In this document: piece by piece, positions 1 to 64,000 of the stretch
Layout of the letters: each line of letters starts with the position of its first letter
Position numbering within the stretch: position 1 is the stretch's first letter
Source: Cherax quadricarinatus
Taxonomy: Eukaryota > Arthropoda > Malacostraca > Decapoda > Parastacidae
Direction: 5' to 3'
Assembly: GCF_038502225.1 (NCBI RefSeq)
Contig: NC_091300.1
Span: forward strand, 45,041,188-45,105,187
Length of the DNA stretch: 64,000 nt
Translations under genes and position numbers: made by a program
Notes under the pieces: generated by a model
The model's input: the letters and a program-made list of their open reading frames with translations, nothing else
Told to the model about the DNA's origin: nothing
Databases searched by the model: none

Positions 1-610
1 TAGCTACCATACCCACTGCATCTCATGTAGGAATTGTCTCATACTTGTGTAGCTCCCTTTTCTGGAAGTCTGGCTTCTCCCATCCTTCTAGTGTTGCTTC
101 ACTCTCCATTGCTAACTCTACTATATATTTGAAACTCGAGACAATGTGATCACCAGGCCTAGGGGACTTTCATGTGTGATGTCTATGTCTGGTTCCATGC
201 TGGTTCATCGTTTCTTCCCTCTCTGGTTGTGTCCCTAACATCTTGGTACATGAAGTTTTCCAGTACTTCCTCCAGCATCTTGGCTCTCCACGTCTTTGGT
301 CCCCATGTGGCCCGAGATTCTCCCAGTCAGTCTCCTTATGGTTGATATCCCCCATGGTGAGTAGCTTTGCCCTGTTCATGTGGGCCCTGCTGGCAACCTC
401 GGCTAGTATGTGCACCACCACTCTCTTACTCTCATCGTTTTCCTGTTTCGGCCTCCTCCTGTTTGGTGGCGGGTTGTAAATCACTACTATCATCACTTTC
501 GGGCCCCCAGTATGAAGTGTTCCTACTGTGTAGAGAGAGAGAGAGTGTGTGTGTGTGTGTGTGTTGGTGGGGGGGGGAGGGCGCGTGCCTTCTCTCAGCG
601 AGTCGTGATG
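1..610 (-). mobile_element. LINE endonuclease remnant, antisense
   Basis: The minus strand encodes a broken apurinic-type endonuclease and linker of a non-LTR retrotransposon. Readable pieces are VVIYNPPPNRRRP, then LLTMGDINHKETDWENL, which corresponds to the GDFNH catalytic box of related copies, here with I for F. The same order of sequence recurs antisense at about 54780-55150 and 58540-58930. Frames shift and the fragment runs off the left edge. It appears to be a separate copy from the LINE 3' part that follows at 661-1310, because on the minus strand it lies downstream of that element's 3' end. Family is CR1/Jockey-like by resemblance only. Confidence 0.75.
527..582. repeat. GA/GT microsatellite and G-run
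   Basis: A short run of GA dinucleotides passes into GT dinucleotides and then a G-rich tract. It lies inside the LINE endonuclease remnant and interrupts its reading frame. Confidence 0.9.
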
Positions 611-660
611 ACGAGGGTCGATACTCAATTCCCGGTCCAGCCTCCTAGACTACTACATTT

Positions 661-1310
661 TGATTGGCATCAATGATTTTTTGGGCTTTATTATATCTAC
701 TCTTGAAGCTGTGTTCAGAATTTGCCTCCACTGCTTCACCCAAGTCATTCCATTTTTCAACCAGGCTGAGACTAAATAAATTCTTCCTTATATTCCTTTG
801 ACTCATCTATTTCTTCAACTTCCACTTGTGTCCCATTGATCCTGGTCCTCTGAAATAAAACTTCCTGTCTTTATCTGACCTAATCATATATCCCTCCACG
901 TCCTTCCATTTGCCAAGGTCGTCAGGTTCAGCTCCTTCAAAATCTACTCAGAGTGCGTTCCCCTCAGTGCTGGCACTAGATGACTTCCTAACTAATTTAA
1001 AACATTTCCTAGCTTCTTCACGTATTAGTCTAAACATGGGCTCCTATGTGGGGCTGCGTACTCAACGACTGGCCCAACATACACCGTACATAAGGTTCTG
1101 AAAGATTCCTTGTTATAATTCCTGAATGCGTTTCTGAGGTTTGTTAATAATGCATCCGCCACTGGCGCTTTCCGGTTTATTGGTATTTATAGCATCATTA
1201 TAGGGGTCATATTTATCCCCGGGTCCTTCACTCTGTTTTTTTTTTGTTGATTTATCCACCCAAGTTAAACTCTACGTTAGGTCTGCCCTCAGCTTCTCAG
1301 TAGGTTTACG
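661..1310 (-). mobile_element. LINE RT C-terminal part and 3' end, antisense
   Basis: The region matches, in the same order, the antisense LINE at 52690-53420: a truncated tail, the stretch reading as the post-RT region around 900-1140, and at the inner edge SLFADDVNLLRS, the RT motif C. The catalytic FADD box lies at about 1300-1325, directly beside the minisatellite. Many stops and shifts make it a pseudogene. Together with 2333-2760 it forms one LINE copy split by the array. Confidence 0.75.
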
Positions 1311-2332
1311 TCATCTGCAAACAATGACATATAGCAAACAATGACAGCAATGACACACAGCAGACAATGACACATAGCAAACAATGACACACAGCAAACA
1401 ATGACACACAGCAATGAGAGCAGACAATGACACACAGCAATGACACACAGTAAACAATGACACACAGCAAACAATGACAAACAGCAATGACACACAGCAA
1501 TGACACACAGCAAACATCGATAGCAGACAATGACACACAGCAATGACACACAGCAAACAATGACGCACAGCAATGACACACAGCAATGACACACAGAAAA
1601 CAATGACAGCAGACAATGACACAGCAGACAGTGACACACAGCAAACAATGACACACAGCAATGACACACAACAATGACACACAGCAATGACACACATCAA
1701 ACAACGACAGCAGACAATGACACACAGCAATGACACACAGCAGACAATGACACAGCAAACAATGACACACAATGACACAGCAAACAATGACAGTAGACAA
1801 TGACACACAGCAGACAATGACACACAGCAGACAATGACACACAACAATGACACACAGCAAACAATGACAGCAGACAATGACACGCAGCAGACAATGACAC
1901 ACAGCAAGCAATGGCACACAGCAAACAATGACACACAACAATGACACAGCAAACAATGACAGCAGACAATGACACGCAGCAAACAATGACAGCAGACAAT
2001 GACACAGCAAACAATGACAAACAGCAAACAATGACACACAGCAATGAGAGCAGACAATGACACACAAACAATGACACACAGCAAACAATGACAATGACAC
2101 ACAGGAAACAATGACACAAAAAACAATGACACAGAAAACAATGACACGCAACAATGACAGCAGACAATGACACACAGCAAACAATGACAGCAGACAGTGA
2201 TACACAGCAATGACGCACAGCAATGACACGGCAAACAATGACACACAGCAAACAATGACAGCAGACAGTGATACACAACAATGACGCACAGCAAACTATG
2301 ACACACAGCAAACAATGACACACAGCAAACAA
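1311..2332. repeat. Minisatellite 1, CAATGACACA-based, inside a LINE RT
   Basis: About 1.0 kb of short variable units (mostly 10, 13 and 17 bp) built on acaatgacacacagca with variants such as acaatgacagcagac. The minus strand has long open frames rich in Cys, Val, Leu and His only because few units contain a stop; they are not genes. The unit resembles the LINE sequence tctgcaaacaatgacat at the array's left edge, which encodes the FADD box of the host LINE. Confidence 0.95.
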
Positions 2333-2760
2333 TATCTTTGGTAGGTCGTTTGTGAATTTTAGTAAGGAGTATCTTAGCCCTGATCCTGGAATCGCACCCG
2401 TTGCTCTCTCACCAATTCAGATGTCTCATTCTTTACTGCACTCTGTCATTTAGGTAATCCCTGACTCACTGGATCACGTTACCCTTTTAACCTTGCCTGG
2501 TCCTCTACTTTCTACGCTCATCTTTGGTGTGGTACTGTGTCAATTTCTTACCTGTAGTCCAAGAAGAGTCTGTCCACCAACCCTGTCTTTCTTGTTTTAC
2601 CTCTGTATCTGTGCTATTAAACTCCAGCAGGTTTATAAGACAGAGTTTCTCATCTCTAAAGCTGTGTTACTTTAAGAGCTCCAGTATCCTTTTCCTTACT
2701 ATCTCAAGGTTTTTGACATTACCGGTAATCGATGTACTCGTCTGTAATTCAGTTCCTCTT
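2333..2760 (-). mobile_element. LINE RT middle part, antisense
   Basis: Sequence corresponds to the antisense RT at about 53440-53770: the stretch before motif C, the GVPQGS region (heavily decayed, around 2370-2400) and the region that reads WVDSVFLDCKKAFDTV in the better copy. Here the frame is broken repeatedly. It continues the same LINE copy as 661-1310; the minisatellite separates the two parts between motifs B and C. Confidence 0.65.
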
Positions 2761-2840
2761 GTTCACCTCTCATTTTATTTTAATTGGAACCAGTTTACTT
2801 TTTATTTAATTATTCTGGCACTTGCGTCAGACATCTCTGT

Positions 2841-3490
2841 CCGGAACAAGAAACTAAGCTGTTTGGACGTTACTTCCCTCTTCACTAAGGTATCCACAAC
2901 ACAAGTCATTAACCTTCTCTGATGTAGTTAATCAGGACATAAATCTTCCATTATCTCCCGGAGATTTCGTTGACCTCATTGAACTCTGCATTAAGTTCAA
3001 TTGTTTATCCTTCAACAACAAGCTCTACGAACATATGGGATGGACGGACTTTCCCATCAGCGCCATCTTAACCACCTTATATATGGAACACCTAGAAGTT
3101 GAACGCTTAGCCAACATCATACCAAGCAATGTCACATGGTTACGTTATGTAGACGACATCCTCATAATAACTCCCAAATGTTTTAATGTACAGGACCTAC
3201 AGCGAAGACTCAACGCATTTGAACAGGCCATCCAGTTCACACTTGAAGGTCCAATAACAGGTTACCATTTCTCGACTTCCTTATTCATAAAGTAGATAAC
3301 ATCATTGAATTCCAAGTTTGCAAAAACGATGTAACACACTTCTATACCAGCCAGAATACTAAACGAGGCATTATCAGATTTTTCTTAAAAAAAAACACAC
3401 CGAATCTGCAGCCCAGACTTTCTTGATGAGCAGTTTACATACATATACCTAACCCTCACTGAGCAACAATTTCCTTCCTGTGTTAATGTT
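2841..3490 (+). pseudogene. Penelope-like element RT remnant
   Basis: Broken reverse transcriptase of a Penelope-like element. Motif A reads SCLDVTSLFTKV near 2855-2890. After a frameshift, FNNKLYEHMGWTDFPIS covers the motif B region, where MG is kept but the usual SPLSP is lost, followed by LYMEHLE. Motif C reads WLRYVDDILI at 3137-3166 with both aspartates kept. Downstream, another frame gives NTKRGIIRFF and then CSPDFLDEQFTYI, the typical region after the fingers and palm. The N-terminal third and the GIY-YIG endonuclease are missing. It abuts a PLE terminal repeat. Known family trait: PLEs carry YVDD and a GIY-YIG endonuclease; assignment here rests on the motifs. Confidence 0.85.
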
Positions 3491-3650
3491 GGTAGAATTA
3501 CCGATAATATGTTAAGTAAAAGGACAATATGTTAGGTGAAAGGTTTTATCAAGCCATTAACGGCTTGATAAAGCTCCTGAAGAGCGTAACGTTGCCACTA
3601 TAAAATGTTACATTAGTTACCAAACATTCTGTCGGTAATTCTATCATTAT
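3487..3650 (+). mobile_element. Penelope-like terminal repeat
   Basis: Starts with tgttggtagaattaccgata and ends near tctgtcggtaattctatca, giving an imperfect inverted pair about 150 bp apart. The inside contains a hammerhead-like core and the phrase acgttgccactataaaatg. Closely related sequence occurs at 7672-7790 (reverse) and 9064-9150 (forward). It directly follows the PLE RT remnant, as expected for a pseudo-LTR. Confidence 0.7.
3565..3591 (+). ncRNA. Decayed hammerhead-like ribozyme core
   Basis: TTGATAA, then a possible stem II (GCTC / GAGC), then GTAAC. The canonical boxes are CUGAUGA and GAAA, so both boxes are mutated here. Probably inactive. Penelope-like elements are known to carry hammerhead motifs in their terminal repeats. 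Confidence 0.4.
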
Positions 3651-4027
3651 TACTATAATGGTGACAGTGTTAGCGGTAATAGATGTGGTGGTAGTATATT
3701 TACTAATAGTGTTAGTATTGTGTTACTAGTACTGGTAGAATAGTTAGTGTTGCCAGTGATGATAGTATTGTTAGTGTTCTTAGTAGTTGTAGCATTATGA
3801 TTACAGCTGTTACATTCTCAGTAATAGTAGTTATAAAGTATTACCACAATGATAGACGTCCTCATTACATAGAAATTTCCATTTTAATCTTTCATCCCAG
3901 GTTGGTGTTTTTTCAGGCATTCCTCACGTTGCTTGTGGAGAGTGAGGAGAGAGCCTTCAACTTCTCACATCTGACCTCATTTATTCCAGGTTATCTTTCC
4001 TTTTCCTTATGCTGCTGCAGTTCATTC
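3651..4027. other. No gene seen
   Basis: AT-rich sequence with weak GTTAGT and GTAGTA repetition around 3660-3800. No domain or RNA gene is recognised. Confidence 0.5.
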
Positions 4028-4456
4028 TCTCTCTCTCTCTCTCTCTCAGGTAGGTGTCACAGTGCAGAATTCATCGTTCCCCCGGCGGTATCACCCCCGT
4101 TTACCACCTTCGATTTCCCTAATGGTCTGGTTTGACCCTTGGGGGTCACATGCAAGTTCCAGACACCCTCCCTCCTCTCACACACTATCTCTTTCTCTCT
4201 ACAATTTTCCTCCTCCCCGTACATTTTCCTCCTCTTTTTCTCCCTCCCATGTTCAATTCTTATCTCACTTCTCTTTCTTTTGGCTCTCTTTCCCCGTTTC
4301 TTCTCTCTCTCACCCTGTCTTCCTTTCTCCTCTTCGCTATTCCCATGACAGTTCTCGACCCTCTCCTCTTCCTAATCACACTTCCTCTGCATTCCTCCTC
4401 TATTCCCTGTCTCCACCAATTCAGTCAAGGTCCAGACACACCTTAATGATTCACTG

Positions 4457-4513
<57 letters not shown>
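4028..4513. repeat. Pyrimidine-rich tract and (GA)n microsatellite
   Basis: A CT-rich stretch (4028-4440) is followed by about 54 bp of GA repeats at 4460-4513. The strand asymmetry creates long low-complexity Ser/Pro/Phe open frames that I do not count as genes. Confidence 0.85.
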
Positions 4514-4514
<1 letters not shown>

Positions 4515-4756
4515 GGGATCAAACACATAGCTGTATTTACAAAATACAGAAAATTCATTTGTATTTTATCTGGGTTTGGAAAGAAATTACAGATAATTAT
4601 TTTAATTTTCTTTGACGCTTCTATTAACTGCATTTGCTTCAGTTACAGTTCAAATTCAATACCGTTACGACTCTAATGGTGATTTCTAACTTGAATGGTG
4701 ACCTTGTACTAACCCCGTCATGTACGGGCCAGTCACATAACCCAGAAAGTAAAGTC

Positions 4757-4782
4757 TCATAAGAACATAAGAATGGAGGCAG
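4757..4782 (-). mobile_element. CR1-type LINE 3' tail, antisense
   Basis: The sequence taagaacataagaatggagg is the reverse complement of the octamer-like tail of the CR1 copy at 52665-52694. Only the extreme 3' end is present, just before minisatellite 2. Confidence 0.55.
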
Positions 4783-4847
4783 AATGTGTTGTCGTGTATG
4801 TCTTGGATCCAGACAGCCTGGAGATAATCCTGATCAGTTCACATAGT

Positions 4848-7325
4848 ATTAAGTCTCCACTGACACAGTAGTAGGTCTCCACTGACACAGTAGTAGAAGG
4901 TCTCCACTGACCCAGTAGTAGGTCTCCACTGACACAGTAGTAGGTCTCCACTGACCCAGTAGGTCTCCACTGACACAGTAGTAGAAGGTCTCCACTGACA
5001 TAGTAGAAGGTCTCCACTGACATAGTAGCAGAAGGTCTCCACTGACACAGTAGTAGTAGGTCTCCACTGACACAGTAGTAGAAGGTCTCCACTGACACAG
5101 TAGTAGAAGGTCTTCACTGACACAGTAGAAGAAGGTCTCCACTGACACAGTAGTAGAAGGTCTCCACTGACACAGTAGTAGGTCTCCACTGACACAGTAG
5201 TAGAAGGTCTCCACTGACACAATAGTAGAAGGTCTCCACTGACACAGTAGTAGTAGGTCTCCACTGACACAGTAGTAGAAGGTCTCCACTGACACAGTAG
5301 TAGAAGGTCTCCACTGACACAGTAGTAGGTCTCCACTGACACAGTAGTAGTTGGTTTCCACTGACACAGTAGTAGTATGTCTCCACTGACACAGTAGTAG
5401 AAGGTCTCCACTGACACAGTAGTAGTAGGTCTCCACTGACACAGTAGTAGAAGGTCTCCACTGACACAGTAGTAGTTGGTTTCGACTGACACAGTAGTAG
5501 TATGTCTCCACTGACACAGTAGTAGTAGGTCTCCACTGACACAGTAGTAGTAGGTCTCCACTGACACAGTAGTAGAAGGTCTCCACTGATACAGTAGTAG
5601 TTGGTTTCCACTGACACAGTAGTAGTATGTCTCCACTGACACAGTAGTAGAAGGTCTCCACTGACACAGTAGTAGTAGGTCTCCACTGACACAGTAGTAG
5701 AAGGTCTCCAATGACACAGTAGTAGTAGGTCTCCACTGACACAGTAGTAGAAGGTCTCCACTGACAGAGTAGTAGTTGGTTTCCACTGACAGTAGTAGTA
5801 GGTCTCCACTGACACAGTAGTAGCAGGTCTCCACTGACACAGTAGTAGAAGGTCTCCACTGACACAGTAGTAGTTGGTTTCCACTGACACAGTAGTAGTA
5901 GGTCTCCACTGACACAGTAGTAGTAGGTCTCTACTGACACAGTAGTAGGTCTCCACTGACCCAGTAGTAGGTCTCCACTGACACAGTAGTAGGTCTCCAC
6001 TGACCCAGTAGTACAAGGTCTCCACTGACCCAGTAGTAGGTCTCCACTGAGACAGTAGTAGGTCTCCACTGACACAGTAGTACAAGGTCTCCACTGACCC
6101 AGTAGTAGGTCTCCACTGACACAGTAGTAGAAGGTCTCCACTGACAGAGTAGTAGAAGGTCTCCACTAACACAGTAGCAGAAGGTCTCCACTGACACAGT
6201 AGTAGTAGGTCTCCACTGACACAGTAGTAGAAGGTCTCCACTGACAGTAGTAGAAGGTCTTCACTGACACAGTAGAAGAAGGTCTCCACTGACACAGTAG
6301 TAGAAGGTCTCCACTGACACAGTAGTAGAAGGTCTCCACTGACACAGAAGTAGTTGGTTTCCACTGACAGTAGTAGGTCTCCACTGACACAGTAGTAGCA
6401 GGTCTCCACTGACACAGTAGTAGAAGGTCTCCACTGACACAGTAGTAGTTGGTTTCCACTGACACAGTAGTAGGAGGTCTCCACTGACACAGTAGTAGTA
6501 GGTCTCCACTGACACAGTAGTAGTAGGTCTCCACTGACACAGTAGTAGAAGGTCTCCACTGACACAGTAGTAGTTGGTTTCCACTGACACAGTAGTAGTA
6601 TGTCTCCACTGACACAGTAGTAGAAGGTCTCCACTGACACAGTAGTAGTAGGTCTCCACTGACACAGTAGTAGAAGGTCTCCACTGACACAGTAGTAGTT
6701 GGTTTCCACTGACACAGTAGTAGTAGGTCTCCACTGACACAGTAGTAGCAGGTCTCCATTGACACAGTAGTAGAAGGTCTCCACTGACACAGTAGTAGTT
6801 GGTTTCCACTGACACAGTAGTAGTAGGTCTCCACTGACACAGTAGTAGTAGGTCTCCACTGACACAGTAGTAGTAGGTCTCCACTGACACAGTAGTAGAA
6901 GGTCTCCACTGACACAGTAGTAGGTGTCCACTGACACAGTAGTAGGTCTCTACTGACACAGTAGTAGTTGGTTTCCACTGACAGTAGTAGTAGGTCTCCA
7001 CTGACACAGTAGTAGGCCTCCACTGACACAGTAGTAGTAGGTCTCCACTGACACAGTAGTAGGTCTTCTCTGACACAGTAGTAGAAGGTCTCCACTGACA
7101 CAGTAGTAGTAGGTGTCCACTGACACAGTAGTAGGTCTCCACTGACACAGTAGTAGAAGGCCTCCACTGACACAGTAGTAGTAGGTCTCCACTGACACAG
7201 TAGTAGTAGGTCTCCACTGACACAGTAGTAGTAGGTCTCCACTTACACAGTAGTAGAAGGCCTCTACTGACACAGTAGTAGAAGGCCTCCACTGACACAG
7301 TAGTAGGAGGTCTCCACTGACACAG
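4848..7325. repeat. Minisatellite 2, 25-bp unit
   Basis: About 100 copies of a 25-bp unit beginning ggtctccactgacacagtag and ending tagta or tagaa, mixed with 22-bp copies lacking the last three bases and variants with ttggt for aggt. The minus strand is open in several frames over up to 600 codons because the unit lacks stops. These frames repeat the same 25 residues and are not genes. Confidence 0.97.
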
Positions 7326-7671
7326 TGTTGCTACGTTAGGTAAAGAACACAGTTAGTAGGCTCATGTTAAGGCTGGTATACCTAGATATAGCCACCCACG
7401 GTACTCTGGTCGGGTGGTCGTGTCCTGCTCTGTCCTGCAGCTGTATTTCAGAAGTGTTTGTAGCAATAAATGATTCAATATGAGAGGACAAAGAATTTTT
7501 AAAATGTTAATGACTCTGAAGGTCACTTCACATTTAATATTGTAAATTAAAACTTATTGTCGAGGCTTAAATGAAACTGAGGTAACCGCTAGAAATGGTC
7601 ATTAGTTTTGATCATTATAATTAACTAGTGGCCATCTCATTATTCAGCTAGGCTTAACAAAATGTTATTCG
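7326..7671. other. No gene seen
   Basis: Unique-looking, AT-rich toward the right. No open frame with recognisable domains. Confidence 0.5.
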
Positions 7672-7790
7672 TGTATATGTTGGTAGAATTACCGACAATA
7701 TGTAAAGTAAAAGGACACAAATGCAACTAATGTGACATTTTATTATGGCAACGTTTCGCTCTCCACGAACTTTATCAAACCGTTACAAAC
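7672..7790 (-). mobile_element. Penelope-like terminal repeat, antisense
   Basis: Contains tgttggtagaattaccgaca and, further in, the reverse complement of the phrase gagcgaaacgttgcc. Same family as 3487-3650 and 9064-9150, in opposite orientation. It abuts the LINE fragment at 7793. Confidence 0.7.
7753..7778 (-). ncRNA. Hammerhead-like ribozyme core
   Basis: On the minus strand TTGATAAA is followed by a short stem (GTTC / GAGC, imperfect) and CGAAAC. The GAAA box is intact, the CUGAUGA box is altered. No cleavage site was verified. Confidence 0.4.
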
Positions 7791-7792
7791 AA

Positions 7793-8708
7793 TACATTAA
7801 AACCTAACAAATCCCCAGGCCCTGATGAACTGTTTGCAAGGGTGTTAAAGGAATGTATACATTTGGCTAATCTTTTCAACACATCACTACAAACTAGCAT
7901 TTTGCCTGATAAATGGAAAATGGCAAATGTAATACCTATTTACAAGGCAGGTGACAGGTCCTTAGCATCGAACTATAAACCAATAAGCCTTACCTCCATA
8001 GTGGGAAAATTTATGGAATCAATTACCGAAGCAATTCGTAGCCATCTCGAAAGGCATAAATTGATTAATGACTCTCAGCACGGTTTTACAAAGGGGCGTT
8101 CTTGTCTTACGAATTTACTAAGGTATTTGAGGAGGTAGATCATGGTATTGAATATGGACTTCAGTAAGGCTTTCGATAGAGTTCCATATCAGAGGCTATT
8201 GAGGAAACTTAAGGCACACGGAATAGGAGAAATTTTTTCCTGGGTAGAAGCATGGCTGACAAATAGGCACCAGAGAGTTTGCATAAATGGGGAGAAATCA
8301 GAATGGGGGCACGTCACAAGCGGTGTTCCTGTTTCCTGACGAACCTTACCTAACCTAACCTTGATGTTCACAATCTACATAAACGACATAGATGAGGGAA
8401 TAAATAGCGACATAAGCAAATTTGCAGATGACACCAAAATAGGCCGTCCAATTCATTCTAATGAAGACACTAGAGCACTCCAGGATGATTTGAATACACT
8501 GATGCAGTGGTCGGAGAAGTGGCAGATGCAGTTTAATATAGACAAATGCAAAGTTCTGAATGTTGGACAGGAAAATAACCATGCCACATATAAACTAAAT
8601 AATATGATCTTAATACTACTGATTGCGAAAAAGATTTAGGAGTTCTGGTTAGCAATATATCACAGTGCATTAGTGTTCGCAATAAAGCTAACAGAATCCT
8701 TGGCATAA
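7793..8708 (+). pseudogene. CR1-like LINE RT fragment
   Basis: A decayed copy of the same family as the element at 50823-52695, collinear with about 51040-52010 there. Readable pieces are NVIPIYKAGDRSLASNY, then HGFTKGRSCLTNLLRY, motif A MDFSKAFDRVP, and motif C KFADDTKIGRP. Internal deletions occur (for example before the MDFSKAF piece), and the motif B stretch that should read GVPQGSVL is replaced by filler at 8330-8360. It ends abruptly at a PLE fragment, so both ends are truncated. Confidence 0.9.
8342..8361. other. Telomere-like filler in LINE
   Basis: Where the LINE should encode PQGSVL, the sequence ccttacctaacctaacctt is found. It holds about two and a half CCTAA units, the complement of the arthropod telomere repeat TTAGG. 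Confidence 0.4.
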
Positions 8709-8812
8709 ACCTTGGTAATAAATACCGGCAAGTTGGTTTAGAAAGACACGTAAGCAAACACTGACATATTTATTAGAAAACGTTTCGGTCCTGGGACCTT
8801 GACCACTTCTGC
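8709..8812 (-). mobile_element. Penelope-like 3' fragment, antisense
   Basis: The reverse complement of about 18610-18715: the phrases accttggtaataaatacc and agaaagacacgtaagcaaac occur in both. It joins the LINE remnant on one side and a hairpin on the other. Confidence 0.65.
8782..8804 (-). ncRNA. Hammerhead-like ribozyme core
   Basis: Minus strand reads GTGGTCAAGGTCC then GGACCGAAAC. A strong stem II (GGTCC / GGACC) and an intact GAAA box are seen, but the CUGAUGA box has decayed to GTGGTCA. Compare the better copy at 18612-18637. Confidence 0.4.
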
Positions 8813-8888
8813 TACTTGGGTAGCGTAAAAATTGGTTAGACAAATATTTCTACTTATTTGTCTAACCTATTTTTATGCTACCCAAGTA
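8813..8888. repeat. Inverted repeat, 33-bp arms
   Basis: Arms at 8813-8845 and 8856-8888 are complementary with two mismatches, with a 10-base loop. The arms carry tacttgggtagc at the outer ends. It sits at the end of a PLE fragment, which suggests head-to-head PLE ends. Confidence 0.85.
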
Positions 8889-8940
8889 ATAGCTTTTATA
8901 TCCTTTTACTCATGTGCAAGTTAATTGTTCTACCAAATTG

Positions 8941-8998
8941 TATTACTACTACTACTACAACTACAACTTATATCACTACTAGTACTACTACTACAACC
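8941..8998. repeat. (ACT)n microsatellite
   Basis: Imperfect trinucleotide repeat of act and caa triplets. Confidence 0.85.
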
Positions 8999-9063
8999 TC
9001 TACTTGTACTGCACCTCACTCAAAGCCTATATATATATACACCCTCTGTGTCAATGTATTGTT

Positions 9064-9150
9064 TTGTAACGGCTTGACAAGGCTCCTGGAGAGCGAAACG
9101 TTGCCACAATAAGATGTCACATTAGCTACACTTGTGTCCTTTTATTTTAC
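9064..9150 (+). mobile_element. Penelope-like terminal repeat with hammerhead-like core
   Basis: Holds ggcttgacaaggctcctgga and gagcgaaacgttgcc, then cacttgtgtccttttatttt. The core at 9073-9100 has an intact GAAAC box and a GCTC / GAGC stem II, while the first box reads CTTGACA. Same family as 3487-3650. Confidence 0.6.
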
Positions 9151-9642
9151 AAAATGTTATTCCTAGAAAAGGTATTTTCATACTTTATAAAGTACAGAAA
9201 ATACTGTTCCTCTGCAGTGATAAAAGGCTCGACCATTTTATTAAGTACTTTTTCTCTAGCTTCTGGTTCCGAATTTCTCTTACATTTTTTTTCTAAAGTC
9301 TTAATCTTCTCTCAGTCACTTGTTAAATACAAAAGAATACTGATATATTGAACACTAGTATTATTAGCTAGCGCAAACTCTCATCCAGCGAGATATTAAT
9401 GTAATGTATTCAATTTGTGGTTACTCTGAAGTAAAATATTGTTAATATAAATTTCATTTTGCTGAAAGTGGACGTAAGTGACGCCACTTGCTTCGGTCCA
9501 CGAACCTTGTCTCATTTTATTGACCTCTGGAAACATCAGATCAATAAGTGTAATTTTATGAAACTGGAAACACACTTGCACAGTAATATTTTCAACAGTC
9601 GCAGATTAGAGCAAAAATAATACCACCACTGGATTTATGTGG
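9151..9642. other. No gene seen
   Basis: AT-rich. Nothing recognised on either strand. Confidence 0.5.
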
Positions 9643-10084
9643 TTTGGTATTACAACCCAGGAGTCCAAAAGGCCTGTTATCCTGGGTGTAAAGGGAGCAA
9701 AATAAACACAGCAGAAAACTTTTGACTTATATTATCCTTCACCAATTTAAAACAGAAGTATGTACACTATATGCACTATGTACAGGAATAGGTATTAGTG
9801 CACTCCACGGTAAGCAAGGCAGAATAGAAGCCACTAGAGAGCAGAACGTGCTTCAACCAGCTCTAGAATGGGAATGACAAAGGCAGACAGGTGAGTGGTA
9901 CCCACATAACCTCTGCGATTGCCAAAACCATCTTCTTATTGGCTGGAACCTGGTTACTGGTTGAACGACGGGGCCCCATCGTCAACCCTCAGTCACCTGG
10001 TTCGCTGGTTGGGGGAGATAGCCTCTGAATGAGTGTGTACATGCGCCGAATAAAGGTTACGTACTCTTTGCATGCCACATTTGG
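9643..10084 (-). mobile_element. Solo LTR A with 5-bp target duplication
   Basis: The LTR body is 9648-10079 (432 bp). On the minus strand it begins TGTGGCATGCAAAGAGTACG and ends GGGTTGTAATA. The flanks tttgg (9643-9647) and tttgg (10080-10084) are identical, as expected for integrase. Two relatives lie at 56580-57004 and 60658-61095. No internal region is attached, so this is a solo LTR from recombination. The exact superfamily (Ty3/Gypsy or BEL) cannot be told from the LTR. Confidence 0.85.
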
Positions 10085-10099
10085 TTTATATTCACATAT

Positions 10100-12283
10100 C
10101 CTATGATAGTTGAACAGGCAGTGGCATCAACTTTATCTTCAGGCATGGAATATCTAGAAAAACAGGTAGGATGTGCAACTTTGACCATCCCAAAAAATGC
10201 CTCGCCCTCATGACAAGAGGAGAATGCAACACTTCTTGCAATTTATTTCACCCTGAAATGTGTCACTTTTCATTACAGAAAACACAATGCTACAACACAC
10301 ATTGTCAGGCACTCTATCTAAAGGGGACAAGATGATACAGATCACTCAGACTGTGAGGAAACAAACAAGGGTAGCTACAACCACTGCAGCGACAGGGGTT
10401 TTTAGTGCCAGGAAGAGTAAAAAGATGGCAAGAAATTACAGAAATCGTACACCAACTCAAAACACTTCTGGAGAGGAGGCATAGTCAGTGGCCTTCACTC
10501 CAAAACAACATACTAGTGCCAGCTAACAAAGCCTCCCATATACCATCAATACGACGACATTGATCTTCGCAACTATATAGGGTATGAAGTCATCAACAAA
10601 CAATAAAATACCTTTAATCAGTGGATTGCTCAGAGTCAAATGCAATGTTTGCGACTTTCACAGAGACTCACATAAAGGATCACTTTGACAACGAAATATG
10701 GACCCCAGGTTGTAACGTATTCACATGCGACAGAATAAACAGGCAACAAGGGAGACCGGATGGGTTGGCCTGTACGTCACAGAATCACTCATTTGCTCAG
10801 AACTACTAAACACCTAAGATGATGTAGTTGAAGTTTTAACAGTAAAGCTCGAAAACCAAAACCTTGTCACCGTGGTTGTATACAAGTCTCTGGATTAAAC
10901 TTCTTAACAATTCCAGGAACAGCTTTTGAAAATTGACCACTGTCTGGAGACTCTCCTAACTCCTACCCCCAAACATCTTGCTGCTGGGGGATTTCAACTT
11001 AAGACACCTAAAGTGGAGGAGTGTAGCAAATGTTTTAGCAGAGATAACCCCAGGAGGCAGCTCAGACGAAAACTTACACACACACCTAAGTTATTAAATC
11101 TCTGCACCAAATTCTCCTTAAACCAGCAAATAATAGAGCCAACAAGACTGAAAAATACACTGGACTTAATCTTCATTAACAATGATAATCTGATATATAA
11201 CTGTATATAAGACAATACACTCAGATCACAACATATTAGAAGTACAGACATGTATGCGCAGGGCTCCTGACCAGCAAAATGTGATCAGTTATAAGGGTGT
11301 CTTCACCAAATTAAACTTCAATAACAAAAACATACAGTGGGAACATGTTAACCAATGTCATAAATGAAACAAGCTGGAAAGATATCCTAAACAACACCTT
11401 TGCCCAAAAAGAATTAACTCTGTGGCACTTGAGGTCTGCTCAAAGCACATTCCGTTAAGAAAAAGAAGATGTAAACTAGAAAGAGATGCTCCCTATACAG
11501 GCAAAGGCGAAGAATCACAGAGCTGGTGAGAGGGAGCAGTGTATCTGAAATACGAAGGAAGGAACTGGTCAAAAAAATAGCAAGTATTGAACTTAAGCTT
11601 AAGGAATCTTACAGGAAACGAGAAACTTAGAAGAATTTAAAGCCATAAATGAAACTGAAACAAACAAAATATTTATTTTATGTCAAATCTAAGGCAAAAA
11701 CAACATCCACTATTGGACTCTTGCTTAGACGAGATGGGACTTACACAGATGACAGCAAAGAAATACGAGAGATACTAAAGTCCCATTATGACTTGGTGTT
11801 TAGCGAGCCGCTAACCGGAATAAAAGTAGATAAATTAAATTATTTTTTATGACCGAGACTCAAAATTCGATCAATTAAAAAATCTTTAATATTACCTTAA
11901 CACCATAAGACTTCGAAAAGGCAATAAATGGCATGCTCATGCACTCTATCCCAGGCCCAGACTCATGGAACTCCGTGTTCATCAAAAACTGTAAGAAGCC
12001 TTCTCACGTGCCTTTAGCATTCTATGGAGAGGGAGCATGGACACAGGGGTCATCCCACATCCACTAAAAACAACAGACATAGCCCCTCTCCACAAAGGTG
12101 GCAGTAAAGCAATTGCAAAGAATTTACAGACTAATAGCATTAACATCCCATATCATAAAAATCTTTGAAAGGGTTATAAGAAGCAAGATCGCCGCTTATC
12201 TAGATACCCATCAGTTACACAACCCAGGGCAACATGGGTTTAGAGCAGGTCACCTCTGTCTCAGCTACTGGACCACTATGAGG
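10100..12283 (+). pseudogene. LINE copy 1: zinc finger, endonuclease, RT, truncated by NUMT
   Basis: Three decayed parts in order. At 10130-10320 is the end of ORF1, a Cys/His-rich region matching 15020-15195. At 10640-11250 is an endonuclease: TETHIKDHFDNEIW carries the catalytic Glu, ILLLGDFN-like sequence is degenerate near 10980, and IIEPTRLKNTLDLIFIN marks the C-terminal part, with SDHN-like sequence beyond 11220. At 11650-12280 is the RT fingers: KSHYDLVFSEPLTG, PGPDSWNSVFI and ERVIRSKIAAYLDTHQL. It stops inside the RT, just before motif A, where mitochondrial DNA begins. Multiple stops and shifts. CR1/Jockey-like by RT style. Confidence 0.85.
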
Positions 12284-12284
12284 A

Positions 12285-12490
12285 CGGTTTCTATTTATTT
12301 TTATGACTGAGTATATTAGGATTTTATTTATATAGGGGGTGTCGATTTTTTTTTTTTTTGTGGACGGGGAGGTGTTCTCAGGTTTGGGTTTTATGTGAAG
12401 TTGGTATTGGTCAGGTTTGCATTTATATGTATATGTCCTTGAAGAGATTTATTCCTCTATCTTTATTTTTTTATAGGATTTAAAATAATC
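12285..12490 (+). pseudogene. nad1: nad1 3' fragment in NUMT
   Basis: With the invertebrate mitochondrial code the plus strand reads FMTEYISILFI near 12297-12330, matching the conserved AEY region of NADH dehydrogenase subunit 1. A T-rich tract and then RFGFYVKLVLV, corresponding to the conserved PRYRYD region, follow around 12390-12430. Frameshifts break it. Only the last quarter or so of the gene is present. Confidence 0.65.
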
Positions 12491-12501
12491 TAAATTAAAT
12501 T

Positions 12502-12569
12502 AGTTATTAATTGGGGATTGGAAGAATCTTCCTTTGAATGTTTTCAAAATATTTGTTTTAAAATAAACT
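12502..12569 (-). tRNA. trnS2: Mitochondrial tRNA-Ser(UGA) pseudo-copy in NUMT
   Basis: 68 nt between nad1 and cob. The anticodon loop TTTGAAA holds UGA. The T arm folds perfectly (GGAAG / CTTCC). The acceptor stem pairs in five of seven positions, and the anticodon stem has one mismatch. The position is the expected one for trnS2. Confidence 0.75.
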
Positions 12570-13680
12570 AAATACCCAGTCGAGGAGTGAATCCTCCAGG
12601 ACAGATATTAAGGGGTTTATTACGTAATAGTATAGAATGATAAGTGTTTGTCCTGTGATAATGTAGGAGCCTTCTACAGGTCGTGCTACAAGTCATGTTA
12701 GCAGATGAATTGTGGAGACATGAATTCAAATAGAATTTGGTCGACGGTAGAAAGTCCTTGAAATTTCGGAAAGGAAGTTAAAGGTAGGATAAACAGGATT
12801 GCTACTGACAGGACGAATGCAATTACCCCTCCTAGTTTGTTGGAGATAGATCAGAGAATGGCATATGCATATAGCAAGTATCATTCAGGTTGAATGTGGA
12901 CGGGGGTAACTAAGCGGTTGGCAGGTGTGAAATTATCAGGGGTCTCCTGGAAGATAAGGGTTTGAGAGAGTTAATAAAATAGCATGAATATGACTTAAAA
13001 TCTAACGATGTCCTTGAATGTAAAGTATGCGTGGAGTGGGATTTTATCTAGTGAGGACGGTACTCCTAGGGCGTTATTAGCGCCAGACTGTTGGACTAAT
13101 AGGATGTGGACAAGGGTTGCTGCTGCGATTAAGAATGGAAACAAAGTGGAAGGTAAAAAAAATCGTGTCAAGGTAGCACTGTCTACTGCAAACTTCCCCC
13201 TCTGATTCATTGGATTAGATCTGTGCCAATGTAGGCGATAACTGAGAATAAATTTGTAATAAAAGTAGCACCTCAGAATATTTCACCTCATTGTAAGAAG
13301 TAACCTACAAAGGCTGTGGTTACAGTTATAAATAGGATTACTACTAAGATCATGCAGGTGAACAAGGGTATGGGATCTATAGTAGATTCCGCAGCCAATA
13401 TAGTACTAGATACAGATAAAGAAAAAAGAAACTCCATTTGTGTGAATAGTTCAGAATAATCACCTATTGTTTACATCGGCAGATATGAGCTACGTGTTGA
13501 GAAAGTTTGGTTAATATGGGAAGAGAAGTGGATACAGAGGAGTAGCCCTGTTGTGATGTGAGCAACTTAGCATAATCCAAAAGGCAAACCAAAATTCCAT
13601 AAAATTTAAATATTTCTTAGGATTGGTATGTCGATAAATGTTCTGTTGGGAAACTGAAATAGAGGGCAGGAATTAAATAA
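12570..13680 (-). pseudogene. cob: Cytochrome b pseudo-copy in NUMT
   Basis: Minus-strand fragments cover nearly the whole of cytochrome b, the quinol-oxidising subunit of complex III. From N to C: HFIDIPILRNI and LWNFGLPFGLC (near 13560-13640); ITTGLLLCIHFSSHIN; a poorer stretch; [20 protein letters not shown] and [14 protein letters not shown] (13060-13200); [39 protein letters not shown] (12890-12960); [34 protein letters not shown]; and ARPVEGSYIITGQTLIILYY (near 12640-12690). Frameshifts and stops between blocks show it is not functional. Confidence 0.92.
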
Positions 13681-13752
13681 AGACGAAGTCATTTGTTTTT
13701 TTTATTATGAAATTTCTATTTGACCTAATGAATATTTTGTAGATAAATGTCA

Positions 13753-13766
13753 GTATATATATATAT

Positions 13767-13826
<60 letters not shown>
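13753..13826. repeat. (AT)n microsatellite
   Basis: About 74 bp of AT repeats at the left edge of a MITE-like element. Confidence 0.95.
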
Positions 13827-13827
<1 letters not shown>

Positions 13828-14208
13828 GTCGTGCCGAATATGTAAAACTGGTCAATTAGCAAGAACTCATTTAAAATTAAGTCCTTTCTAAAATTTTCTC
13901 TTTTACGTTTAAAGATATATTTTTTTCATTGATGTTAATGTAAAAAAAATTAATTTTGCTCCAAAAGAATCTTAGAAAACTTACCTAACCTTATTATAAC
14001 AAGAACAATTTATTTTAGCCTAACCCAACTAAATATATTTTAGATTTGTTTACAATAATTTAATACTAAACAGAGTGAAATATATTTTTTTCGTTAGGTT
14101 CAGAATGATTTTGGCGAAATTATTGCATACACAAATTTCCGCTTGTCCTATATGGCAAGATGAACGTTGCTATTTAAGTCAAGATGGCAAGTTCTGCCTA
14201 TTCGGCAC

Positions 14209-14212
<4 letters not shown>
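13827..14212 (+). mobile_element. MITE-like element copy 1, 386 bp
   Basis: Bounded by TGTCGTGCCGAATA and the inverted ctattcggcacaaca, a terminal inverted repeat of about 14 bp. No coding capacity. A close copy lies at 62327-62716. It sits between an (AT)n tract and a (CA)n(TA)n tract, so a TA target is plausible, as for Tc1/mariner-type MITEs. Confidence 0.7.

Positions 14213-14296
<84 letters not shown>
14208..14296. repeat. (CA)n(TA)n microsatellite
   Basis: CA repeats pass directly into TA repeats at the right edge of the MITE-like element. Confidence 0.95.
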
Positions 14297-14298
<2 letters not shown>

Positions 14299-14405
14299 CT
14301 TTTGTAAGTCTATCTAGCTAGCCTACCCAGAAGAACTGTTAAAGATAATTAAATACTTTTAGAAGTTATACACTAGCTAGTTAGGAGAGTTGAAAAGTGC
14401 TGTAA

Positions 14406-17060
14406 ATGACCACCTCTACGAAAATGTGTGTAGTCTGCAGAAAGGATAACAGACGAAGTCATGCCTGGATTGCACGCAATCTCTGTGGTAAATGGTCCCA
14501 TGGGTCATGCTGGAACCTTAAACCAGCGACCACTTTTCATATTAAATCTAGAAACGTTTTTGGATCTGCTCAAACGAGATACACCTGGATGAGGAAATTA
14601 CATCTATATTAAGAGACAAGAACACCAATAAAATATCCTTCTTGAAAGACATGTCAGCCTGGTATGACAGCTGGGAAAATAAAATGGGTGGGTTGGAGGT
14701 GTCTTGGAGGACAGTGCTCCAGAGGGTGCTAGTGTTGTCCTGGAGAACAGTGCACCAAATGGAGATAGTGGCCCTGGTGATGAAACAGGTATAGATAAGG
14801 CTGTTCAGTTTAGAGAGGTGCAAAATAGTGATACTGATGGAGATGGAACAAAAGGGGATGATGCCTCGAGAAATAGTGTTGACACATTACAAGTAAAAAC
14901 TGGTGGTAGCGCTGATGTCCATACAGGGGAGGTAGGTACCGGCAATCAGAAAAAATGAACCAACATGAATGTAGCCACCAAAAATCCTAGCAAACAAAAC
15001 TCCAATCTATGCAAATTCTATGCCTTGGGCGTCTGCAGGCATGGTATATCTGGTAAAACAGGTGGTACAGGCACCTTTGACCATCCCAAAAAATGTCACA
15101 CCATGACAACAGGAGGGTGCAACTTCCCTTCCTGTAACTTATTTCACCCCGAAATGTGTCACTCGTCACTTCGTGAATGAAAATGCTACAACGTATACTG
15201 CCAGGCACATCATCTAATGGGGAGAAGACACAGACCAGCCAGACTACTGAAAAAAAAGAGGGGAGCCATAAACTCTCCAGAGAAGGAGGTTTTTCAGTGC
15301 CAGGAAGGAAAAAAGACTGGCAAGAAATGACGGAAATCTTACACAAAATGAGTGAGATAATAAAGTCCCAATACGACTCAGTGTTCAGCGAGCCGCTGCC
15401 CAGACTAAGGGTCGACAATCCAAATGAATTCTCTTTCAACGAGACCCAAAATTTGGTCATCTCAAAAATCTATGATATGATCCTAACACCACAAGACTTT
15501 GAAAAGGCAATAAATGACAAGCCCATGCACTCTGCCCCAGGCCCAGACTCATGGAACTCCGTGTTCATTACGAACCGCAAAAAGTCCCTGTCACGACCTT
15601 CAGCATTCTATGGAGAGGGAGCATGGACACAGTGGTCATCCCACACTCCCTGAAAACAGCAGACATAGCCCCACTCTACGAAGATGGCAGTAAAGCAATT
15701 GCAAAGAACTACAGACCGATAGCACTAACATCCCATATCATAAAAATCTTTGAAAGGGTACTAAGAAGCAAGATCGCCAACCACCTAGATACCCATCAAC
15801 TACACATCCCAGGGCAACACGGGTTTAGAGCACGTCGCTCCTGCCTGTCTCAGCTACTGGACCACTATGACAAGGTCCTGGATGCTACAGAGGATAAATA
15901 AAATACAGATGTATTCACAGGCTCTGCAAAAGCCTTCGACAAGTGTGACCATGGTGTAATAGCACACAAAATGCATGATAAAGGACTAACAAGAAAAGTT
16001 AGTAGATGGATCTATAACTTCCTGACAAATAAAACACAAAGAGTAATTGTAAACAAAGTAAAGTCCGAGGCAACTACGGTGAAAAGCTCTGTTTCATAAG
16101 GCACAGTAATCTCTCCCATCCTCTTCCTCATACTCATATCTGACATAGAGATGTAAGCCATAGCTCCGTGTCATCCTTTGTAGATGACACCCGAATTGCC
16201 ATGACAGTGACCTCCATCGAAGACATCGCAAGGCTCCAAACTGACATCAACCAAATCTACAAATGGTCCACTCAAAACAATATGAAGTTCAGTGAAGAGA
16301 AATTTCAACTACTCAGATATGGAAAACTGGACCTGGGAGTGATAATGGAAAACTAGTCCTGGGAGTGATAATGGAAAACTAGTCCTGGGAGTGATAATGG
16401 AAAACTGGACCTGGGAGTGATAAAGGAAAACTAGTCCTGGGAGTGATAATGTTGGAGGATGTCTGTCACCTTCAAAGATCACAAGAGTGTATCTACCATA
16501 TCTACTACAAAAATGATAGAATCGATAATTTGAATCTTCAAAACTTTTTTTTTACATATTTTATTTAAAATCTTCAAAACGAGGGATGCTAAGCCCATGA
16601 TTTTCTTCAAATTACTTGTTCTCTCTAGGTTTGAATACTGCTGTACACTAACTTCCCCTGTCGAGGGAGGTGAAATTGCTAACCTGAAGAATGTAGAGAG
16701 AACCTTCACGGCACACATAAGTACGATAAAGCACTTAAATTACTGGCAACGGTTGAAGTCCCTTGATTTATACTCCCTGGAATGCAGGCGAGATACATGA
16801 TAATATGCACATGGAAAATCCTAGAGGGGTTAGTACAAAATATGCACTCGAAAAGACTCGGCAAGAGATGTAACATCCCCCAATGAAAAGCAGGAAGGCT
16901 CGAGTACGCTAAGAGAAAACAAAGTAAGTGTCAGAGGCCCAAGACTGTTCAACTGCCTTCTAGCATACGTAAGGGGGGTTACCGACAGACCCCTAGCTAT
17001 CATCAAGAAGGGCCTGGACAGGCACCTAAAGTCGATACCTGATCAGCTGGGCTGTGGTTG
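14406..17060 (+). pseudogene. LINE copy 2: ORF1 zinc fingers joined to RT, endonuclease lost
   Basis: Same family as 10100-12283. ORF1 begins near 14406 with a PHD-like Cys/His pattern: CVVCRKDN, then NLCGKWSHGSCWNL. An acidic linker follows, then LCKFYALGVCRHG, FDHPKKCH, GGCNFPSCNLFHPEMCH, a second Cys/His cluster (about 15015-15170). The sequence then jumps at about 15345 into RT: SQYDSVFSEPLPRLRV, PGPDSWNSVFI, NYRPIALTSHIIKIFERV, GFRARRSCLSQLLDHYD, motif A AKAFDKCDH, and motif C SSFVDDTRIA (16168-16200). The whole endonuclease is missing. The C-terminal part (FFKLLVLSRFEYCC) follows from about 16597. Stops and shifts throughout. Confidence 0.88.
16328..16455 (+). repeat. 26-bp tandem repeat inside LINE RT
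   Basis: Five copies of a 26-bp unit with core cctgggagtgataatggaaa, alternating ctggac and ctagtc. It lies just after RT motif C of LINE copy 2 and interrupts its frame. Confidence 0.9.
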
Positions 17061-17185
17061 TGGTTCTTACGTCGGTTTACGTGCGGCCAGGAGCAACAGC
17101 CTGGTTGATCAGACCTTGATTTACCGCGAGGCCTGGTCACAAATCGGGCCGCGGGGGCGTTGACCCCCAAACCCCTCTCCAGGCA
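17041..17185 (+). mobile_element. LINE 3' end
   Basis: GC-rich end segment with gatcagctgggctgtggt, gtgcggccaggagcaacagc and gggccgcgggggcgttgac. I recall this as the common 3' end of decapod LINEs; here it follows the RT of copy 2 directly. Confidence 0.6.
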
Positions 17186-18088
17186 TACTCAATATATCTT
17201 GCAGGTCTTCATCAACTCAGGAGACCTCCCCGGAAAGTTCGATACGGTTTCCAGCAACTGACACAAAAATCCCCGTCAGAGGGAAGCATCCAGCAAGCTC
17301 GTTGTCCTTATTGTTCACAGCCTTCAGGCATTGTCATTACTTAAGTTAATATTTTCGTGACGATCTTCAGTACCTCAATTCTAATTATGTAATACTTAGC
17401 GGCAAATATTTAATTGCCACCCTCCTTCCTAAAGGGCAACCAGTAATTCACAACTCATTAAAAGCACAACTCAGCCAAGCCAAGTCTCTCAGTTTGACAG
17501 ACTTGGCATCTGGTTAAGTGGGGATACGCATTCTTACATAGTAGTGACAATTATAAATATAAATAATTCTTTTTTCTGCAGTATGCAGGTAATTTACTTT
17601 ACATGTAATGAAATATTGTTAGGCGCACAAGAAAGCCATGGGGCACTACATTATCAACGTCCAGCTACTGTCACCCATGCCTAGCTGTAACCTTCTCCAT
17701 GGAGCCCATCAAGCCGAGCACATTTGTTAGTCACCAAGTCATTTCTGCATGTAACCTACAGGTACAGTGCACTCACTCATACACGGTAATACCTTCCGCT
17801 AGCCTGCCAGGAATACGACCATATGAGAAATTTGCTGATATGGGATATGTTCACCCAGAAGAACTTGATGAGCATAATTAGGTACCTATTGAACTTTTAG
17901 TATGCTTTTCCGCACACAAGTCTTGCTTTGCCTGTACACAGCAATTAGTTGTAAATGAAGGAGGCTGGGCCTTACCTGACCAGTAAAGTCAACAAGTTGG
18001 TTTATACCACAATAGCACCACTCCCGCTAGTGTTTGAGTAGATACTATGACATACCACCTCTGCTAGTGAGAGTATTACGCAGGGCAC
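17186..18088. other. No recognised gene
   Basis: Mixed sequence. A 60-codon frame at 17699-17881 shows no known domain. Around 18000-18075 the phrases ctagtgtttgagtagatact and accacctctgctagtgag resemble the decayed minisatellite at 49690-50145. Confidence 0.45.
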
Positions 18089-18205
18089 AGTAGAAAATAT
18101 GTGTATGATAACGCTCCATTAATAATGTCAGTGATGGGATTTGTTCTGAAACTGGATGCGTATTGGTCCTGAAGAGTAGCCAGGACAGGACGATGTAAGG
18201 TACGC
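18089..18205 (+). repeat. Dispersed repeat shared with 49098-49200
   Basis: The phrases gtagaaaatatgtgtatga, ccattaataatgtcagtgat and gaagagtagccaggacagga occur in both places in the same order, with small indels. Class unknown. Confidence 0.7.
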
Positions 18206-18234
18206 ATGTGTCCTCCACAGAGACTACACGGGGC

Positions 18235-18425
18235 ATTTGATGAACTGGAATGAGGCACAACTCGTTCTCACCGAACCAGACCTCAGACGCCGACGGTGCC
18301 TAGAAGCCTCACTAATCGCCGTCACCGACACTATAGAACGCAACACTGGAAACTACAAAATTTCAAAAACATTGGCATACATGATACTTAAGTACCACCA
18401 ACCCAACAACACAGGAGTCACATGA
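18235..18425 (+). pseudogene. Penelope-like element C-terminal end
   Basis: The frame reads MNWNEAQLVLTEPDLRRRR, then CLEASLIAVTDTIERNTGNY, then KISKTLAYMIL. This matches the segment after the GIY-YIG endonuclease in PLE proteins (a W near the start, R and E in the middle, an Asn-rich end). The RT and the GIY-YIG core are absent. A PLE terminal repeat with a hammerhead-like core follows at 18540, after a short CR1 tail. Confidence 0.6.
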
Positions 18426-18467
18426 TTTCATCGTCTACCCGTCCTCATCATAGGCAGAGGTTGTTTT

Positions 18468-18535
18468 GATAAGGACCTGCCTCGCATGGGCCAGTAGGCC
18501 TTCTACAGTGTTCCTCCATTCTTATGTTCTTATGA
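18468..18535 (+). mobile_element. CR1-type LINE 3' tail
   Basis: Contains acctgcctcgcatgggccag, taggccttct and cattcttatgttcttatg, the last 65 bp or so of the element at 50823-52695. It is a severely 5'-truncated insertion lying between two PLE parts. Confidence 0.8.
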
Positions 18536-18539
18536 CATT

Positions 18540-18733
18540 CCTCAGGTCACGTGCGTCACATCTCACTCTCCGCCTATATATATAATGTCTTTCTACCTCT
18601 GTATGTTAGAAGTGATCAAGGTCCCAGGACCGAAACGTTTTCTAATAAATATGTTATAGTGTTTGCTTACGTGTCTTTCTAAACCAACTTGTCGGTATTT
18701 ATTACCAAGGTTTATACCAATAATTACGTTACA
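18540..18733 (+). mobile_element. Penelope-like terminal repeat
   Basis: Follows the PLE C-terminal end. Includes a hammerhead-like core at 18612-18637 and the phrases tgtttgcttacgtgtctttc and gtatttattaccaaggttta, both found inverted at 8709-8812. Confidence 0.65.
18612..18637 (+). ncRNA. Hammerhead-like ribozyme core
   Basis: GTGATCAAGGTCC, a two-base loop, then GGACCGAAACG. Stem II (GGTCC / GGACC) pairs fully and GAAAC is intact. The first box reads GTGATCA instead of CUGAUGA. The NUH cleavage site was not identified. Confidence 0.45.
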
Positions 18734-18751
18734 TGGAGGTCATTCCCGGGA
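18734..18751 (+). other. Possible tRNA primer-binding site
   Basis: TGGAGGTCATTCCCGGGA starts with TGG, as a site complementary to a tRNA CCA end would, and lies about 300 bp upstream of a Gag-like frame. The matching tRNA was not identified. Confidence 0.3.
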
Positions 18752-19038
18752 TAATTATTAATTTTAGAATGATAATTCACATTTCAAACTTGGAGAGACA
18801 ATATTTAAAGGAAGGATTTATTTTAAAATATTAATAGTAATAAATTGTTTTTTTTTCAGGTGTAATTAATAAACAGTTTTTTCTGCCTCTTTTTTTTTTT
18901 TTTTGTTTTTTGTTCAGTTTAATGATTTAGGGAGTTATTAAAAAAAAAATTCTCTGTGAATATAATAATTTAGAGTATTTGTTATGTTTTGTGGTTTATT
19001 TTATTTAAGTAATTATAAGTAATTTCTGCAAGTGTTTT

Positions 19039-19267
19039 GTGTTTTTAATTACGAAGATGTGTGTAAGTGGCAGAGATTGTAGTGTTGAGAGGCGTCTGGC
19101 AGGAGATCCTGGATCAAACACCACTACTAATAATAAGAGTAATGAAGCACAAATTTTAAGGTTGAAATTAGCCCTAATTAGGGATAATTTCAACCTCAGT
19201 CAACGGATTGATCGTACAAAGATCCGGGAAGAAAGAGAGTTAGAAATCCTTAAGGCTAAAGAGCGAG

Positions 19268-19337
<70 letters not shown>

Positions 19338-20650
19338 TTTAATAAAAACGGAACAATTAACGGGGTAGACATATTTAATTTGGATCAAACAATTAAATGT
19401 CCCAAAATTTTAGGAAAAAGATCCTGATTTTTTTTACATTACTTGGAAAAAAAAAAACAGTAAAATCGCAGAAGTGGCCAGACAGTAACTGGGCCACATT
19501 AGCAAGAACCCAGTTAATTGGTAAAGGGTTACAAACTGTTAGCTGTCTAGATGAACATGAATTTTCAGATTATGAGAAGTTGAAGGATGTTGTGTTACTG
19601 GTTTATCAGATATTGCCAGAGAGGTGCAGGCAGAAATTTAGAGGTTTAAAGTTTGAGGAAGGACAATCCTTGGTGGGGTATGGGAAGGAGATGTCGCTGC
19701 TGACGAAGTGGTGCCGCTCCAAGGATTATTGTAGGTGATTATGAAGGTGTATTGACTTAAATTTTATTAGAGGATCTTATGAGCAGTTTACCTCCTGACT
19801 TTATGGTATATTTTACGGAAAAAGATTTTATTGATTTTAACCATGATCCAGACTTGGTTGAAAGGTTTTTAGCTAACAATAATTTAGTTAACAATTTTTC
19901 TCCAAATAGGAGTAAAAAATTTTACAGGTGTAAGTCAAAAATTTTCCAGCATCATAATCTAAGAAGTTTTCAGCCCACTTGCCACCAGAATCCTGGTTCC
20001 CAGGATTTAAGTTCGCTTCTCGGTTACTTGCTCAGAGAAATGGTAACTCAGCTTAAGGTTTAAGAAAACAAGGAACAGGTAGGAAAAATGTAGTTCCCCA
20101 GGGACAGAGGACTCAGCCTATTCCAAATGGGTATGAGAAATTTAAATCTAATTTTTATACTTACTGTAAAAAAGGGCCACAAGCAGCAATTTTGCAGAAA
20201 GATGCTTAGCGACCAGGCTGCTGCACAGGCTTCACAATTAAGTATACAAGTTAAACACACGGTAGCCAGTTCTGAAATTTTACCTCAAAGTATACCAGAA
20301 AGTCCACCTGTTTTAGACCCTCGGATGGAGGGGAAGCACTCTGGAATCATTAAGTCATTAGTTAGGTGAGGATGGTAATGCTTTCCCCTCGGAGTTTTTC
20401 TCAGCTTTAGAGGCAGTTTGGCTAAAATGAGGTGGATAGCAAGAGTTAACCAGCCTGCCAGTCTGACCAGGATTACAATGTAGGACCATGAGGCGATGCT
20501 ACATGATCTGGAGGCTTGAGAGGTGGTATTGGCATTGTACCCAATTCCTGGTAATGGTGTGATAACTAGGAGCAGTGAATGGTACTGGTGGTGGATAACG
20601 TCTCTGATGAACATAAAATCCACACACCTGATCAGAAAATGACAAAGTAA
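19039..20650 (+). pseudogene. gag: Gag-like remnant of an LTR retrotransposon
   Basis: An N-terminal part at 19039-19370 (RDCSVERRLAGDP, then a charged helix) is broken by a (GA)n expansion. From 19400 the frame reads FFTLLGKKK, then SQKWPDSNWATLARTQLIG, then DYEKLKDVVLLVYQ and RCRQKFRGLKFEEGQ, the pattern of a SCAN-like capsid C-terminal domain seen in Ty3/Gypsy Gag. After a frameshift, SSLPPDFMVYFTEKD follows (19779 on). Near 20140-20215 a zinc-knuckle-like stretch KKGHKQQFCRK lacks its first cysteine. Protease and RT were not found; a satellite array begins at 20918. Confidence 0.75.
19260..19335. repeat. (GA)n microsatellite in Gag
   Basis: About 38 GA units inside the Gag-like frame, giving an Arg-Glu run before a stop. 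Confidence 0.95.
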
Positions 20651-20917
20651 TATGCAACATTAACAAGTTAAGTGGTTTGATGTTGGATCAGAAATCTGAG
20701 ATGACTAATGCTATAGTGAAAGGTAAAGTACAGGACTGAAAAGTGTAGGTTTGTTTTTGGTAAGAAAAGGCTCAACCACTGTGGAGCTTTGAAAACGTGT
20801 TTTGTGATATTAGTAAAGGGAGCATGAATCCCCATGAGGTAAAGTTGTTGTGGGAAGAGATGAGGTGTATGAGGGAAGAGGTGAAAATTTTCAAGATATT
20901 ATGACTGTAGTCAGCGA
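20651..20917. other. Tail of Gag-like region, undefined
   Basis: No domain recognised. It may be the continuation of the retroelement; the array follows without a gap. Confidence 0.4.
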
Positions 20918-23900
20918 ATCAGTGGACATTATCTTTCAAGTGTCTCACGCTAGATGACACCCTGAGACTCAGTGGACACTATCTTTCAAGTGTCTCACGC
21001 TAGATGACACCCTGAGACTCAGTGGACACTATCTTTCAAGTGTCTCACGCTAGATGACACCCTGAGACTCAGTGGACACTATCTTTCAAGTGTCTCACGC
21101 TAGATGACACCCTGAGACTCAGTGGACACTATCTTTCAAGGGTCTCACGCTAGATGACACCCTGAGACTCAGTGGACACTATCTTTCAAGGGTCTCACGC
21201 TAGATGACACCCTGAGACTCAGTGGACACTATCTTTCAAGTGTCTCACGCTAGATGACACCCTGAGACTCAGTGGACACTATCTTTCAAGTGTCTCACGC
21301 TAGATGACACCCTGAGACTCAGTGGACACTATCTTTCAAGTGTCTCACGCTAGATGACACCCTGAGACTCAGTGGACATTATCTTTCAAGTGTCTCACGC
21401 TAGATGACACCCTGAGACTCAGTGGACACTATCTTTCAAGTGTCTCACGCTAGATGACACCCTGAGACTCAGTGGACACTATCTTTCAAGTGTCTCACGC
21501 TAGATGACACCCTGAGACTCAGTGGACATTATCTTTCAAGTGTCTCACGCTAGATGACACCCTGAGACTCAGTGGACACTATCTTTCAAGTGTCTCACGC
21601 TAGATGACACCCTGAGACTCAGTGGACACTATCTTTCAAGTGTCTCACGCTAGATGACACCCTGAGACTCAGTGGACACTATCTTTCAAGTGTCTCACGC
21701 TAGATGACACCCTGAGACTCAGTGGACATTATCTTTCAAGTGTCTCACGCTAGATGACACCCTGAGACTCAGTGGACACTATCTTTCAAGTGTCTCACGC
21801 TAGATGACACCCTGAGACTCAGTGGACACTATCTTTCAAGTGTCTCACGCTAGATGACACCCTGAGACTCAGTGGACATTATCTTTCAAGTGTCTCACGC
21901 TAGATGACACCCTGAGACTCAGTGGACACTATCTTTCAAGTGTCTCACGCTAGATGACACCCTGAGACTCAGTGGACACTATCTTTCAAGTGTCTCACGC
22001 TAGATGACACCCTGAGACTCAGTGGACATTATCTTTCAAGTGTCTCACGCTAGATGACACCCTGAGACTCAGTGGACACTATCTTTCAAGTGTCTCACGC
22101 TAGATGACACCCTGAGACTCAGTGGACACTATCTTTCAAGTGTCTCACGCTAGATGACACCCTGAGACTCAGTGGACATTATCTTTCAAGTGTCTCACGC
22201 TAGATGACACCCTGAGACTCAGTGGACACTATCTTTCAAGTGTCTCACGCTAGATGACACCCTGAGACTCAGTGGACACTATTTTTCAAGTGTCTCACGC
22301 TAGATGACACCCTGAGACTCAGTGGACACTATCAAGTGTCTCACGCTAGATGACACTCTGAGACTCAGTAGACACTATCTTTCAAGTGTCTCACGCTAGA
22401 TGACACCCTGAGACTCAGTGGACACTATTTTTCAAGTGTCTCACGCTAGATGACACCCTGAGACTCAGTGGACAATATTTTTCAAGTGTCTCACGCTAGA
22501 TGACACCCTGAGACTCAGTGGACACTATCTTTCAAGTGTCTCACGCTAGGTGACACCCTGAGACTCAGTGGACACTATCTTTCAAGTGTCTCACGCTAGA
22601 TGACACCCTGAGACTCAGTGGACACTATCTTTCAAGTGTCTCACGCTAGATGACACCCTGAGACTCAGTGCACACTATTTTTCAAGTGTCTCACGCTAGA
22701 TGACACCCTGAGACTCAGTGGACACTATCAAGTGTCTCACACTAGATGACACCCTGAGACTCAGTGGACACTATCTTTCAAGTGTCTCACGCTAGATGAC
22801 ACCCTGAGACTCAGTGGACAATATTTTTCAAGTGTCTCACGCTAGATGTCACCCTGAGACTCAGTGGACACTATTTTTCAAGTGTCTCACGCTAGATGAC
22901 ACCCTGAGACTCAGTGGACACTATTTTTCAAGGGTCTCACGCTAGATGACACCCTGAGACTCAGTGGACACTATTTTTCAAGTGTCTCACGCTAGATGAC
23001 ACCCTGAGACTCAGTGGACACTATCAAGTGTCTCACACTAGATGACACCCTGAGACTCAGTGGACACTATCTTTCAAGTGTCTCACGCTAGATGACACCC
23101 TGAGACTCAGTGGACACTATCAAGTGTCTCACGCTAGATGACACCCTGAGACTCGGTGGACACTATCTTTCAAGGGTCTCACGCTAGATGACACCATGAG
23201 ACTCAGTGGACACTATCTTTCAAGTGTCTCACGCTAGATGACACCCTGAGACTCAGTGGACACTATCTTTCAAGTGTCTCACGCTAGATGACACCCTGAG
23301 ACTCAGTGGACACTATCTTTCAAGTGTCTCACGCTAGATGACACCCTGAGACTCAGTGGACATTATCTTTCAAGTGTCTCACGCTAGATGACACCCTGAG
23401 ACTCAGTGGACACTATCTTTCAAGTGTCTCACGCTAGATGATACCCTGAGACTCAGTGGACACTATCTTCCAAGTGTCTCACGCTAGATGACACCCTGAG
23501 ACTCAGTGGACATTATCTTTCAAGTGTCTCACGCTAGATGACACCCTGAGACTCAGTGGACACTATCTTTCAAGTGTCTCACGCTAGATGACACCCTGAG
23601 ACTCAGTGGACACTATCTTTCAAGTGTCTCACGCTAGATGACACCCTGAGACTCAGTGGACATTATCTTTCAAGTGTCTCACGCTAGATGACACCCTGAG
23701 ACTCAGTGGACACTATCTTTCAAGTGTCTCACGCTAGATGACACCCTGAGACTCAGTGGACACTATCTTTCAAGTGTCTCACGCTAGATGACACCCTGAG
23801 ACTCAGTGGACATTATCTTTCAAGTGTCTCACGCTAGATGACACCCTGAGACTCAGTGGACACTATCTTTCAAGTGTCTCACGCTAGATGACACCCTGAG

Positions 23901-26900
23901 ACTCAGTGGACATTATCTTTCAAGTGTCTCACGCTAGATGACACCCTGAGACTCAGTGGACACTATCTTTCAAGTGTCTCACGCTAGATGACACCCTGAG
24001 ACTCAGTGGACATTATCTTTCAAGTGTCTCACGCTAGATGACACCCTGAGACTCAGTGGACACTATCTTTCAAGTGTCTCACGCTAGATGACACCCTGAG
24101 ACTCAGTGGACACTATCTTTCAAGTCTCTCACGCTAGATGACACCCTGAGACTCAGTGGACACTATCTTTCAAGTGTCTCACGCTAGATGACACCCTGAG
24201 ACTCAGTGGACATTATCTTTCAAGTGTCTCACGCTAGATGACACCCTGAGACTCAGTGGACACTATCTTTCAAGTGTCTCACGCTAGATGACACCCTGAG
24301 ACTCAGTGGACACTATCTTTCAAGTGTCTCACGCTAGATGACACCCTGAGACTCAGTGGACATTATCTTTCAAGTGTCTCACGCTAGATGACACCCTGAG
24401 ACTCAGTGGACACTATCTTTCAAGTGTCTCACGCTAGATGACACCCTGAGACTCAGTGGACACTATCTTTCAAGTGTCTCACGCTAGATGACACCCTGAG
24501 ACTCAGTGGACATTATCTTTCAAGTGTCTCACGCTAGATGACACCCTGAGACTCAGTGGACACTATCTTTCAAGTGTCTCACGCTAGATGACACCCTGAG
24601 ACTCAGTGGACATTATCTTTCAAGTGTCTCACGCTAGATGACACCCTGAGACTCAGTGGACACTATCTTTCAAGTGTCTCACGCTAGATGACACCCTGAG
24701 ACTCAGTGGACATTATCTTTCAAGTGTCTCACGCTAGATGACACCCTGAGACTCAGTGGACACTATCTTTCAAGTGTCTCACGCTAGATGACACCCTGAG
24801 ACTCAGTGGACACTATCTTTCAAGTCTCTCACGCTAGATGACACCCTGAGACTCAGTGGACACTATCTTTCAAGTGTCTCACGCTAGATGACACCCTGAG
24901 ACTCAGTGGACACTATCTTTCAAGTGTCTCACGCTAGATGACACCCTGAGACTCAGTGGACACTATCTTTCAAGTGTCTCACGCTAGATGACACCCTGAG
25001 ACTCAGTGGACACTATCAAGTGTCTCACGCTAGATGACACCCTGAGACTCAGTGGACATTATCTTTCAAGTGTCTCACGCTAGATGACACCCTGAGACTC
25101 AGTGGACACTATCTTTCAAGTGTCTCACGCTAGATGACACCCTGAGACTCAGTGGACACTATCTTTCAAGTGTCTCACGCTAGATGACACCCTGAGACTC
25201 AGTGGACATTATCTTTCAAGTGTCTCACGCTAGATGACACCCTGAGACTCAGTGGACACTATCTTTCAAGTGTCTCACGCTAGATGACACCCTGAGACTC
25301 AGTGGACACTATCTTTCAAGTGTCTCACGCTAGATGACACCCTGAGACTCAGTGGACATTATCTTTCAAGTGTCTCACGCTAGATGACACCCTGAGACTC
25401 AGTGGACACTATCTTTCAAGTGTCTCACGCTAGATGACACCCTGAGACTCAGTGGACACTATCTTTCAAGTGTCTCACGCTAGATGACACCCTGAGACTC
25501 AGTGGACATTATCTTTCAAGTGTCTCACGCTAGATGACACCCTGAGACTCAGTGGACACTATCTTTCAAGTGTCTCACGATAGATGACACCCTGAGACTC
25601 AGTGGACATTATCTTTCAAGTGTCTCACGCTAGATGACACCCTGAGACTCAGTGGACACTATCTTTCAAGTGTCTCACGCTAGATGACACCCTGAGACTC
25701 AGTGGACACTATCTTTCAAGTGTCTCACGCTAGATGACACCCTGAGACTCAGTGGACACTATCTTTCAAGTGTCTCACGCTAGATGACACCCTGAGACTC
25801 AGTGGACATTATCTTTCAAGTGTCTCACGCTAGATGACACCCTGAGACTCAGTGGACACTATCTTTCAAGTGTCTCACGCTAGATGACACCCTGAGACTC
25901 AGTGGACACTATCTTTCAAGTGTCTCACGCTAGATGACACCCTGAGACTCAGTGGACACTATCTTTCAAGTGTCTCACGCTAGATGACACCCTGAGACTC
26001 AGTGGACACTATCTTTCAAGTGTCTCACGCTAGATGACACCCTGAGACTCAGTGGACACTATTTTTCAAGTGTCTCACGCTAGATGACACCCTGAGACTC
26101 AGTGGACACTATCAAGTGTCTCACGCTAGATGACACTCTGAGACTCAGTAGACACTATCTTTCAAGTGTCTCACGCTAGATGACACCCTGAGACTCAGTG
26201 GACACTATTTTTCAAGGGTCTCACGCTAGATGACACCCTGAGACTCAGTGGACACTATCTTTCAAGGGTCTCACGCTAGATGACACCCTGAGACTCAGAG
26301 GACACTATTTTTCAAGGGTCTCACGCTAGATGACACCCTGAGACTCAGTGGACACTATCTTTCAAGTGTATCACGCTAGATGACACCCTGAGACTCAGTG
26401 GACACTATCAAGTGTCTCACGCTAGATGACACCCTGAGACTCAGTGGACACTATCAAGGGTCTCACGCTAGATGACACCCTGAGACTCAGTGGACACTAT
26501 CTTTCAAGTGTCTCACGCTAGATGATACCCTGAGACTCAGTGGACACTATCAAGTGTCTCACGCTAGATGACACCCTGAGACTCAGTTGACACTATCTTT
26601 CAAGTGTCTCACGCTAGATGACACCCTGAGACTCAGTGGACACTATCAAGGGTCTCACGCTAGATGACACCCTGAGACTCAGTGGACACTATCTTTCAAG
26701 TGTCTCACGCTAGATGATACCCTGAGACTCAGTGGACACTATCAAGGGTCTCACGGGAGATGACACCCTGAGACTCAGTGGACACTGTCAAGGGTCTCAC
26801 GCTAGATGACACCCTGAGACTCAGTGGACACTATCAAGGGTCTCACGCTAGATGACACCCTGAGACTCAGTGGACACTATCAAGTGTCTCACGCTAGATG

Positions 26901-27794
26901 ACACCCTGAGACTCAGTGGACACTATCAAGGGTCTCACGCTAGATGACACCCTGAGACTCAGTGGACACTATCTTTCAAGTGTCTCACGCTAGATGACAC
27001 CCTGAGACTCAGTGGACATTATCTTTCAAGTGTCTCACGCTAGATGACACCCTGAGACTCAGTGGACACTATCTTTCAAGTGTCTCACGCTAGATGACAC
27101 CATGAGACTCAGTGGACACTATCTTTCAAGTGTCTCACGCTAGATGACACCCTGAGACTCAGTGGACACTATCTTTCAAGTGTCTCACGCTAGATGACAC
27201 CCTGAGACTCAGTGGACACTATCTTTCAAGTGTCTCACGCTAGATGACACCCTGAGACTCAGTGGACACTATTTTTCAAGTGTCTCACGCTAGATGACAC
27301 CCTGAGACTCAGTGGACACTATTTTTCAAGTGTCTCACGCTAGATGACACCCTGAGACTCAGTGGACACTATTTTTCAAGTGTCTCACGCTAGATGACAC
27401 CCTGAGACTCAGTGGACACTATCTTTCAAGTGTCTCACGCTAGATGACACCCTGAGACTCAGTGGACACTATCAAGTGTCTCACGCTAGATGACACCCTG
27501 AGACTCAGTGGACACTATCAAGTGTTTCACGCTAGATGACACCCTGAGACTCAGTGGACACTATCTTTCAAGTGTCTCACGCTAGATGACACCCTGAGAC
27601 TCAGTGGACACTATCTTTCAAGTGTCTCACGCTAGATGACACCCTGAGACTCAGTGGACACTATCTTTCAAGTGTATCACGCTAGATGACACCCTGAGAC
27701 TCAGTGGACACTATCAAGTGTCTCACGCTAGATGACACCCTGAGACTCAGTGGACACTATCAAGTGTCTCACGCTAGATGACACCCTGAGACTC
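20918..27794. repeat. Satellite-like array 3, 50-bp unit
   Basis: About 138 head-to-tail copies of a 50-bp unit whose core is tgtctcacgctagatgacac, preceded by agtggacactatctttcaag. Copies differ by few bases. A 46-bp form lacks four bases (ctat then caag). Unit variants with catt in place of cact recur at 100, 150 and 200 bp, mostly 150. The units carry stop codons, so no long frames appear. The unit contains the inverted pair gtctca and tgagac. Confidence 0.98.
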
Positions 27795-27965
27795 TTCACT
27801 CACTCTCGTCAAGTAAATTTAATAACTAAGACTGAAGGGTTTATTCTTAAGAGTAATTTCATTGATACATTAGATGAAAAATTTTGAAGTTGTACTTTAC
27901 AAGTACTGGAAATTTTTGTGTAACTTTAAATTTATATAAACTTGGTTTACACTGCCTCAGTTTTG
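27795..27965. other. AT-rich spacer between arrays
   Basis: 170 bp of unique-looking sequence separates the 50-bp and the 20-bp arrays. Nothing recognised. Confidence 0.6.
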
Positions 27966-30900
27966 CGAAGTGTTGTTGGTGTAAGTGCTGTATTGTTGGT
28001 GTAAGTGCTGTATTGTTGGTGTAAGTGCTGTATTGTTGGTGTAAGTGCTGTGTTGTTGGTGTAAGTGCTGTATTGTTGGTGTAAGTGCTGTGTTGTTGGT
28101 GTAAGTGCTGTGTTGTTGGTGTAAGTGCTGTATTGTTGGTGTAAGTGCTGTGTTGTTGGTGTAAGTGCTGTATTGTTGGTGTAAGTGCTGTGTTGTTGGT
28201 GTAAGTGCTGTATTGTTGGTGTAAGTGCTGTATTGTTGGTGTAAGTGCTGTATTGTTGGTGTAAGTGCTGTGTTGTTGGTGTAAGTGCTGTATTGTTGGT
28301 GTAAGTGCTGTGTTGTTGGTGTAAGTGCTGTATTGTTGGTGTAAGTGCTGTATTGTTGGTGTTAGTGCTGTATTGTTGGTGTAAGTGCTGTATTGTTGGT
28401 GTAAGTGCTGTGTTGTTGGTGTAAGTGCTGTATTGTTGGTGTAAGTGCTGTATTGTTGGTGTAAGTGCTGAATTGTTGGTGTAAGTGCTGTATTGTTGGT
28501 GTAAGTGCTGTGTTGTTGGTGTAAGTGCTGTGTTGTTGGTGTAAGTGCTGTGTTGTTGGTGTAAGTGCTGTATTGTTGGTGTAAGTGCTGTATTGTTGGT
28601 GTAAGTGCTGTGTTGTTGGTGTAAGTGCTGTATTGTTGGTGTAAGTGCTGTATTGTTGGTGTAAGTGCTGTGTTGTTGGTGTAAGTGCTGTATTGTTGGT
28701 GTAAGTGCTGTATTGTTGGTGTAAGTGCTGTATTGTTGGTGTAAGTGCTGTGTTGTTGGTGTAAGTGCTGTATTGTTGGTGTAAGTGCTGTATTGTTGGT
28801 GTAAGTGCTGTGTTGTTGGTGTAAGTGCTGTATTGTTGGTGTAAGTGCTGTATTGTTGGTGTAAGTGCTGTGTTGTTGGTGTAAGTGCTGTATTGTTGGT
28901 GTAAGTGCTGTGTTGTTGGTGTAAGTGCTGTGTTGTTCGTGTAAGTGCTGTATTGTTGGTGTAAGTGCTGTATTGTTGGTGTAAATGCTGTGTTGTTCGT
29001 GTAAGTGGTACATTGTTGGTGTAAGTGCTGTATTGTTGGTGTAAGTGCTGTGTTGTTGGTGTAAGTGCTGTGTTGTTCGTGTAAGTGCTGTGTTGTTCGT
29101 GTAAGTGCTGTGTTGTTCGTGTAAGTGCTGTATTTTTGGTGTAAGTGCTGTGTTGTTCGTGTAAGTGCTGTGTTGTTCGTGTAAGTGCTGTGTTGTTGGT
29201 GTAAGTGCTGTGTTGTTCGTGTAAGTGCTGTATTGTTGGTGTAAGTGCTGTATTGTTGGTGTAAATGCTGTGTTGTTCGTGTAAGTGGTACATTGTTGGT
29301 GTAAGTGCTGTATTGTTGGTGTAAGTGCTGTGTTGTTGGTGTAAGTGCTGTGTTGTTCGTGTAAGTGCTGTGTTGTTCGTGTAAGTGCTGTGTTGTTCGT
29401 GTAAGTGCTGTATTTTTGGTGTAAGTGCTGTGTTGTTCGTGTAAGTGCTGTGTTGTTCGTGTAAGTGCTGTGTTGTTGGTGTAAGTGCTGTGTTGTTCGT
29501 GTAAGTGCTGTGTTATTGGTGTAAGTGCTGTGTTGTTCGTGTAAGTGCTGTGTTGTTCGTGTAAGTGCTGTGTTGTTCGTGTAAGTGCTATGTTGTTGGT
29601 GCAAGTGCTGTGTTGTTCGTGTAAGTGCTGTGTTGTTTGTGTAAATGCTATGTTGTTGGTGCAAGTGCTGTATTGTCGTGTAAGTGCTGTGTTGTTCGTG
29701 TAAGTGCTGTGTTGTTCGTGTAAGTGCTATGTTGTTGGTGCAAGTGCTGTGTTGTTCGTGTAAGTGCTGTGTTGTTGGTGTAAGTGCTGTATTGTTGGTG
29801 TAAGTGCTGTATTGTTGGTGTAAGTGCTGTATTGTTGGTGTAAGTGCTGTGTTATTGGTGTAAGTGCTGTATTGTTGGTGTAAGTGCTGTATTGTTGGTG
29901 TAAGTGCTGTGTTGTTGGTGTAAGTGCTGTATTGTTGGTGTAAGTGCTGTATTGTTGGTGTAAGTGCTGTATTGTTGGTGTAAGTGCTGTATTGTTGGTG
30001 TAAGTGCTGTGTTGTTGGTGTAAGTGCTGTATTGTTGGTGTAAGTGCTGTATTGTTGGTGTAAGTGCTGTGTTGTTGGTGTAAGTGCTGTATTGTTGGTG
30101 TAAGTGCTGTATTGTTGGTGTAAGTGCTGTGTTGTTGGTGTAAGTGCTGTATTGTTGGTGTAAGTGCTGTATTGTTGGTGTAAGTGCTGTGTTGTTGGTG
30201 TAAGTGCTGTGTTGTTGGTGTAAGTGCTGTATTGTTGGTGTAAGTGCTGTGTTGTTGGTGTAAGTGCTGTGTTGTTCGTGTAAGTGCTGTATTGTTGGTG
30301 TAAGTGCTGTATTGTTGGTGTAAGTGCTGTGTTGTTCGTGTAAGTGGTACATTGTTGGTGTAAGTGCTGTATTGTTGGTGTAAGTGCTGTGATGTTGGTG
30401 TAAGTGCTGTGTTGTTCGTGTAAGTGCTGTGTTGTTCGTGTAAGTGCTGTATTGTTGGTGTAAGTGCTGTGTTGTTCGTGTAAGTGCTGTGTTGTTCGTG
30501 TAAGTGCTGTGTTGTTGGTGTAAGTGCTGTGTTGTTGGTGTAAGTGCTGTGTTGTTGGTGTAAGTGCTGTGTTGTTCGTGTAAGTGCTGTGTTATTGGTG
30601 TAAGTGCTGTGTTGTTCGTGTAAGTGCTGTGTTGTTCGTGTAAGTGCTGTGTTGTTCGTGTAAGTGCTATGTTGTTGGTGCAAGTGCTGTGTTGTTCGTG
30701 TAAGTGCTGTGTTGTTTGTGTAAATGCTATGTTGTTGGTGCAAGTGCTGTGTTGTTCGTGTAAGTGCTGTGTTGTTCGTGTAAGTGCTGTGTTGTTCGTG
30801 TAAGTGCTATGTTGTTGGTGCAAGTGCTGTGTTGTTCGTGTAAGTGCTATGTTGTTGGTGCAAGTGCTGTGTTGTTCGTGTAAGTGCTGTGTTGTTGGTG

Positions 30901-31845
30901 TAAGTGCTGTATTGTTGGTGTAAGTGCTGTATTGTTGGTGTAAGTGCTGTATTGTTGGTGTAAGTGCTGTATTGTTGGTGTAAGTGCTGTGTTGTTGGTG
31001 TAAGTGCTGTGTTGTTGGTGTAAGTGCTGTATTGTTGGTGTAAGTGCTGTATTGTTGGTGTAAGTGCTGTGTTGTTGGTGTAAGTGCTGTATTGTTGGTG
31101 TAAGTGCTGTATTGTTGGTGTAAGTGCTGTGTTGTTGGTGTAAGTGCTGTATTGTTGGTGTAAGTGCTGTGTTGTTGGTGTAAGTGCTGTGTTGTTCGTG
31201 TAAGTGCTGTATTGTTGGTGTAAGTGCTGTATTGTTGGTGTAAGTGCTGTGTTGTTCGTGTAAGTGGTACATTGTTGGTGTAAGTGCTGTATTGTTGGTG
31301 TAAGTGCTGTGTTGTTGGTGTAAGTGCTGTGTTGTTCGTGTAAGTGCTGTGTTGTTCGTGTAAGTGCTGTATTGTTGGTGTAAGTGCTGTGTTGTTCGTG
31401 TAAGTGCTGTGTTGTTCGTGTAAGTGCTGTGTTGTTGGTGTAAGTGCTGTGTTGTTGGTGTAAGTGCTGTGTTGTTCGTGTAAGTGCTGTGTTATTGGTG
31501 TAAGTGCTGTGTTGTTCGTGTAAGTGCTGTGTTGTTCGTGTAAGTGCTGTGTTGTTCGTGTAAGTGCTATGTTGTTGGTGCAAGTGCTGTGTTGTTCGTG
31601 TAAGTGCTGTGTTGTTTGTGTAAATGCTATGTTGTTGGTGCAAGTGCTGTGTTGTTCGTGTAAGTGCTGTGTTGTTCGTGTAAGTGCTATGTTGTTGGTG
31701 CAAGTGCTGTGTTGTTCGTGTAAGTGATGTGTTGTTCGTGTAAATGCTATGTTGTTGGTGCAAGTACTGTGTTGTTCGTGCAAGTGCTGTGTTGTTCCTG
31801 TAAGTGCTATGTTGTTGGTGTAAGTGCCGTGTTGTTGGTGTAAGC
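27966..31845. repeat. Minisatellite 4, 20-bp unit
   Basis: About 194 copies of gtaagtgctgtattgttggt with frequent variants (tgttg for tattg, ttcgt for ttggt, gcaag for gtaag). Phase is kept for 3.9 kb apart from a one-base slip near 29675. Three units make 60 bp, so on the minus strand the frames stay open for up to 667 codons, reading repeats of TALTPTIQHLHQQ. These are artefacts. A rare variant with gtggtacattg recurs at about 29007, 29287, 30347 and 31266. Confidence 0.98.
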
Positions 31846-32171
31846 AGCAGGACAATTCCTGCCAGTAAACTTAAAAGTCACCAGAGAATTTTTGCCACAA
31901 CAGAAAGGAGAGTTCTTGTTTTTTGATTGTGCAAAACGTTTTCAGTATAGTTATCACAGCTCTACATTTCCTTCAAATGTTCACTTTGGTGATTCGTTAT
32001 GTGAAGGAAACAGAGAATGTGGTTGCTCATGTATTACCTTGAGTGTATTGTACATAATGCAGTGTGTAGAACATTTATCTGTTCTAGTTCTGTAGTGGGA
32101 TAGTAGATGCTTCTGACCACCTAGTGGATTGAAGCTTGGTGACATGGTAGTATGGGTATAAAATTTCCCAA
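31846..32171. other. No recognised gene
   Basis: A 67-codon frame at 31892-32095 (starts MPQQKGEFLFFDCAKRF) has no known domain. It lies between the 20-bp array and a TG microsatellite. Confidence 0.4.

Positions 32172-32252
<81 letters not shown>
32172..32252. repeat. (TG)n microsatellite
   Basis: About 40 uninterrupted TG units. Confidence 0.98.
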
Positions 32253-32256
<4 letters not shown>

Positions 32257-33354
32257 GGTAGTCACGTCAGTTTACATGCCCAGATATGATATGTTAGCAT
32301 TTTAGGTGCTGGAGGTGATGCCTCACCTGTGTTATGTTGGTGTACGGACTGTTGGACCAAACGTTGTGAAAAGGTGTTGAGGGTGATGCCTCACCATTTT
32401 AGAGTCAAGAAAAAGTTGAGATTAGAATGACTGGAAATATAGGAAAGGCAAAGAGCAGTAGATATCACAGGAGTAGAGAGTGTTGGAGAGAAGGAATTCC
32501 GCTTAACACATGAGAAGGCAGAGTTTATGGAATCGGAAGGGTAGCCAAGACGAAAGAATTTTGGCTATGTTTCTGCAGGACCCACCTGTCTGGTGGAATG
32601 ACTGTGTCGGTGAAGGCCTGGAAGGCCTACCTTTTGAGGGGTTAGTGATGTCTCTAATGTTTCTTCAAGGCCATAGTCCCACCGACAATATTTATATGTA
32701 ACTACCCAGTTTTGAGGTCTGATAATTTTCCCTCCTGAGCTCTCCAGTTTCGCCCAGAGGTGTGTTTTGCATAGCCAGTTTTGCTAATTGCACATTACTT
32801 TGAGACACTGGGCTGATAATGTAATTTTCTATTATGTACAATAATTTTTTTCACTCTTTTCGTGACTAATGTTCATAATTTTTATATGAAATGCCTGTTA
32901 TACTTCTGCAAAAAGAGATGTGTGATAATGAACACTAATGCTGTTTATAGAGTTTCTAAATTTATAATTTTTATTTTGATGTAAATCAGTTTACTTTTAT
33001 ATAATTGTGTATACTTTTTATGTAATTAATGTGTACAGAGATAAACCAGTCAGCTGTATTGAATTTTGTGTCATGTTTAGTAAAACGCATCAACGTAAGT
33101 GTTTGGCCAACACTGAGGTGTAATGGCGCATTTTCCTAGTTTAACAGTAAAACTAAGGAGCGTGACTGTGGCATCATTTGGCAGAAAACTTGATTACCTT
33201 TACATTAAACGAGTTTCACATGTCTGCAGACTACCAGTGTTCATTGTAGGAATAATACATGTTTTTAGATAATAAATGTTAATTTTGCTTTTCTGTGTAA
33301 AAGAAAATTGCACCAAGGCTGTGCTTGATGCAGTTTTCTTAAATTTCTTGGTGA
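32253..33354. other. No recognised gene
   Basis: Two near-copies of ggtgatgcctcacc (about 32311 and 32381), itself a small palindrome. A 63-codon frame at 32510-32701 has no known domain. AT-rich from 32700. Confidence 0.45.
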
Positions 33355-33374
33355 ATTTTGTTTCCCCAGACATT
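33355..33374. repeat. Target-site duplication of the large LINE, left
   Basis: attttgtttccccagacatt, identical over 20 bp to 48681-48700. Confidence 0.95.
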
Positions 33375-33916
33375 TTTTTTTATATTTTATTTAAAAACGC
33401 AATACACAATTATACATGTAGACAATGTAAACAATGAAACGTAACCATTATATATAACAACAAAAAGCTCCACGTTCCCTACCTTAGAACTAAACTTATA
33501 CATAAGAAAACACACGTTAAACTAAAAAAGTTTGATACCCCTCCAAAAAAAAAAAACCCAACCATCACACATAACATACATTTAACTAAACTAAAGACAG
33601 CCTACAGCTTCATATACAGGTGGGTTTATTACATCCAAAACTGCAGACATAAACACAATATGCAATATAACCCAAAGAATGTCACAGGTATTTACATGTT
33701 ACATAAAACTGTATGTACGAAGACATTCTCAATTATCCAAAAATTCTTTACACACTTATTATTATTGTATATTAAACTTCATATACAAATACATAATACA
33801 TAACACCTAAAAAATTACGAAACAAATAAAGGTTAGAAAATAATAATCTCCACACCTCACCACAGAAAAACTAAACACAGTATAATATAACAAATGATTC
33901 GTTCCACCTCACTTCC
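33375..33916 (-). other. LINE distal 3' UTR with polyA signal
   Basis: AT-rich. On the minus strand AATAAA lies at 33391-33386, about a dozen bases before an A run that ends at the target duplication. This marks the RNA 3' end used for target-primed reverse transcription. Confidence 0.8.
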
Positions 33917-36900
33917 ATACACTACATTCATCCCACTAGCGAACAAACACTACATTCATCCTACAAGCGAACAAACACTACATTCATCCTACAAGCGAAC
34001 AAACACTACATTCATCCCACTAGCGAACAAACACTACATTCATCCTACAAGCGAACAAACACTACATTCATCCTACAAGCGAACAAACACTACATTCATC
34101 CTACAAGCGAACAAACACTACATTCATCCTACAAGCGAACAAACACTACATTCATCCTACAAGCGAACAAACACTACATTCATCCTACAAGCGAACAAAC
34201 ACTACATTCATCCCACTAGCGAACAAACACTACATTCATCCTACAAGCGAACAAACACTACATTCATCCTACAAGCGAACAAACACTACATTCATCCTAC
34301 AAGCGAACAAACACTACATTCATCCCACTAGCGAACAAACACTACATTCATCCTACAAGCGAACAAACACTACATTCATCCTACAAGCGAACAAACACTA
34401 CATTCATCCTACAAGCGAACAAACACTACATTCATCCTACAAGCGAACAAACACTACATTCATCCCACTAGCGAACAAACACTACATTCATCCTACAAGC
34501 GAACAAACACTACATTCATCCTACAAGCGAACAAACACTACATTCATCCTACAAGCGAACAAACACTACATTCATCCCACTAGCGAACAAACACTACATT
34601 CATCCTACAAGCGAACAAACACTACATTCATCCTACAAGCGAACAAACACTACATTCATCCTACAAGCGAACAAACACTACATTCATCCCACAAGCGAAC
34701 AAACACTACATCATCCTACAAGCGAACAAACACTACATTCATCCTACAAGCGAACAAACACTACATTCATCCTACAAGCGAACAAACACTACATTCATCC
34801 CACAAGCGAACAAACACTACATTCATCCTACAAGCGAACAAACACTACATTCATCCCACAAGCGAACAAACACTACATTCATCCTACAAGCGAACAAACA
34901 CTACATTCATCCTACAAGCGAACAAACACTACATTCATCCTACAAGCGAACAAACACTACATTCATCCTACAAGCGAACAAACACTACATTCATCCTACA
35001 AGCGAACAAACACTACATTCATCCTACAAGCGAACAAACACTACATTCATCCTACAAGCGAACAAACACTACATCATCCTACAAGCGAACAAACACTACA
35101 TTCATCCTACAAGCGAACAAACACTACATTCATCCTACAAGCGAACAAACACTACATTCATCCTACAAGCGAACAAACACTACATCATCCTACAAGCGAA
35201 CAAACACTACATTCATCCTACAAGCGAACAAACACTACATTCATCCTACAAGCGAACAAACACTACATTCATCCTACAAGCGAACAAACACTACATCATC
35301 CTACAAGCGAACAAACACTACATCATCCTACAAGCGAACAAACACTACATTCATCCTACAAGCGAACAAACACTACATCATCCTACAAGCGAACAAACAC
35401 TACATTCATCCCACAAGCGAACAAACACTACATCATCCTACAAGCGAACAAACACTACATCATCCTACAAGCGAACAAACACTACATCATCCTACAAGCG
35501 AACAAACACTACATTCATCCTACAAGCGAACAAACACTACATTCATCCTACAAGCGAACAAACACTACATCATCCTACAAGCGAACAAACACTACATCAT
35601 CCTACAAGCGAACAAACACTACATCATCCTACAAGCGAACAAACACTACATCATCCCACAAGCGAACAAACACTACATCATCCTACAAGCGAACAAACAC
35701 TACATTCATCCTACAAGCGAACAAACACTACATCATCCCACAAGCGAACAAACACTACATCATCCTACAAGCGAACAAACACTACATTCATCCTACAAGC
35801 GAACAAACACTACATTCATCCTACAAGCGAACAAACACTACATTCATCCTACAAGCGAACAAACACTACATTCATCCCACAAGCGAACAAACACTACATT
35901 CATCCTACAAGCGAACAAACACTACATCATCCTACAAGCGAACAAACACTACATTCATCCTACAAGCGAACAAACACTACATTCATCCTACAAGCGAACA
36001 AACACTACATTCATCCTACAAGCGAACAAACACTACATCATCCTACAAGCGAACAAACACTACATCATCCCACAAGCGAACAAACACTACATCATCCTAC
36101 AAGCGAACAAACACTACATCATCCTACAAGCGAACAAACACTACATCATCCTACAAGCGAACAAACACTACATCATCCTACAAGCGAACAAACACTACAT
36201 CATCCTACAAGCGAACAAACACTACATCATCCTACAAGCGAACAAACACTACATCATCCCACAAGCGAACAAACACTACATCCTACAAGCGAACAAACAC
36301 TACATCATCCTACAAGCGAACAAACACTACATCATCCTACAAGCGAACAAACACTACATTCATCCTACAAGCGAACAAACACTACATTCATCCTACAAGC
36401 GAACAAACACTACATCATCCTACAAGCGAACAAACACTACATCATCCTACAAGCGAACAAACACTACATTCATCCTACAAGCGAACAAACACTACATCAT
36501 CCTACAAGCGAACAAACACTACATCATCCTACAAGCGAACAAACACTACATCATCCCACAAGCGAACAAACACTACATCATCCTACAAGCGAACAAACAC
36601 TACATTCATCCCACAAGCGAACAAACACTACATCATCCTACAAGCGAACAAACACTACATTCATCCTACAAGCGAACAAACACTACATCATCCTACAAGT
36701 GAACAAACACTACATCCCACAAGCGAACAAACACTACATTCATCCTACAAGTGAACAAACACTACATCATCCTACAAGTGAACAATCACTACATCATCCT
36801 ACAAGCGAACAAACACTACATCATCCATCAAGCGAACAAACACTACATCCTACAAGTGAACAAACACTACATCATCCTACAAGTGAACAAACACTACATC

Positions 36901-39900
36901 ATCCCACAAGCGAACAAACACTACATCATCCCACAAGCGAACAAACACTACATTCATCCCACAAGCGAACAAACACTACATCATCCTACAAGCGAACAAA
37001 CACTACATCATCCCACAAGCGAACAAACACTACATTCATCCCACAAGCGAACAAACACTACATCATCCTACAAGCGAACAAACACTACATCATCCCACAA
37101 GCGAACAAACACTACATCATCCCACAAGCGAACAAACACTACATCATCCCACAAGCGAACAAACACTACATCATCCTACAAGCGAACAAACACTACATCA
37201 TCCTACAAGCGAACAAACACTACATCATCCTACAAGCGAACAAACACTACATCATCCCACAAGCGAACAAACACTACATCATCCCACAAGCGAACAAACA
37301 CTACATCATCCTACAAGCGAACAAACACTACATTCATCCCACAAGCGAACAAACACTACATCATCCTACAAGCGAACAAACACTACATCATCCTACAAGC
37401 GAACAAACACTACATCATCCTACAAGCGAACAAACACTACATCATCCTACAAGTGAACAAACACTACATCATCCTACAAGCGAACAAACACTACATCATC
37501 CTACAAGTGAACAAACACTACATCATCCCACAAGCGAACAAACACTACATCATCCCACAAGCGAACAAACACTACATCATCCCACAAGCGAACAAACACT
37601 ACATCATCCTACAAGCGAACAAACACTACATCATCCCACAAGTGAACAAACACTACATCATCCCACAAGCGAACAAACACTACATCATCCTACAAGTGAA
37701 CAAACACTACATCATCCTACAAGCGAACAAACACTACATCATCCTACAAGTGAACAAACACTACATCATCCCACAAGCGAACAAACACTACATCATCCCA
37801 CAAGCGAACAAACACTACATCATCCTACAAGCGAACAAACACTACATCATCCCACAAGTGAACAAACACTACATCATCCCACAAGCGAACAAACACTACA
37901 TCATCCTACAAGCGAACAAACACTACATTCATCCTACAAGTGAACAAACACTACATCATCCTACAAGCGAACAAACACTACATCATCCTACAAGTGAACA
38001 AACACTACATCATCCTACAAGTGAACAAACACTACATCATCCTACAAGCGAACAAACACTACATCATCCCACAAGCGAACAAACACTACATCATCCCACA
38101 AGTGAACAAACACTACATCATCCTACAAGCGAACAAACACTACATCATCCTACAAGTGAACAAACACTACATCATCCTACAAGCGAACAAACACTACATC
38201 ATCCTACAAGCGAACAAACACTACATCATCCTACAAGTGAACAAACACTACATCATCCCACAAGCGAACAAACACTACATCATCCTACAAGCGAACAAAC
38301 ACTACATCATCCTACAAGCGAACAAACACTACATCATCCTACAAGCGAACAAACACTACATCATCCTACAAGCGAACAAACACTACATCATCCTACAAGC
38401 GAACAAACACTACATCATCCCACAAGTGAACAAACACTACATCATCCTACAAGCGAACAAACACTACATCATCCCACAAGTGAACAAACACTACATCATC
38501 CTACAAGCGAACAAACACTACATCATCCTACAAGCGAACAAACACTACATCATCCTACAAGCGAACAAACACTACATCATCCTACAAGCGAACAAACACT
38601 ACATCCCACAAGCGAACAAACACTACATCCTACAAGCGAACAAACACTACATCATCCCACAAGTGAACAAACACTACATCATCCTACAAGTGAACAAACA
38701 CTACATCCCACAAGCGAACAAACACTACATCCTACAAGCGAACAAACATTTCATCATCCTACAAGCTAACAAACACTACATCATCCCACAAGTGAACAAA
38801 CATTTCATCATCCTACAAGCTAACAAACACTACATCATCCTACAAGCGAACAAACACTACATCATCCTACAAGCGAACAAACACTACATCATCCCTCAAG
38901 TGAACAAACACTTCATCATCCTACAAGCTAACAAACACTACATTCATCCCACAAGCGAACAAACACTACATCATCCTACAAGTGAACAAACACATCCTAC
39001 AAGCGAACAAACACTACATCATCCCACAAGCGAACAAACACTACATCATCCTACAAGCGAACAAACACTACATTCATCCTACAAGCGAACAAACACTACA
39101 TCATCCCACAAGCGAACAAACACTACATCATCCTACAAGTGAACAAACACTACATCATCCCACAAGCGAACAAACACTACATCATCCTACAAGCGAACAA
39201 ACACTACATCATCCTACAAGCGAACAAACACTACATCATCCTACAAGCGAACAAACACTACATCATCCTACAAGCGAACAAACACTACATCATCCCACAA
39301 GCGAACAAACACTACATCATCCTACAAGCGAACAAACACTACATCATCCTACAAGCGAACAAACACTACATCATCCTACAAGCGAACAAACACTACATCA
39401 TCCTACAAGCGAACAAACACTACATCATCCTACTAGCGAACAAACACTACATCATCCTACAAGCGAACAAACACTACATCATCCCACAAGCGAACAAACA
39501 CTACATCATCCCACAAGCGAACAAACACTACATCATCCTACAAGCGAACAAACACTACATCATCCCACAAGCGAACAAACACTACATCATCCTACAAGCG
39601 AACAAACACTACATCATCCTACAAGCGAACAAACACTACATCATCCTACAAGCGAACAAACACTACATCATCCTACAAGCGAACAAACACTACATCATCC
39701 CACAAGCGAACAAACACTACATCATCCTACAAGCGAACAAACACTACATCATCCCACAAGCGAACAAACACTACATCATCCTACAAGTGAACAAACACTA
39801 CATCATCCTACAAGCGAACAAACACTACATCATCCTACAAGCGAACAAACACTACATCATCCTACAAGCGAACAAACACTACATCATCCTACAAGCGAAC

Positions 39901-42900
39901 AAACACTACATCATCCCACAAGCGAACAAACACTACATCATCCTACAAGCGAACAAACACTACATCATCCTACAAGCGAACAAACACTACATCATCCTAC
40001 AAGCGAACAAACACTACATCATCCCACAAGCGAACAAACACTACATCATCCTACAAGCGAACAAACACTACATCATCCTACAAGCGAACAAACACTACAT
40101 CATCCTACAAGCGAACAAACACTACATTCATCCTACAAGCGAACAAACACTACATCATCCTACAAGCGAACAAACACTACATCATCCTACAAGCGAACAA
40201 ACACTACATCATCCTACAAGCGAACAAACACTACATCATCCTACAAGCGAACAAACACTACATCATCCTACAAGCGAACAAACACTACATTCATCCTACA
40301 AGCGAACAAACACTACATCATCCTACAAGCGAACAAACACTACATTCATCCACAAGCGAACAAACACTACATCCTACAAGCGAACAAACACTACATCATC
40401 CTACAAGCGAACAAACACTACATCATCCTACAAGCGAACAAACACTACATCATCCTACAAGCGAACAAACACTACATCCTACAAGCGAACAAACACTACA
40501 TCATCCTACAAGTGAACAAACACTACATCATCCTACAAGCGAACAAACACTACATCATCCTACAAGCGAACAAACACTACATCATCCTACAAGCGAACAA
40601 ACACTACATCATCCTACAAGCGAACAAACACTACATCATCCTACAAGCGAACAAACACTACATCATCCTACAAGCGAACAAACACTACATCATCCTACAA
40701 GCGAACAAACACTACATCATCCTACAAGCGAACAAACACTACATCATCCCACAAGCGAACAAACACTACATCATCCTACAAGCGAACAAACACTACATCA
40801 TCCTACAAGCGAACAAACACTACATCATCCTACAAGCGAACAAACACTACATCATCCTACAAGCGAACAAACACTACATCATCCTACAAGCGAACAAACA
40901 CTACATCATCCTACAAGCGAACAAACACTACATCATCCTACAAGCGAACACTACATCATCCTACAAGCGAACAAACACTACATCATCCTACAAGCGAACA
41001 AACACTACATCATCCTACAAGCGAACAAACACTACATCATCCTACAAGCGAACAAACACTACATCATCCTACAAGCGAACAAACACTACATCATCCTACA
41101 AGCGAACAAACACTACATCATCCTACAAGCGAACAAACACTACATCATCCTACAAGCGAACAAACACTACATCATCCTACAAGCGAACAAACACTACATC
41201 ATCCTACAAGCGAACAAACACTACATCATCCTACAAGCGAACAAACACTACATCATCCTACAAGCGAACAAACACTACATCCTACAAGCGAACAAACACT
41301 ACATCATCCTACAAGTGAACAAACACTACATCATCCTACAAGCGAACAAACACTACATCATCCTACAAGTGAACAAACACTACATCATCCTACAAGCGAA
41401 CAAACACTACATCCTACAAGCGAACAAACACTACATCATCCTACAAGCGAACAAACACTACATCATCCTACAAGCGAACAAACACTACATCATCCTACAA
41501 GCGAACAAACACTACTTCATCCCTCAAGTGAACAAACACTACATCATCCCACAAGCGAACAAACACTACATCATCCTACAAGTGAACAAACACATCCTAC
41601 AAGCGAACAAACACTACATCATCCTACAAGCGAACAAACACTACATCATCTTACAAGCGAGCAAACACTACATCCTACAAGCGAACAAACACTACATCTT
41701 ACAAGCGAGCAAACACTACATCCTACAAGCGAACAAACACTACATCATCCCACAAGCGAACACTACATCATCCTACAAGCGAACAAACACTACATCCTAC
41801 AAGCGAACAAACACTACATCATCCTACAAGCGAACAAACACTACATCATCCTACAAGCGAACAAACACTACATCATCCTACAAGCGAACAAACACTACAT
41901 CATCCTACAAGCGAACAAACACTACATCATCCTACAAGCGAACAAACACTACATCATCCTACAAGCGAACAAACACTACATCATCCTACAAGCGAACAAA
42001 CACTACATCATCCTACAAGCGAACAAACACTACATCATCCTACAAGCGAACAAACACTACATCATCCTACAAGCGAACAAACACTACATCATCCTACAAG
42101 CGAACAAACACTACATCCTACAAGCGAACAAACACTACATCATCCTACAAGCGAACAAACACTACATCCTACAAGCGAACAAACACTACATCATCCTACA
42201 AGCGAACAAACACTACATCATCCTACAAGCGAACAAACACTACATCATCCTACAAGCGAACAAACACTACATCATCCTACAAGCGAACAAACACTACATC
42301 ATCCTACAAGCGAACAAACACTACATCCTACAAGCGAACAAACACTACATCATCCTACAAGCGAACAAACACTACATCATCCTACAAGCGAACAAACACT
42401 ACATCATCCTACAAGCGAACAAACACTACATCATCCTACAAGCGAACAAACACTACATCATCCTACAAGCGAACAAACACTACATCATCCTACAAGCGAA
42501 CAAACACTACATCATCCTACAAGCGAACAAACACTACATCATCCTACAAGCGAACAAACACTACATCATCCTACAAGCGAACAAACACTACATCATCCTA
42601 CAAGCGAACAAACACTACATCCTACAAGCGAACAAACACTACATCATCCTACAAGCGAACAAACACTACATCATCCTACAAGCGAACAAACACTACATCA
42701 TCCTACAAGCGAACAAACACTACATCATCCTACAAGCGAACAAACACTACATCATCCCACAAGCGAACAAACACTACATCATCCTACAAGCGAACAAACA
42801 CTACATCCTACAAGCGAACAAACACTACATCATCCTACAAGCGAACAAACACTACATCATCCTACAAGTGAACAAACACTACATCATCCTACAAGCGGAC

Positions 42901-43275
42901 AAACACTACATCCTACAAGCGAACAAACACTACATCATCCTACGAGCTAACAAACACTACATCATCCTACAAGCGAACAAACACTACATCATCCTACAAG
43001 CGAACAAACACTACATCATCCTACGAGCGAACAAACACTACATCATCCTACAAGCGAACAAACACTACATCATCCTACAAGCGAACAAACACTACATCAT
43101 CCTACAAGCGAACAAACACTACATCATCCTACAAGCGAACAAACACTACATCATCCTACAAGCGAACAAACACTACATCATCCTACAAGCGAACAAACAC
43201 TACATCATCCTACAAGCGAACAAACACTACATCATCCTACAAGCGAACAAACACTACATCATCCTACAAGCGAAC
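33917..43275. repeat. Minisatellite 5, 27/28-bp unit, inside LINE 3' UTR
   Basis: About 340 copies of a unit starting acaagcgaacaaacactaca and ending tcatcct or ttcatcct. The 28-bp form dominates at 33.9-35.3 kb, the 27-bp form from about 36 kb rightward, and a 24-bp form is scattered. Variants with ctagcg cluster at the left end, gtgaac variants at 36.7-39.1 kb. Plus-strand open frames of up to 778 codons reading HPTSEQTLH, NKHYIILQA or YKRTNTTSS are the three frames of the repeat and not genes. Confidence 0.98.
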
Positions 43276-43998
43276 TTACACAATCACGTATATTTAGTAA
43301 TATTTTTCAAATATAATTTCCATTTTTAAGTAACAAACTTCTTCTACCATATAATAAAATATACATAGTCATTACTATTAAACATTAACTTAAACAAGTA
43401 CTATATTCTTATTCTACAGACCGCAGCATTACTTGCCTCACCATCCTAACCCTACTTAACACATTGTACATGAACACGTCCTTATATACCCATCACTCGT
43501 CAATAATATTCATTGAACTTCACCGAATACTAATATACAACCCATACTGAGTACATGAAATTCTCTCTTACATACTGCTATATACATTTAATGTATGATA
43601 AAAATCACACACATTACATTATCTCATTATTAGCAGTACATTTGGTACACAGACATATTTATCACGCCCGCATGTCCTTTGCTTTAATACAACCACCAGT
43701 CCTGATAATACATTACAACATATTCCAAATTTAACTTATCCATAACATACATCAGTAAACCATCCTGAGTATGACCGTATACTTTTCACATTCACACAAA
43801 TATTGCTCATTTCCATGTCCATAAAAATCTTAACAACTTTTCCCTTACGAACCACCACAAACTTACTTAAAACACACTCCACAATTACGCTGCCATTTCA
43901 CACCATATTAAGGAACTCCTCATACGTTCCCAAATTCTGAGACGAGCCCGGTGCAACACCTGAAATTCCTAACACAACCCCCCCCACTTTTTTTTTTC
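43276..43998 (-). other. LINE proximal 3' UTR
   Basis: Non-coding stretch between the ORF2 stop and the array, AT-rich. No second gene seen. Confidence 0.7.
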
Positions 43999-46900
43999 TC
44001 ACTCCGCCAACAAACCTCTGACATTCATACTTCGATATCCTTCAGGAAAAGCCCTTTCCCATCTACTTCCGTATATCCCCCTATTACGACTAAGTGTTTT
44101 GTACATTGTTGCAGCCAATACCTTCTTTCGCACCACCCAATCCCCATTACCCCTCATGGCCCATGATACGAAAACAAAATCCGCTATGATGTACACCAAA
44201 GCACGCTGCACAGACTCTTCCACACCTCCCACATCTAAACTCAATGCCCTTAATACCGATATCCCTCCCCCACCCACCCTCCTCAAAATCCCACCCATCC
44301 ACTCCCGTATACACTCCAAATTTTTACAAAAATATACTACATGAAAAGCTGTCTCCCTATCCCCACACACCCTACATACGTCCTCCACCATCAACCCTCT
44401 CTCCCGAAGCACCACACCAGACGGCAATATTCCATGAAGGAAACGAAACATTACCTCTCTCACTCTTGGTCTGATGCGCACCAACCGCAACCTTACCCAA
44501 ATGTCTCCCCATGCATACATTGGGTATATGCCCTCAACATTTGCAATCACCCTCACCCCTACAGCACGCTCCAGAACACCTACCCGTATCCTAGACGGAT
44601 CTCTAACATACAATAAAGCTCGCAGCACATCCTCACACTCTTTCATCTCTGATCCTACCCACCACCTTCGTGCCTCCTCATATAATGCTTGCACACCCTT
44701 CCCCACACGACCTTCCACTCGGAGAAACCCCCTCTTCAAATATATACACTTAACCCTTAATCTTATATCTATTAAACCCAATCCACCTTTGTCGACCGGT
44801 AGCATAACAACACTCCTACCCAACCAGTCACACCCAGAACCCCATATATAACGAAAAACCTTTTTTAGCATTCTAGTTATGTCCGGTCCTGCCAACGGAT
44901 ATACTGCTGCCACATGCCAGACCATACTATATAACATTACATTCACCACTATTACACGTTGATGTATCGTCAAATGCATGGGTCTCAAAACATTTAACCT
45001 ACCCACCAACCTATCCACTGCCCTCCCAGAATTAACCATCCGTGCCTCCCCGGCATTCCCCATATAAATTATCCCACACACCTTTAGTCTATCCACCACA
45101 CACCAACGCACAGCTGTTTCCCATCTCGCCCTCCCTACCCAATTCCCTAAGACCAATAATTTCGATTTCTCCACATTCACTTTTAAACCTGTAACTCCTT
45201 CAAAACCACCAATTACATCCTCCACCTCATGTAAACTTTCCTCCCTGCTCATTAGAATTGTTGTATCATCCACATACCCTATTATTCCCATCCCTCCATT
45301 CTCCACACCACGATCCACCCCTAAACATTTCCCCACTGCCCTGTAAAAAGGGTCCTGTATACAAGCAAACAACAGTTGAGACAGAGGACAACCCTGCCTT
45401 ATGCCTCTACCCATTGAAACCCACTCTCCCAATTTCCCATTCACCTGCACACGTACACCTACCCTATTATACAAAGTCTCAATCCAACGCACCATCTCTT
45501 CCCCAAAACCCTGCCTCCGTAAGATATGCCACAGTGCCTCTCGTTCTACGCAATCATACGCAGCCTGCCAATCCAATGCTAAGACACCTCCCCCCCCCTT
45601 TATTCTCCCCCTCCATACTTTCCACAAAATCTTTTATTATTCCATGTCCCTCATACATCGTCCTCCCAGGCACCCCATACTGACCTCTCGCAACAACTCT
45701 ATCTATCACGCACTTCAGCCTGTTCCCCAAGATTTTTGCGAATATCTTATAATCAGCACATAACAACGACAACGCCCTGTAGTTCTGCACTGTAGTAGGG
45801 CCTTCCCCTTTTGGAATCAATACTACTACTGCGGTACGCTGCAACTCACCCATCCTCCTCTCACTTTTCATCACATTCATCAGGTTCACTAAAAAATCAT
45901 TCAACACACTCCAATGCTTCACATAGAATTCACAAGGTAACCCATCTATACCTGGCGCTTTACCTCTCGCCATATTCTCCAAAGCTCTCCATACCTCCCC
46001 CTCTTCAATATCCCCTCCCAATGCCATACGATCACTTCCACTCAGCACACAAGATACATTCTCTCCCAATCTCTCTAAATCCTCACCGTTCACTCCTACA
46101 CTCCGCAAATATTTTCCAAACCAACTATCCAGAAAACCACTCATACCCTCAGTAGTTCGCAACTCCTGACCCTTCGTATACCCACCTAAGTTCTCGTGTA
46201 CTACCAGCTTATCAATTTCCATTGCCAACCTGCGTCTCCGCTGGCCCCGTAACACACAGGCTGACGGCCTGTCACCCCAAATCGCCTCCTCTAACCCACC
46301 TTGCACCCTCGCCTCATCAAATCTCTCATTGTGCATATCTCTTATCTGCCACTTTAACGCTTCAATTTCCTCCATTGGATACACACCTACCACAGCACCC
46401 CTCTCATAACAACCCTGCAACCGCCCCTCTAAATACTGTTGAAGCCCATATGTCATCCATGCCTCATTCTTTCCCCTTCGCACATAATATTGCCTGATCC
46501 TCCTCTTCGCAACCCCATCCCACCACCCCAATAAATCGCTTGCACTCTTACCCCCACCCCATAAGTCCTCCCACAAACTTTCAAAATCCGCTCCCTCCAT
46601 CCCCTCACCCAGTAGTCGTACATTCATCTTCCAGTACCCCAAATATCTCTTAGGCAAACCGTCCCAATTTAAATCAGCATAAACCGCCCTATGATCTGAA
46701 TAAACGACATTCACCGTCTGCACCCGCGTCACCCTCACACCCCTTGTCACATACAACCTATCTAGTCGTGCAGCATAGCCCTTTCTATGAAATGTGTGCT
46801 CTATCTCGCAATCCCCTCCATCAACTATATCCCTCAATCCCACACCTCTCAATAGATCCCCTAAACCTGCCAAAAAACACCCTGCCCCCCTCGGTTCCAC

Positions 46901-47331
46901 ATCCTTCCTACGCACCACACAGTTCCAGTCGCCACCAACTATTGTCACTGACGGTAATGACCGCAAATAATATACCAATACATTATTCACAAATTCATTC
47001 TTTACCCTTACATCATTCTCAGCCGGCACATACACACAAACTACTGCCATCCTCTCACCTCTCCACCACCCATCTATTCTTAACACACGACCCCCCCCCC
47101 TTCACTCCTAAGAACAACAAACGGGCTCGTCTCTCGGATCAGGATTCCCACCCCTCCCTTCATTCACTCCGAATACATCACAAACACTCTGTACCCATCC
47201 ACCTCCAATTCCCTTCCCAGCTTGAAATTATGTTCCTGCACAAAAACAATGTCTATAGCATAACACCTTAAAAATCCCTTTACCCACAGACGCTTCTCAC
47301 TCGCACACAATCCATTAATATTCACTGTCAT
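43999..47331 (-). pseudogene. LINE ORF2: endonuclease and reverse transcriptase
   Basis: The start ATG is at 47331, 11 bp after the ORF1 stop. About 1110 codons. The endonuclease opens with MTVNINGLCASEKRLW; catalytic residues are visible in FVQEHNFK (Glu), VGGDWNCVV (Asp, Asn) and SDHRAVYADL (Asp, His). RT: KAPGIDGLPCEFY, IPKGEGPTTVQNYRALSLL, motif A LALDWQAAYDCV, motif B GIRQGCPLS, motif C GYVDDTTIL (Val where many LINEs have Ala). A C-terminal Cys/His knuckle reads CRVCGDRETAFHVVYFC. Three defects: a TGA at codon 56 (47166-47164), a frame change at a 10-C run (47091-47100) and one at a 9-C run (45590-45598). All catalytic residues are otherwise kept. Group: L1/Tx1, from RT and endonuclease style. 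Confidence 0.92.
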
Positions 47332-47342
47332 GCACCGGAAAC

Positions 47343-48598
47343 CTACTTATGTGATTTCACCCTCTGCCCCATTTCATCTTTCACTAACACGCTTCCAGTG
47401 TGTCTGCTTCTTCCACTTTTCTCTCCACTGCCCACTTGTGGCTTCCCCTGATCCAACACCGGACCAGGCATACCTTTAGAGCTCCCACGCACCACATCAA
47501 CCCACGGCTTTTTTCCCGGTCTCTGTGCCGGGGTCAAAACATCATCCGTGTCGGAATATGTCGCCGCACTCTTACGGTTGACACTCTCCGCATCCATTTC
47601 CAACTCACTGGATGCCTCCCTGTGAATCTCAACATTCACCTCAATCACTTCCACCACTCCTGGCGAATCATCTGCCATGTTTGCCAATCTTCCAAGTTGC
47701 TCATCTTCAATCCAAACAGGACTCCTCACCATCCTCAAACTATCCTCAGAAACCTTCTTCTCAAAGGATTTTTCCTTCACGTTCACCAGTAGGCCTCCCT
47801 CTACCCGCACTTCATCACTCTGCACAGTCTTCCCGGTCTCCAAGGCAGATGCCTCACATCCCACTGTGACAGTGACGGGCTGGTACCCACCAGTGGCAGC
47901 TCACGCTCCACTTCCTCACTCCAGGAAGTGCCATTTCTATGTACAGGTGACTCATCAGCATGACCCACCTCCGGTTCTGGCTCTTTCACCAGCTCACTAC
48001 CTAGTTCCTGTCTCTGCTGCCATCTCCCACACTGGGCCGCCATATGGTCATATGCACCACATAACCTACACGTCTTCTGCTGCCCAGTGTAGTACACCAT
48101 TACCTGCGTCCTAAATGCGTCCAGTATGACGTAAGACGGGATGGAATGCCTCAACGTCATCTTGAACGTGAACGTACCATCCGGCAAGCCGGCATACGCC
48201 CCATCCGTCCATTTACCAGCCATAGCCAGGTGTACAGTTCCATACTGTTCAAATACATTCCGCAGGTCAGTCTTGTCCGCCTCAAATGGCACATTTCGGA
48301 CTTTCACCCATGTGTAATGCCTAGACACGTCGATGAGTCGAACACGTATCGCTAAATTAACGTACACACTCCCGTCCTGGTACTTGTCAACCAGCCGTTC
48401 ATACACTCCAGCTGATCTCAACTTGACGAAAATACGATAGGCACCATTTAGCGCCACACCATACAGTTCTTGATCCGCAACACCATAGGTGTCACGGATA
48501 ATTTGCGGTAAAAGCACTTGCGCAGACTGAGGCGTTATTGCACCACGCACCAATTCAAGGCACACCGTGTGCACACGCCTTCTCACAGACTGCGCCAT
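47343..48598 (-). pseudogene. LINE ORF1: RNA-binding protein with CCHC knuckle
   Basis: Start chosen at 48598 (MAQSVRRRVHTVC, in the context aacATGg) rather than an in-frame ATG 48 bp upstream, because it leaves a normal short 5' UTR. Residues about 95-170 resemble an RRM: YTWVKVRNVPFEADKTDL, VFEQYGTVHLA. A CCHC knuckle follows at about 177-190 (CRLCGAYDHMAAQC, spacing C-2-C-4-H-4-C). The C-terminal third is acidic and low complexity, ending RVKSHK. One frameshift occurs around 47870-47930. ORF1 of Tx1-group LINEs is known to bind element RNA; that role is inferred here from the domains. Confidence 0.85.
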
Positions 48599-48680
48599 GT
48601 TGTAAAAATATGTCTCCTCCAATGGCCAGCAGAGGGCAGTAGTCACACCTCCGTACTCTGCTCAGGTCAAGCGGCGATTG
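48599..48680 (-). promoter_or_regulatory. LINE 5' UTR, presumed internal promoter
   Basis: 82 bp between the right target duplication and the ORF1 ATG. It starts CAATCGCCGCTTGACC on the minus strand. Full-length LINEs usually carry an internal promoter here; no specific motif was identified. Confidence 0.4.
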
Positions 48681-48700
48681 ATTTTGTTTCCCCAGACATT
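48681..48700. repeat. Target-site duplication of the large LINE, right
   Basis: Identical over 20 bp to 33355-33374. Joining the outer flanks gives the pre-insertion site. Confidence 0.95.
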
Positions 48701-48831
48701 AGGGTTTCTTTTTTTTCCTTGACTAGCTGAAGCCAAGTGGTTACAGGTAGCTGAGACAGGTAGTCAAGGGGTGGGAGTATTACGCAAGGCATTGTACAAA
48801 CGATTCATGAAATCATAATGAGACAATAATA

Positions 48832-48910
48832 TCACGGGTGGGAATTGAACTCATGGCGATTGAGTCGTTAAACTCCAGGCCAGTACGTATGTCACTGGTC
48901 CAGCTGGCTA
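48832..48910 (-). mobile_element. tRNA-derived SINE head, antisense
   Basis: On the minus strand GCCAGCTGGACCAGTGAC looks like an A box and GAGTTCAATTCCC like a B box, about 40 bp apart. It faces a related head on the plus strand at 49012-49090. Confidence 0.6.
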
Positions 48911-49011
48911 CAATAACATTCATCTAAGTACATTTATACACTATAGAGAGGTTAGCACAGGCCCCACTGTGAAAAAAATATAAGTTTTAACATATAAAAC
49001 TTATTGTAACC

Positions 49012-49090
49012 ACCTGATCCAGTGGTTTATGCGCTAGCCTGAAGTTTTACGACTCGCTCACACCAGGTTCAACCTCCATCCGTGGTATGG
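49012..49090 (+). mobile_element. tRNA-derived SINE head
   Basis: TGATCCAGTGGTTTATGCG (A-box-like), gttttacgactcgctcac, then AGGTTCAACCTCC (B-box-like) and cgtggtatggttt. Shares the ttttacgactcg / cgagtcgttaaa motif with the antisense copy at 48832-48910. Confidence 0.6.
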
Positions 49091-49097
49091 TTTCATT

Positions 49098-49200
49098 GTA
49101 GAAAATATGTGTATGACAAACGCTCCATTAATAATGTCAGTGATGGGATTTCTGAAACCGGATGCATATTAGTCCTGAAGAGTAGCCAGGACAGGACAGG
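49098..49200 (+). repeat. Dispersed repeat shared with 18089-18205
   Basis: Same order of phrases as at 18089, including ccattaataatgtcagtgat and gaagagtagccaggacagga. Both copies lie in SINE or PLE debris. Confidence 0.7.
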
Positions 49201-49689
49201 AGAGGTGTGTCAGTACTGGAAACGCGGTGGCTGGAACAAGGCGTCATAAGAGTCATGCTCTGGTGTTTGTGTCAGTAGGGGGTTGGTAGTTTGGCTAAAT
49301 TTAAGCCATAGGTTGTTTTAATGTTTTGGTGCTCTCATGATTTTTTCCTGTAAGGTCCTAGTGTGCAGAGGCCTGTGTAGTGGAGAGTACAGATAATAAT
49401 AATTTGTCTGCAGGCTGAGAGGCTGGCAGAAGGGAAGGGGGGTGTCAAGGAGCCCCACTGTTAATATGCAGGGGGTAGGATGTGTGTTGTATAATTAAGG
49501 TTACTTACTATTAATATATTTTTGCACATGTTAGTTTTTGTGTCCTTCCTGATAATTAACGTAAGTATTGACCATTTACTTAATGCTTTTTGTGAAGAAA
49601 CAAGCTTGACCCTAAGTTGTTGCAATATTTTTAATAATTTAAATGCCCCTAGACAGGCTGTTACCCTTAGGTGCCGGGGTTTATTTATG
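49201..49689. other. No gene seen
   Basis: GT- and GGTG-rich, then AT-rich. No recognisable frame. Confidence 0.5.
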
Positions 49690-50145
49690 TAATGTAATAA
49701 CTACGTTACAGTGTGTGTACCAGCACAGCCTACCTGTCTGAGTGTGCTAACACAGTGTCACCTTTTTAAGTATATGTGGGTGTACTAGCAAACACCACCA
49801 TTACTAGTGTATGTGTGGGTGTGCTATCACACATTATCTCTAATACTGTGAGTAGGTGTATTAGAACTCTCCCTCACTACTAGCATACGTGTGTATACTA
49901 GGGCATTCCTCTTCTGTTAGTTTCGGGTGTATTAGCACTCTCCATCTCTGCTAGTTCTAAGGGGTGTACTAGCACACTCCACCTCGGCTTGTGAATCGGT
50001 GTACTAGCACACTGATAGTGTTTGTAGTTGTACTAGCACACACTACCTCTGCTAGAGTGTGCGAGTATACTAGCACATTCCACCTCTACTAGTGTGTGGA
50101 TGTACTGGCACACATCACATCTCGTACTGTGCGTAGGTGTATCAG
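49690..50145. repeat. Decayed minisatellite, unit about 45 bp
   Basis: Roughly ten diverged units with the recurring phrases gtgtactagcacac, ccacctctgctag and tgtgtgggtg. Divergence is far higher than in the five large arrays. Confidence 0.75.
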
Positions 50146-50208
50146 TGTTAAACATAATAATAATTCTCATCAAAATTAAATGCTAAGCCACCAGGGTCAT
50201 ACAGCTAA

Positions 50209-50210
<2 letters not shown>

Positions 50211-50281
<71 letters not shown>
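50211..50281. repeat. (AAT)n microsatellite
   Basis: About 23 AAT units, probably the tail of the adjacent SINE in reverse orientation. Confidence 0.95.
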
Positions 50282-50562
50282 CCTTATTTCTACATGTACA
50301 AGATACAACTTATACAAACCTATCTGACATCAGTGACAGAAATCCGCTGTTTATACAGAGCATTTCGGGAAATTTAGATTAATGTTGTCCCCCAGGATGC
50401 GACCCACACCAGTCGGCTAACACCTAGGTACCAACGTTGTTGCTATGTGAGCAGAGACAGTAGGTGTCTTATGCAAACACGCCCTAATGTTTCCACCTGT
50501 AACGGGGATCATACCACAGTACTCGGTGTGTGAGCTGAGTGCGCTACCAACCCAGCTACGGG
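50282..50562 (-). mobile_element. tRNA-derived SINE, antisense
   Basis: Minus strand begins CCCGTAGCTGGGTTGGTAGC (A-box-like), then TGGTATGATCCCCG (B-box-like) about 45 bp on, a body including ccgctgtttatacagagcat on the plus strand, and an (ATT)n tail. The body shares sequence with 61800-61925. Confidence 0.75.
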
Positions 50563-50664
50563 ATTATTGAATATATGTATCTATATATTAACTTGAACTC
50601 TAATAAACGGTATCACCTGGCACTTTGCAAGACGATATGGTGAGCGTAAAACACTAGAATAAAT

Positions 50665-50822
50665 AATGTGTGTGTACTAACCTAGTTGTGGTTGCAGGGG
50701 TCGATTCATAGCTCCTGGCCCTGCCTCTTCACTGGTCGCTACTCAGTCACTCTACCCGCTCCATGGTCTTTATCATACCTCTCTTTAAAGCTATGTATAG
50801 ATCCTGTCTCCACTACATCAAT
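50665..50822 (-). mobile_element. LINE or repeat fragment, antisense
   Basis: Phrases such as ctgcctcttcactggtcgct and cctctctttaaagctatgta resemble the antisense ends of common crustacean LINEs, from memory. The CR1 copy is inserted directly after it. Confidence 0.4.
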
Positions 50823-52515
50823 TAAGATCAGGGACAAGATAGGCCCACTCAAAAGTTCCTCGGGTCAGCTCACTGACAGTGATAAGGAAATGTGTAGAAT
50901 TTTTAACACATACTTCCTCTCAGTTTTTACACAGGAGGATACCAGCGATATTCCAGTAATGATAAATTATGTAGAACAGGACGATAATAAACTGTGCACT
51001 ATTAGGGTCACAAGTGACATGGTCCTTAGGCAAATAGATAAATTAAAACCTAACAAATCCCCAGGCCCTGATGAACTGTATGCAAGGGTTCTAAAGGAAT
51101 GTAAAGAGGAGCTTAGCACACCTTTGGCTAATCTTTTCAACATATCACTACAAACTGGCATGGTGCCAGATAAGTGGAAAATGGCAAATGTGATACCTAT
51201 TTTCAAAACAGGTGACAGGTCCTTAGCTTCGAACTATAGACCAATAAGCCTAACCTCCATAGTGGGAAAATTTATGGAATCAATAATTGCCGAGGCAGTT
51301 CGTAGCCACCTTGAAAAGCATAAATTAATCAACGAATCTCAGTATGGTTTTACAAAGGGGCGTTCCTGCCTTACGAATTTATTAACTTTTTTCACTAAGG
51401 TATTTGAGGAGGTAGATCATGGTAATGAATATGATATTGTGTATATGGACTTCAGTAAGGCTTTTGACAGGGTCCCACATCAGAGACTATTGAGGAAAAT
51501 TAAAGCACATGGAATAGGAGGAGAAATTTTTTCCTGGATAGAGGCATGGTTGACAAATAGGCAGCAGAGAGTTTGCATAAATGGGGAGAAATCAGAGTGG
51601 GGAAGTGTCACGAGCGGTGTTCCACAGGGGTCAGTGTTGGACCCCCTGCTGTTCACAATCTACATAAACGACATAGATAAGGGCATAAAGAGCGACATCG
51701 GCAAGTTTGCCGATGACACCAAAATAGGCCGTCGAATTCATTCTGACGAGGACATTCGAGCACTCCAGGAAGATTTGAATAGACTGATGCAGTGGTCGGA
51801 GAAGTGGCAGATGCAGTTTAATATAGACAAATGCAAAGTTCTAAATGTTGGACAGGACAATAACCATGCCACATATAAACTAAATAATGTAGTTCTTAAT
51901 ATTACGGATTGCGAAAAAGATTTAGGAGTTCTGGTTAGCAGTAATCTGAAACCAAGACAACAGTGCATAAGTGTTCGCAATAAAGCTAATAGAATCCTTG
52001 GCTTCATATCAAGAAGCATAAATAATAGGAGTCCTCAGGTTGTTCTTCAACTCTATACATCCTTGGTTAGGCCTCATTTAGATTATGCTGCACAGTTTTG
52101 GTCACCGTATTACAGAATGGATATAAATTCTCTGGAAAATGTACAAAGGAGGATGACAAAGTTGATCCCATGTATCAGAAACCTTCCCTATGAGGATAGA
52201 CTAAGGGCCCTGAAACTGCACTCTCTAGAAAGACGTAGAATTAGGGGGGATATGATTGAGGTGTATAAATGGAAGACAGGAATAAATAAAGGGGATGTAA
52301 ATAGTGTGCTGAAAATATCTAGCCTAGACAGGACTCGCAGCAATGGTTTTAAGTTGGAAAAATTCAGATTCAGGAAGGATATAGGAAAGTACTGGTTTGG
52401 TAATAGAGTTGTGGATGAGTGGAACAAACTCCCAAGTACCGTTATAGAGGCCAGAACGTTGTGTAGCTTTAAAAATAGGTTGGATAAATACATGAGTAGA
52501 TGTGGGTGGGTGTGA
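50823..52515 (+). CDS. CR1-like reverse transcriptase (partial)
   Basis: About 564 codons without a stop. The frame stays open upstream into unrelated sequence as far as an ATG at 50686, so the true protein start is lost. Motifs: KSPGPDELYARVLKE, NYRPISLTSIVGKFME, GFTKGRSCLTNLLTFF, motif A YMDFSKAFDRVP (about 51441), motif B GVPQGSVLDPLLF (about 51616), motif C KFADDTKIG (about 51703), then the thumb LGVLVSSNLKP and ANRILGFISRSI, and the C-terminal VVDEWNKLPS. Catalytic Asp residues are intact. It would copy element RNA into DNA at a nick, but without the endonuclease and 5' end it cannot be autonomous. Apparently the youngest CR1 copy here. Confidence 0.9.
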
Positions 52516-52695
52516 GTTAGACCTGATAGCTTGTGCTACCAGGTCGGTTGCCGTGTTCCTCCCTTAAGTCAATGTGACCTGACCTGACTAGGTTGGGTGC
52601 ATTGGCTTAAGCCGGTAGGAGACTTGGACCTGCCTCGCATGGGCCAGTAGGCCTTCTGCAGTGTTCCTTCGTTCTTATGTTCTTATGTTCTTAAT
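52516..52695 (+). other. CR1 3' UTR and octamer tail
   Basis: Includes tgacctgacctgactaggtt, ctgcctcgcatgggccagta and the tail of gttcttat units. The next LINE starts immediately after in the opposite orientation. Confidence 0.8.
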
Positions 52696-55600
52696 TCCCA
52701 GATTATTCCACTTCCTGACAACTCTGTGACTGAAGAAATAATTCCTGACATTCCTGTGGTTCATCTGAGTTTTCAACTTACAACCGTGACCCCTAGTTGC
52801 TGTGTCCCATCTCTGGAACATTCTGTCTCTGTCCATCTTGTCTATTCCTCTCAGTATTTTATATGTCGTTATCATATTCCCCCTATCTCTCCTGTCTTCC
52901 AGTGTCGTCAGGTTAACTTCCCTTAACCTTTCCTCGTAGGACATACCCCTTAGCTCCGGAACTAGTCTTGTTGCAAATCTCTGCACTTTCTCTAGTTTCC
53001 TTACATGCTTGGCTAGGTGAGGGTTGCAAACTAGTGCTGCATACTCCAGTATGGGCCTAACGTACACAGTGTACAGGGTCCTGAATGACTCCTTGTTAAG
53101 ATGTCGGAATGCTGTTTTTAGGTTTGTCAATCGCCCGTATGCTACCACAGTTATTTGGTTGATGTGCGCCTCAGGAGATGTTCCCGGTGTTATACTCACC
53201 CCAAGATCCTTTTACCTGAATGAGGTTTGTAGGCTCTGGCCCCATAGCCTGTACTCCGTCTGTGCCCTTCCTCAATCTTCATGACTTTGCAATTGGTGGG
53301 GTTGAACTCCAGAAGCCAGTTGCGGGACCAATTCTGCAGCCTGTCCAGATTCTTTTGTAGTTCTGCCTGGTCCTCGTTCGACTGAATTCTTCTCACCAAC
53401 TTCACATCTGCAAACAGGGACACTTCGGAGTTCATTTCTTCCATCATGTTCACAAATACAAGAAACAGTACCGGTCCTAGGACTGATCCCTGTGGTACCC
53501 GGCTCATTACAGGCGCCCATTCTGGCACCTCATCATGTACCATGACTCGCTGTTGTCTTCCTGACAGGTATTCCCTGATCCATTGTAGTGCCTTCCCTGT
53601 TATCCCTGCCTGGTCCTCCAGCTTTTGCACTAATCTCTTGTGTGGAACTGTGTCAAACGCCTTCTTACAGTCCAAGAAAACGCTATCTACCCACCCCTTT
53701 TTCTCTTCTCTTACTGCTGTCACCCCTGTCATAGAACTCTAGTAGGTTTGTGATGCAGGATTTCCCTTCCCTGAAACTGTCCTGTCGTTGATAAGCTCAT
53801 TCCTTTCTAGGTGCTCCACCACACATCTCCTGATAATCTTCTCCATGACCTTGCATACTATACATGTCAGTGACACTGGTCTGTAATTTAATGCGATTCT
53901 TTTTCAGAAATTGGGACTACATTTGCTGTCTTACATACTTTAGGTAATCGCCCTGTTTTGATAGATATGTTGAAGATTGTTGTTAGTGGTACACATAGCG
54001 CCTCTGCTCCCTCTCTCAGGACCCATGGAGAGATGTTACCTGGTCCTATCGCCTTTGAGGTATCATGCTCGCTGAGCAGCCTCTACACTTCTTCCTTGGT
54101 TATATGTATTGTGTCCAACACTGGTTGGTGTACCCCACCTCTCCCCCTTTCTAGAGTCCCCTCTGTCTCCTCTGTGAACACTTTGAATCTAACATTGAGC
54201 TCCTCGCATATTTTGCGGTCATTTTTTGTGACATCCCCTCCTTCCTTCCTCAGCCTGATTATCTGGTCCTTGACTGGTGTGTTCCTCCTAATGTGGCTGT
54301 ACAACAGCTTTGAGTCAGATTTGGCTTTCACTGCTATGTCAATCTCATATTGTCTTTAGGCCTTCCTTCTTACCTGTGCATATTCATTTCTGGCTCTATG
54401 ACTGCTCTTCTTATTCTCCTGGGTCCTTTGCCATCTATACTTTTTCCATTCTCTAGCACACTTGGTTTTGGCCTCCCTGCACCTTTGGGTGAACCGCAGG
54501 CTCATCCTGGTTTTTTTGTTATTCCTGTTATCCTTGGGTACAAACCTCTCCTCATCTTCTTTGCATATTGTCATATATTCGATCATCTTGTTTACTGACT
54601 CCCCTGGCAGCTCTCTGTCCCACTGAACCCCATGAAGGAAATTCTTCATGCCTAAGTAGTCCCCTTTCTTGCAGTTCAGCTTCATATGTCTGGCCCTTCC
54701 TGCTTCCCCCTCCACCTGTAACTCTACCATGTAGTCGAAACTCAGAACCACATGGTCACTGGCCCCAAGGGGTCTTTCATATGTGTTGTCCTCAATATTT
54801 GCACTACTCAACGTGAATACTAGGTCCAGTCTCGCTGGTTCATCTTCTCCCCTCTCTCTCTCTCTCTCTGATCACGTCCCTTACGTGTTGGTACACGAGA
54901 TTTTTCAGTACCACCTCCACCATCTTAGCCCTCCATGTTTCTTGGCCCCCATGTGGCTCTAGGTTCTCCCTTTCGATTTCCTTGTGGTTGAAGTCACCCA
55001 TGATCAGTAGCTTTGACCTGCTCTCACGAGCCTTCTGGCCACTTCGGCCAGTGCGTCAACCATCGCTCTATTACTCTCATCATACTCTTGCCTTGGCCTT
55101 CTACTGTTCTATGGTGGGTTATACATAACTGCAATTACCACCTTGGGACCTCGAGTCTGAAGCATTCTACTCCTCTGTCTCCTCTCTCTAGCTCATCAAA
55201 ATCCCATCTGTTTTTGATCAGCAGTGCCACTCCTCCTTCCCCTCTGTTCCCTCTGTCTTTCGTTAGGATCTCATACTCCGTTGGAAAGATGGCATCTGTT
55301 ATCATCCCTGTGAGCTTGGTTTCAGTAAGGGCTATGATGTCTGGTGATGCTTCTTTGACTCTTTCGTGTCGTGCACTCCTCCCACTTATTCATTATTCCA
55401 TCAGCGTTGGTGTTCCATACTTTAGTTTCCTTTCAAACACTGTGTGTTGGTGGGTCTGTGGGGGTGGGGGGCCTGGCAGTGTGCTGCGGGATTCAACAGC
55501 ATAGTGTTGGGTGGGGGCTGTGTGGATTGTGGTCTGTGTTGGGATAGTGTGTTTGGTTATGGTGTTCTGCTGTGGTTTCTCTTGCAGGATTCTGTTTTGC

Positions 55601-56500
55601 ACTGTTTCTGTCTTGAAAATCAGCTTGACCAGCCGTTTTCTCTCCTTCACGCCCCCACTATTCTCTGAAAATTTACTATCTCAGACATGTCCTCTTCATC
55701 TAATTCTTTGATGATTTTTTCAATTTTCTGTCTTTCCTCCTGCCATCTTTCATTGTGTGTTCTTAACTCACTCTCCTGAAGCCCGTGAATAAACACTGAC
55801 CTCTCCCTCTCCCCCTTCCATTGCCTCTCCCTCTGTGTCTCCGATTTCCATTTGTACATGGCCAATCTCTCCCTATTGTTTTCCAGTAGCTCTCAGCGGC
55901 ATGGTCGAGCCTCTGCATGTATCCTCCTTCCATTGCCTCTCCCTCTGTCTCCGATTTCCATTTGTACATGGCCAATCTCTCCCTATTGTTTTCCAGTAGC
56001 TCTCAGCGGCATGGTCGAGCCTCTGCATGTATCCTGTCCCCCTCTGCACCCTCACGCCCCTCCCCCACCACCACTCCTGCTCCCAGCCGCTCTTTCCCCT
56101 CATTCCTCGGCCCTGCTTGGTGGGGTGATAGGACCTAAGCATAAGTTATGTCTCCTTCCTTCCTGTTGGGCTCCTCATTCAGTGGGGGTGTACCAGCTTC
56201 AGATTCTATATTTTCGCTGGTCCATACCCCTGTGACTCGCTTCTGCCTATTTACCTCAAATTCTAGGGCCCTTATCCTTGCTACTGCAGCTTCAACTTGT
56301 GACTCCCATTTCTTCTTCTCCTCCTCCAACCTCTTTTCCAATTTCACAGAAAGCTCTGCATCTATTCTTTTCTCCATTTCACCTAGTTTTCTCTACAACT
56401 CTTGTTCCATCCTTTTGCATTGCTCTTCCATCCATTCTTCCTTACCAGAGCCATTCTCCTCTGAACCCCTGATCCTCTGGGTTCCCCTCCGAGCCATCTT
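52696..56500 (-). pseudogene. LINE copy, antisense: coiled-coil ORF1, endonuclease, RT
   Basis: On the minus strand from 56496: ORF1 begins MARRGTQRIRG, then a coiled coil EKRLEEEKKKWESQVEAA (56135-56377), then a low-complexity linker with a duplicated block. Endonuclease remnants lie at about 54800-55300 (LGASDHVVLSFDYMVELQV is its linker). The RT follows: VFLDCKKAFDTVPHKRL (motif A, near 53660), RVPQGSVLGPVLFLVF (motif B), SLFADVKLV where FADDVKL is expected, so one catalytic Asp is deleted (near 53400), then AFRHLNKESFRTLYTVYVRP and VVRKWNNLGI. Many stops. Related copies: 1-2760 and 57412-58990. CR1/Jockey-like. Confidence 0.85.
55818..56036 (-). repeat. Tandem duplication of about 105 bp in LINE ORF1
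   Basis: The block containing cattgcctctccctctgt, ggccaatctctccctattgt and ctctcagcggcatggtcgag occurs twice in a row, nearly identical, apart from one extra 'gt' pair. Confidence 0.9.
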
Positions 56501-56579
56501 TCTTTTTTATGGGTTATGCACTGTAGATGTGTGTGTGGGGGGGAGTGGGGAGTTGTAAGGGGGAGAGGGACAGGGGGAG

Positions 56580-57004
56580 TGTGGCATGCAAAGAGTACGT
56601 AACCTTTATTCGGCGCATGGACACACCCTCATTTACAGGCTATCTCCCCCAACCAGCGAACCAGGTTGCTAAGAGTTGGTGATGGGGCCCCATCGTTCAA
56701 CTAGTGACCAGGTTCTAGCCAATAAGAAGGTGGGATTGGCTATCGCAGAGGTTATGTGGATACCGCTCTCCTGTCTGCCCTTGTCATTCCCATTCTAGAG
56801 CTGGTTGAAGCACGGTCTGCTATCTTGTGGCTTCTATTTCTGCTTTGCTTACCGTGGAGTGCACTATAATTATCTCTGTACATAGTGTACATATTGCTGT
56901 TATAAATTGGTGAAGGATAATATAAGTCTAAACTTTTTCTACTGTGTTTATTTGCTCCCATTACACCCGGGGTAACAGGCCATTTGGAATCCTGGGTTGT
57001 AATA
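56580..57004 (+). mobile_element. LTR B
   Basis: 425 bp, begins TGTGGCATGCAAAGAGTACG and ends GGGTTGTAATA. It is in inverted orientation to LTR A and matches it along its length. No target duplication is seen: left flank gggag, right flank tgggt. It continues into leader-like sequence, so it is probably the 5' LTR of a truncated element. Confidence 0.85.
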
Positions 57005-57300
57005 TGGGTAGCCTGTCCGGGAGCTGGAGCTGGACTTAGAGAAACGGTTGAGCTTAAGGTGAAGCTCGTAGCAGGAACATTGTGCAGCTTGCTGTCTGGC
57101 ATTGCTTTACAAATTTTGCGTGTCAGTTGTTACTAGCCTGTTCGGTGTGGAGAATTTTGCAGTCAGCTTTGCTTGTATGCGTATTCTGCAATCGTACTGT
57201 GCATAGCTAAGCGTGTTCTGCAAATTAACGTGTTACGTTGGGGTATTCTGCAATCGTACTGTGCATAGCGAATAACTTATGCCACCTAGACGAGTCAGAC
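57005..57300 (+). mobile_element. LTR-element leader and possible Gag start
   Basis: TGGGTAGCCTGTCCGGGAG directly after the LTR could be a tRNA primer-binding site (it begins TGG). The next frame (LELEKRLSLKVKLVAG) may be the start of Gag. The sequence breaks off at the PLE piece. Confidence 0.4.
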
Positions 57301-57411
57301 GTCTGGTGTCGACATATACTTTGCATAACCTTTGCATAACTGATGAAGCCAATGTGTGGCGAAACGTTTCCTCAATAAAGATACCCAAGAGTTGCACATG
57401 TGTCTAATTTA
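57301..57411 (+). mobile_element. Penelope-like terminal repeat
   Basis: Contains actgatgaagccaatgtgtg, gcgaaacgtttcctc, then aataaagatacccaagagtt. Inserted between LTR-element leader and antisense LINE. Confidence 0.65.
57340..57365 (+). ncRNA. Hammerhead-like ribozyme core, best preserved
   Basis: CTGATGA, one extra A, a three-pair stem (GCC / GGC) with a seven-base loop, then GAAAC. Both core boxes match the canonical sequence. Downstream CGTTTC is partly self-complementary with GAAACG, as in hammerheads that work as dimers. The cleavage site was not located and activity is unproven. Confidence 0.5.
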
Positions 57412-58990
57412 TCATCCCTGATCCTCCAGCTTCCGCACTAATCTCTTGTGAGGAACTGTGTCTAAAGCCTCCTTGCAGTCCAGAAAAATGCAATCAATCG
57501 ACCCCTCTATCTTGTGTCTTACTTCTGTTATTTTGTCATAAAACTTCAGAAGGTTTGTGACACAGAATTTGCCTTCCATGAATCCGTGCTGGTTGTCGTT
57601 TATAGTCTTGTTCTGTTCCAGGTGCTCCACCACTCTCCTCCTAATAATCTTCTCCATGACTGCATACTATACACTTCATTGACACTGGTCCATAGTTTAG
57701 TGCCTCGTTTCTGTCTTTCTTAAAAATGGGGACTACATTTGCCGCCTTCCATACCTCATGTAGTTGCTCAGTTTCAAGAGATGTGTTGAAGATTGTGGTT
57801 AGTGGCACACAGAGCATTTCTGCTCCTTCTCTAAGGACCCATGGAGAGATGTTGTCTAGTCCCACCACCTTTGAGGTATCAAGGTCACTTAGGAGCTTCT
57901 TCACCTCCTCCTCAGTTGTGTGTATTTCATCCAACACTTGTTGGTACATCCTTTCCTGGTGTACCCCACTGTTATGTCTTCCCAGTGTCTCTTCAGCCTC
58001 TACCGTAAATACTTCCTGAAATCTCATATTGAGCTCCTCACATACTTCTTGGTCATTTCTTCTGAGCTCCTCACCTTCTTTCTTCAGCCTGATTACCTGG
58101 TCCTTGACTGTTGTCTTCCTCCTGATGTGGCTGTAAAGCAGTTTCGGGTCAGACTTGACTTTCGATGCTATATCGTTTTTTGTACTGCCGCTGGGCCTCC
58201 CTCATCTTTGCATACTGGTTTCTGGCTCATCGACTAATCTCTTTATTTTCCCGAGTCCTTTGCCTTCTGTACTTTTTCCATTCTCTAGCTCACTTAGTTT
58301 TTGCCTCCCTACACCTTCGGGTAACCAAAGGGCTCCTTCTGTTCTTCCCATTATTTCTGTTACCCTTGGGAACAAACCTTTCCTCTGCCTCCTTGCATTT
58401 TGTTATGTAGTCCATTTCGTTACTGATTTTCCTACCAACTCTCTTTCCCTCAACCTCCTGCAGGAAGGTCCTCATACCTGTGTAGTCTCCTCTTTTATAG
58501 TTTGGCTTTTCCCTTTCTAATCGTGTTACCCTCTCTACTTGTAGTTCTACGATGTATTCAAAGCTCAGAACCACGTGGTTGCTAGCTCCAAGGGGTCTTT
58601 CATATGTGATGTCCTCAGTGTCTGAGCTACTCAGGGTGAACACAAGGTCCAGTCTTGCTGAGTCATCCTCCCCTCTCTCTCTGGTAGTGTCCGTAACATG
58701 TTGGTGCATGAGGTTTTCCAGTACCATATCCATCATCTTGGCTCTCCATGTTTCGGGACCTCCAGGTTTTCCAAATCAATTTCCCTGTGATTGAAGTCGC
58801 CCATAACCAGTAACTTCGCTCTGCTCGAGTGAGCCCTTCTTGCCACCTCAACTAGTGTGTCCACCATTGCTCTGTTGCACTGATCTCTTGGCCTCCTGCA
58901 GTTCTGTGGTGGGTTATACATCACTGCAATGACTACCTTGTGTTCCCATGACTGAACTGTACCTACTATGTAGTCCCTTTCTTAAATCTC
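57412..58990 (-). pseudogene. LINE copy, antisense: endonuclease and partial RT
   Basis: Same family as 52696-56500. From 58930 down: MMYNPPQNCRRPRDQCNRA, LLVMGDFNHREIDLENLEV (the GDFNH catalytic box, intact), SSDTEDITYERPLGASNHV, PKGNRNNGKNRR, the RT fingers DKLVNDNI-type region (about 57850-58030; SPWVLREGAEMLCVPL), then MEKIIRRRVVEHLEQN, NDNQHGFMEGKFCVTNLL and FLDCKEALDTVPHKRL (motif A, with E for K and L for F). It ends at 57412, before motifs B and C. Confidence 0.85.
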
Positions 58991-59083
58991 GTCCAGTCCT
59001 TCCATTTCTTGATAACCCCACCGGTTTTTAATTAGCAGTGCAACCCCTCCTGCCCCTTCTATCCTTCCTCAGGATCTTATATC

Positions 59084-59156
59084 CGGGTGTGTGTGTGTGT
59101 GTGTATGCGCATGCGCGTGTGTTCGTGTGCGCGCGCGCGCGTGCGTGGGTGAGTGT
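59084..59156. repeat. GT/GC alternating tract
   Basis: GT repeats pass into GCGCGCGCGC and back. Alternating purine-pyrimidine sequence of this kind can adopt Z-DNA. Confidence 0.85.
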
Positions 59157-59315
59157 TATACCTCGCCGCCTACATTATCAATCCACTCTCCTGCTGACGT
59201 CATGTATGCAAATTGGATCCCCTATCCGTGAGGTGTGAGGCAGGGAACACTGGAACACAAGTCATCACCTGGTGGCAAGTTTCACTCGTGGTCACCACAA
59301 TGAACAGTTGTCGTC

Positions 59316-59361
59316 GGTGGTAATGTATGTACGTACGTATGTACGTACGTATGTATGTGTG
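59316..59361. repeat. (GTAC/GTAT)n microsatellite
   Basis: Tetranucleotide repeat gtac alternating with gtat. Confidence 0.9.
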
Positions 59362-59450
59362 AAAGATGGTTGAGAACAACACAGTACACAGTTCAGCAGT
59401 AAAAATGGAAGCGAAGTTGTTCAATATATCATGAGCAGCCGGCTCATGTG

Positions 59451-59563
59451 GCATTCCAGCCGTGGTCAGTGGTATTCCAGCCGTGGTCAGTGGTATTCCA
59501 GCCGTGGTCAGTGGTATTCCAGCCGTGGTCAGTGGTATTCCAGCCGTGGTCAGTGGTATTCCA
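59451..59563. repeat. 21-bp tandem repeat, about five copies
   Basis: Unit begins ggtattccagccgtggtcag; the copies are nearly perfect. Confidence 0.95.
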
Positions 59564-60220
59564 GGCTCACATGTTCCTTATGACATAATGAACACGTTGT
59601 TTCATTAGGAAGCACTACATCCGTGTGGGTTAAGGAACGCCTTGGAGAACGAAAGACATTCAAGATTCGATCCAATGGTAGGTTTACTCCAGTTCCTTGC
59701 ATCAAGAACCCTCACCAGCTTCAAGGGAACGAAGGAAATGATCAATATAAAAGAGTTAAAACCCGAAGGTAAATGTTAAAACCGGGTTACTGTTGGTCCC
59801 AGCTTGTGCCAACACACACACACACATACATCGACCCAGGTGTAATGTGGCCAGCAGACTTCCAGTGCTGCTACCAATACAAACGAAATATCAGAATGAC
59901 ACGAATGAAGCATTTCTAGGCTTAGTGCAGACTGGACTCAGTGACCAGGAATATTGCGCTGTCACACCTGCTCAATACCCCATAAAACCGAGATGAAAAC
60001 GTTTGAAGATTCGATAAGCCATAACTTTTACCATACAGCTGGGTGAGAGGTGGCTACAAATAAGGCATGTGGTACCAGCTGGTGTCCACTATAACTCATT
60101 AAGAACAGAACTTCCGATTCTAATTCCTTTATCCATATATGACGCGGTTTGAAGCCTGAGTTACTTGAGTACAATTAATCTCAAATTTCAGTTCCGCTTT
60201 CAAGTGTTTTCGACCCTATG
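59564..60220. other. No gene seen
   Basis: Includes a short CA run near 59813. No domains recognised. Confidence 0.5.
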
Positions 60221-60652
60221 ATGGTGCCTTGATGCTGGTGAAGGGTGCCTTGATGCTGGTGAAGGGTGCCTTGGTGCTGGTGAAGGGTGCCTTGGTGCTG
60301 GTGAAGGGTGCCTTGGTGCTGAAGGGTGCCTTGATGCTGGTGTAGGGTGCCTTGATGCTGGTGAAGGGTGCCTTGATGCTGGTGAAGGGTGCCTTGATGC
60401 TGGTGAAGGGTGCCTTGATGCTGGTGAAGGGTGCCTTGATGCTGGTGAAGGGTGCCTTGATGCTGGTGAAGGGTGCCTTGGTGCTGGTGAAGGGTGCCTT
60501 GGTGCTGGTGAAGGGTGCCTTGGTGCTGGTGAACGGTGCCTTGGTGCTGGTGAAGGGTGCCTTGATGCTGGTGAAGGGTGCCTTGATGCTGGTGAAGTGA
60601 GACTTGATGCAAGAGAAGGGTGCCCTGATGTTGGTGAAGGGGTGTCTTGATG
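60221..60652. repeat. Minisatellite of 21 bp, split by LTR C
   Basis: About 20 copies of gatgctggtgaagggtgcct plus t, with gg/ga variants and more diverged units at the right. It resumes at 61096-61130 after LTR C. Frames on both strands stay open and are not genes. Confidence 0.95.
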
Positions 60653-61100
60653 CGGGTTGTGGCATGCAAAGAGTATGTTACAATTTATTCGGCGTATGTT
60701 ACACTCCCATATAGGCTGCCTCCCAACCATCAAACAGGGTGCTAAGGATTTAACGATCGATAGGGTACCTGTCGTTAAATCATTACCTTGGTTCATTGAC
60801 CAAACACAGGCAAAGCCTGCCAAAGCTGAAGCAACGTAGTTCACTTGCGGTAAGCATTGGCAAACTTGCCTAGCTGCTGGTTGAGTACGGTGCACTCTCT
60901 CTGGCTTCTGCTTTGCCATTTGTCACCGTGGAGTTCATTTACTATTCTATTTGTACATATTGTACATAGTGTGCATGCTTGAATATACCATCTGGTAAAG
61001 GCAAATATACTTAATAGTCTACTGCTGAGTTTTGTTTGCCCCACATTCCCATTACAACCAGGTCTCACAGGCCATTCTTACCTATGTTCGTAATACTGGT
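60653..61100 (+). mobile_element. Solo LTR C inside a tandem array
   Basis: LTR body 60658-61095 (438 bp), begins TGTGGCATGCAAAGAGTATG and ends TTCGTAATA. Flanks cgggt and ctggt differ at one base; the array unit reads ctggt there, so the right flank is ancestral. More diverged from LTRs A and B than they are from each other. Confidence 0.85.
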
Positions 61101-61130
61101 GAAGTGAGTTTAGATGCTGGTGACCGGGTG

Positions 61131-61735
61131 TTGATTTAAGAAACTGAAACTCTTCTCCGTTTTATTTTAATGAAAACGGTTCACCTCCAATTCCCTTAAG
61201 CGTTGTATGATCTTGTACACCATTATTCTCATCATGAGAGGAAAACGAAATACGGGTATGTTACTAGGATTCTTCTTAAACTCGTATAGAATATGCAGCT
61301 CTAAATTCTTAAAAGTGAAGCATGCAATACCATCAGACCCTCCTTCACAACACTCGGGTTTCCTTCACATCTCATCCACGACTGCAAAAACCGAACTTAG
61401 AGAATTCCTTCTAATTGCAAGAACGGCGACAACTGTGACAGACGGCTCATCTTTCGCATGGAAGAAACAGTGGGAATCGTTACACAAGCTCTCCAGAAAC
61501 TGGTACAAGTTTTTTGCCATCACCTCCAGTACCATCAAAGAGCACTAATGTACGAGACGCAACAGCCAGGACAGTAGTGCAAGTATATAATTTATTAAGC
61601 CTCCTATGTAGGGGCTGGCGACGCCGGTAGACACAGAACCAATGTTGCACTAAGGAACGTAAGTTTACATGTAGGGCACTGTACTAACAATTAACACTAA
61701 CAATACTTAAAACTGTACATGATGCACAGAAAACG
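61131..61735. other. No recognised gene
   Basis: A 113-codon frame at 61207-61548 (starts MILYTIILIMRGKRN) has no known domain. Nothing else seen. Confidence 0.4.
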
Positions 61736-61925
61736 ATAATAATAATAAATAAAAAAAAAATAATAATAATAATCGTTGTTCAAAAGTACATTGATATAAC
61801 GTATGCAAATTTAATTGAGATTACTGGCATGCTTTATAGAAAGCCTCTGGTTATGCAGAGCATTTCGGCAGCCTACGCTAATATAGTCCCCAGGATCACT
61901 GTCACGACACTGTAGACATTTTACC
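61736..61925 (-). mobile_element. SINE fragment with AAT tail, antisense
   Basis: AAT-rich tail at 61736-61775, then sequence including tatgcagagcatttcggc and ccccaggatcactg, parallel to the body of the SINE at 50282-50562. The tRNA head is missing. Confidence 0.55.
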
Positions 61926-61966
61926 TGCTCAGACTTAAACTTGCCTACATGATAATAATAATAATA

Positions 61967-61967
<1 letters not shown>

Positions 61968-62029
<62 letters not shown>
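61968..62029. repeat. (AT)n microsatellite
   Basis: About 31 AT units. Confidence 0.97.
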
Positions 62030-62031
<2 letters not shown>

Positions 62032-62062
62032 ATAAGATCACAGTAAACAGGTGATTTTAGAA

Positions 62063-62192
62063 TATGCAAAACAACCACTGTGAAAGAATAGAGAAGTTCC
62101 AAGCGCTTTCGTGACTACTCACATTATCAAGGAACAATGTGAGTAGTCACGAAAGCGCTTGGAACTTCCCTATTCTTTCACAGTGGTTGTTT

Positions 62193-62198
<6 letters not shown>
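62063..62198. repeat. Near-perfect hairpin, 63-bp arms
   Basis: Arms 62063-62125 and 62136-62198 are complementary at 62 of 63 positions, with a 10-base loop atcaaggaac. (AT)n tracts flank it on both sides. The left arm, read on the minus strand, carries a hammerhead-like core. Confidence 0.95.
62105..62130 (-). ncRNA. Hammerhead-like core in hairpin
   Basis: Minus strand: TTGATAA, a stem (GTGA / TCAC, loop GTAG), then GAAAGC. GAAA is intact; the first box reads TTGATAA. Confidence 0.35.
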
Positions 62199-62264
<66 letters not shown>

Positions 62265-62284
62265 TATATATATATATATACATG

Positions 62285-62326
<42 letters not shown>
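62199..62326. repeat. (TA)n(TG)n microsatellite
   Basis: TA repeats pass into TG repeats next to the MITE-like element. Confidence 0.97.
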
Positions 62327-62330
<4 letters not shown>

Positions 62331-62716
62331 GTGCCGAATATGTAAAACTGGTCAATTAGCAAGAACTCATTTAAAATTAAGTCCTTTCTGAAATTTTCTC
62401 TTATACGTTTAAAGATATATTTTTTCCATTAATGTTAATGTAAAAACATTTAATTTTGCACCAAAAGAATCTTAGAAAACTTGCCTAACCTTATTATAAA
62501 AAGAGCCATTTATTTTAGCCTAACCCAACTAAATATATTTTAGATTTGTTTACAATAATTTAATACTAACCAAACACAGTGAAATATATTTTTTTCGTTA
62601 GGTTCAGAATAATTTTGGCGAAATTATTGCATACACAAATTTTAGCTTGTCCTATATGGCAAGATGAGCGTTGCTATTTAAGCCAAGATTGCAAGTTCTG
62701 CCTATTCGGCACGACA
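62327..62716 (+). mobile_element. MITE-like element copy 2, 390 bp
   Basis: Starts TGTCGTGCCGAATA and ends ctattcggcacgaca, the exact inverted form. Nearly identical to 13827-14212 along the whole length. Non-coding. Flanked by TG and AT microsatellites. Confidence 0.75.
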
Positions 62717-62723
62717 TACATAC

Positions 62724-62801
<78 letters not shown>
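62717..62801. repeat. (TA)n microsatellite
   Basis: AT-only tract to the right of MITE copy 2. Confidence 0.95.
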
Positions 62802-62803
<2 letters not shown>

Positions 62804-62868
62804 TCGTGACTGAAGTCTTAGTTGCATGATGACTCGCTCGACGATTAATCTGCCACTGGCTCTAGCAG

Positions 62869-64000
62869 ATGGATGCCAACCAGGAGGAAGCAAGCAGCCA
62901 GGGAAATGGCACGGCTGGCAATACTAGGAGAGGCAAGTGTCGGTCATGCTTACAGCTTCGTTGTCTCAACTCTATTGGTTTCCTCCGCAAACACGGTAGT
63001 TGCCCTGGTTCTGGATGTCCTCCTGTGGAAAGTGATGATCCAGAGCCACCTCAGGCACCTGAACCCACTCCAACAGATTTCATCTCATCAGACAATCTCT
63101 TGGAAGCAATTAAAGCAACAGGTACGAGGACACTCACACATATTCCCAAAGCAGCCCGTCCACACGCAGCTGGGAAACTTACAGACCTCCTGAAAAAAAT
63201 AAACGATGGTTCCACTATCTTAAATGCTCCACCAACCATCAAGGCATGGCACAACTTGCTACTTTTTGGCAATGTCTGCTTAGCTGTGCCGGAAAGAAGG
63301 GAAAAGAGGCTAGCCTCAATGATAATTAAATCCTTAAGAGATTTTCCTAGAGTTGATAACCTCATTCGCCTTCCCCGTCAACACAAAAAAGGGAGAGGCA
63401 GAACCCCCACTCACTCTACTGACAGTGAAAAAGTCAGAGTCCAGGTGAGCAAGAAAATTGAAGAGGGCAACACAGTGGGTGCAATCAGAATTATTACCAG
63501 TGAAGATACAGTTGCTCCCAGGGATGCTGACACGGCTGAAGCACTGAGAGGAAAGCACCCTGCCAGAGAAACCAGTGGCACCAACAGTTCCAACACCTCT
63601 GACCCCACTATGGAACCATTGATTGTGGAAGACTCAGACATTTACAAAGCAATAATGTCGTTCCCATCTGGCTCTGCTGGGGGTTACACTGGAATAAGGC
63701 CACAACATTTAAAGGAAATGGTTAATCCAGTTATTGGGGAAATTGCAGAGACACTGCTTTCAGAGATCACAAGGTTCGTCAACAATTCCTTGGCTAGTCT
63801 GATTCCTGATGAAATTAGACCTTTCTTTTTTGGTGCAACACTTTGTGCACTTAAAAAGAAGGATGGAGGAATTCGGCCAATTGCAGTAGGCAACAAGTTA
63901 CGCCGCCTCGTATCCAAAGCTGCTGTCCGAAGTATTCGTGCACAGGCAGCCATGATGCTTCAACCAAACCAGCTTGGCTTTCGGGTCTCTCAAGGAAGTG
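62869..64000 (+). CDS. Reverse transcriptase of another retroelement (partial, runs off edge)
   Basis: An open frame of 377 codons from ATG at 62869 with no stop before the window ends. N-terminal Cys/His cluster: CRSC (residues 24-27), C32, H42, then CPGSGC (45-50), suggesting a nucleic-acid-binding zinc module. Then IPKAARPHAAGKLTDLL and a charged linker. The RT fingers begin near residue 265: FPSGSAGGYTGIRPQHLK, then FFFGATLCALKKKDGGIRP (about 316-335) and IAVGNKLRRLVSKAAVR. Motifs A to C would lie beyond the edge. It is unlike the CR1, Tx1 and PLE enzymes in this window. I recall similar RTs in cnidarian and crustacean predicted proteins, family name not certain. Start chosen because the Cys cluster follows it closely. 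Confidence 0.8.
   Translation, partial: MDANQEEASSQGNGTAGNTRRGKCRSCLQLRCLNSIGFLRKHGSCPGSGCPPVESDDPEPPQAPEPTPTDFISSDNLLEAIKATGTRTLTHIPKAARPHAAGKLTDLLKKINDGSTILNAPPTIKAWHNLLLFGNVCLAVPERREKRLASMIIKSLRDFPRVDNLIRLPRQHKKGRGRTPTHSTDSEKVRVQVSKKIEEGNTVGAIRIITSEDTVAPRDADTAEALRGKHPARETSGTNSSNTSDPTMEPLIVEDSDIYKAIMSFPSGSAGGYTGIRPQHLKEMVNPVIGEIAETLLSEITRFVNNSLASLIPDEIRPFFFGATLCALKKKDGGIRPIAVGNKLRRLVSKAAVRSIRAQAAMMLQPNQLGFRVSQGS

Follow-up and report, generated by a model that had tools for sequence, protein, structure and literature searches.

A LINE of the crayfish Cherax quadricarinatus contains in its 3′UTR a minisatellite site that varies across the whole family, is occupied by two types of repeat unit, and shows no unit order in common between copies. 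In the copy analyzed here, the LINE and an array of about 347 units form one inserted unit. We think it probable that the LINE copies a slippage-prone 3′UTR site together with a short seed, and that the arrays grow independently after landing. Short inherited seeds are the most likely origin of the long arrays, which would have formed or turned over once the element had landed.

The array lies inside a single LINE insertion

The 20-bp sequence ATTTTGTTTCCCCAGACATT occurs only twice in the window, the 64-kb stretch of DNA analyzed as a whole, and the two identical occurrences enclose 15,306 bp with the LINE unit on the minus strand. Along this strand, the ORF1 and ORF2 regions are followed by the proximal 3′UTR, the array, the distal 3′UTR, an AATAAA signal and a short tail rich in A (Table 1). 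The flanks joined without the insertion matched 40 places among the matches listed of 897 candidates. Two of these were the window's own flanks, and the remaining 38, which are 74-80% identical, aligned across the join with no large gap, as empty sites of an older repeat. Because these 38 copies span the join, the entire 15.3 kb is a single insertion into an older repeat.

Tandem Repeats Finder (TRF) reported one array of 27 bp x 346.9 with 95% matches, and unit parsing gave 346 full units plus a further one merged with the tail; most measure 27, 28 or 24 bp. The original prediction of one LINE unit bracketed by a perfect 20-bp duplication, with about 340 copies of a 27/28-bp repeat within the transposon between the coding regions with their adjoining 3′UTR and the distal 3′UTR, AATAAA and tail, was therefore correct.

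Table 1. Features of the LINE insertion, in positions of the window
Feature	Position	Strand	Evidence
Target-site duplication at LINE 3′ end	33355..33374	.	same as 48681-48700
Short A-rich tail + AATAAA	33375..33391	-	sequence; TTTATT on + at 33386-33391; tails of other copies similar
Distal 3′UTR	33383..33916	-	40 genome matches listed of 566 candidates, 93-100% identity, own included
27/28-bp minisatellite, type 1, sense GTTCGCTTGTAGGATGATGTAGTGTTT	33919..43275	-	~347 units, 9.36 kb; TRF + unit parsing
Proximal 3′UTR	43276..43980	-	40 matches listed of 308 candidates, 96-100%, own included; ends at first unit
ORF2 region, C-terminal open frame: reverse transcriptase + zf-RVT-like part	43999..45627	-	RVT_1, zf-RVT, PDB matches
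ORF2 region, N-terminal open frame: endonuclease-like part + RT start	45554..47086	-	open frame; Exo_endo_phos below curated cut-off
ORF1 region	47343..48646	-	open frames 47801-48646 and 47343-47864; CCHC-like motif by eye
Element 5′ end	48644..48680	-	common form of 29 bases 48644-48672 at 209 genomic places, <=2 mismatches
Target-site duplication at LINE 5′ end	48681..48700	.	identity with 33355-33374; empty-site matches across join

The ORF2 region of the window copy is split into separate frames. Pfam searches detected RVT_1 in this region (3.7e-15), zf-RVT in the C-terminal frame (6.3e-05, under the curated cut-off) and Exo_endo_phos in a broken frame (4.4e-4; 20.5 bits against a cut-off of 24.5), while the ORF1 region gave no Pfam match at 1e-3. 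A search of solved structures (PDB) returned R2 and L1 ORF2 protein chains, the best at 1.2e-13; since the two matched about equally, a clade call from structures was dropped. The element has the marks of a LINE, namely an RVT_1-type reverse transcriptase (RT), a target-site duplication, an A-rich 3′ tail and, by reading of the sequence, no LTRs. Target duplications of 9-13 bp were found in six of nine other copies tested, and no convincing one in L024, L029 and L041. As the family appears from its sequence to have an RT-encoding region, it does not look like a non-autonomous element mobilized in trans by L1, and the LINE anatomy and RT matches do not fit an LTR element of the Ty3/gypsy Tat lineage. 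In Cherax quadricarinatus, the uncharacterized protein LOC128695937 (P0002) is 50% identical to the query RT frame over 59% of its length, and represents, by its RT frame, a related LINE; another protein, P0001, is closer (45% over 97%).

The array site is variable throughout the family

Junction patterns place about 240 copies of the family in the 3.95-Gb genome (246 upstream and 231 downstream junctions). The matches listed, 100 of 246 and 100 of 231, were all exact, so mutated copies are under-sampled. The 5′ end was found, by a separate pattern, at 209 places, and the family is apparently young and mostly full length. Pairing 121 upstream with 110 downstream junction sites yielded 59 usable pairs, leaving out one short proximal match (C76, query 1-680) and four distal ones, that is, three partial matches and C88, which the downstream-junction pattern supplied. 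The junction-to-junction spans ranged from 1 unit to, by span, several hundred: about 1 unit in 10 copies, 2 in 8, 3-5 in 8, about 8-28 in 11, about 39-112 in 8, and more than 3.5 kb in 14. A variable array of more than one unit thus lies between constant ends in 49 of the 59.

The array site was the same in all 20 other copies read over 10 kb, with L025 at the low end (1 unit) and L030 at the high end (about 282); L037 lacks the proximal 3′UTR upstream of the site. No allelic duplicates were seen among these 20 loci in shared flanks of more than 300 bp, and L028 and L036 are overlapping stretches of one contig with two different copies. The check proposed in the original prediction, to look for the repeat and its unit number in other LINE copies, therefore found a family-wide site with 1 unit to many kb among the paired copies. 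What had been described as a feature of one insertion does lie inside the transposon, but belongs to a hypervariable site of the family.

Two overlapping units are expanded at the same site

Besides the 27/28-bp unit (type 1), a different, overlapping unit of 29 bp (type 2) is expanded in other copies, at the same 3′UTR site downstream of the coding region. Exact matches genome-wide amount to 3,531 type 1 units and 3,068 for type 2, the latter with single-copy sites included. In the stretches read, the 29-bp unit fills 1.5 kb of a 7.5-kb array and 0.8 kb of a 14-kb array, and it makes up nearly all of a 2.5-kb array. Because of this second unit, the notion of one satellite being spread by the LINE does not hold.

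In single-unit LINE copies the unit is ordinary 3′UTR sequence. In this single-copy allele, short direct repeats form two pairs that overlap; their spacings, 28 and 29 bp, equal both unit lengths. The longest exact self-matches at lags 15-44 were at lag 29 (6 bp) and lag 28 (5 bp), a small margin over the next at 4 bp. The allele could itself be a contracted array, and L044 resembles one. In long type 1 arrays, the unit at the tail end is the 28-bp form in 8 of 10 (not L038, L043) and the first unit is the 27-bp form in 9 of 10 (not L038), as in the two-unit allele; the upstream junction of L037 is lost. Ten unit variants that occur at least four times were confined to one array each, in 4 of 21 parsed arrays.

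Arrays show no shared unit order, and six of ten long ones carry few private mutations

In 45 pairs of arrays, no shared unit order was found against reversed arrays (11.4 bits forward, 12.0 bits in the reversed control; forward higher in 5 pairs, equal in 28 and lower in 12), and shared order was thus rejected as a sign of inheritance. In a power check we simulated descent from a single array, with four source arrays and six runs for each; the descendants exceeded the reversed control until a branch had accumulated about 50 duplications or deletions.

We compared the number of units with private substitutions with that expected from the LINE body, excluding L031 and pieces covering less than 40% of a part, and skipping columns with fewer than 8 letters. 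Fewer than expected were observed in six of ten long arrays: 12 against 51 in the window copy (W), 0 against 17.5 in L027, 7 against 53 in L040, 2 against 19 in L028, 3 against 11 in L032 and 3 against 18.5 in L038. Two were uninformative (L043, 11 against 14.9; L029, 0 against 0.5), and two showed an excess (L030, 20 against 6.6; L037, 8 against 2.1). Six of the ten long arrays are therefore more homogeneous than body age allows; such a low mutation load is a mark of recent turnover, which is distinct from recent growth.

Copies with near-unchanged bodies have unlike arrays: L024 has 2 units (4 private substitutions in 5,935 bp), L029 39 units (3 in 5,922 bp) and L030 282 units (2 in 2,223 bp). 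Thus, 39 and 282 units are already present in copies with about 0.05-0.1% private body change. Array length did not rise with body age among 18 copies (Spearman -0.28, p 0.26), so steady growth was not seen and growth with age was rejected as an explanation. The tree was built from the 17 copies in which both parts of the 3′UTR, proximal and distal, are nearly complete.

Probable growth after landing and its alternatives

Since unit order is unshared, private load is low in six of ten long arrays and a second unit type exists, the LINE appears to spread a minisatellite seed and not a finished satellite. Misalignment between the short direct repeats would produce a type 1 or type 2 duplication, and the LINE would carry at least a short seed of 1-3 units, as RNA, to its new insertion sites. 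There, the chromosomal copy would grow and turn over at the DNA level, separately at each site, to hundreds of units, with replication slippage, unequal exchange or break-repair copying as candidate processes. We infer the slippage step, the enzymes, and the timing of growth after landing as opposed to during cDNA synthesis. On balance, we lean towards viewing the LINE as a dispersed satellite-birth device, with the same microhomology-primed seed at about 240 sites and two unit families that grow independently and fast.

An improbable alternative is that long arrays were inherited whole, through RNA, from sources with hundreds of units, and that later remodelling erased their order. L030, with many private unit variants in 282 units and a very young body, looks as if its array predates the insertion, and L037 has a similar excess. 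The 209 5′ ends beside 246 and 231 junctions also suggest many full-length copies, and hence an RT able to make long products; for the same reason, with all three counts from different patterns, truncation within the array was not informative on whether reverse transcription had run through the repeats. Against whole inheritance stand the missing common order, the unit types that differ between copies and the young copies with 2, 39 and 282 units, and L030 itself lies on a 20-kb unplaced contig and has odd units with complex indels, possibly assembly noise. Of the two routes in the original prediction, retrotransposition of the array with the RNA and expansion of a few copies after landing, the latter is the better supported. 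The suggested spread of a satellite by target-primed reverse transcription holds for at least a short seed; for multi-kb arrays, the excess in L030 and L037 is a weak hint, unaccompanied by shared order.

Arrays might also have grown during target-primed reverse transcription, if the RT slipped on the tandem template or jumped backwards along it. We regard this as a shade less probable still: it would account for the large length differences at near-zero body age and for lengths uncorrelated with age, but the older arrays of W, L040 and L038 lack body-like private mutations, unless conversion homogenized them later. Tandem arrays are hard to assemble and these lengths come from the assembly, but it is very unlikely that they are mostly artefacts, given the same position in the 20 copies read, the agreeing end units and the location of several arrays on contigs of at least 20 Mb; errors may alter exact lengths but hardly produce two unit families. 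The capture or insertion of an independent genomic satellite has a negligible chance of being right, and no observation in its favour turned up. The unit is ordinary 3′UTR sequence in single-unit copies, and 8 of 10 unit clusters among the matches listed adjoin a LINE array junction; of the other two, one lies 6.5 kb from a LINE junction on the same strand and one 5.5 kb from a LINE 5′ end. These clusters come from the first 100 of 3,531 type 1 and of 3,068 type 2 matches, and cover a minority of the genomic arrays.

Related systems and significance

In the literature searched by titles and opening abstracts, no LINE was found described whose 3′UTR contains a multi-kb minisatellite. A control of 14 genomes, apparently prokaryotes, says little about animals. 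The Tx1 element of Xenopus reportedly carries internal tandem repeats. The remark in the original prediction that such a LINE was not known is too strong in principle, because two groups of retrotransposons are close analogues. In plant LTR retrotransposons of the Ogre/Tat lineage including soybean Gmr9, the portions of the sources available describe 3′UTR repeats, up to 149 per locus in Gmr9, for whose formation recombination or strand transfer within the particle was hypothesized (PMC3305785, PMC7004042). The crayfish element, a non-LTR one, is likewise a 3′UTR minisatellite nursery, in which more than one family of units shares a single site beyond the coding region. The hominoid VNTR-composite retrotransposons SVA and LAVA, as partly available in PMC4432496, resemble it in an internal VNTR between fixed ends with conserved end units, and their remodelling is placed at the DNA level with microhomology. 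They are non-autonomous, whereas the crayfish LINE appears to encode its own RT, and its arrays, unlike theirs, reach many kb without internal order common to copies.

Satellites from LINE 3′ ends are described for cetacean L1, HeT-A and chicken CR1 in the available part of a review (PMC9659126). These cases share with ours a LINE 3′ end that yields tandem repeats; there, a piece of LINE resembles a satellite monomer, whereas the crayfish array stays within insertions with target duplications. Crayfish and other decapod genomes have very many satellite families, those with short units being abundant in crayfish, and the available portions of these reports link no decapod satellite family to a LINE 3′UTR site (PMC13130569, PMC7859515, PMC10454600).

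The birth and growth speed of arrays are usually inferred from few old loci. If our reading is true, each insertion is a dated replicate of the start, growth, homogenization and shrinkage of a satellite array; with about 240 insertions sharing a common seed and the LINE body as a clock, birth, growth and homogenization would therefore be measurable with replication. The finding also suggests a route by which short-unit satellites may be seeded through a minisatellite-rich genome without the satellite itself moving.

Structure and target of the insertion

The 20-bp duplications on either side of the element match perfectly and have no further occurrence in the window, in agreement with the original prediction of a perfect target duplication bracketing one unit. 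The minus-strand LINE between them is 15,306 bp long and consists, in order, of the 5′ end, ORF1 region, ORF2 region, proximal 3′UTR, minisatellite array, distal 3′UTR, AATAAA and a short A-rich tail. Its reverse transcriptase (RT) part matched RVT_1 in a profile search (3.7e-15), and an RT relative was found in the crayfish Cherax quadricarinatus; the endonuclease match of the window copy scores under its cut-off, and its reading frames are interrupted. A search with the joined flanks (220 + 199 bases) listed 40 places, two of which were the window's own flanks, while the remaining 38 hold further copies of an older repeat, with 74-80% identity. Because these copies cross the join without a large gap, the entire 15.3 kb is a single insertion, and the array indeed lies inside the transposon, as had been claimed. 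This dispersed repeat, into which the LINE inserted, is at least about 315 bp long, and the right flank of the target resembles, by eye, tRNA-derived sequence.

Coordinates of the features described; names beginning with L denote other genomic copies of the LINE, C2 is a contig, and the remaining entries refer to the window
Feature	Position	Strand	Unit
Array	33919-43275	minus
Proximal 3′UTR	43276-43980	minus
Target repeat	33155-33374, 48701-48900
RT-like open frame	50686-52515	plus
RT-like open frame	52675-53732	minus
Further array	1322-2333		about 13-30 bp
Further array	4840-7326		about 25 bp
Further array	20919-27794		about 50 bp
Further array	27970-31844		about 20 bp
Foreign sequence	L032:5931-8096
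Foreign sequence	L034:3393-4299
Foreign sequence	L037:3478-5386
Foreign sequence	L038:2083-3738
Foreign sequence	L029:7836-10000
L030 array	L030:1705-9290
Type 1, then type 2 units	L034:816-910
Type 1, then type 2 units	L037:8306-9184
Type 2 array	C2:12875049-12877502		29 bp

The RT-like open frames adjoining the element were recognized by reading and apparently belong to other LINE types. Elsewhere in the window are four further minisatellite arrays; tandem repeats with a period of at least 7 occupy 15,821 of the 48,654 window bases outside the LINE, compared with 14.8% of the sequence outside the LINE in 20 fetched loci, two of them overlapping. Among 150 listed RVT_1 matches, about 45, on many contigs and mostly with an identical score (140.9 bits), fall in open frames that are all exactly 1,246 aa long; they would represent another very young, abundant retroelement in the same genome.

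The array site is fixed but array length is not

The 3.95-Gb assembly (7,334 contigs) contains 22 matches to the anti-LPS factor family PF11630, which is typical of decapods and horseshoe crabs, against none in 14 control genomes, apparently prokaryotic; together with the RT relative in Cherax quadricarinatus, these matches indicate a decapod crustacean. In this assembly, searches listed 40 places each, own copy counted, for the distal 3′UTR (566 candidates, 93-100% identity), the proximal 3′UTR (308, 96-100%) and an ORF2 piece (3,856, 98-100%). This check with ORF2 and the distal 3′UTR, proposed with the original prediction, yielded many copies. Reading 20 others over 10 kb placed the array site at the identical position in every one, the unit number varying from 1 to about 282; in the LINE copy L037, the proximal 3′UTR that normally precedes the array has been lost. 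Genome pattern counts (up to 2 mismatches) placed the upstream array junction at 246 sites, the downstream junction at 231 and the 5′ end in its common form at 209, with 0 for backward-read control patterns. These numbers suggest that most counted copies reach the 5′ end. Among nine other copies available with both ends, six have target duplications of 9-13 bp, and no convincing duplication was found in the other three. A single foreign sequence (97-99% identity) recurs within or abutting the ORF2 part in four copies, and upstream of the element in a fifth; it is probably a repeated nested insertion into the LINE.

In 59 paired copies, junction spans, which for many are junction positions rather than full reads, had a median of 346 bp and extended from 42 bp (one unit) up to 29.9 kb, with 14 longer than 3.5 kb. 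Mid-span samples of the 10.8-kb, 14.1-kb and 29.9-kb spans were array sequence, and the window's 9.4-kb array ranks fourth by size among the 59. A stretch of about 75 bp in the distal 3′UTR (query about 334-408) is missing from five fetched single-unit copies (L044-L048) and from the two-unit L050. These six, all with one or two units, look like a sister subfamily. L025, which has a single unit as well, retains the stretch.

Two overlapping unit families

The type 1 unit, GTTCGCTTGTAGGATGATGTAGTGTTT, is 27 bp, or 28 bp with one extra A, and has 3,531 exact copies genome-wide. The 29-bp type 2 unit, GTGGGAYGAATGTAGTGTATGGAAGTGAG, overlaps type 1, being taken from the same 3′UTR in another register, and has 3,068 exact genome matches, single-copy sites included. 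Type 2 fills one C2 array almost wholly, and makes up all of the sequenced portions of a 7.5-kb array at C2:21484861 (1.5 kb) and of a 14-kb array on contig C45 (0.8 kb). In L034 and L037, type 1 is followed by about 3 and 31 type 2 copies (28-bp form), respectively; the two types can therefore expand adjacently within one insertion.

Within the single-copy form, represented by L045 and L046, exact self-matches over lags 15-44 are longest at lag 29 (6 bp; 10/11 identical in an 11-base window), followed by 5 bp at lag 28 and 4 bp for the next best. These two lags equal the two unit lengths, which would fit array birth by slippage between short direct repeats, with a small margin; the single-copy form could also be a relic of a contracted array.

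Long arrays appear to arise at each site

Ten arrays of at least 30 units, from 21 parsed, were coded as unit-type strings, and no shared unit order was found: the best shared block averaged 11.4 bits versus 12.0 for the control with one array reversed (45 pairs; the forward value was higher in 5, equal in 28, lower in 12). In simulations, unchanged descendants of a common array had hundreds of bits in common; with accumulating change, the signal stayed above that control up to about 50 events per branch and then faded. If arrays were unchanged since insertion, units would gain private substitutions, confined to one copy, at the rate of the body outside the array. Observed/expected numbers were 12/51 in the window copy, 0/17.5 in L027, 7/53 in L040, 2/19 in L028, 3/11 in L032 and 3/18.5 in L038 (Poisson P for the deficits, 0.0045 to 3e-15); L043 (11/14.9) and L029 (0/0.5) were uninformative, and L030 (20/6.6) and L037 (8/2.1) showed an excess. 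Ten unit variants with at least four copies each are confined to single arrays (the window copy, L026, L028 or L040). In the 17 copies with a complete 3′UTR, array lengths are scattered over a star-like tree.

We propose that the LINE carries a seed of at least 1-3 units to each new site, where long arrays are made or remade separately. The observation in the original prediction is confirmed, and its interpretation is partly supported. Growth may take place in one burst near insertion, during cDNA synthesis or through later slippage and exchange. Unit number did not correlate with private body change (Spearman -0.28, p 0.26, n 18), and the three least privately changed bodies (>2 kb compared) carry 2, 39 and 282 units; this absence of growth with age leaves room for an early burst, as does L030, whose array contains 53 one-off units next to a body with only 2 private substitutions. 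This array may be older than its own insertion, or its odd units may be assembly errors, because some are complex indels and L030 is located on a 20-kb unplaced contig.

Comparison with known systems

SVA/LAVA VNTRs are reported to undergo remodelling at the DNA level via microhomology, with conserved end units (PMC4432496), close to the present arrays, but SVA/LAVA are non-autonomous. In soybean Gmr9, five minisatellites are interleaved in the stretch from the coding region to the LTR, with as many as 149 repeats per locus (PMC3305785). Ogre 3′UTR repeats were identified as the source of most satellites in Lathyrus sativus (PMC7004042), and a review names LINE 3′ ends among satellite sources (PMC9659126). 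Minisatellites are plentiful in crayfish genomes (PMC13130569, PMC7859515). Literature searches, covering few subscription papers, listed no LINE in which a multi-kilobase minisatellite occupies one fixed position of the 3′UTR. The LINE array family is a new variant among retrotransposon-borne VNTRs, and the chief value of its insertions is that they provide a replicated, datable set of array births.
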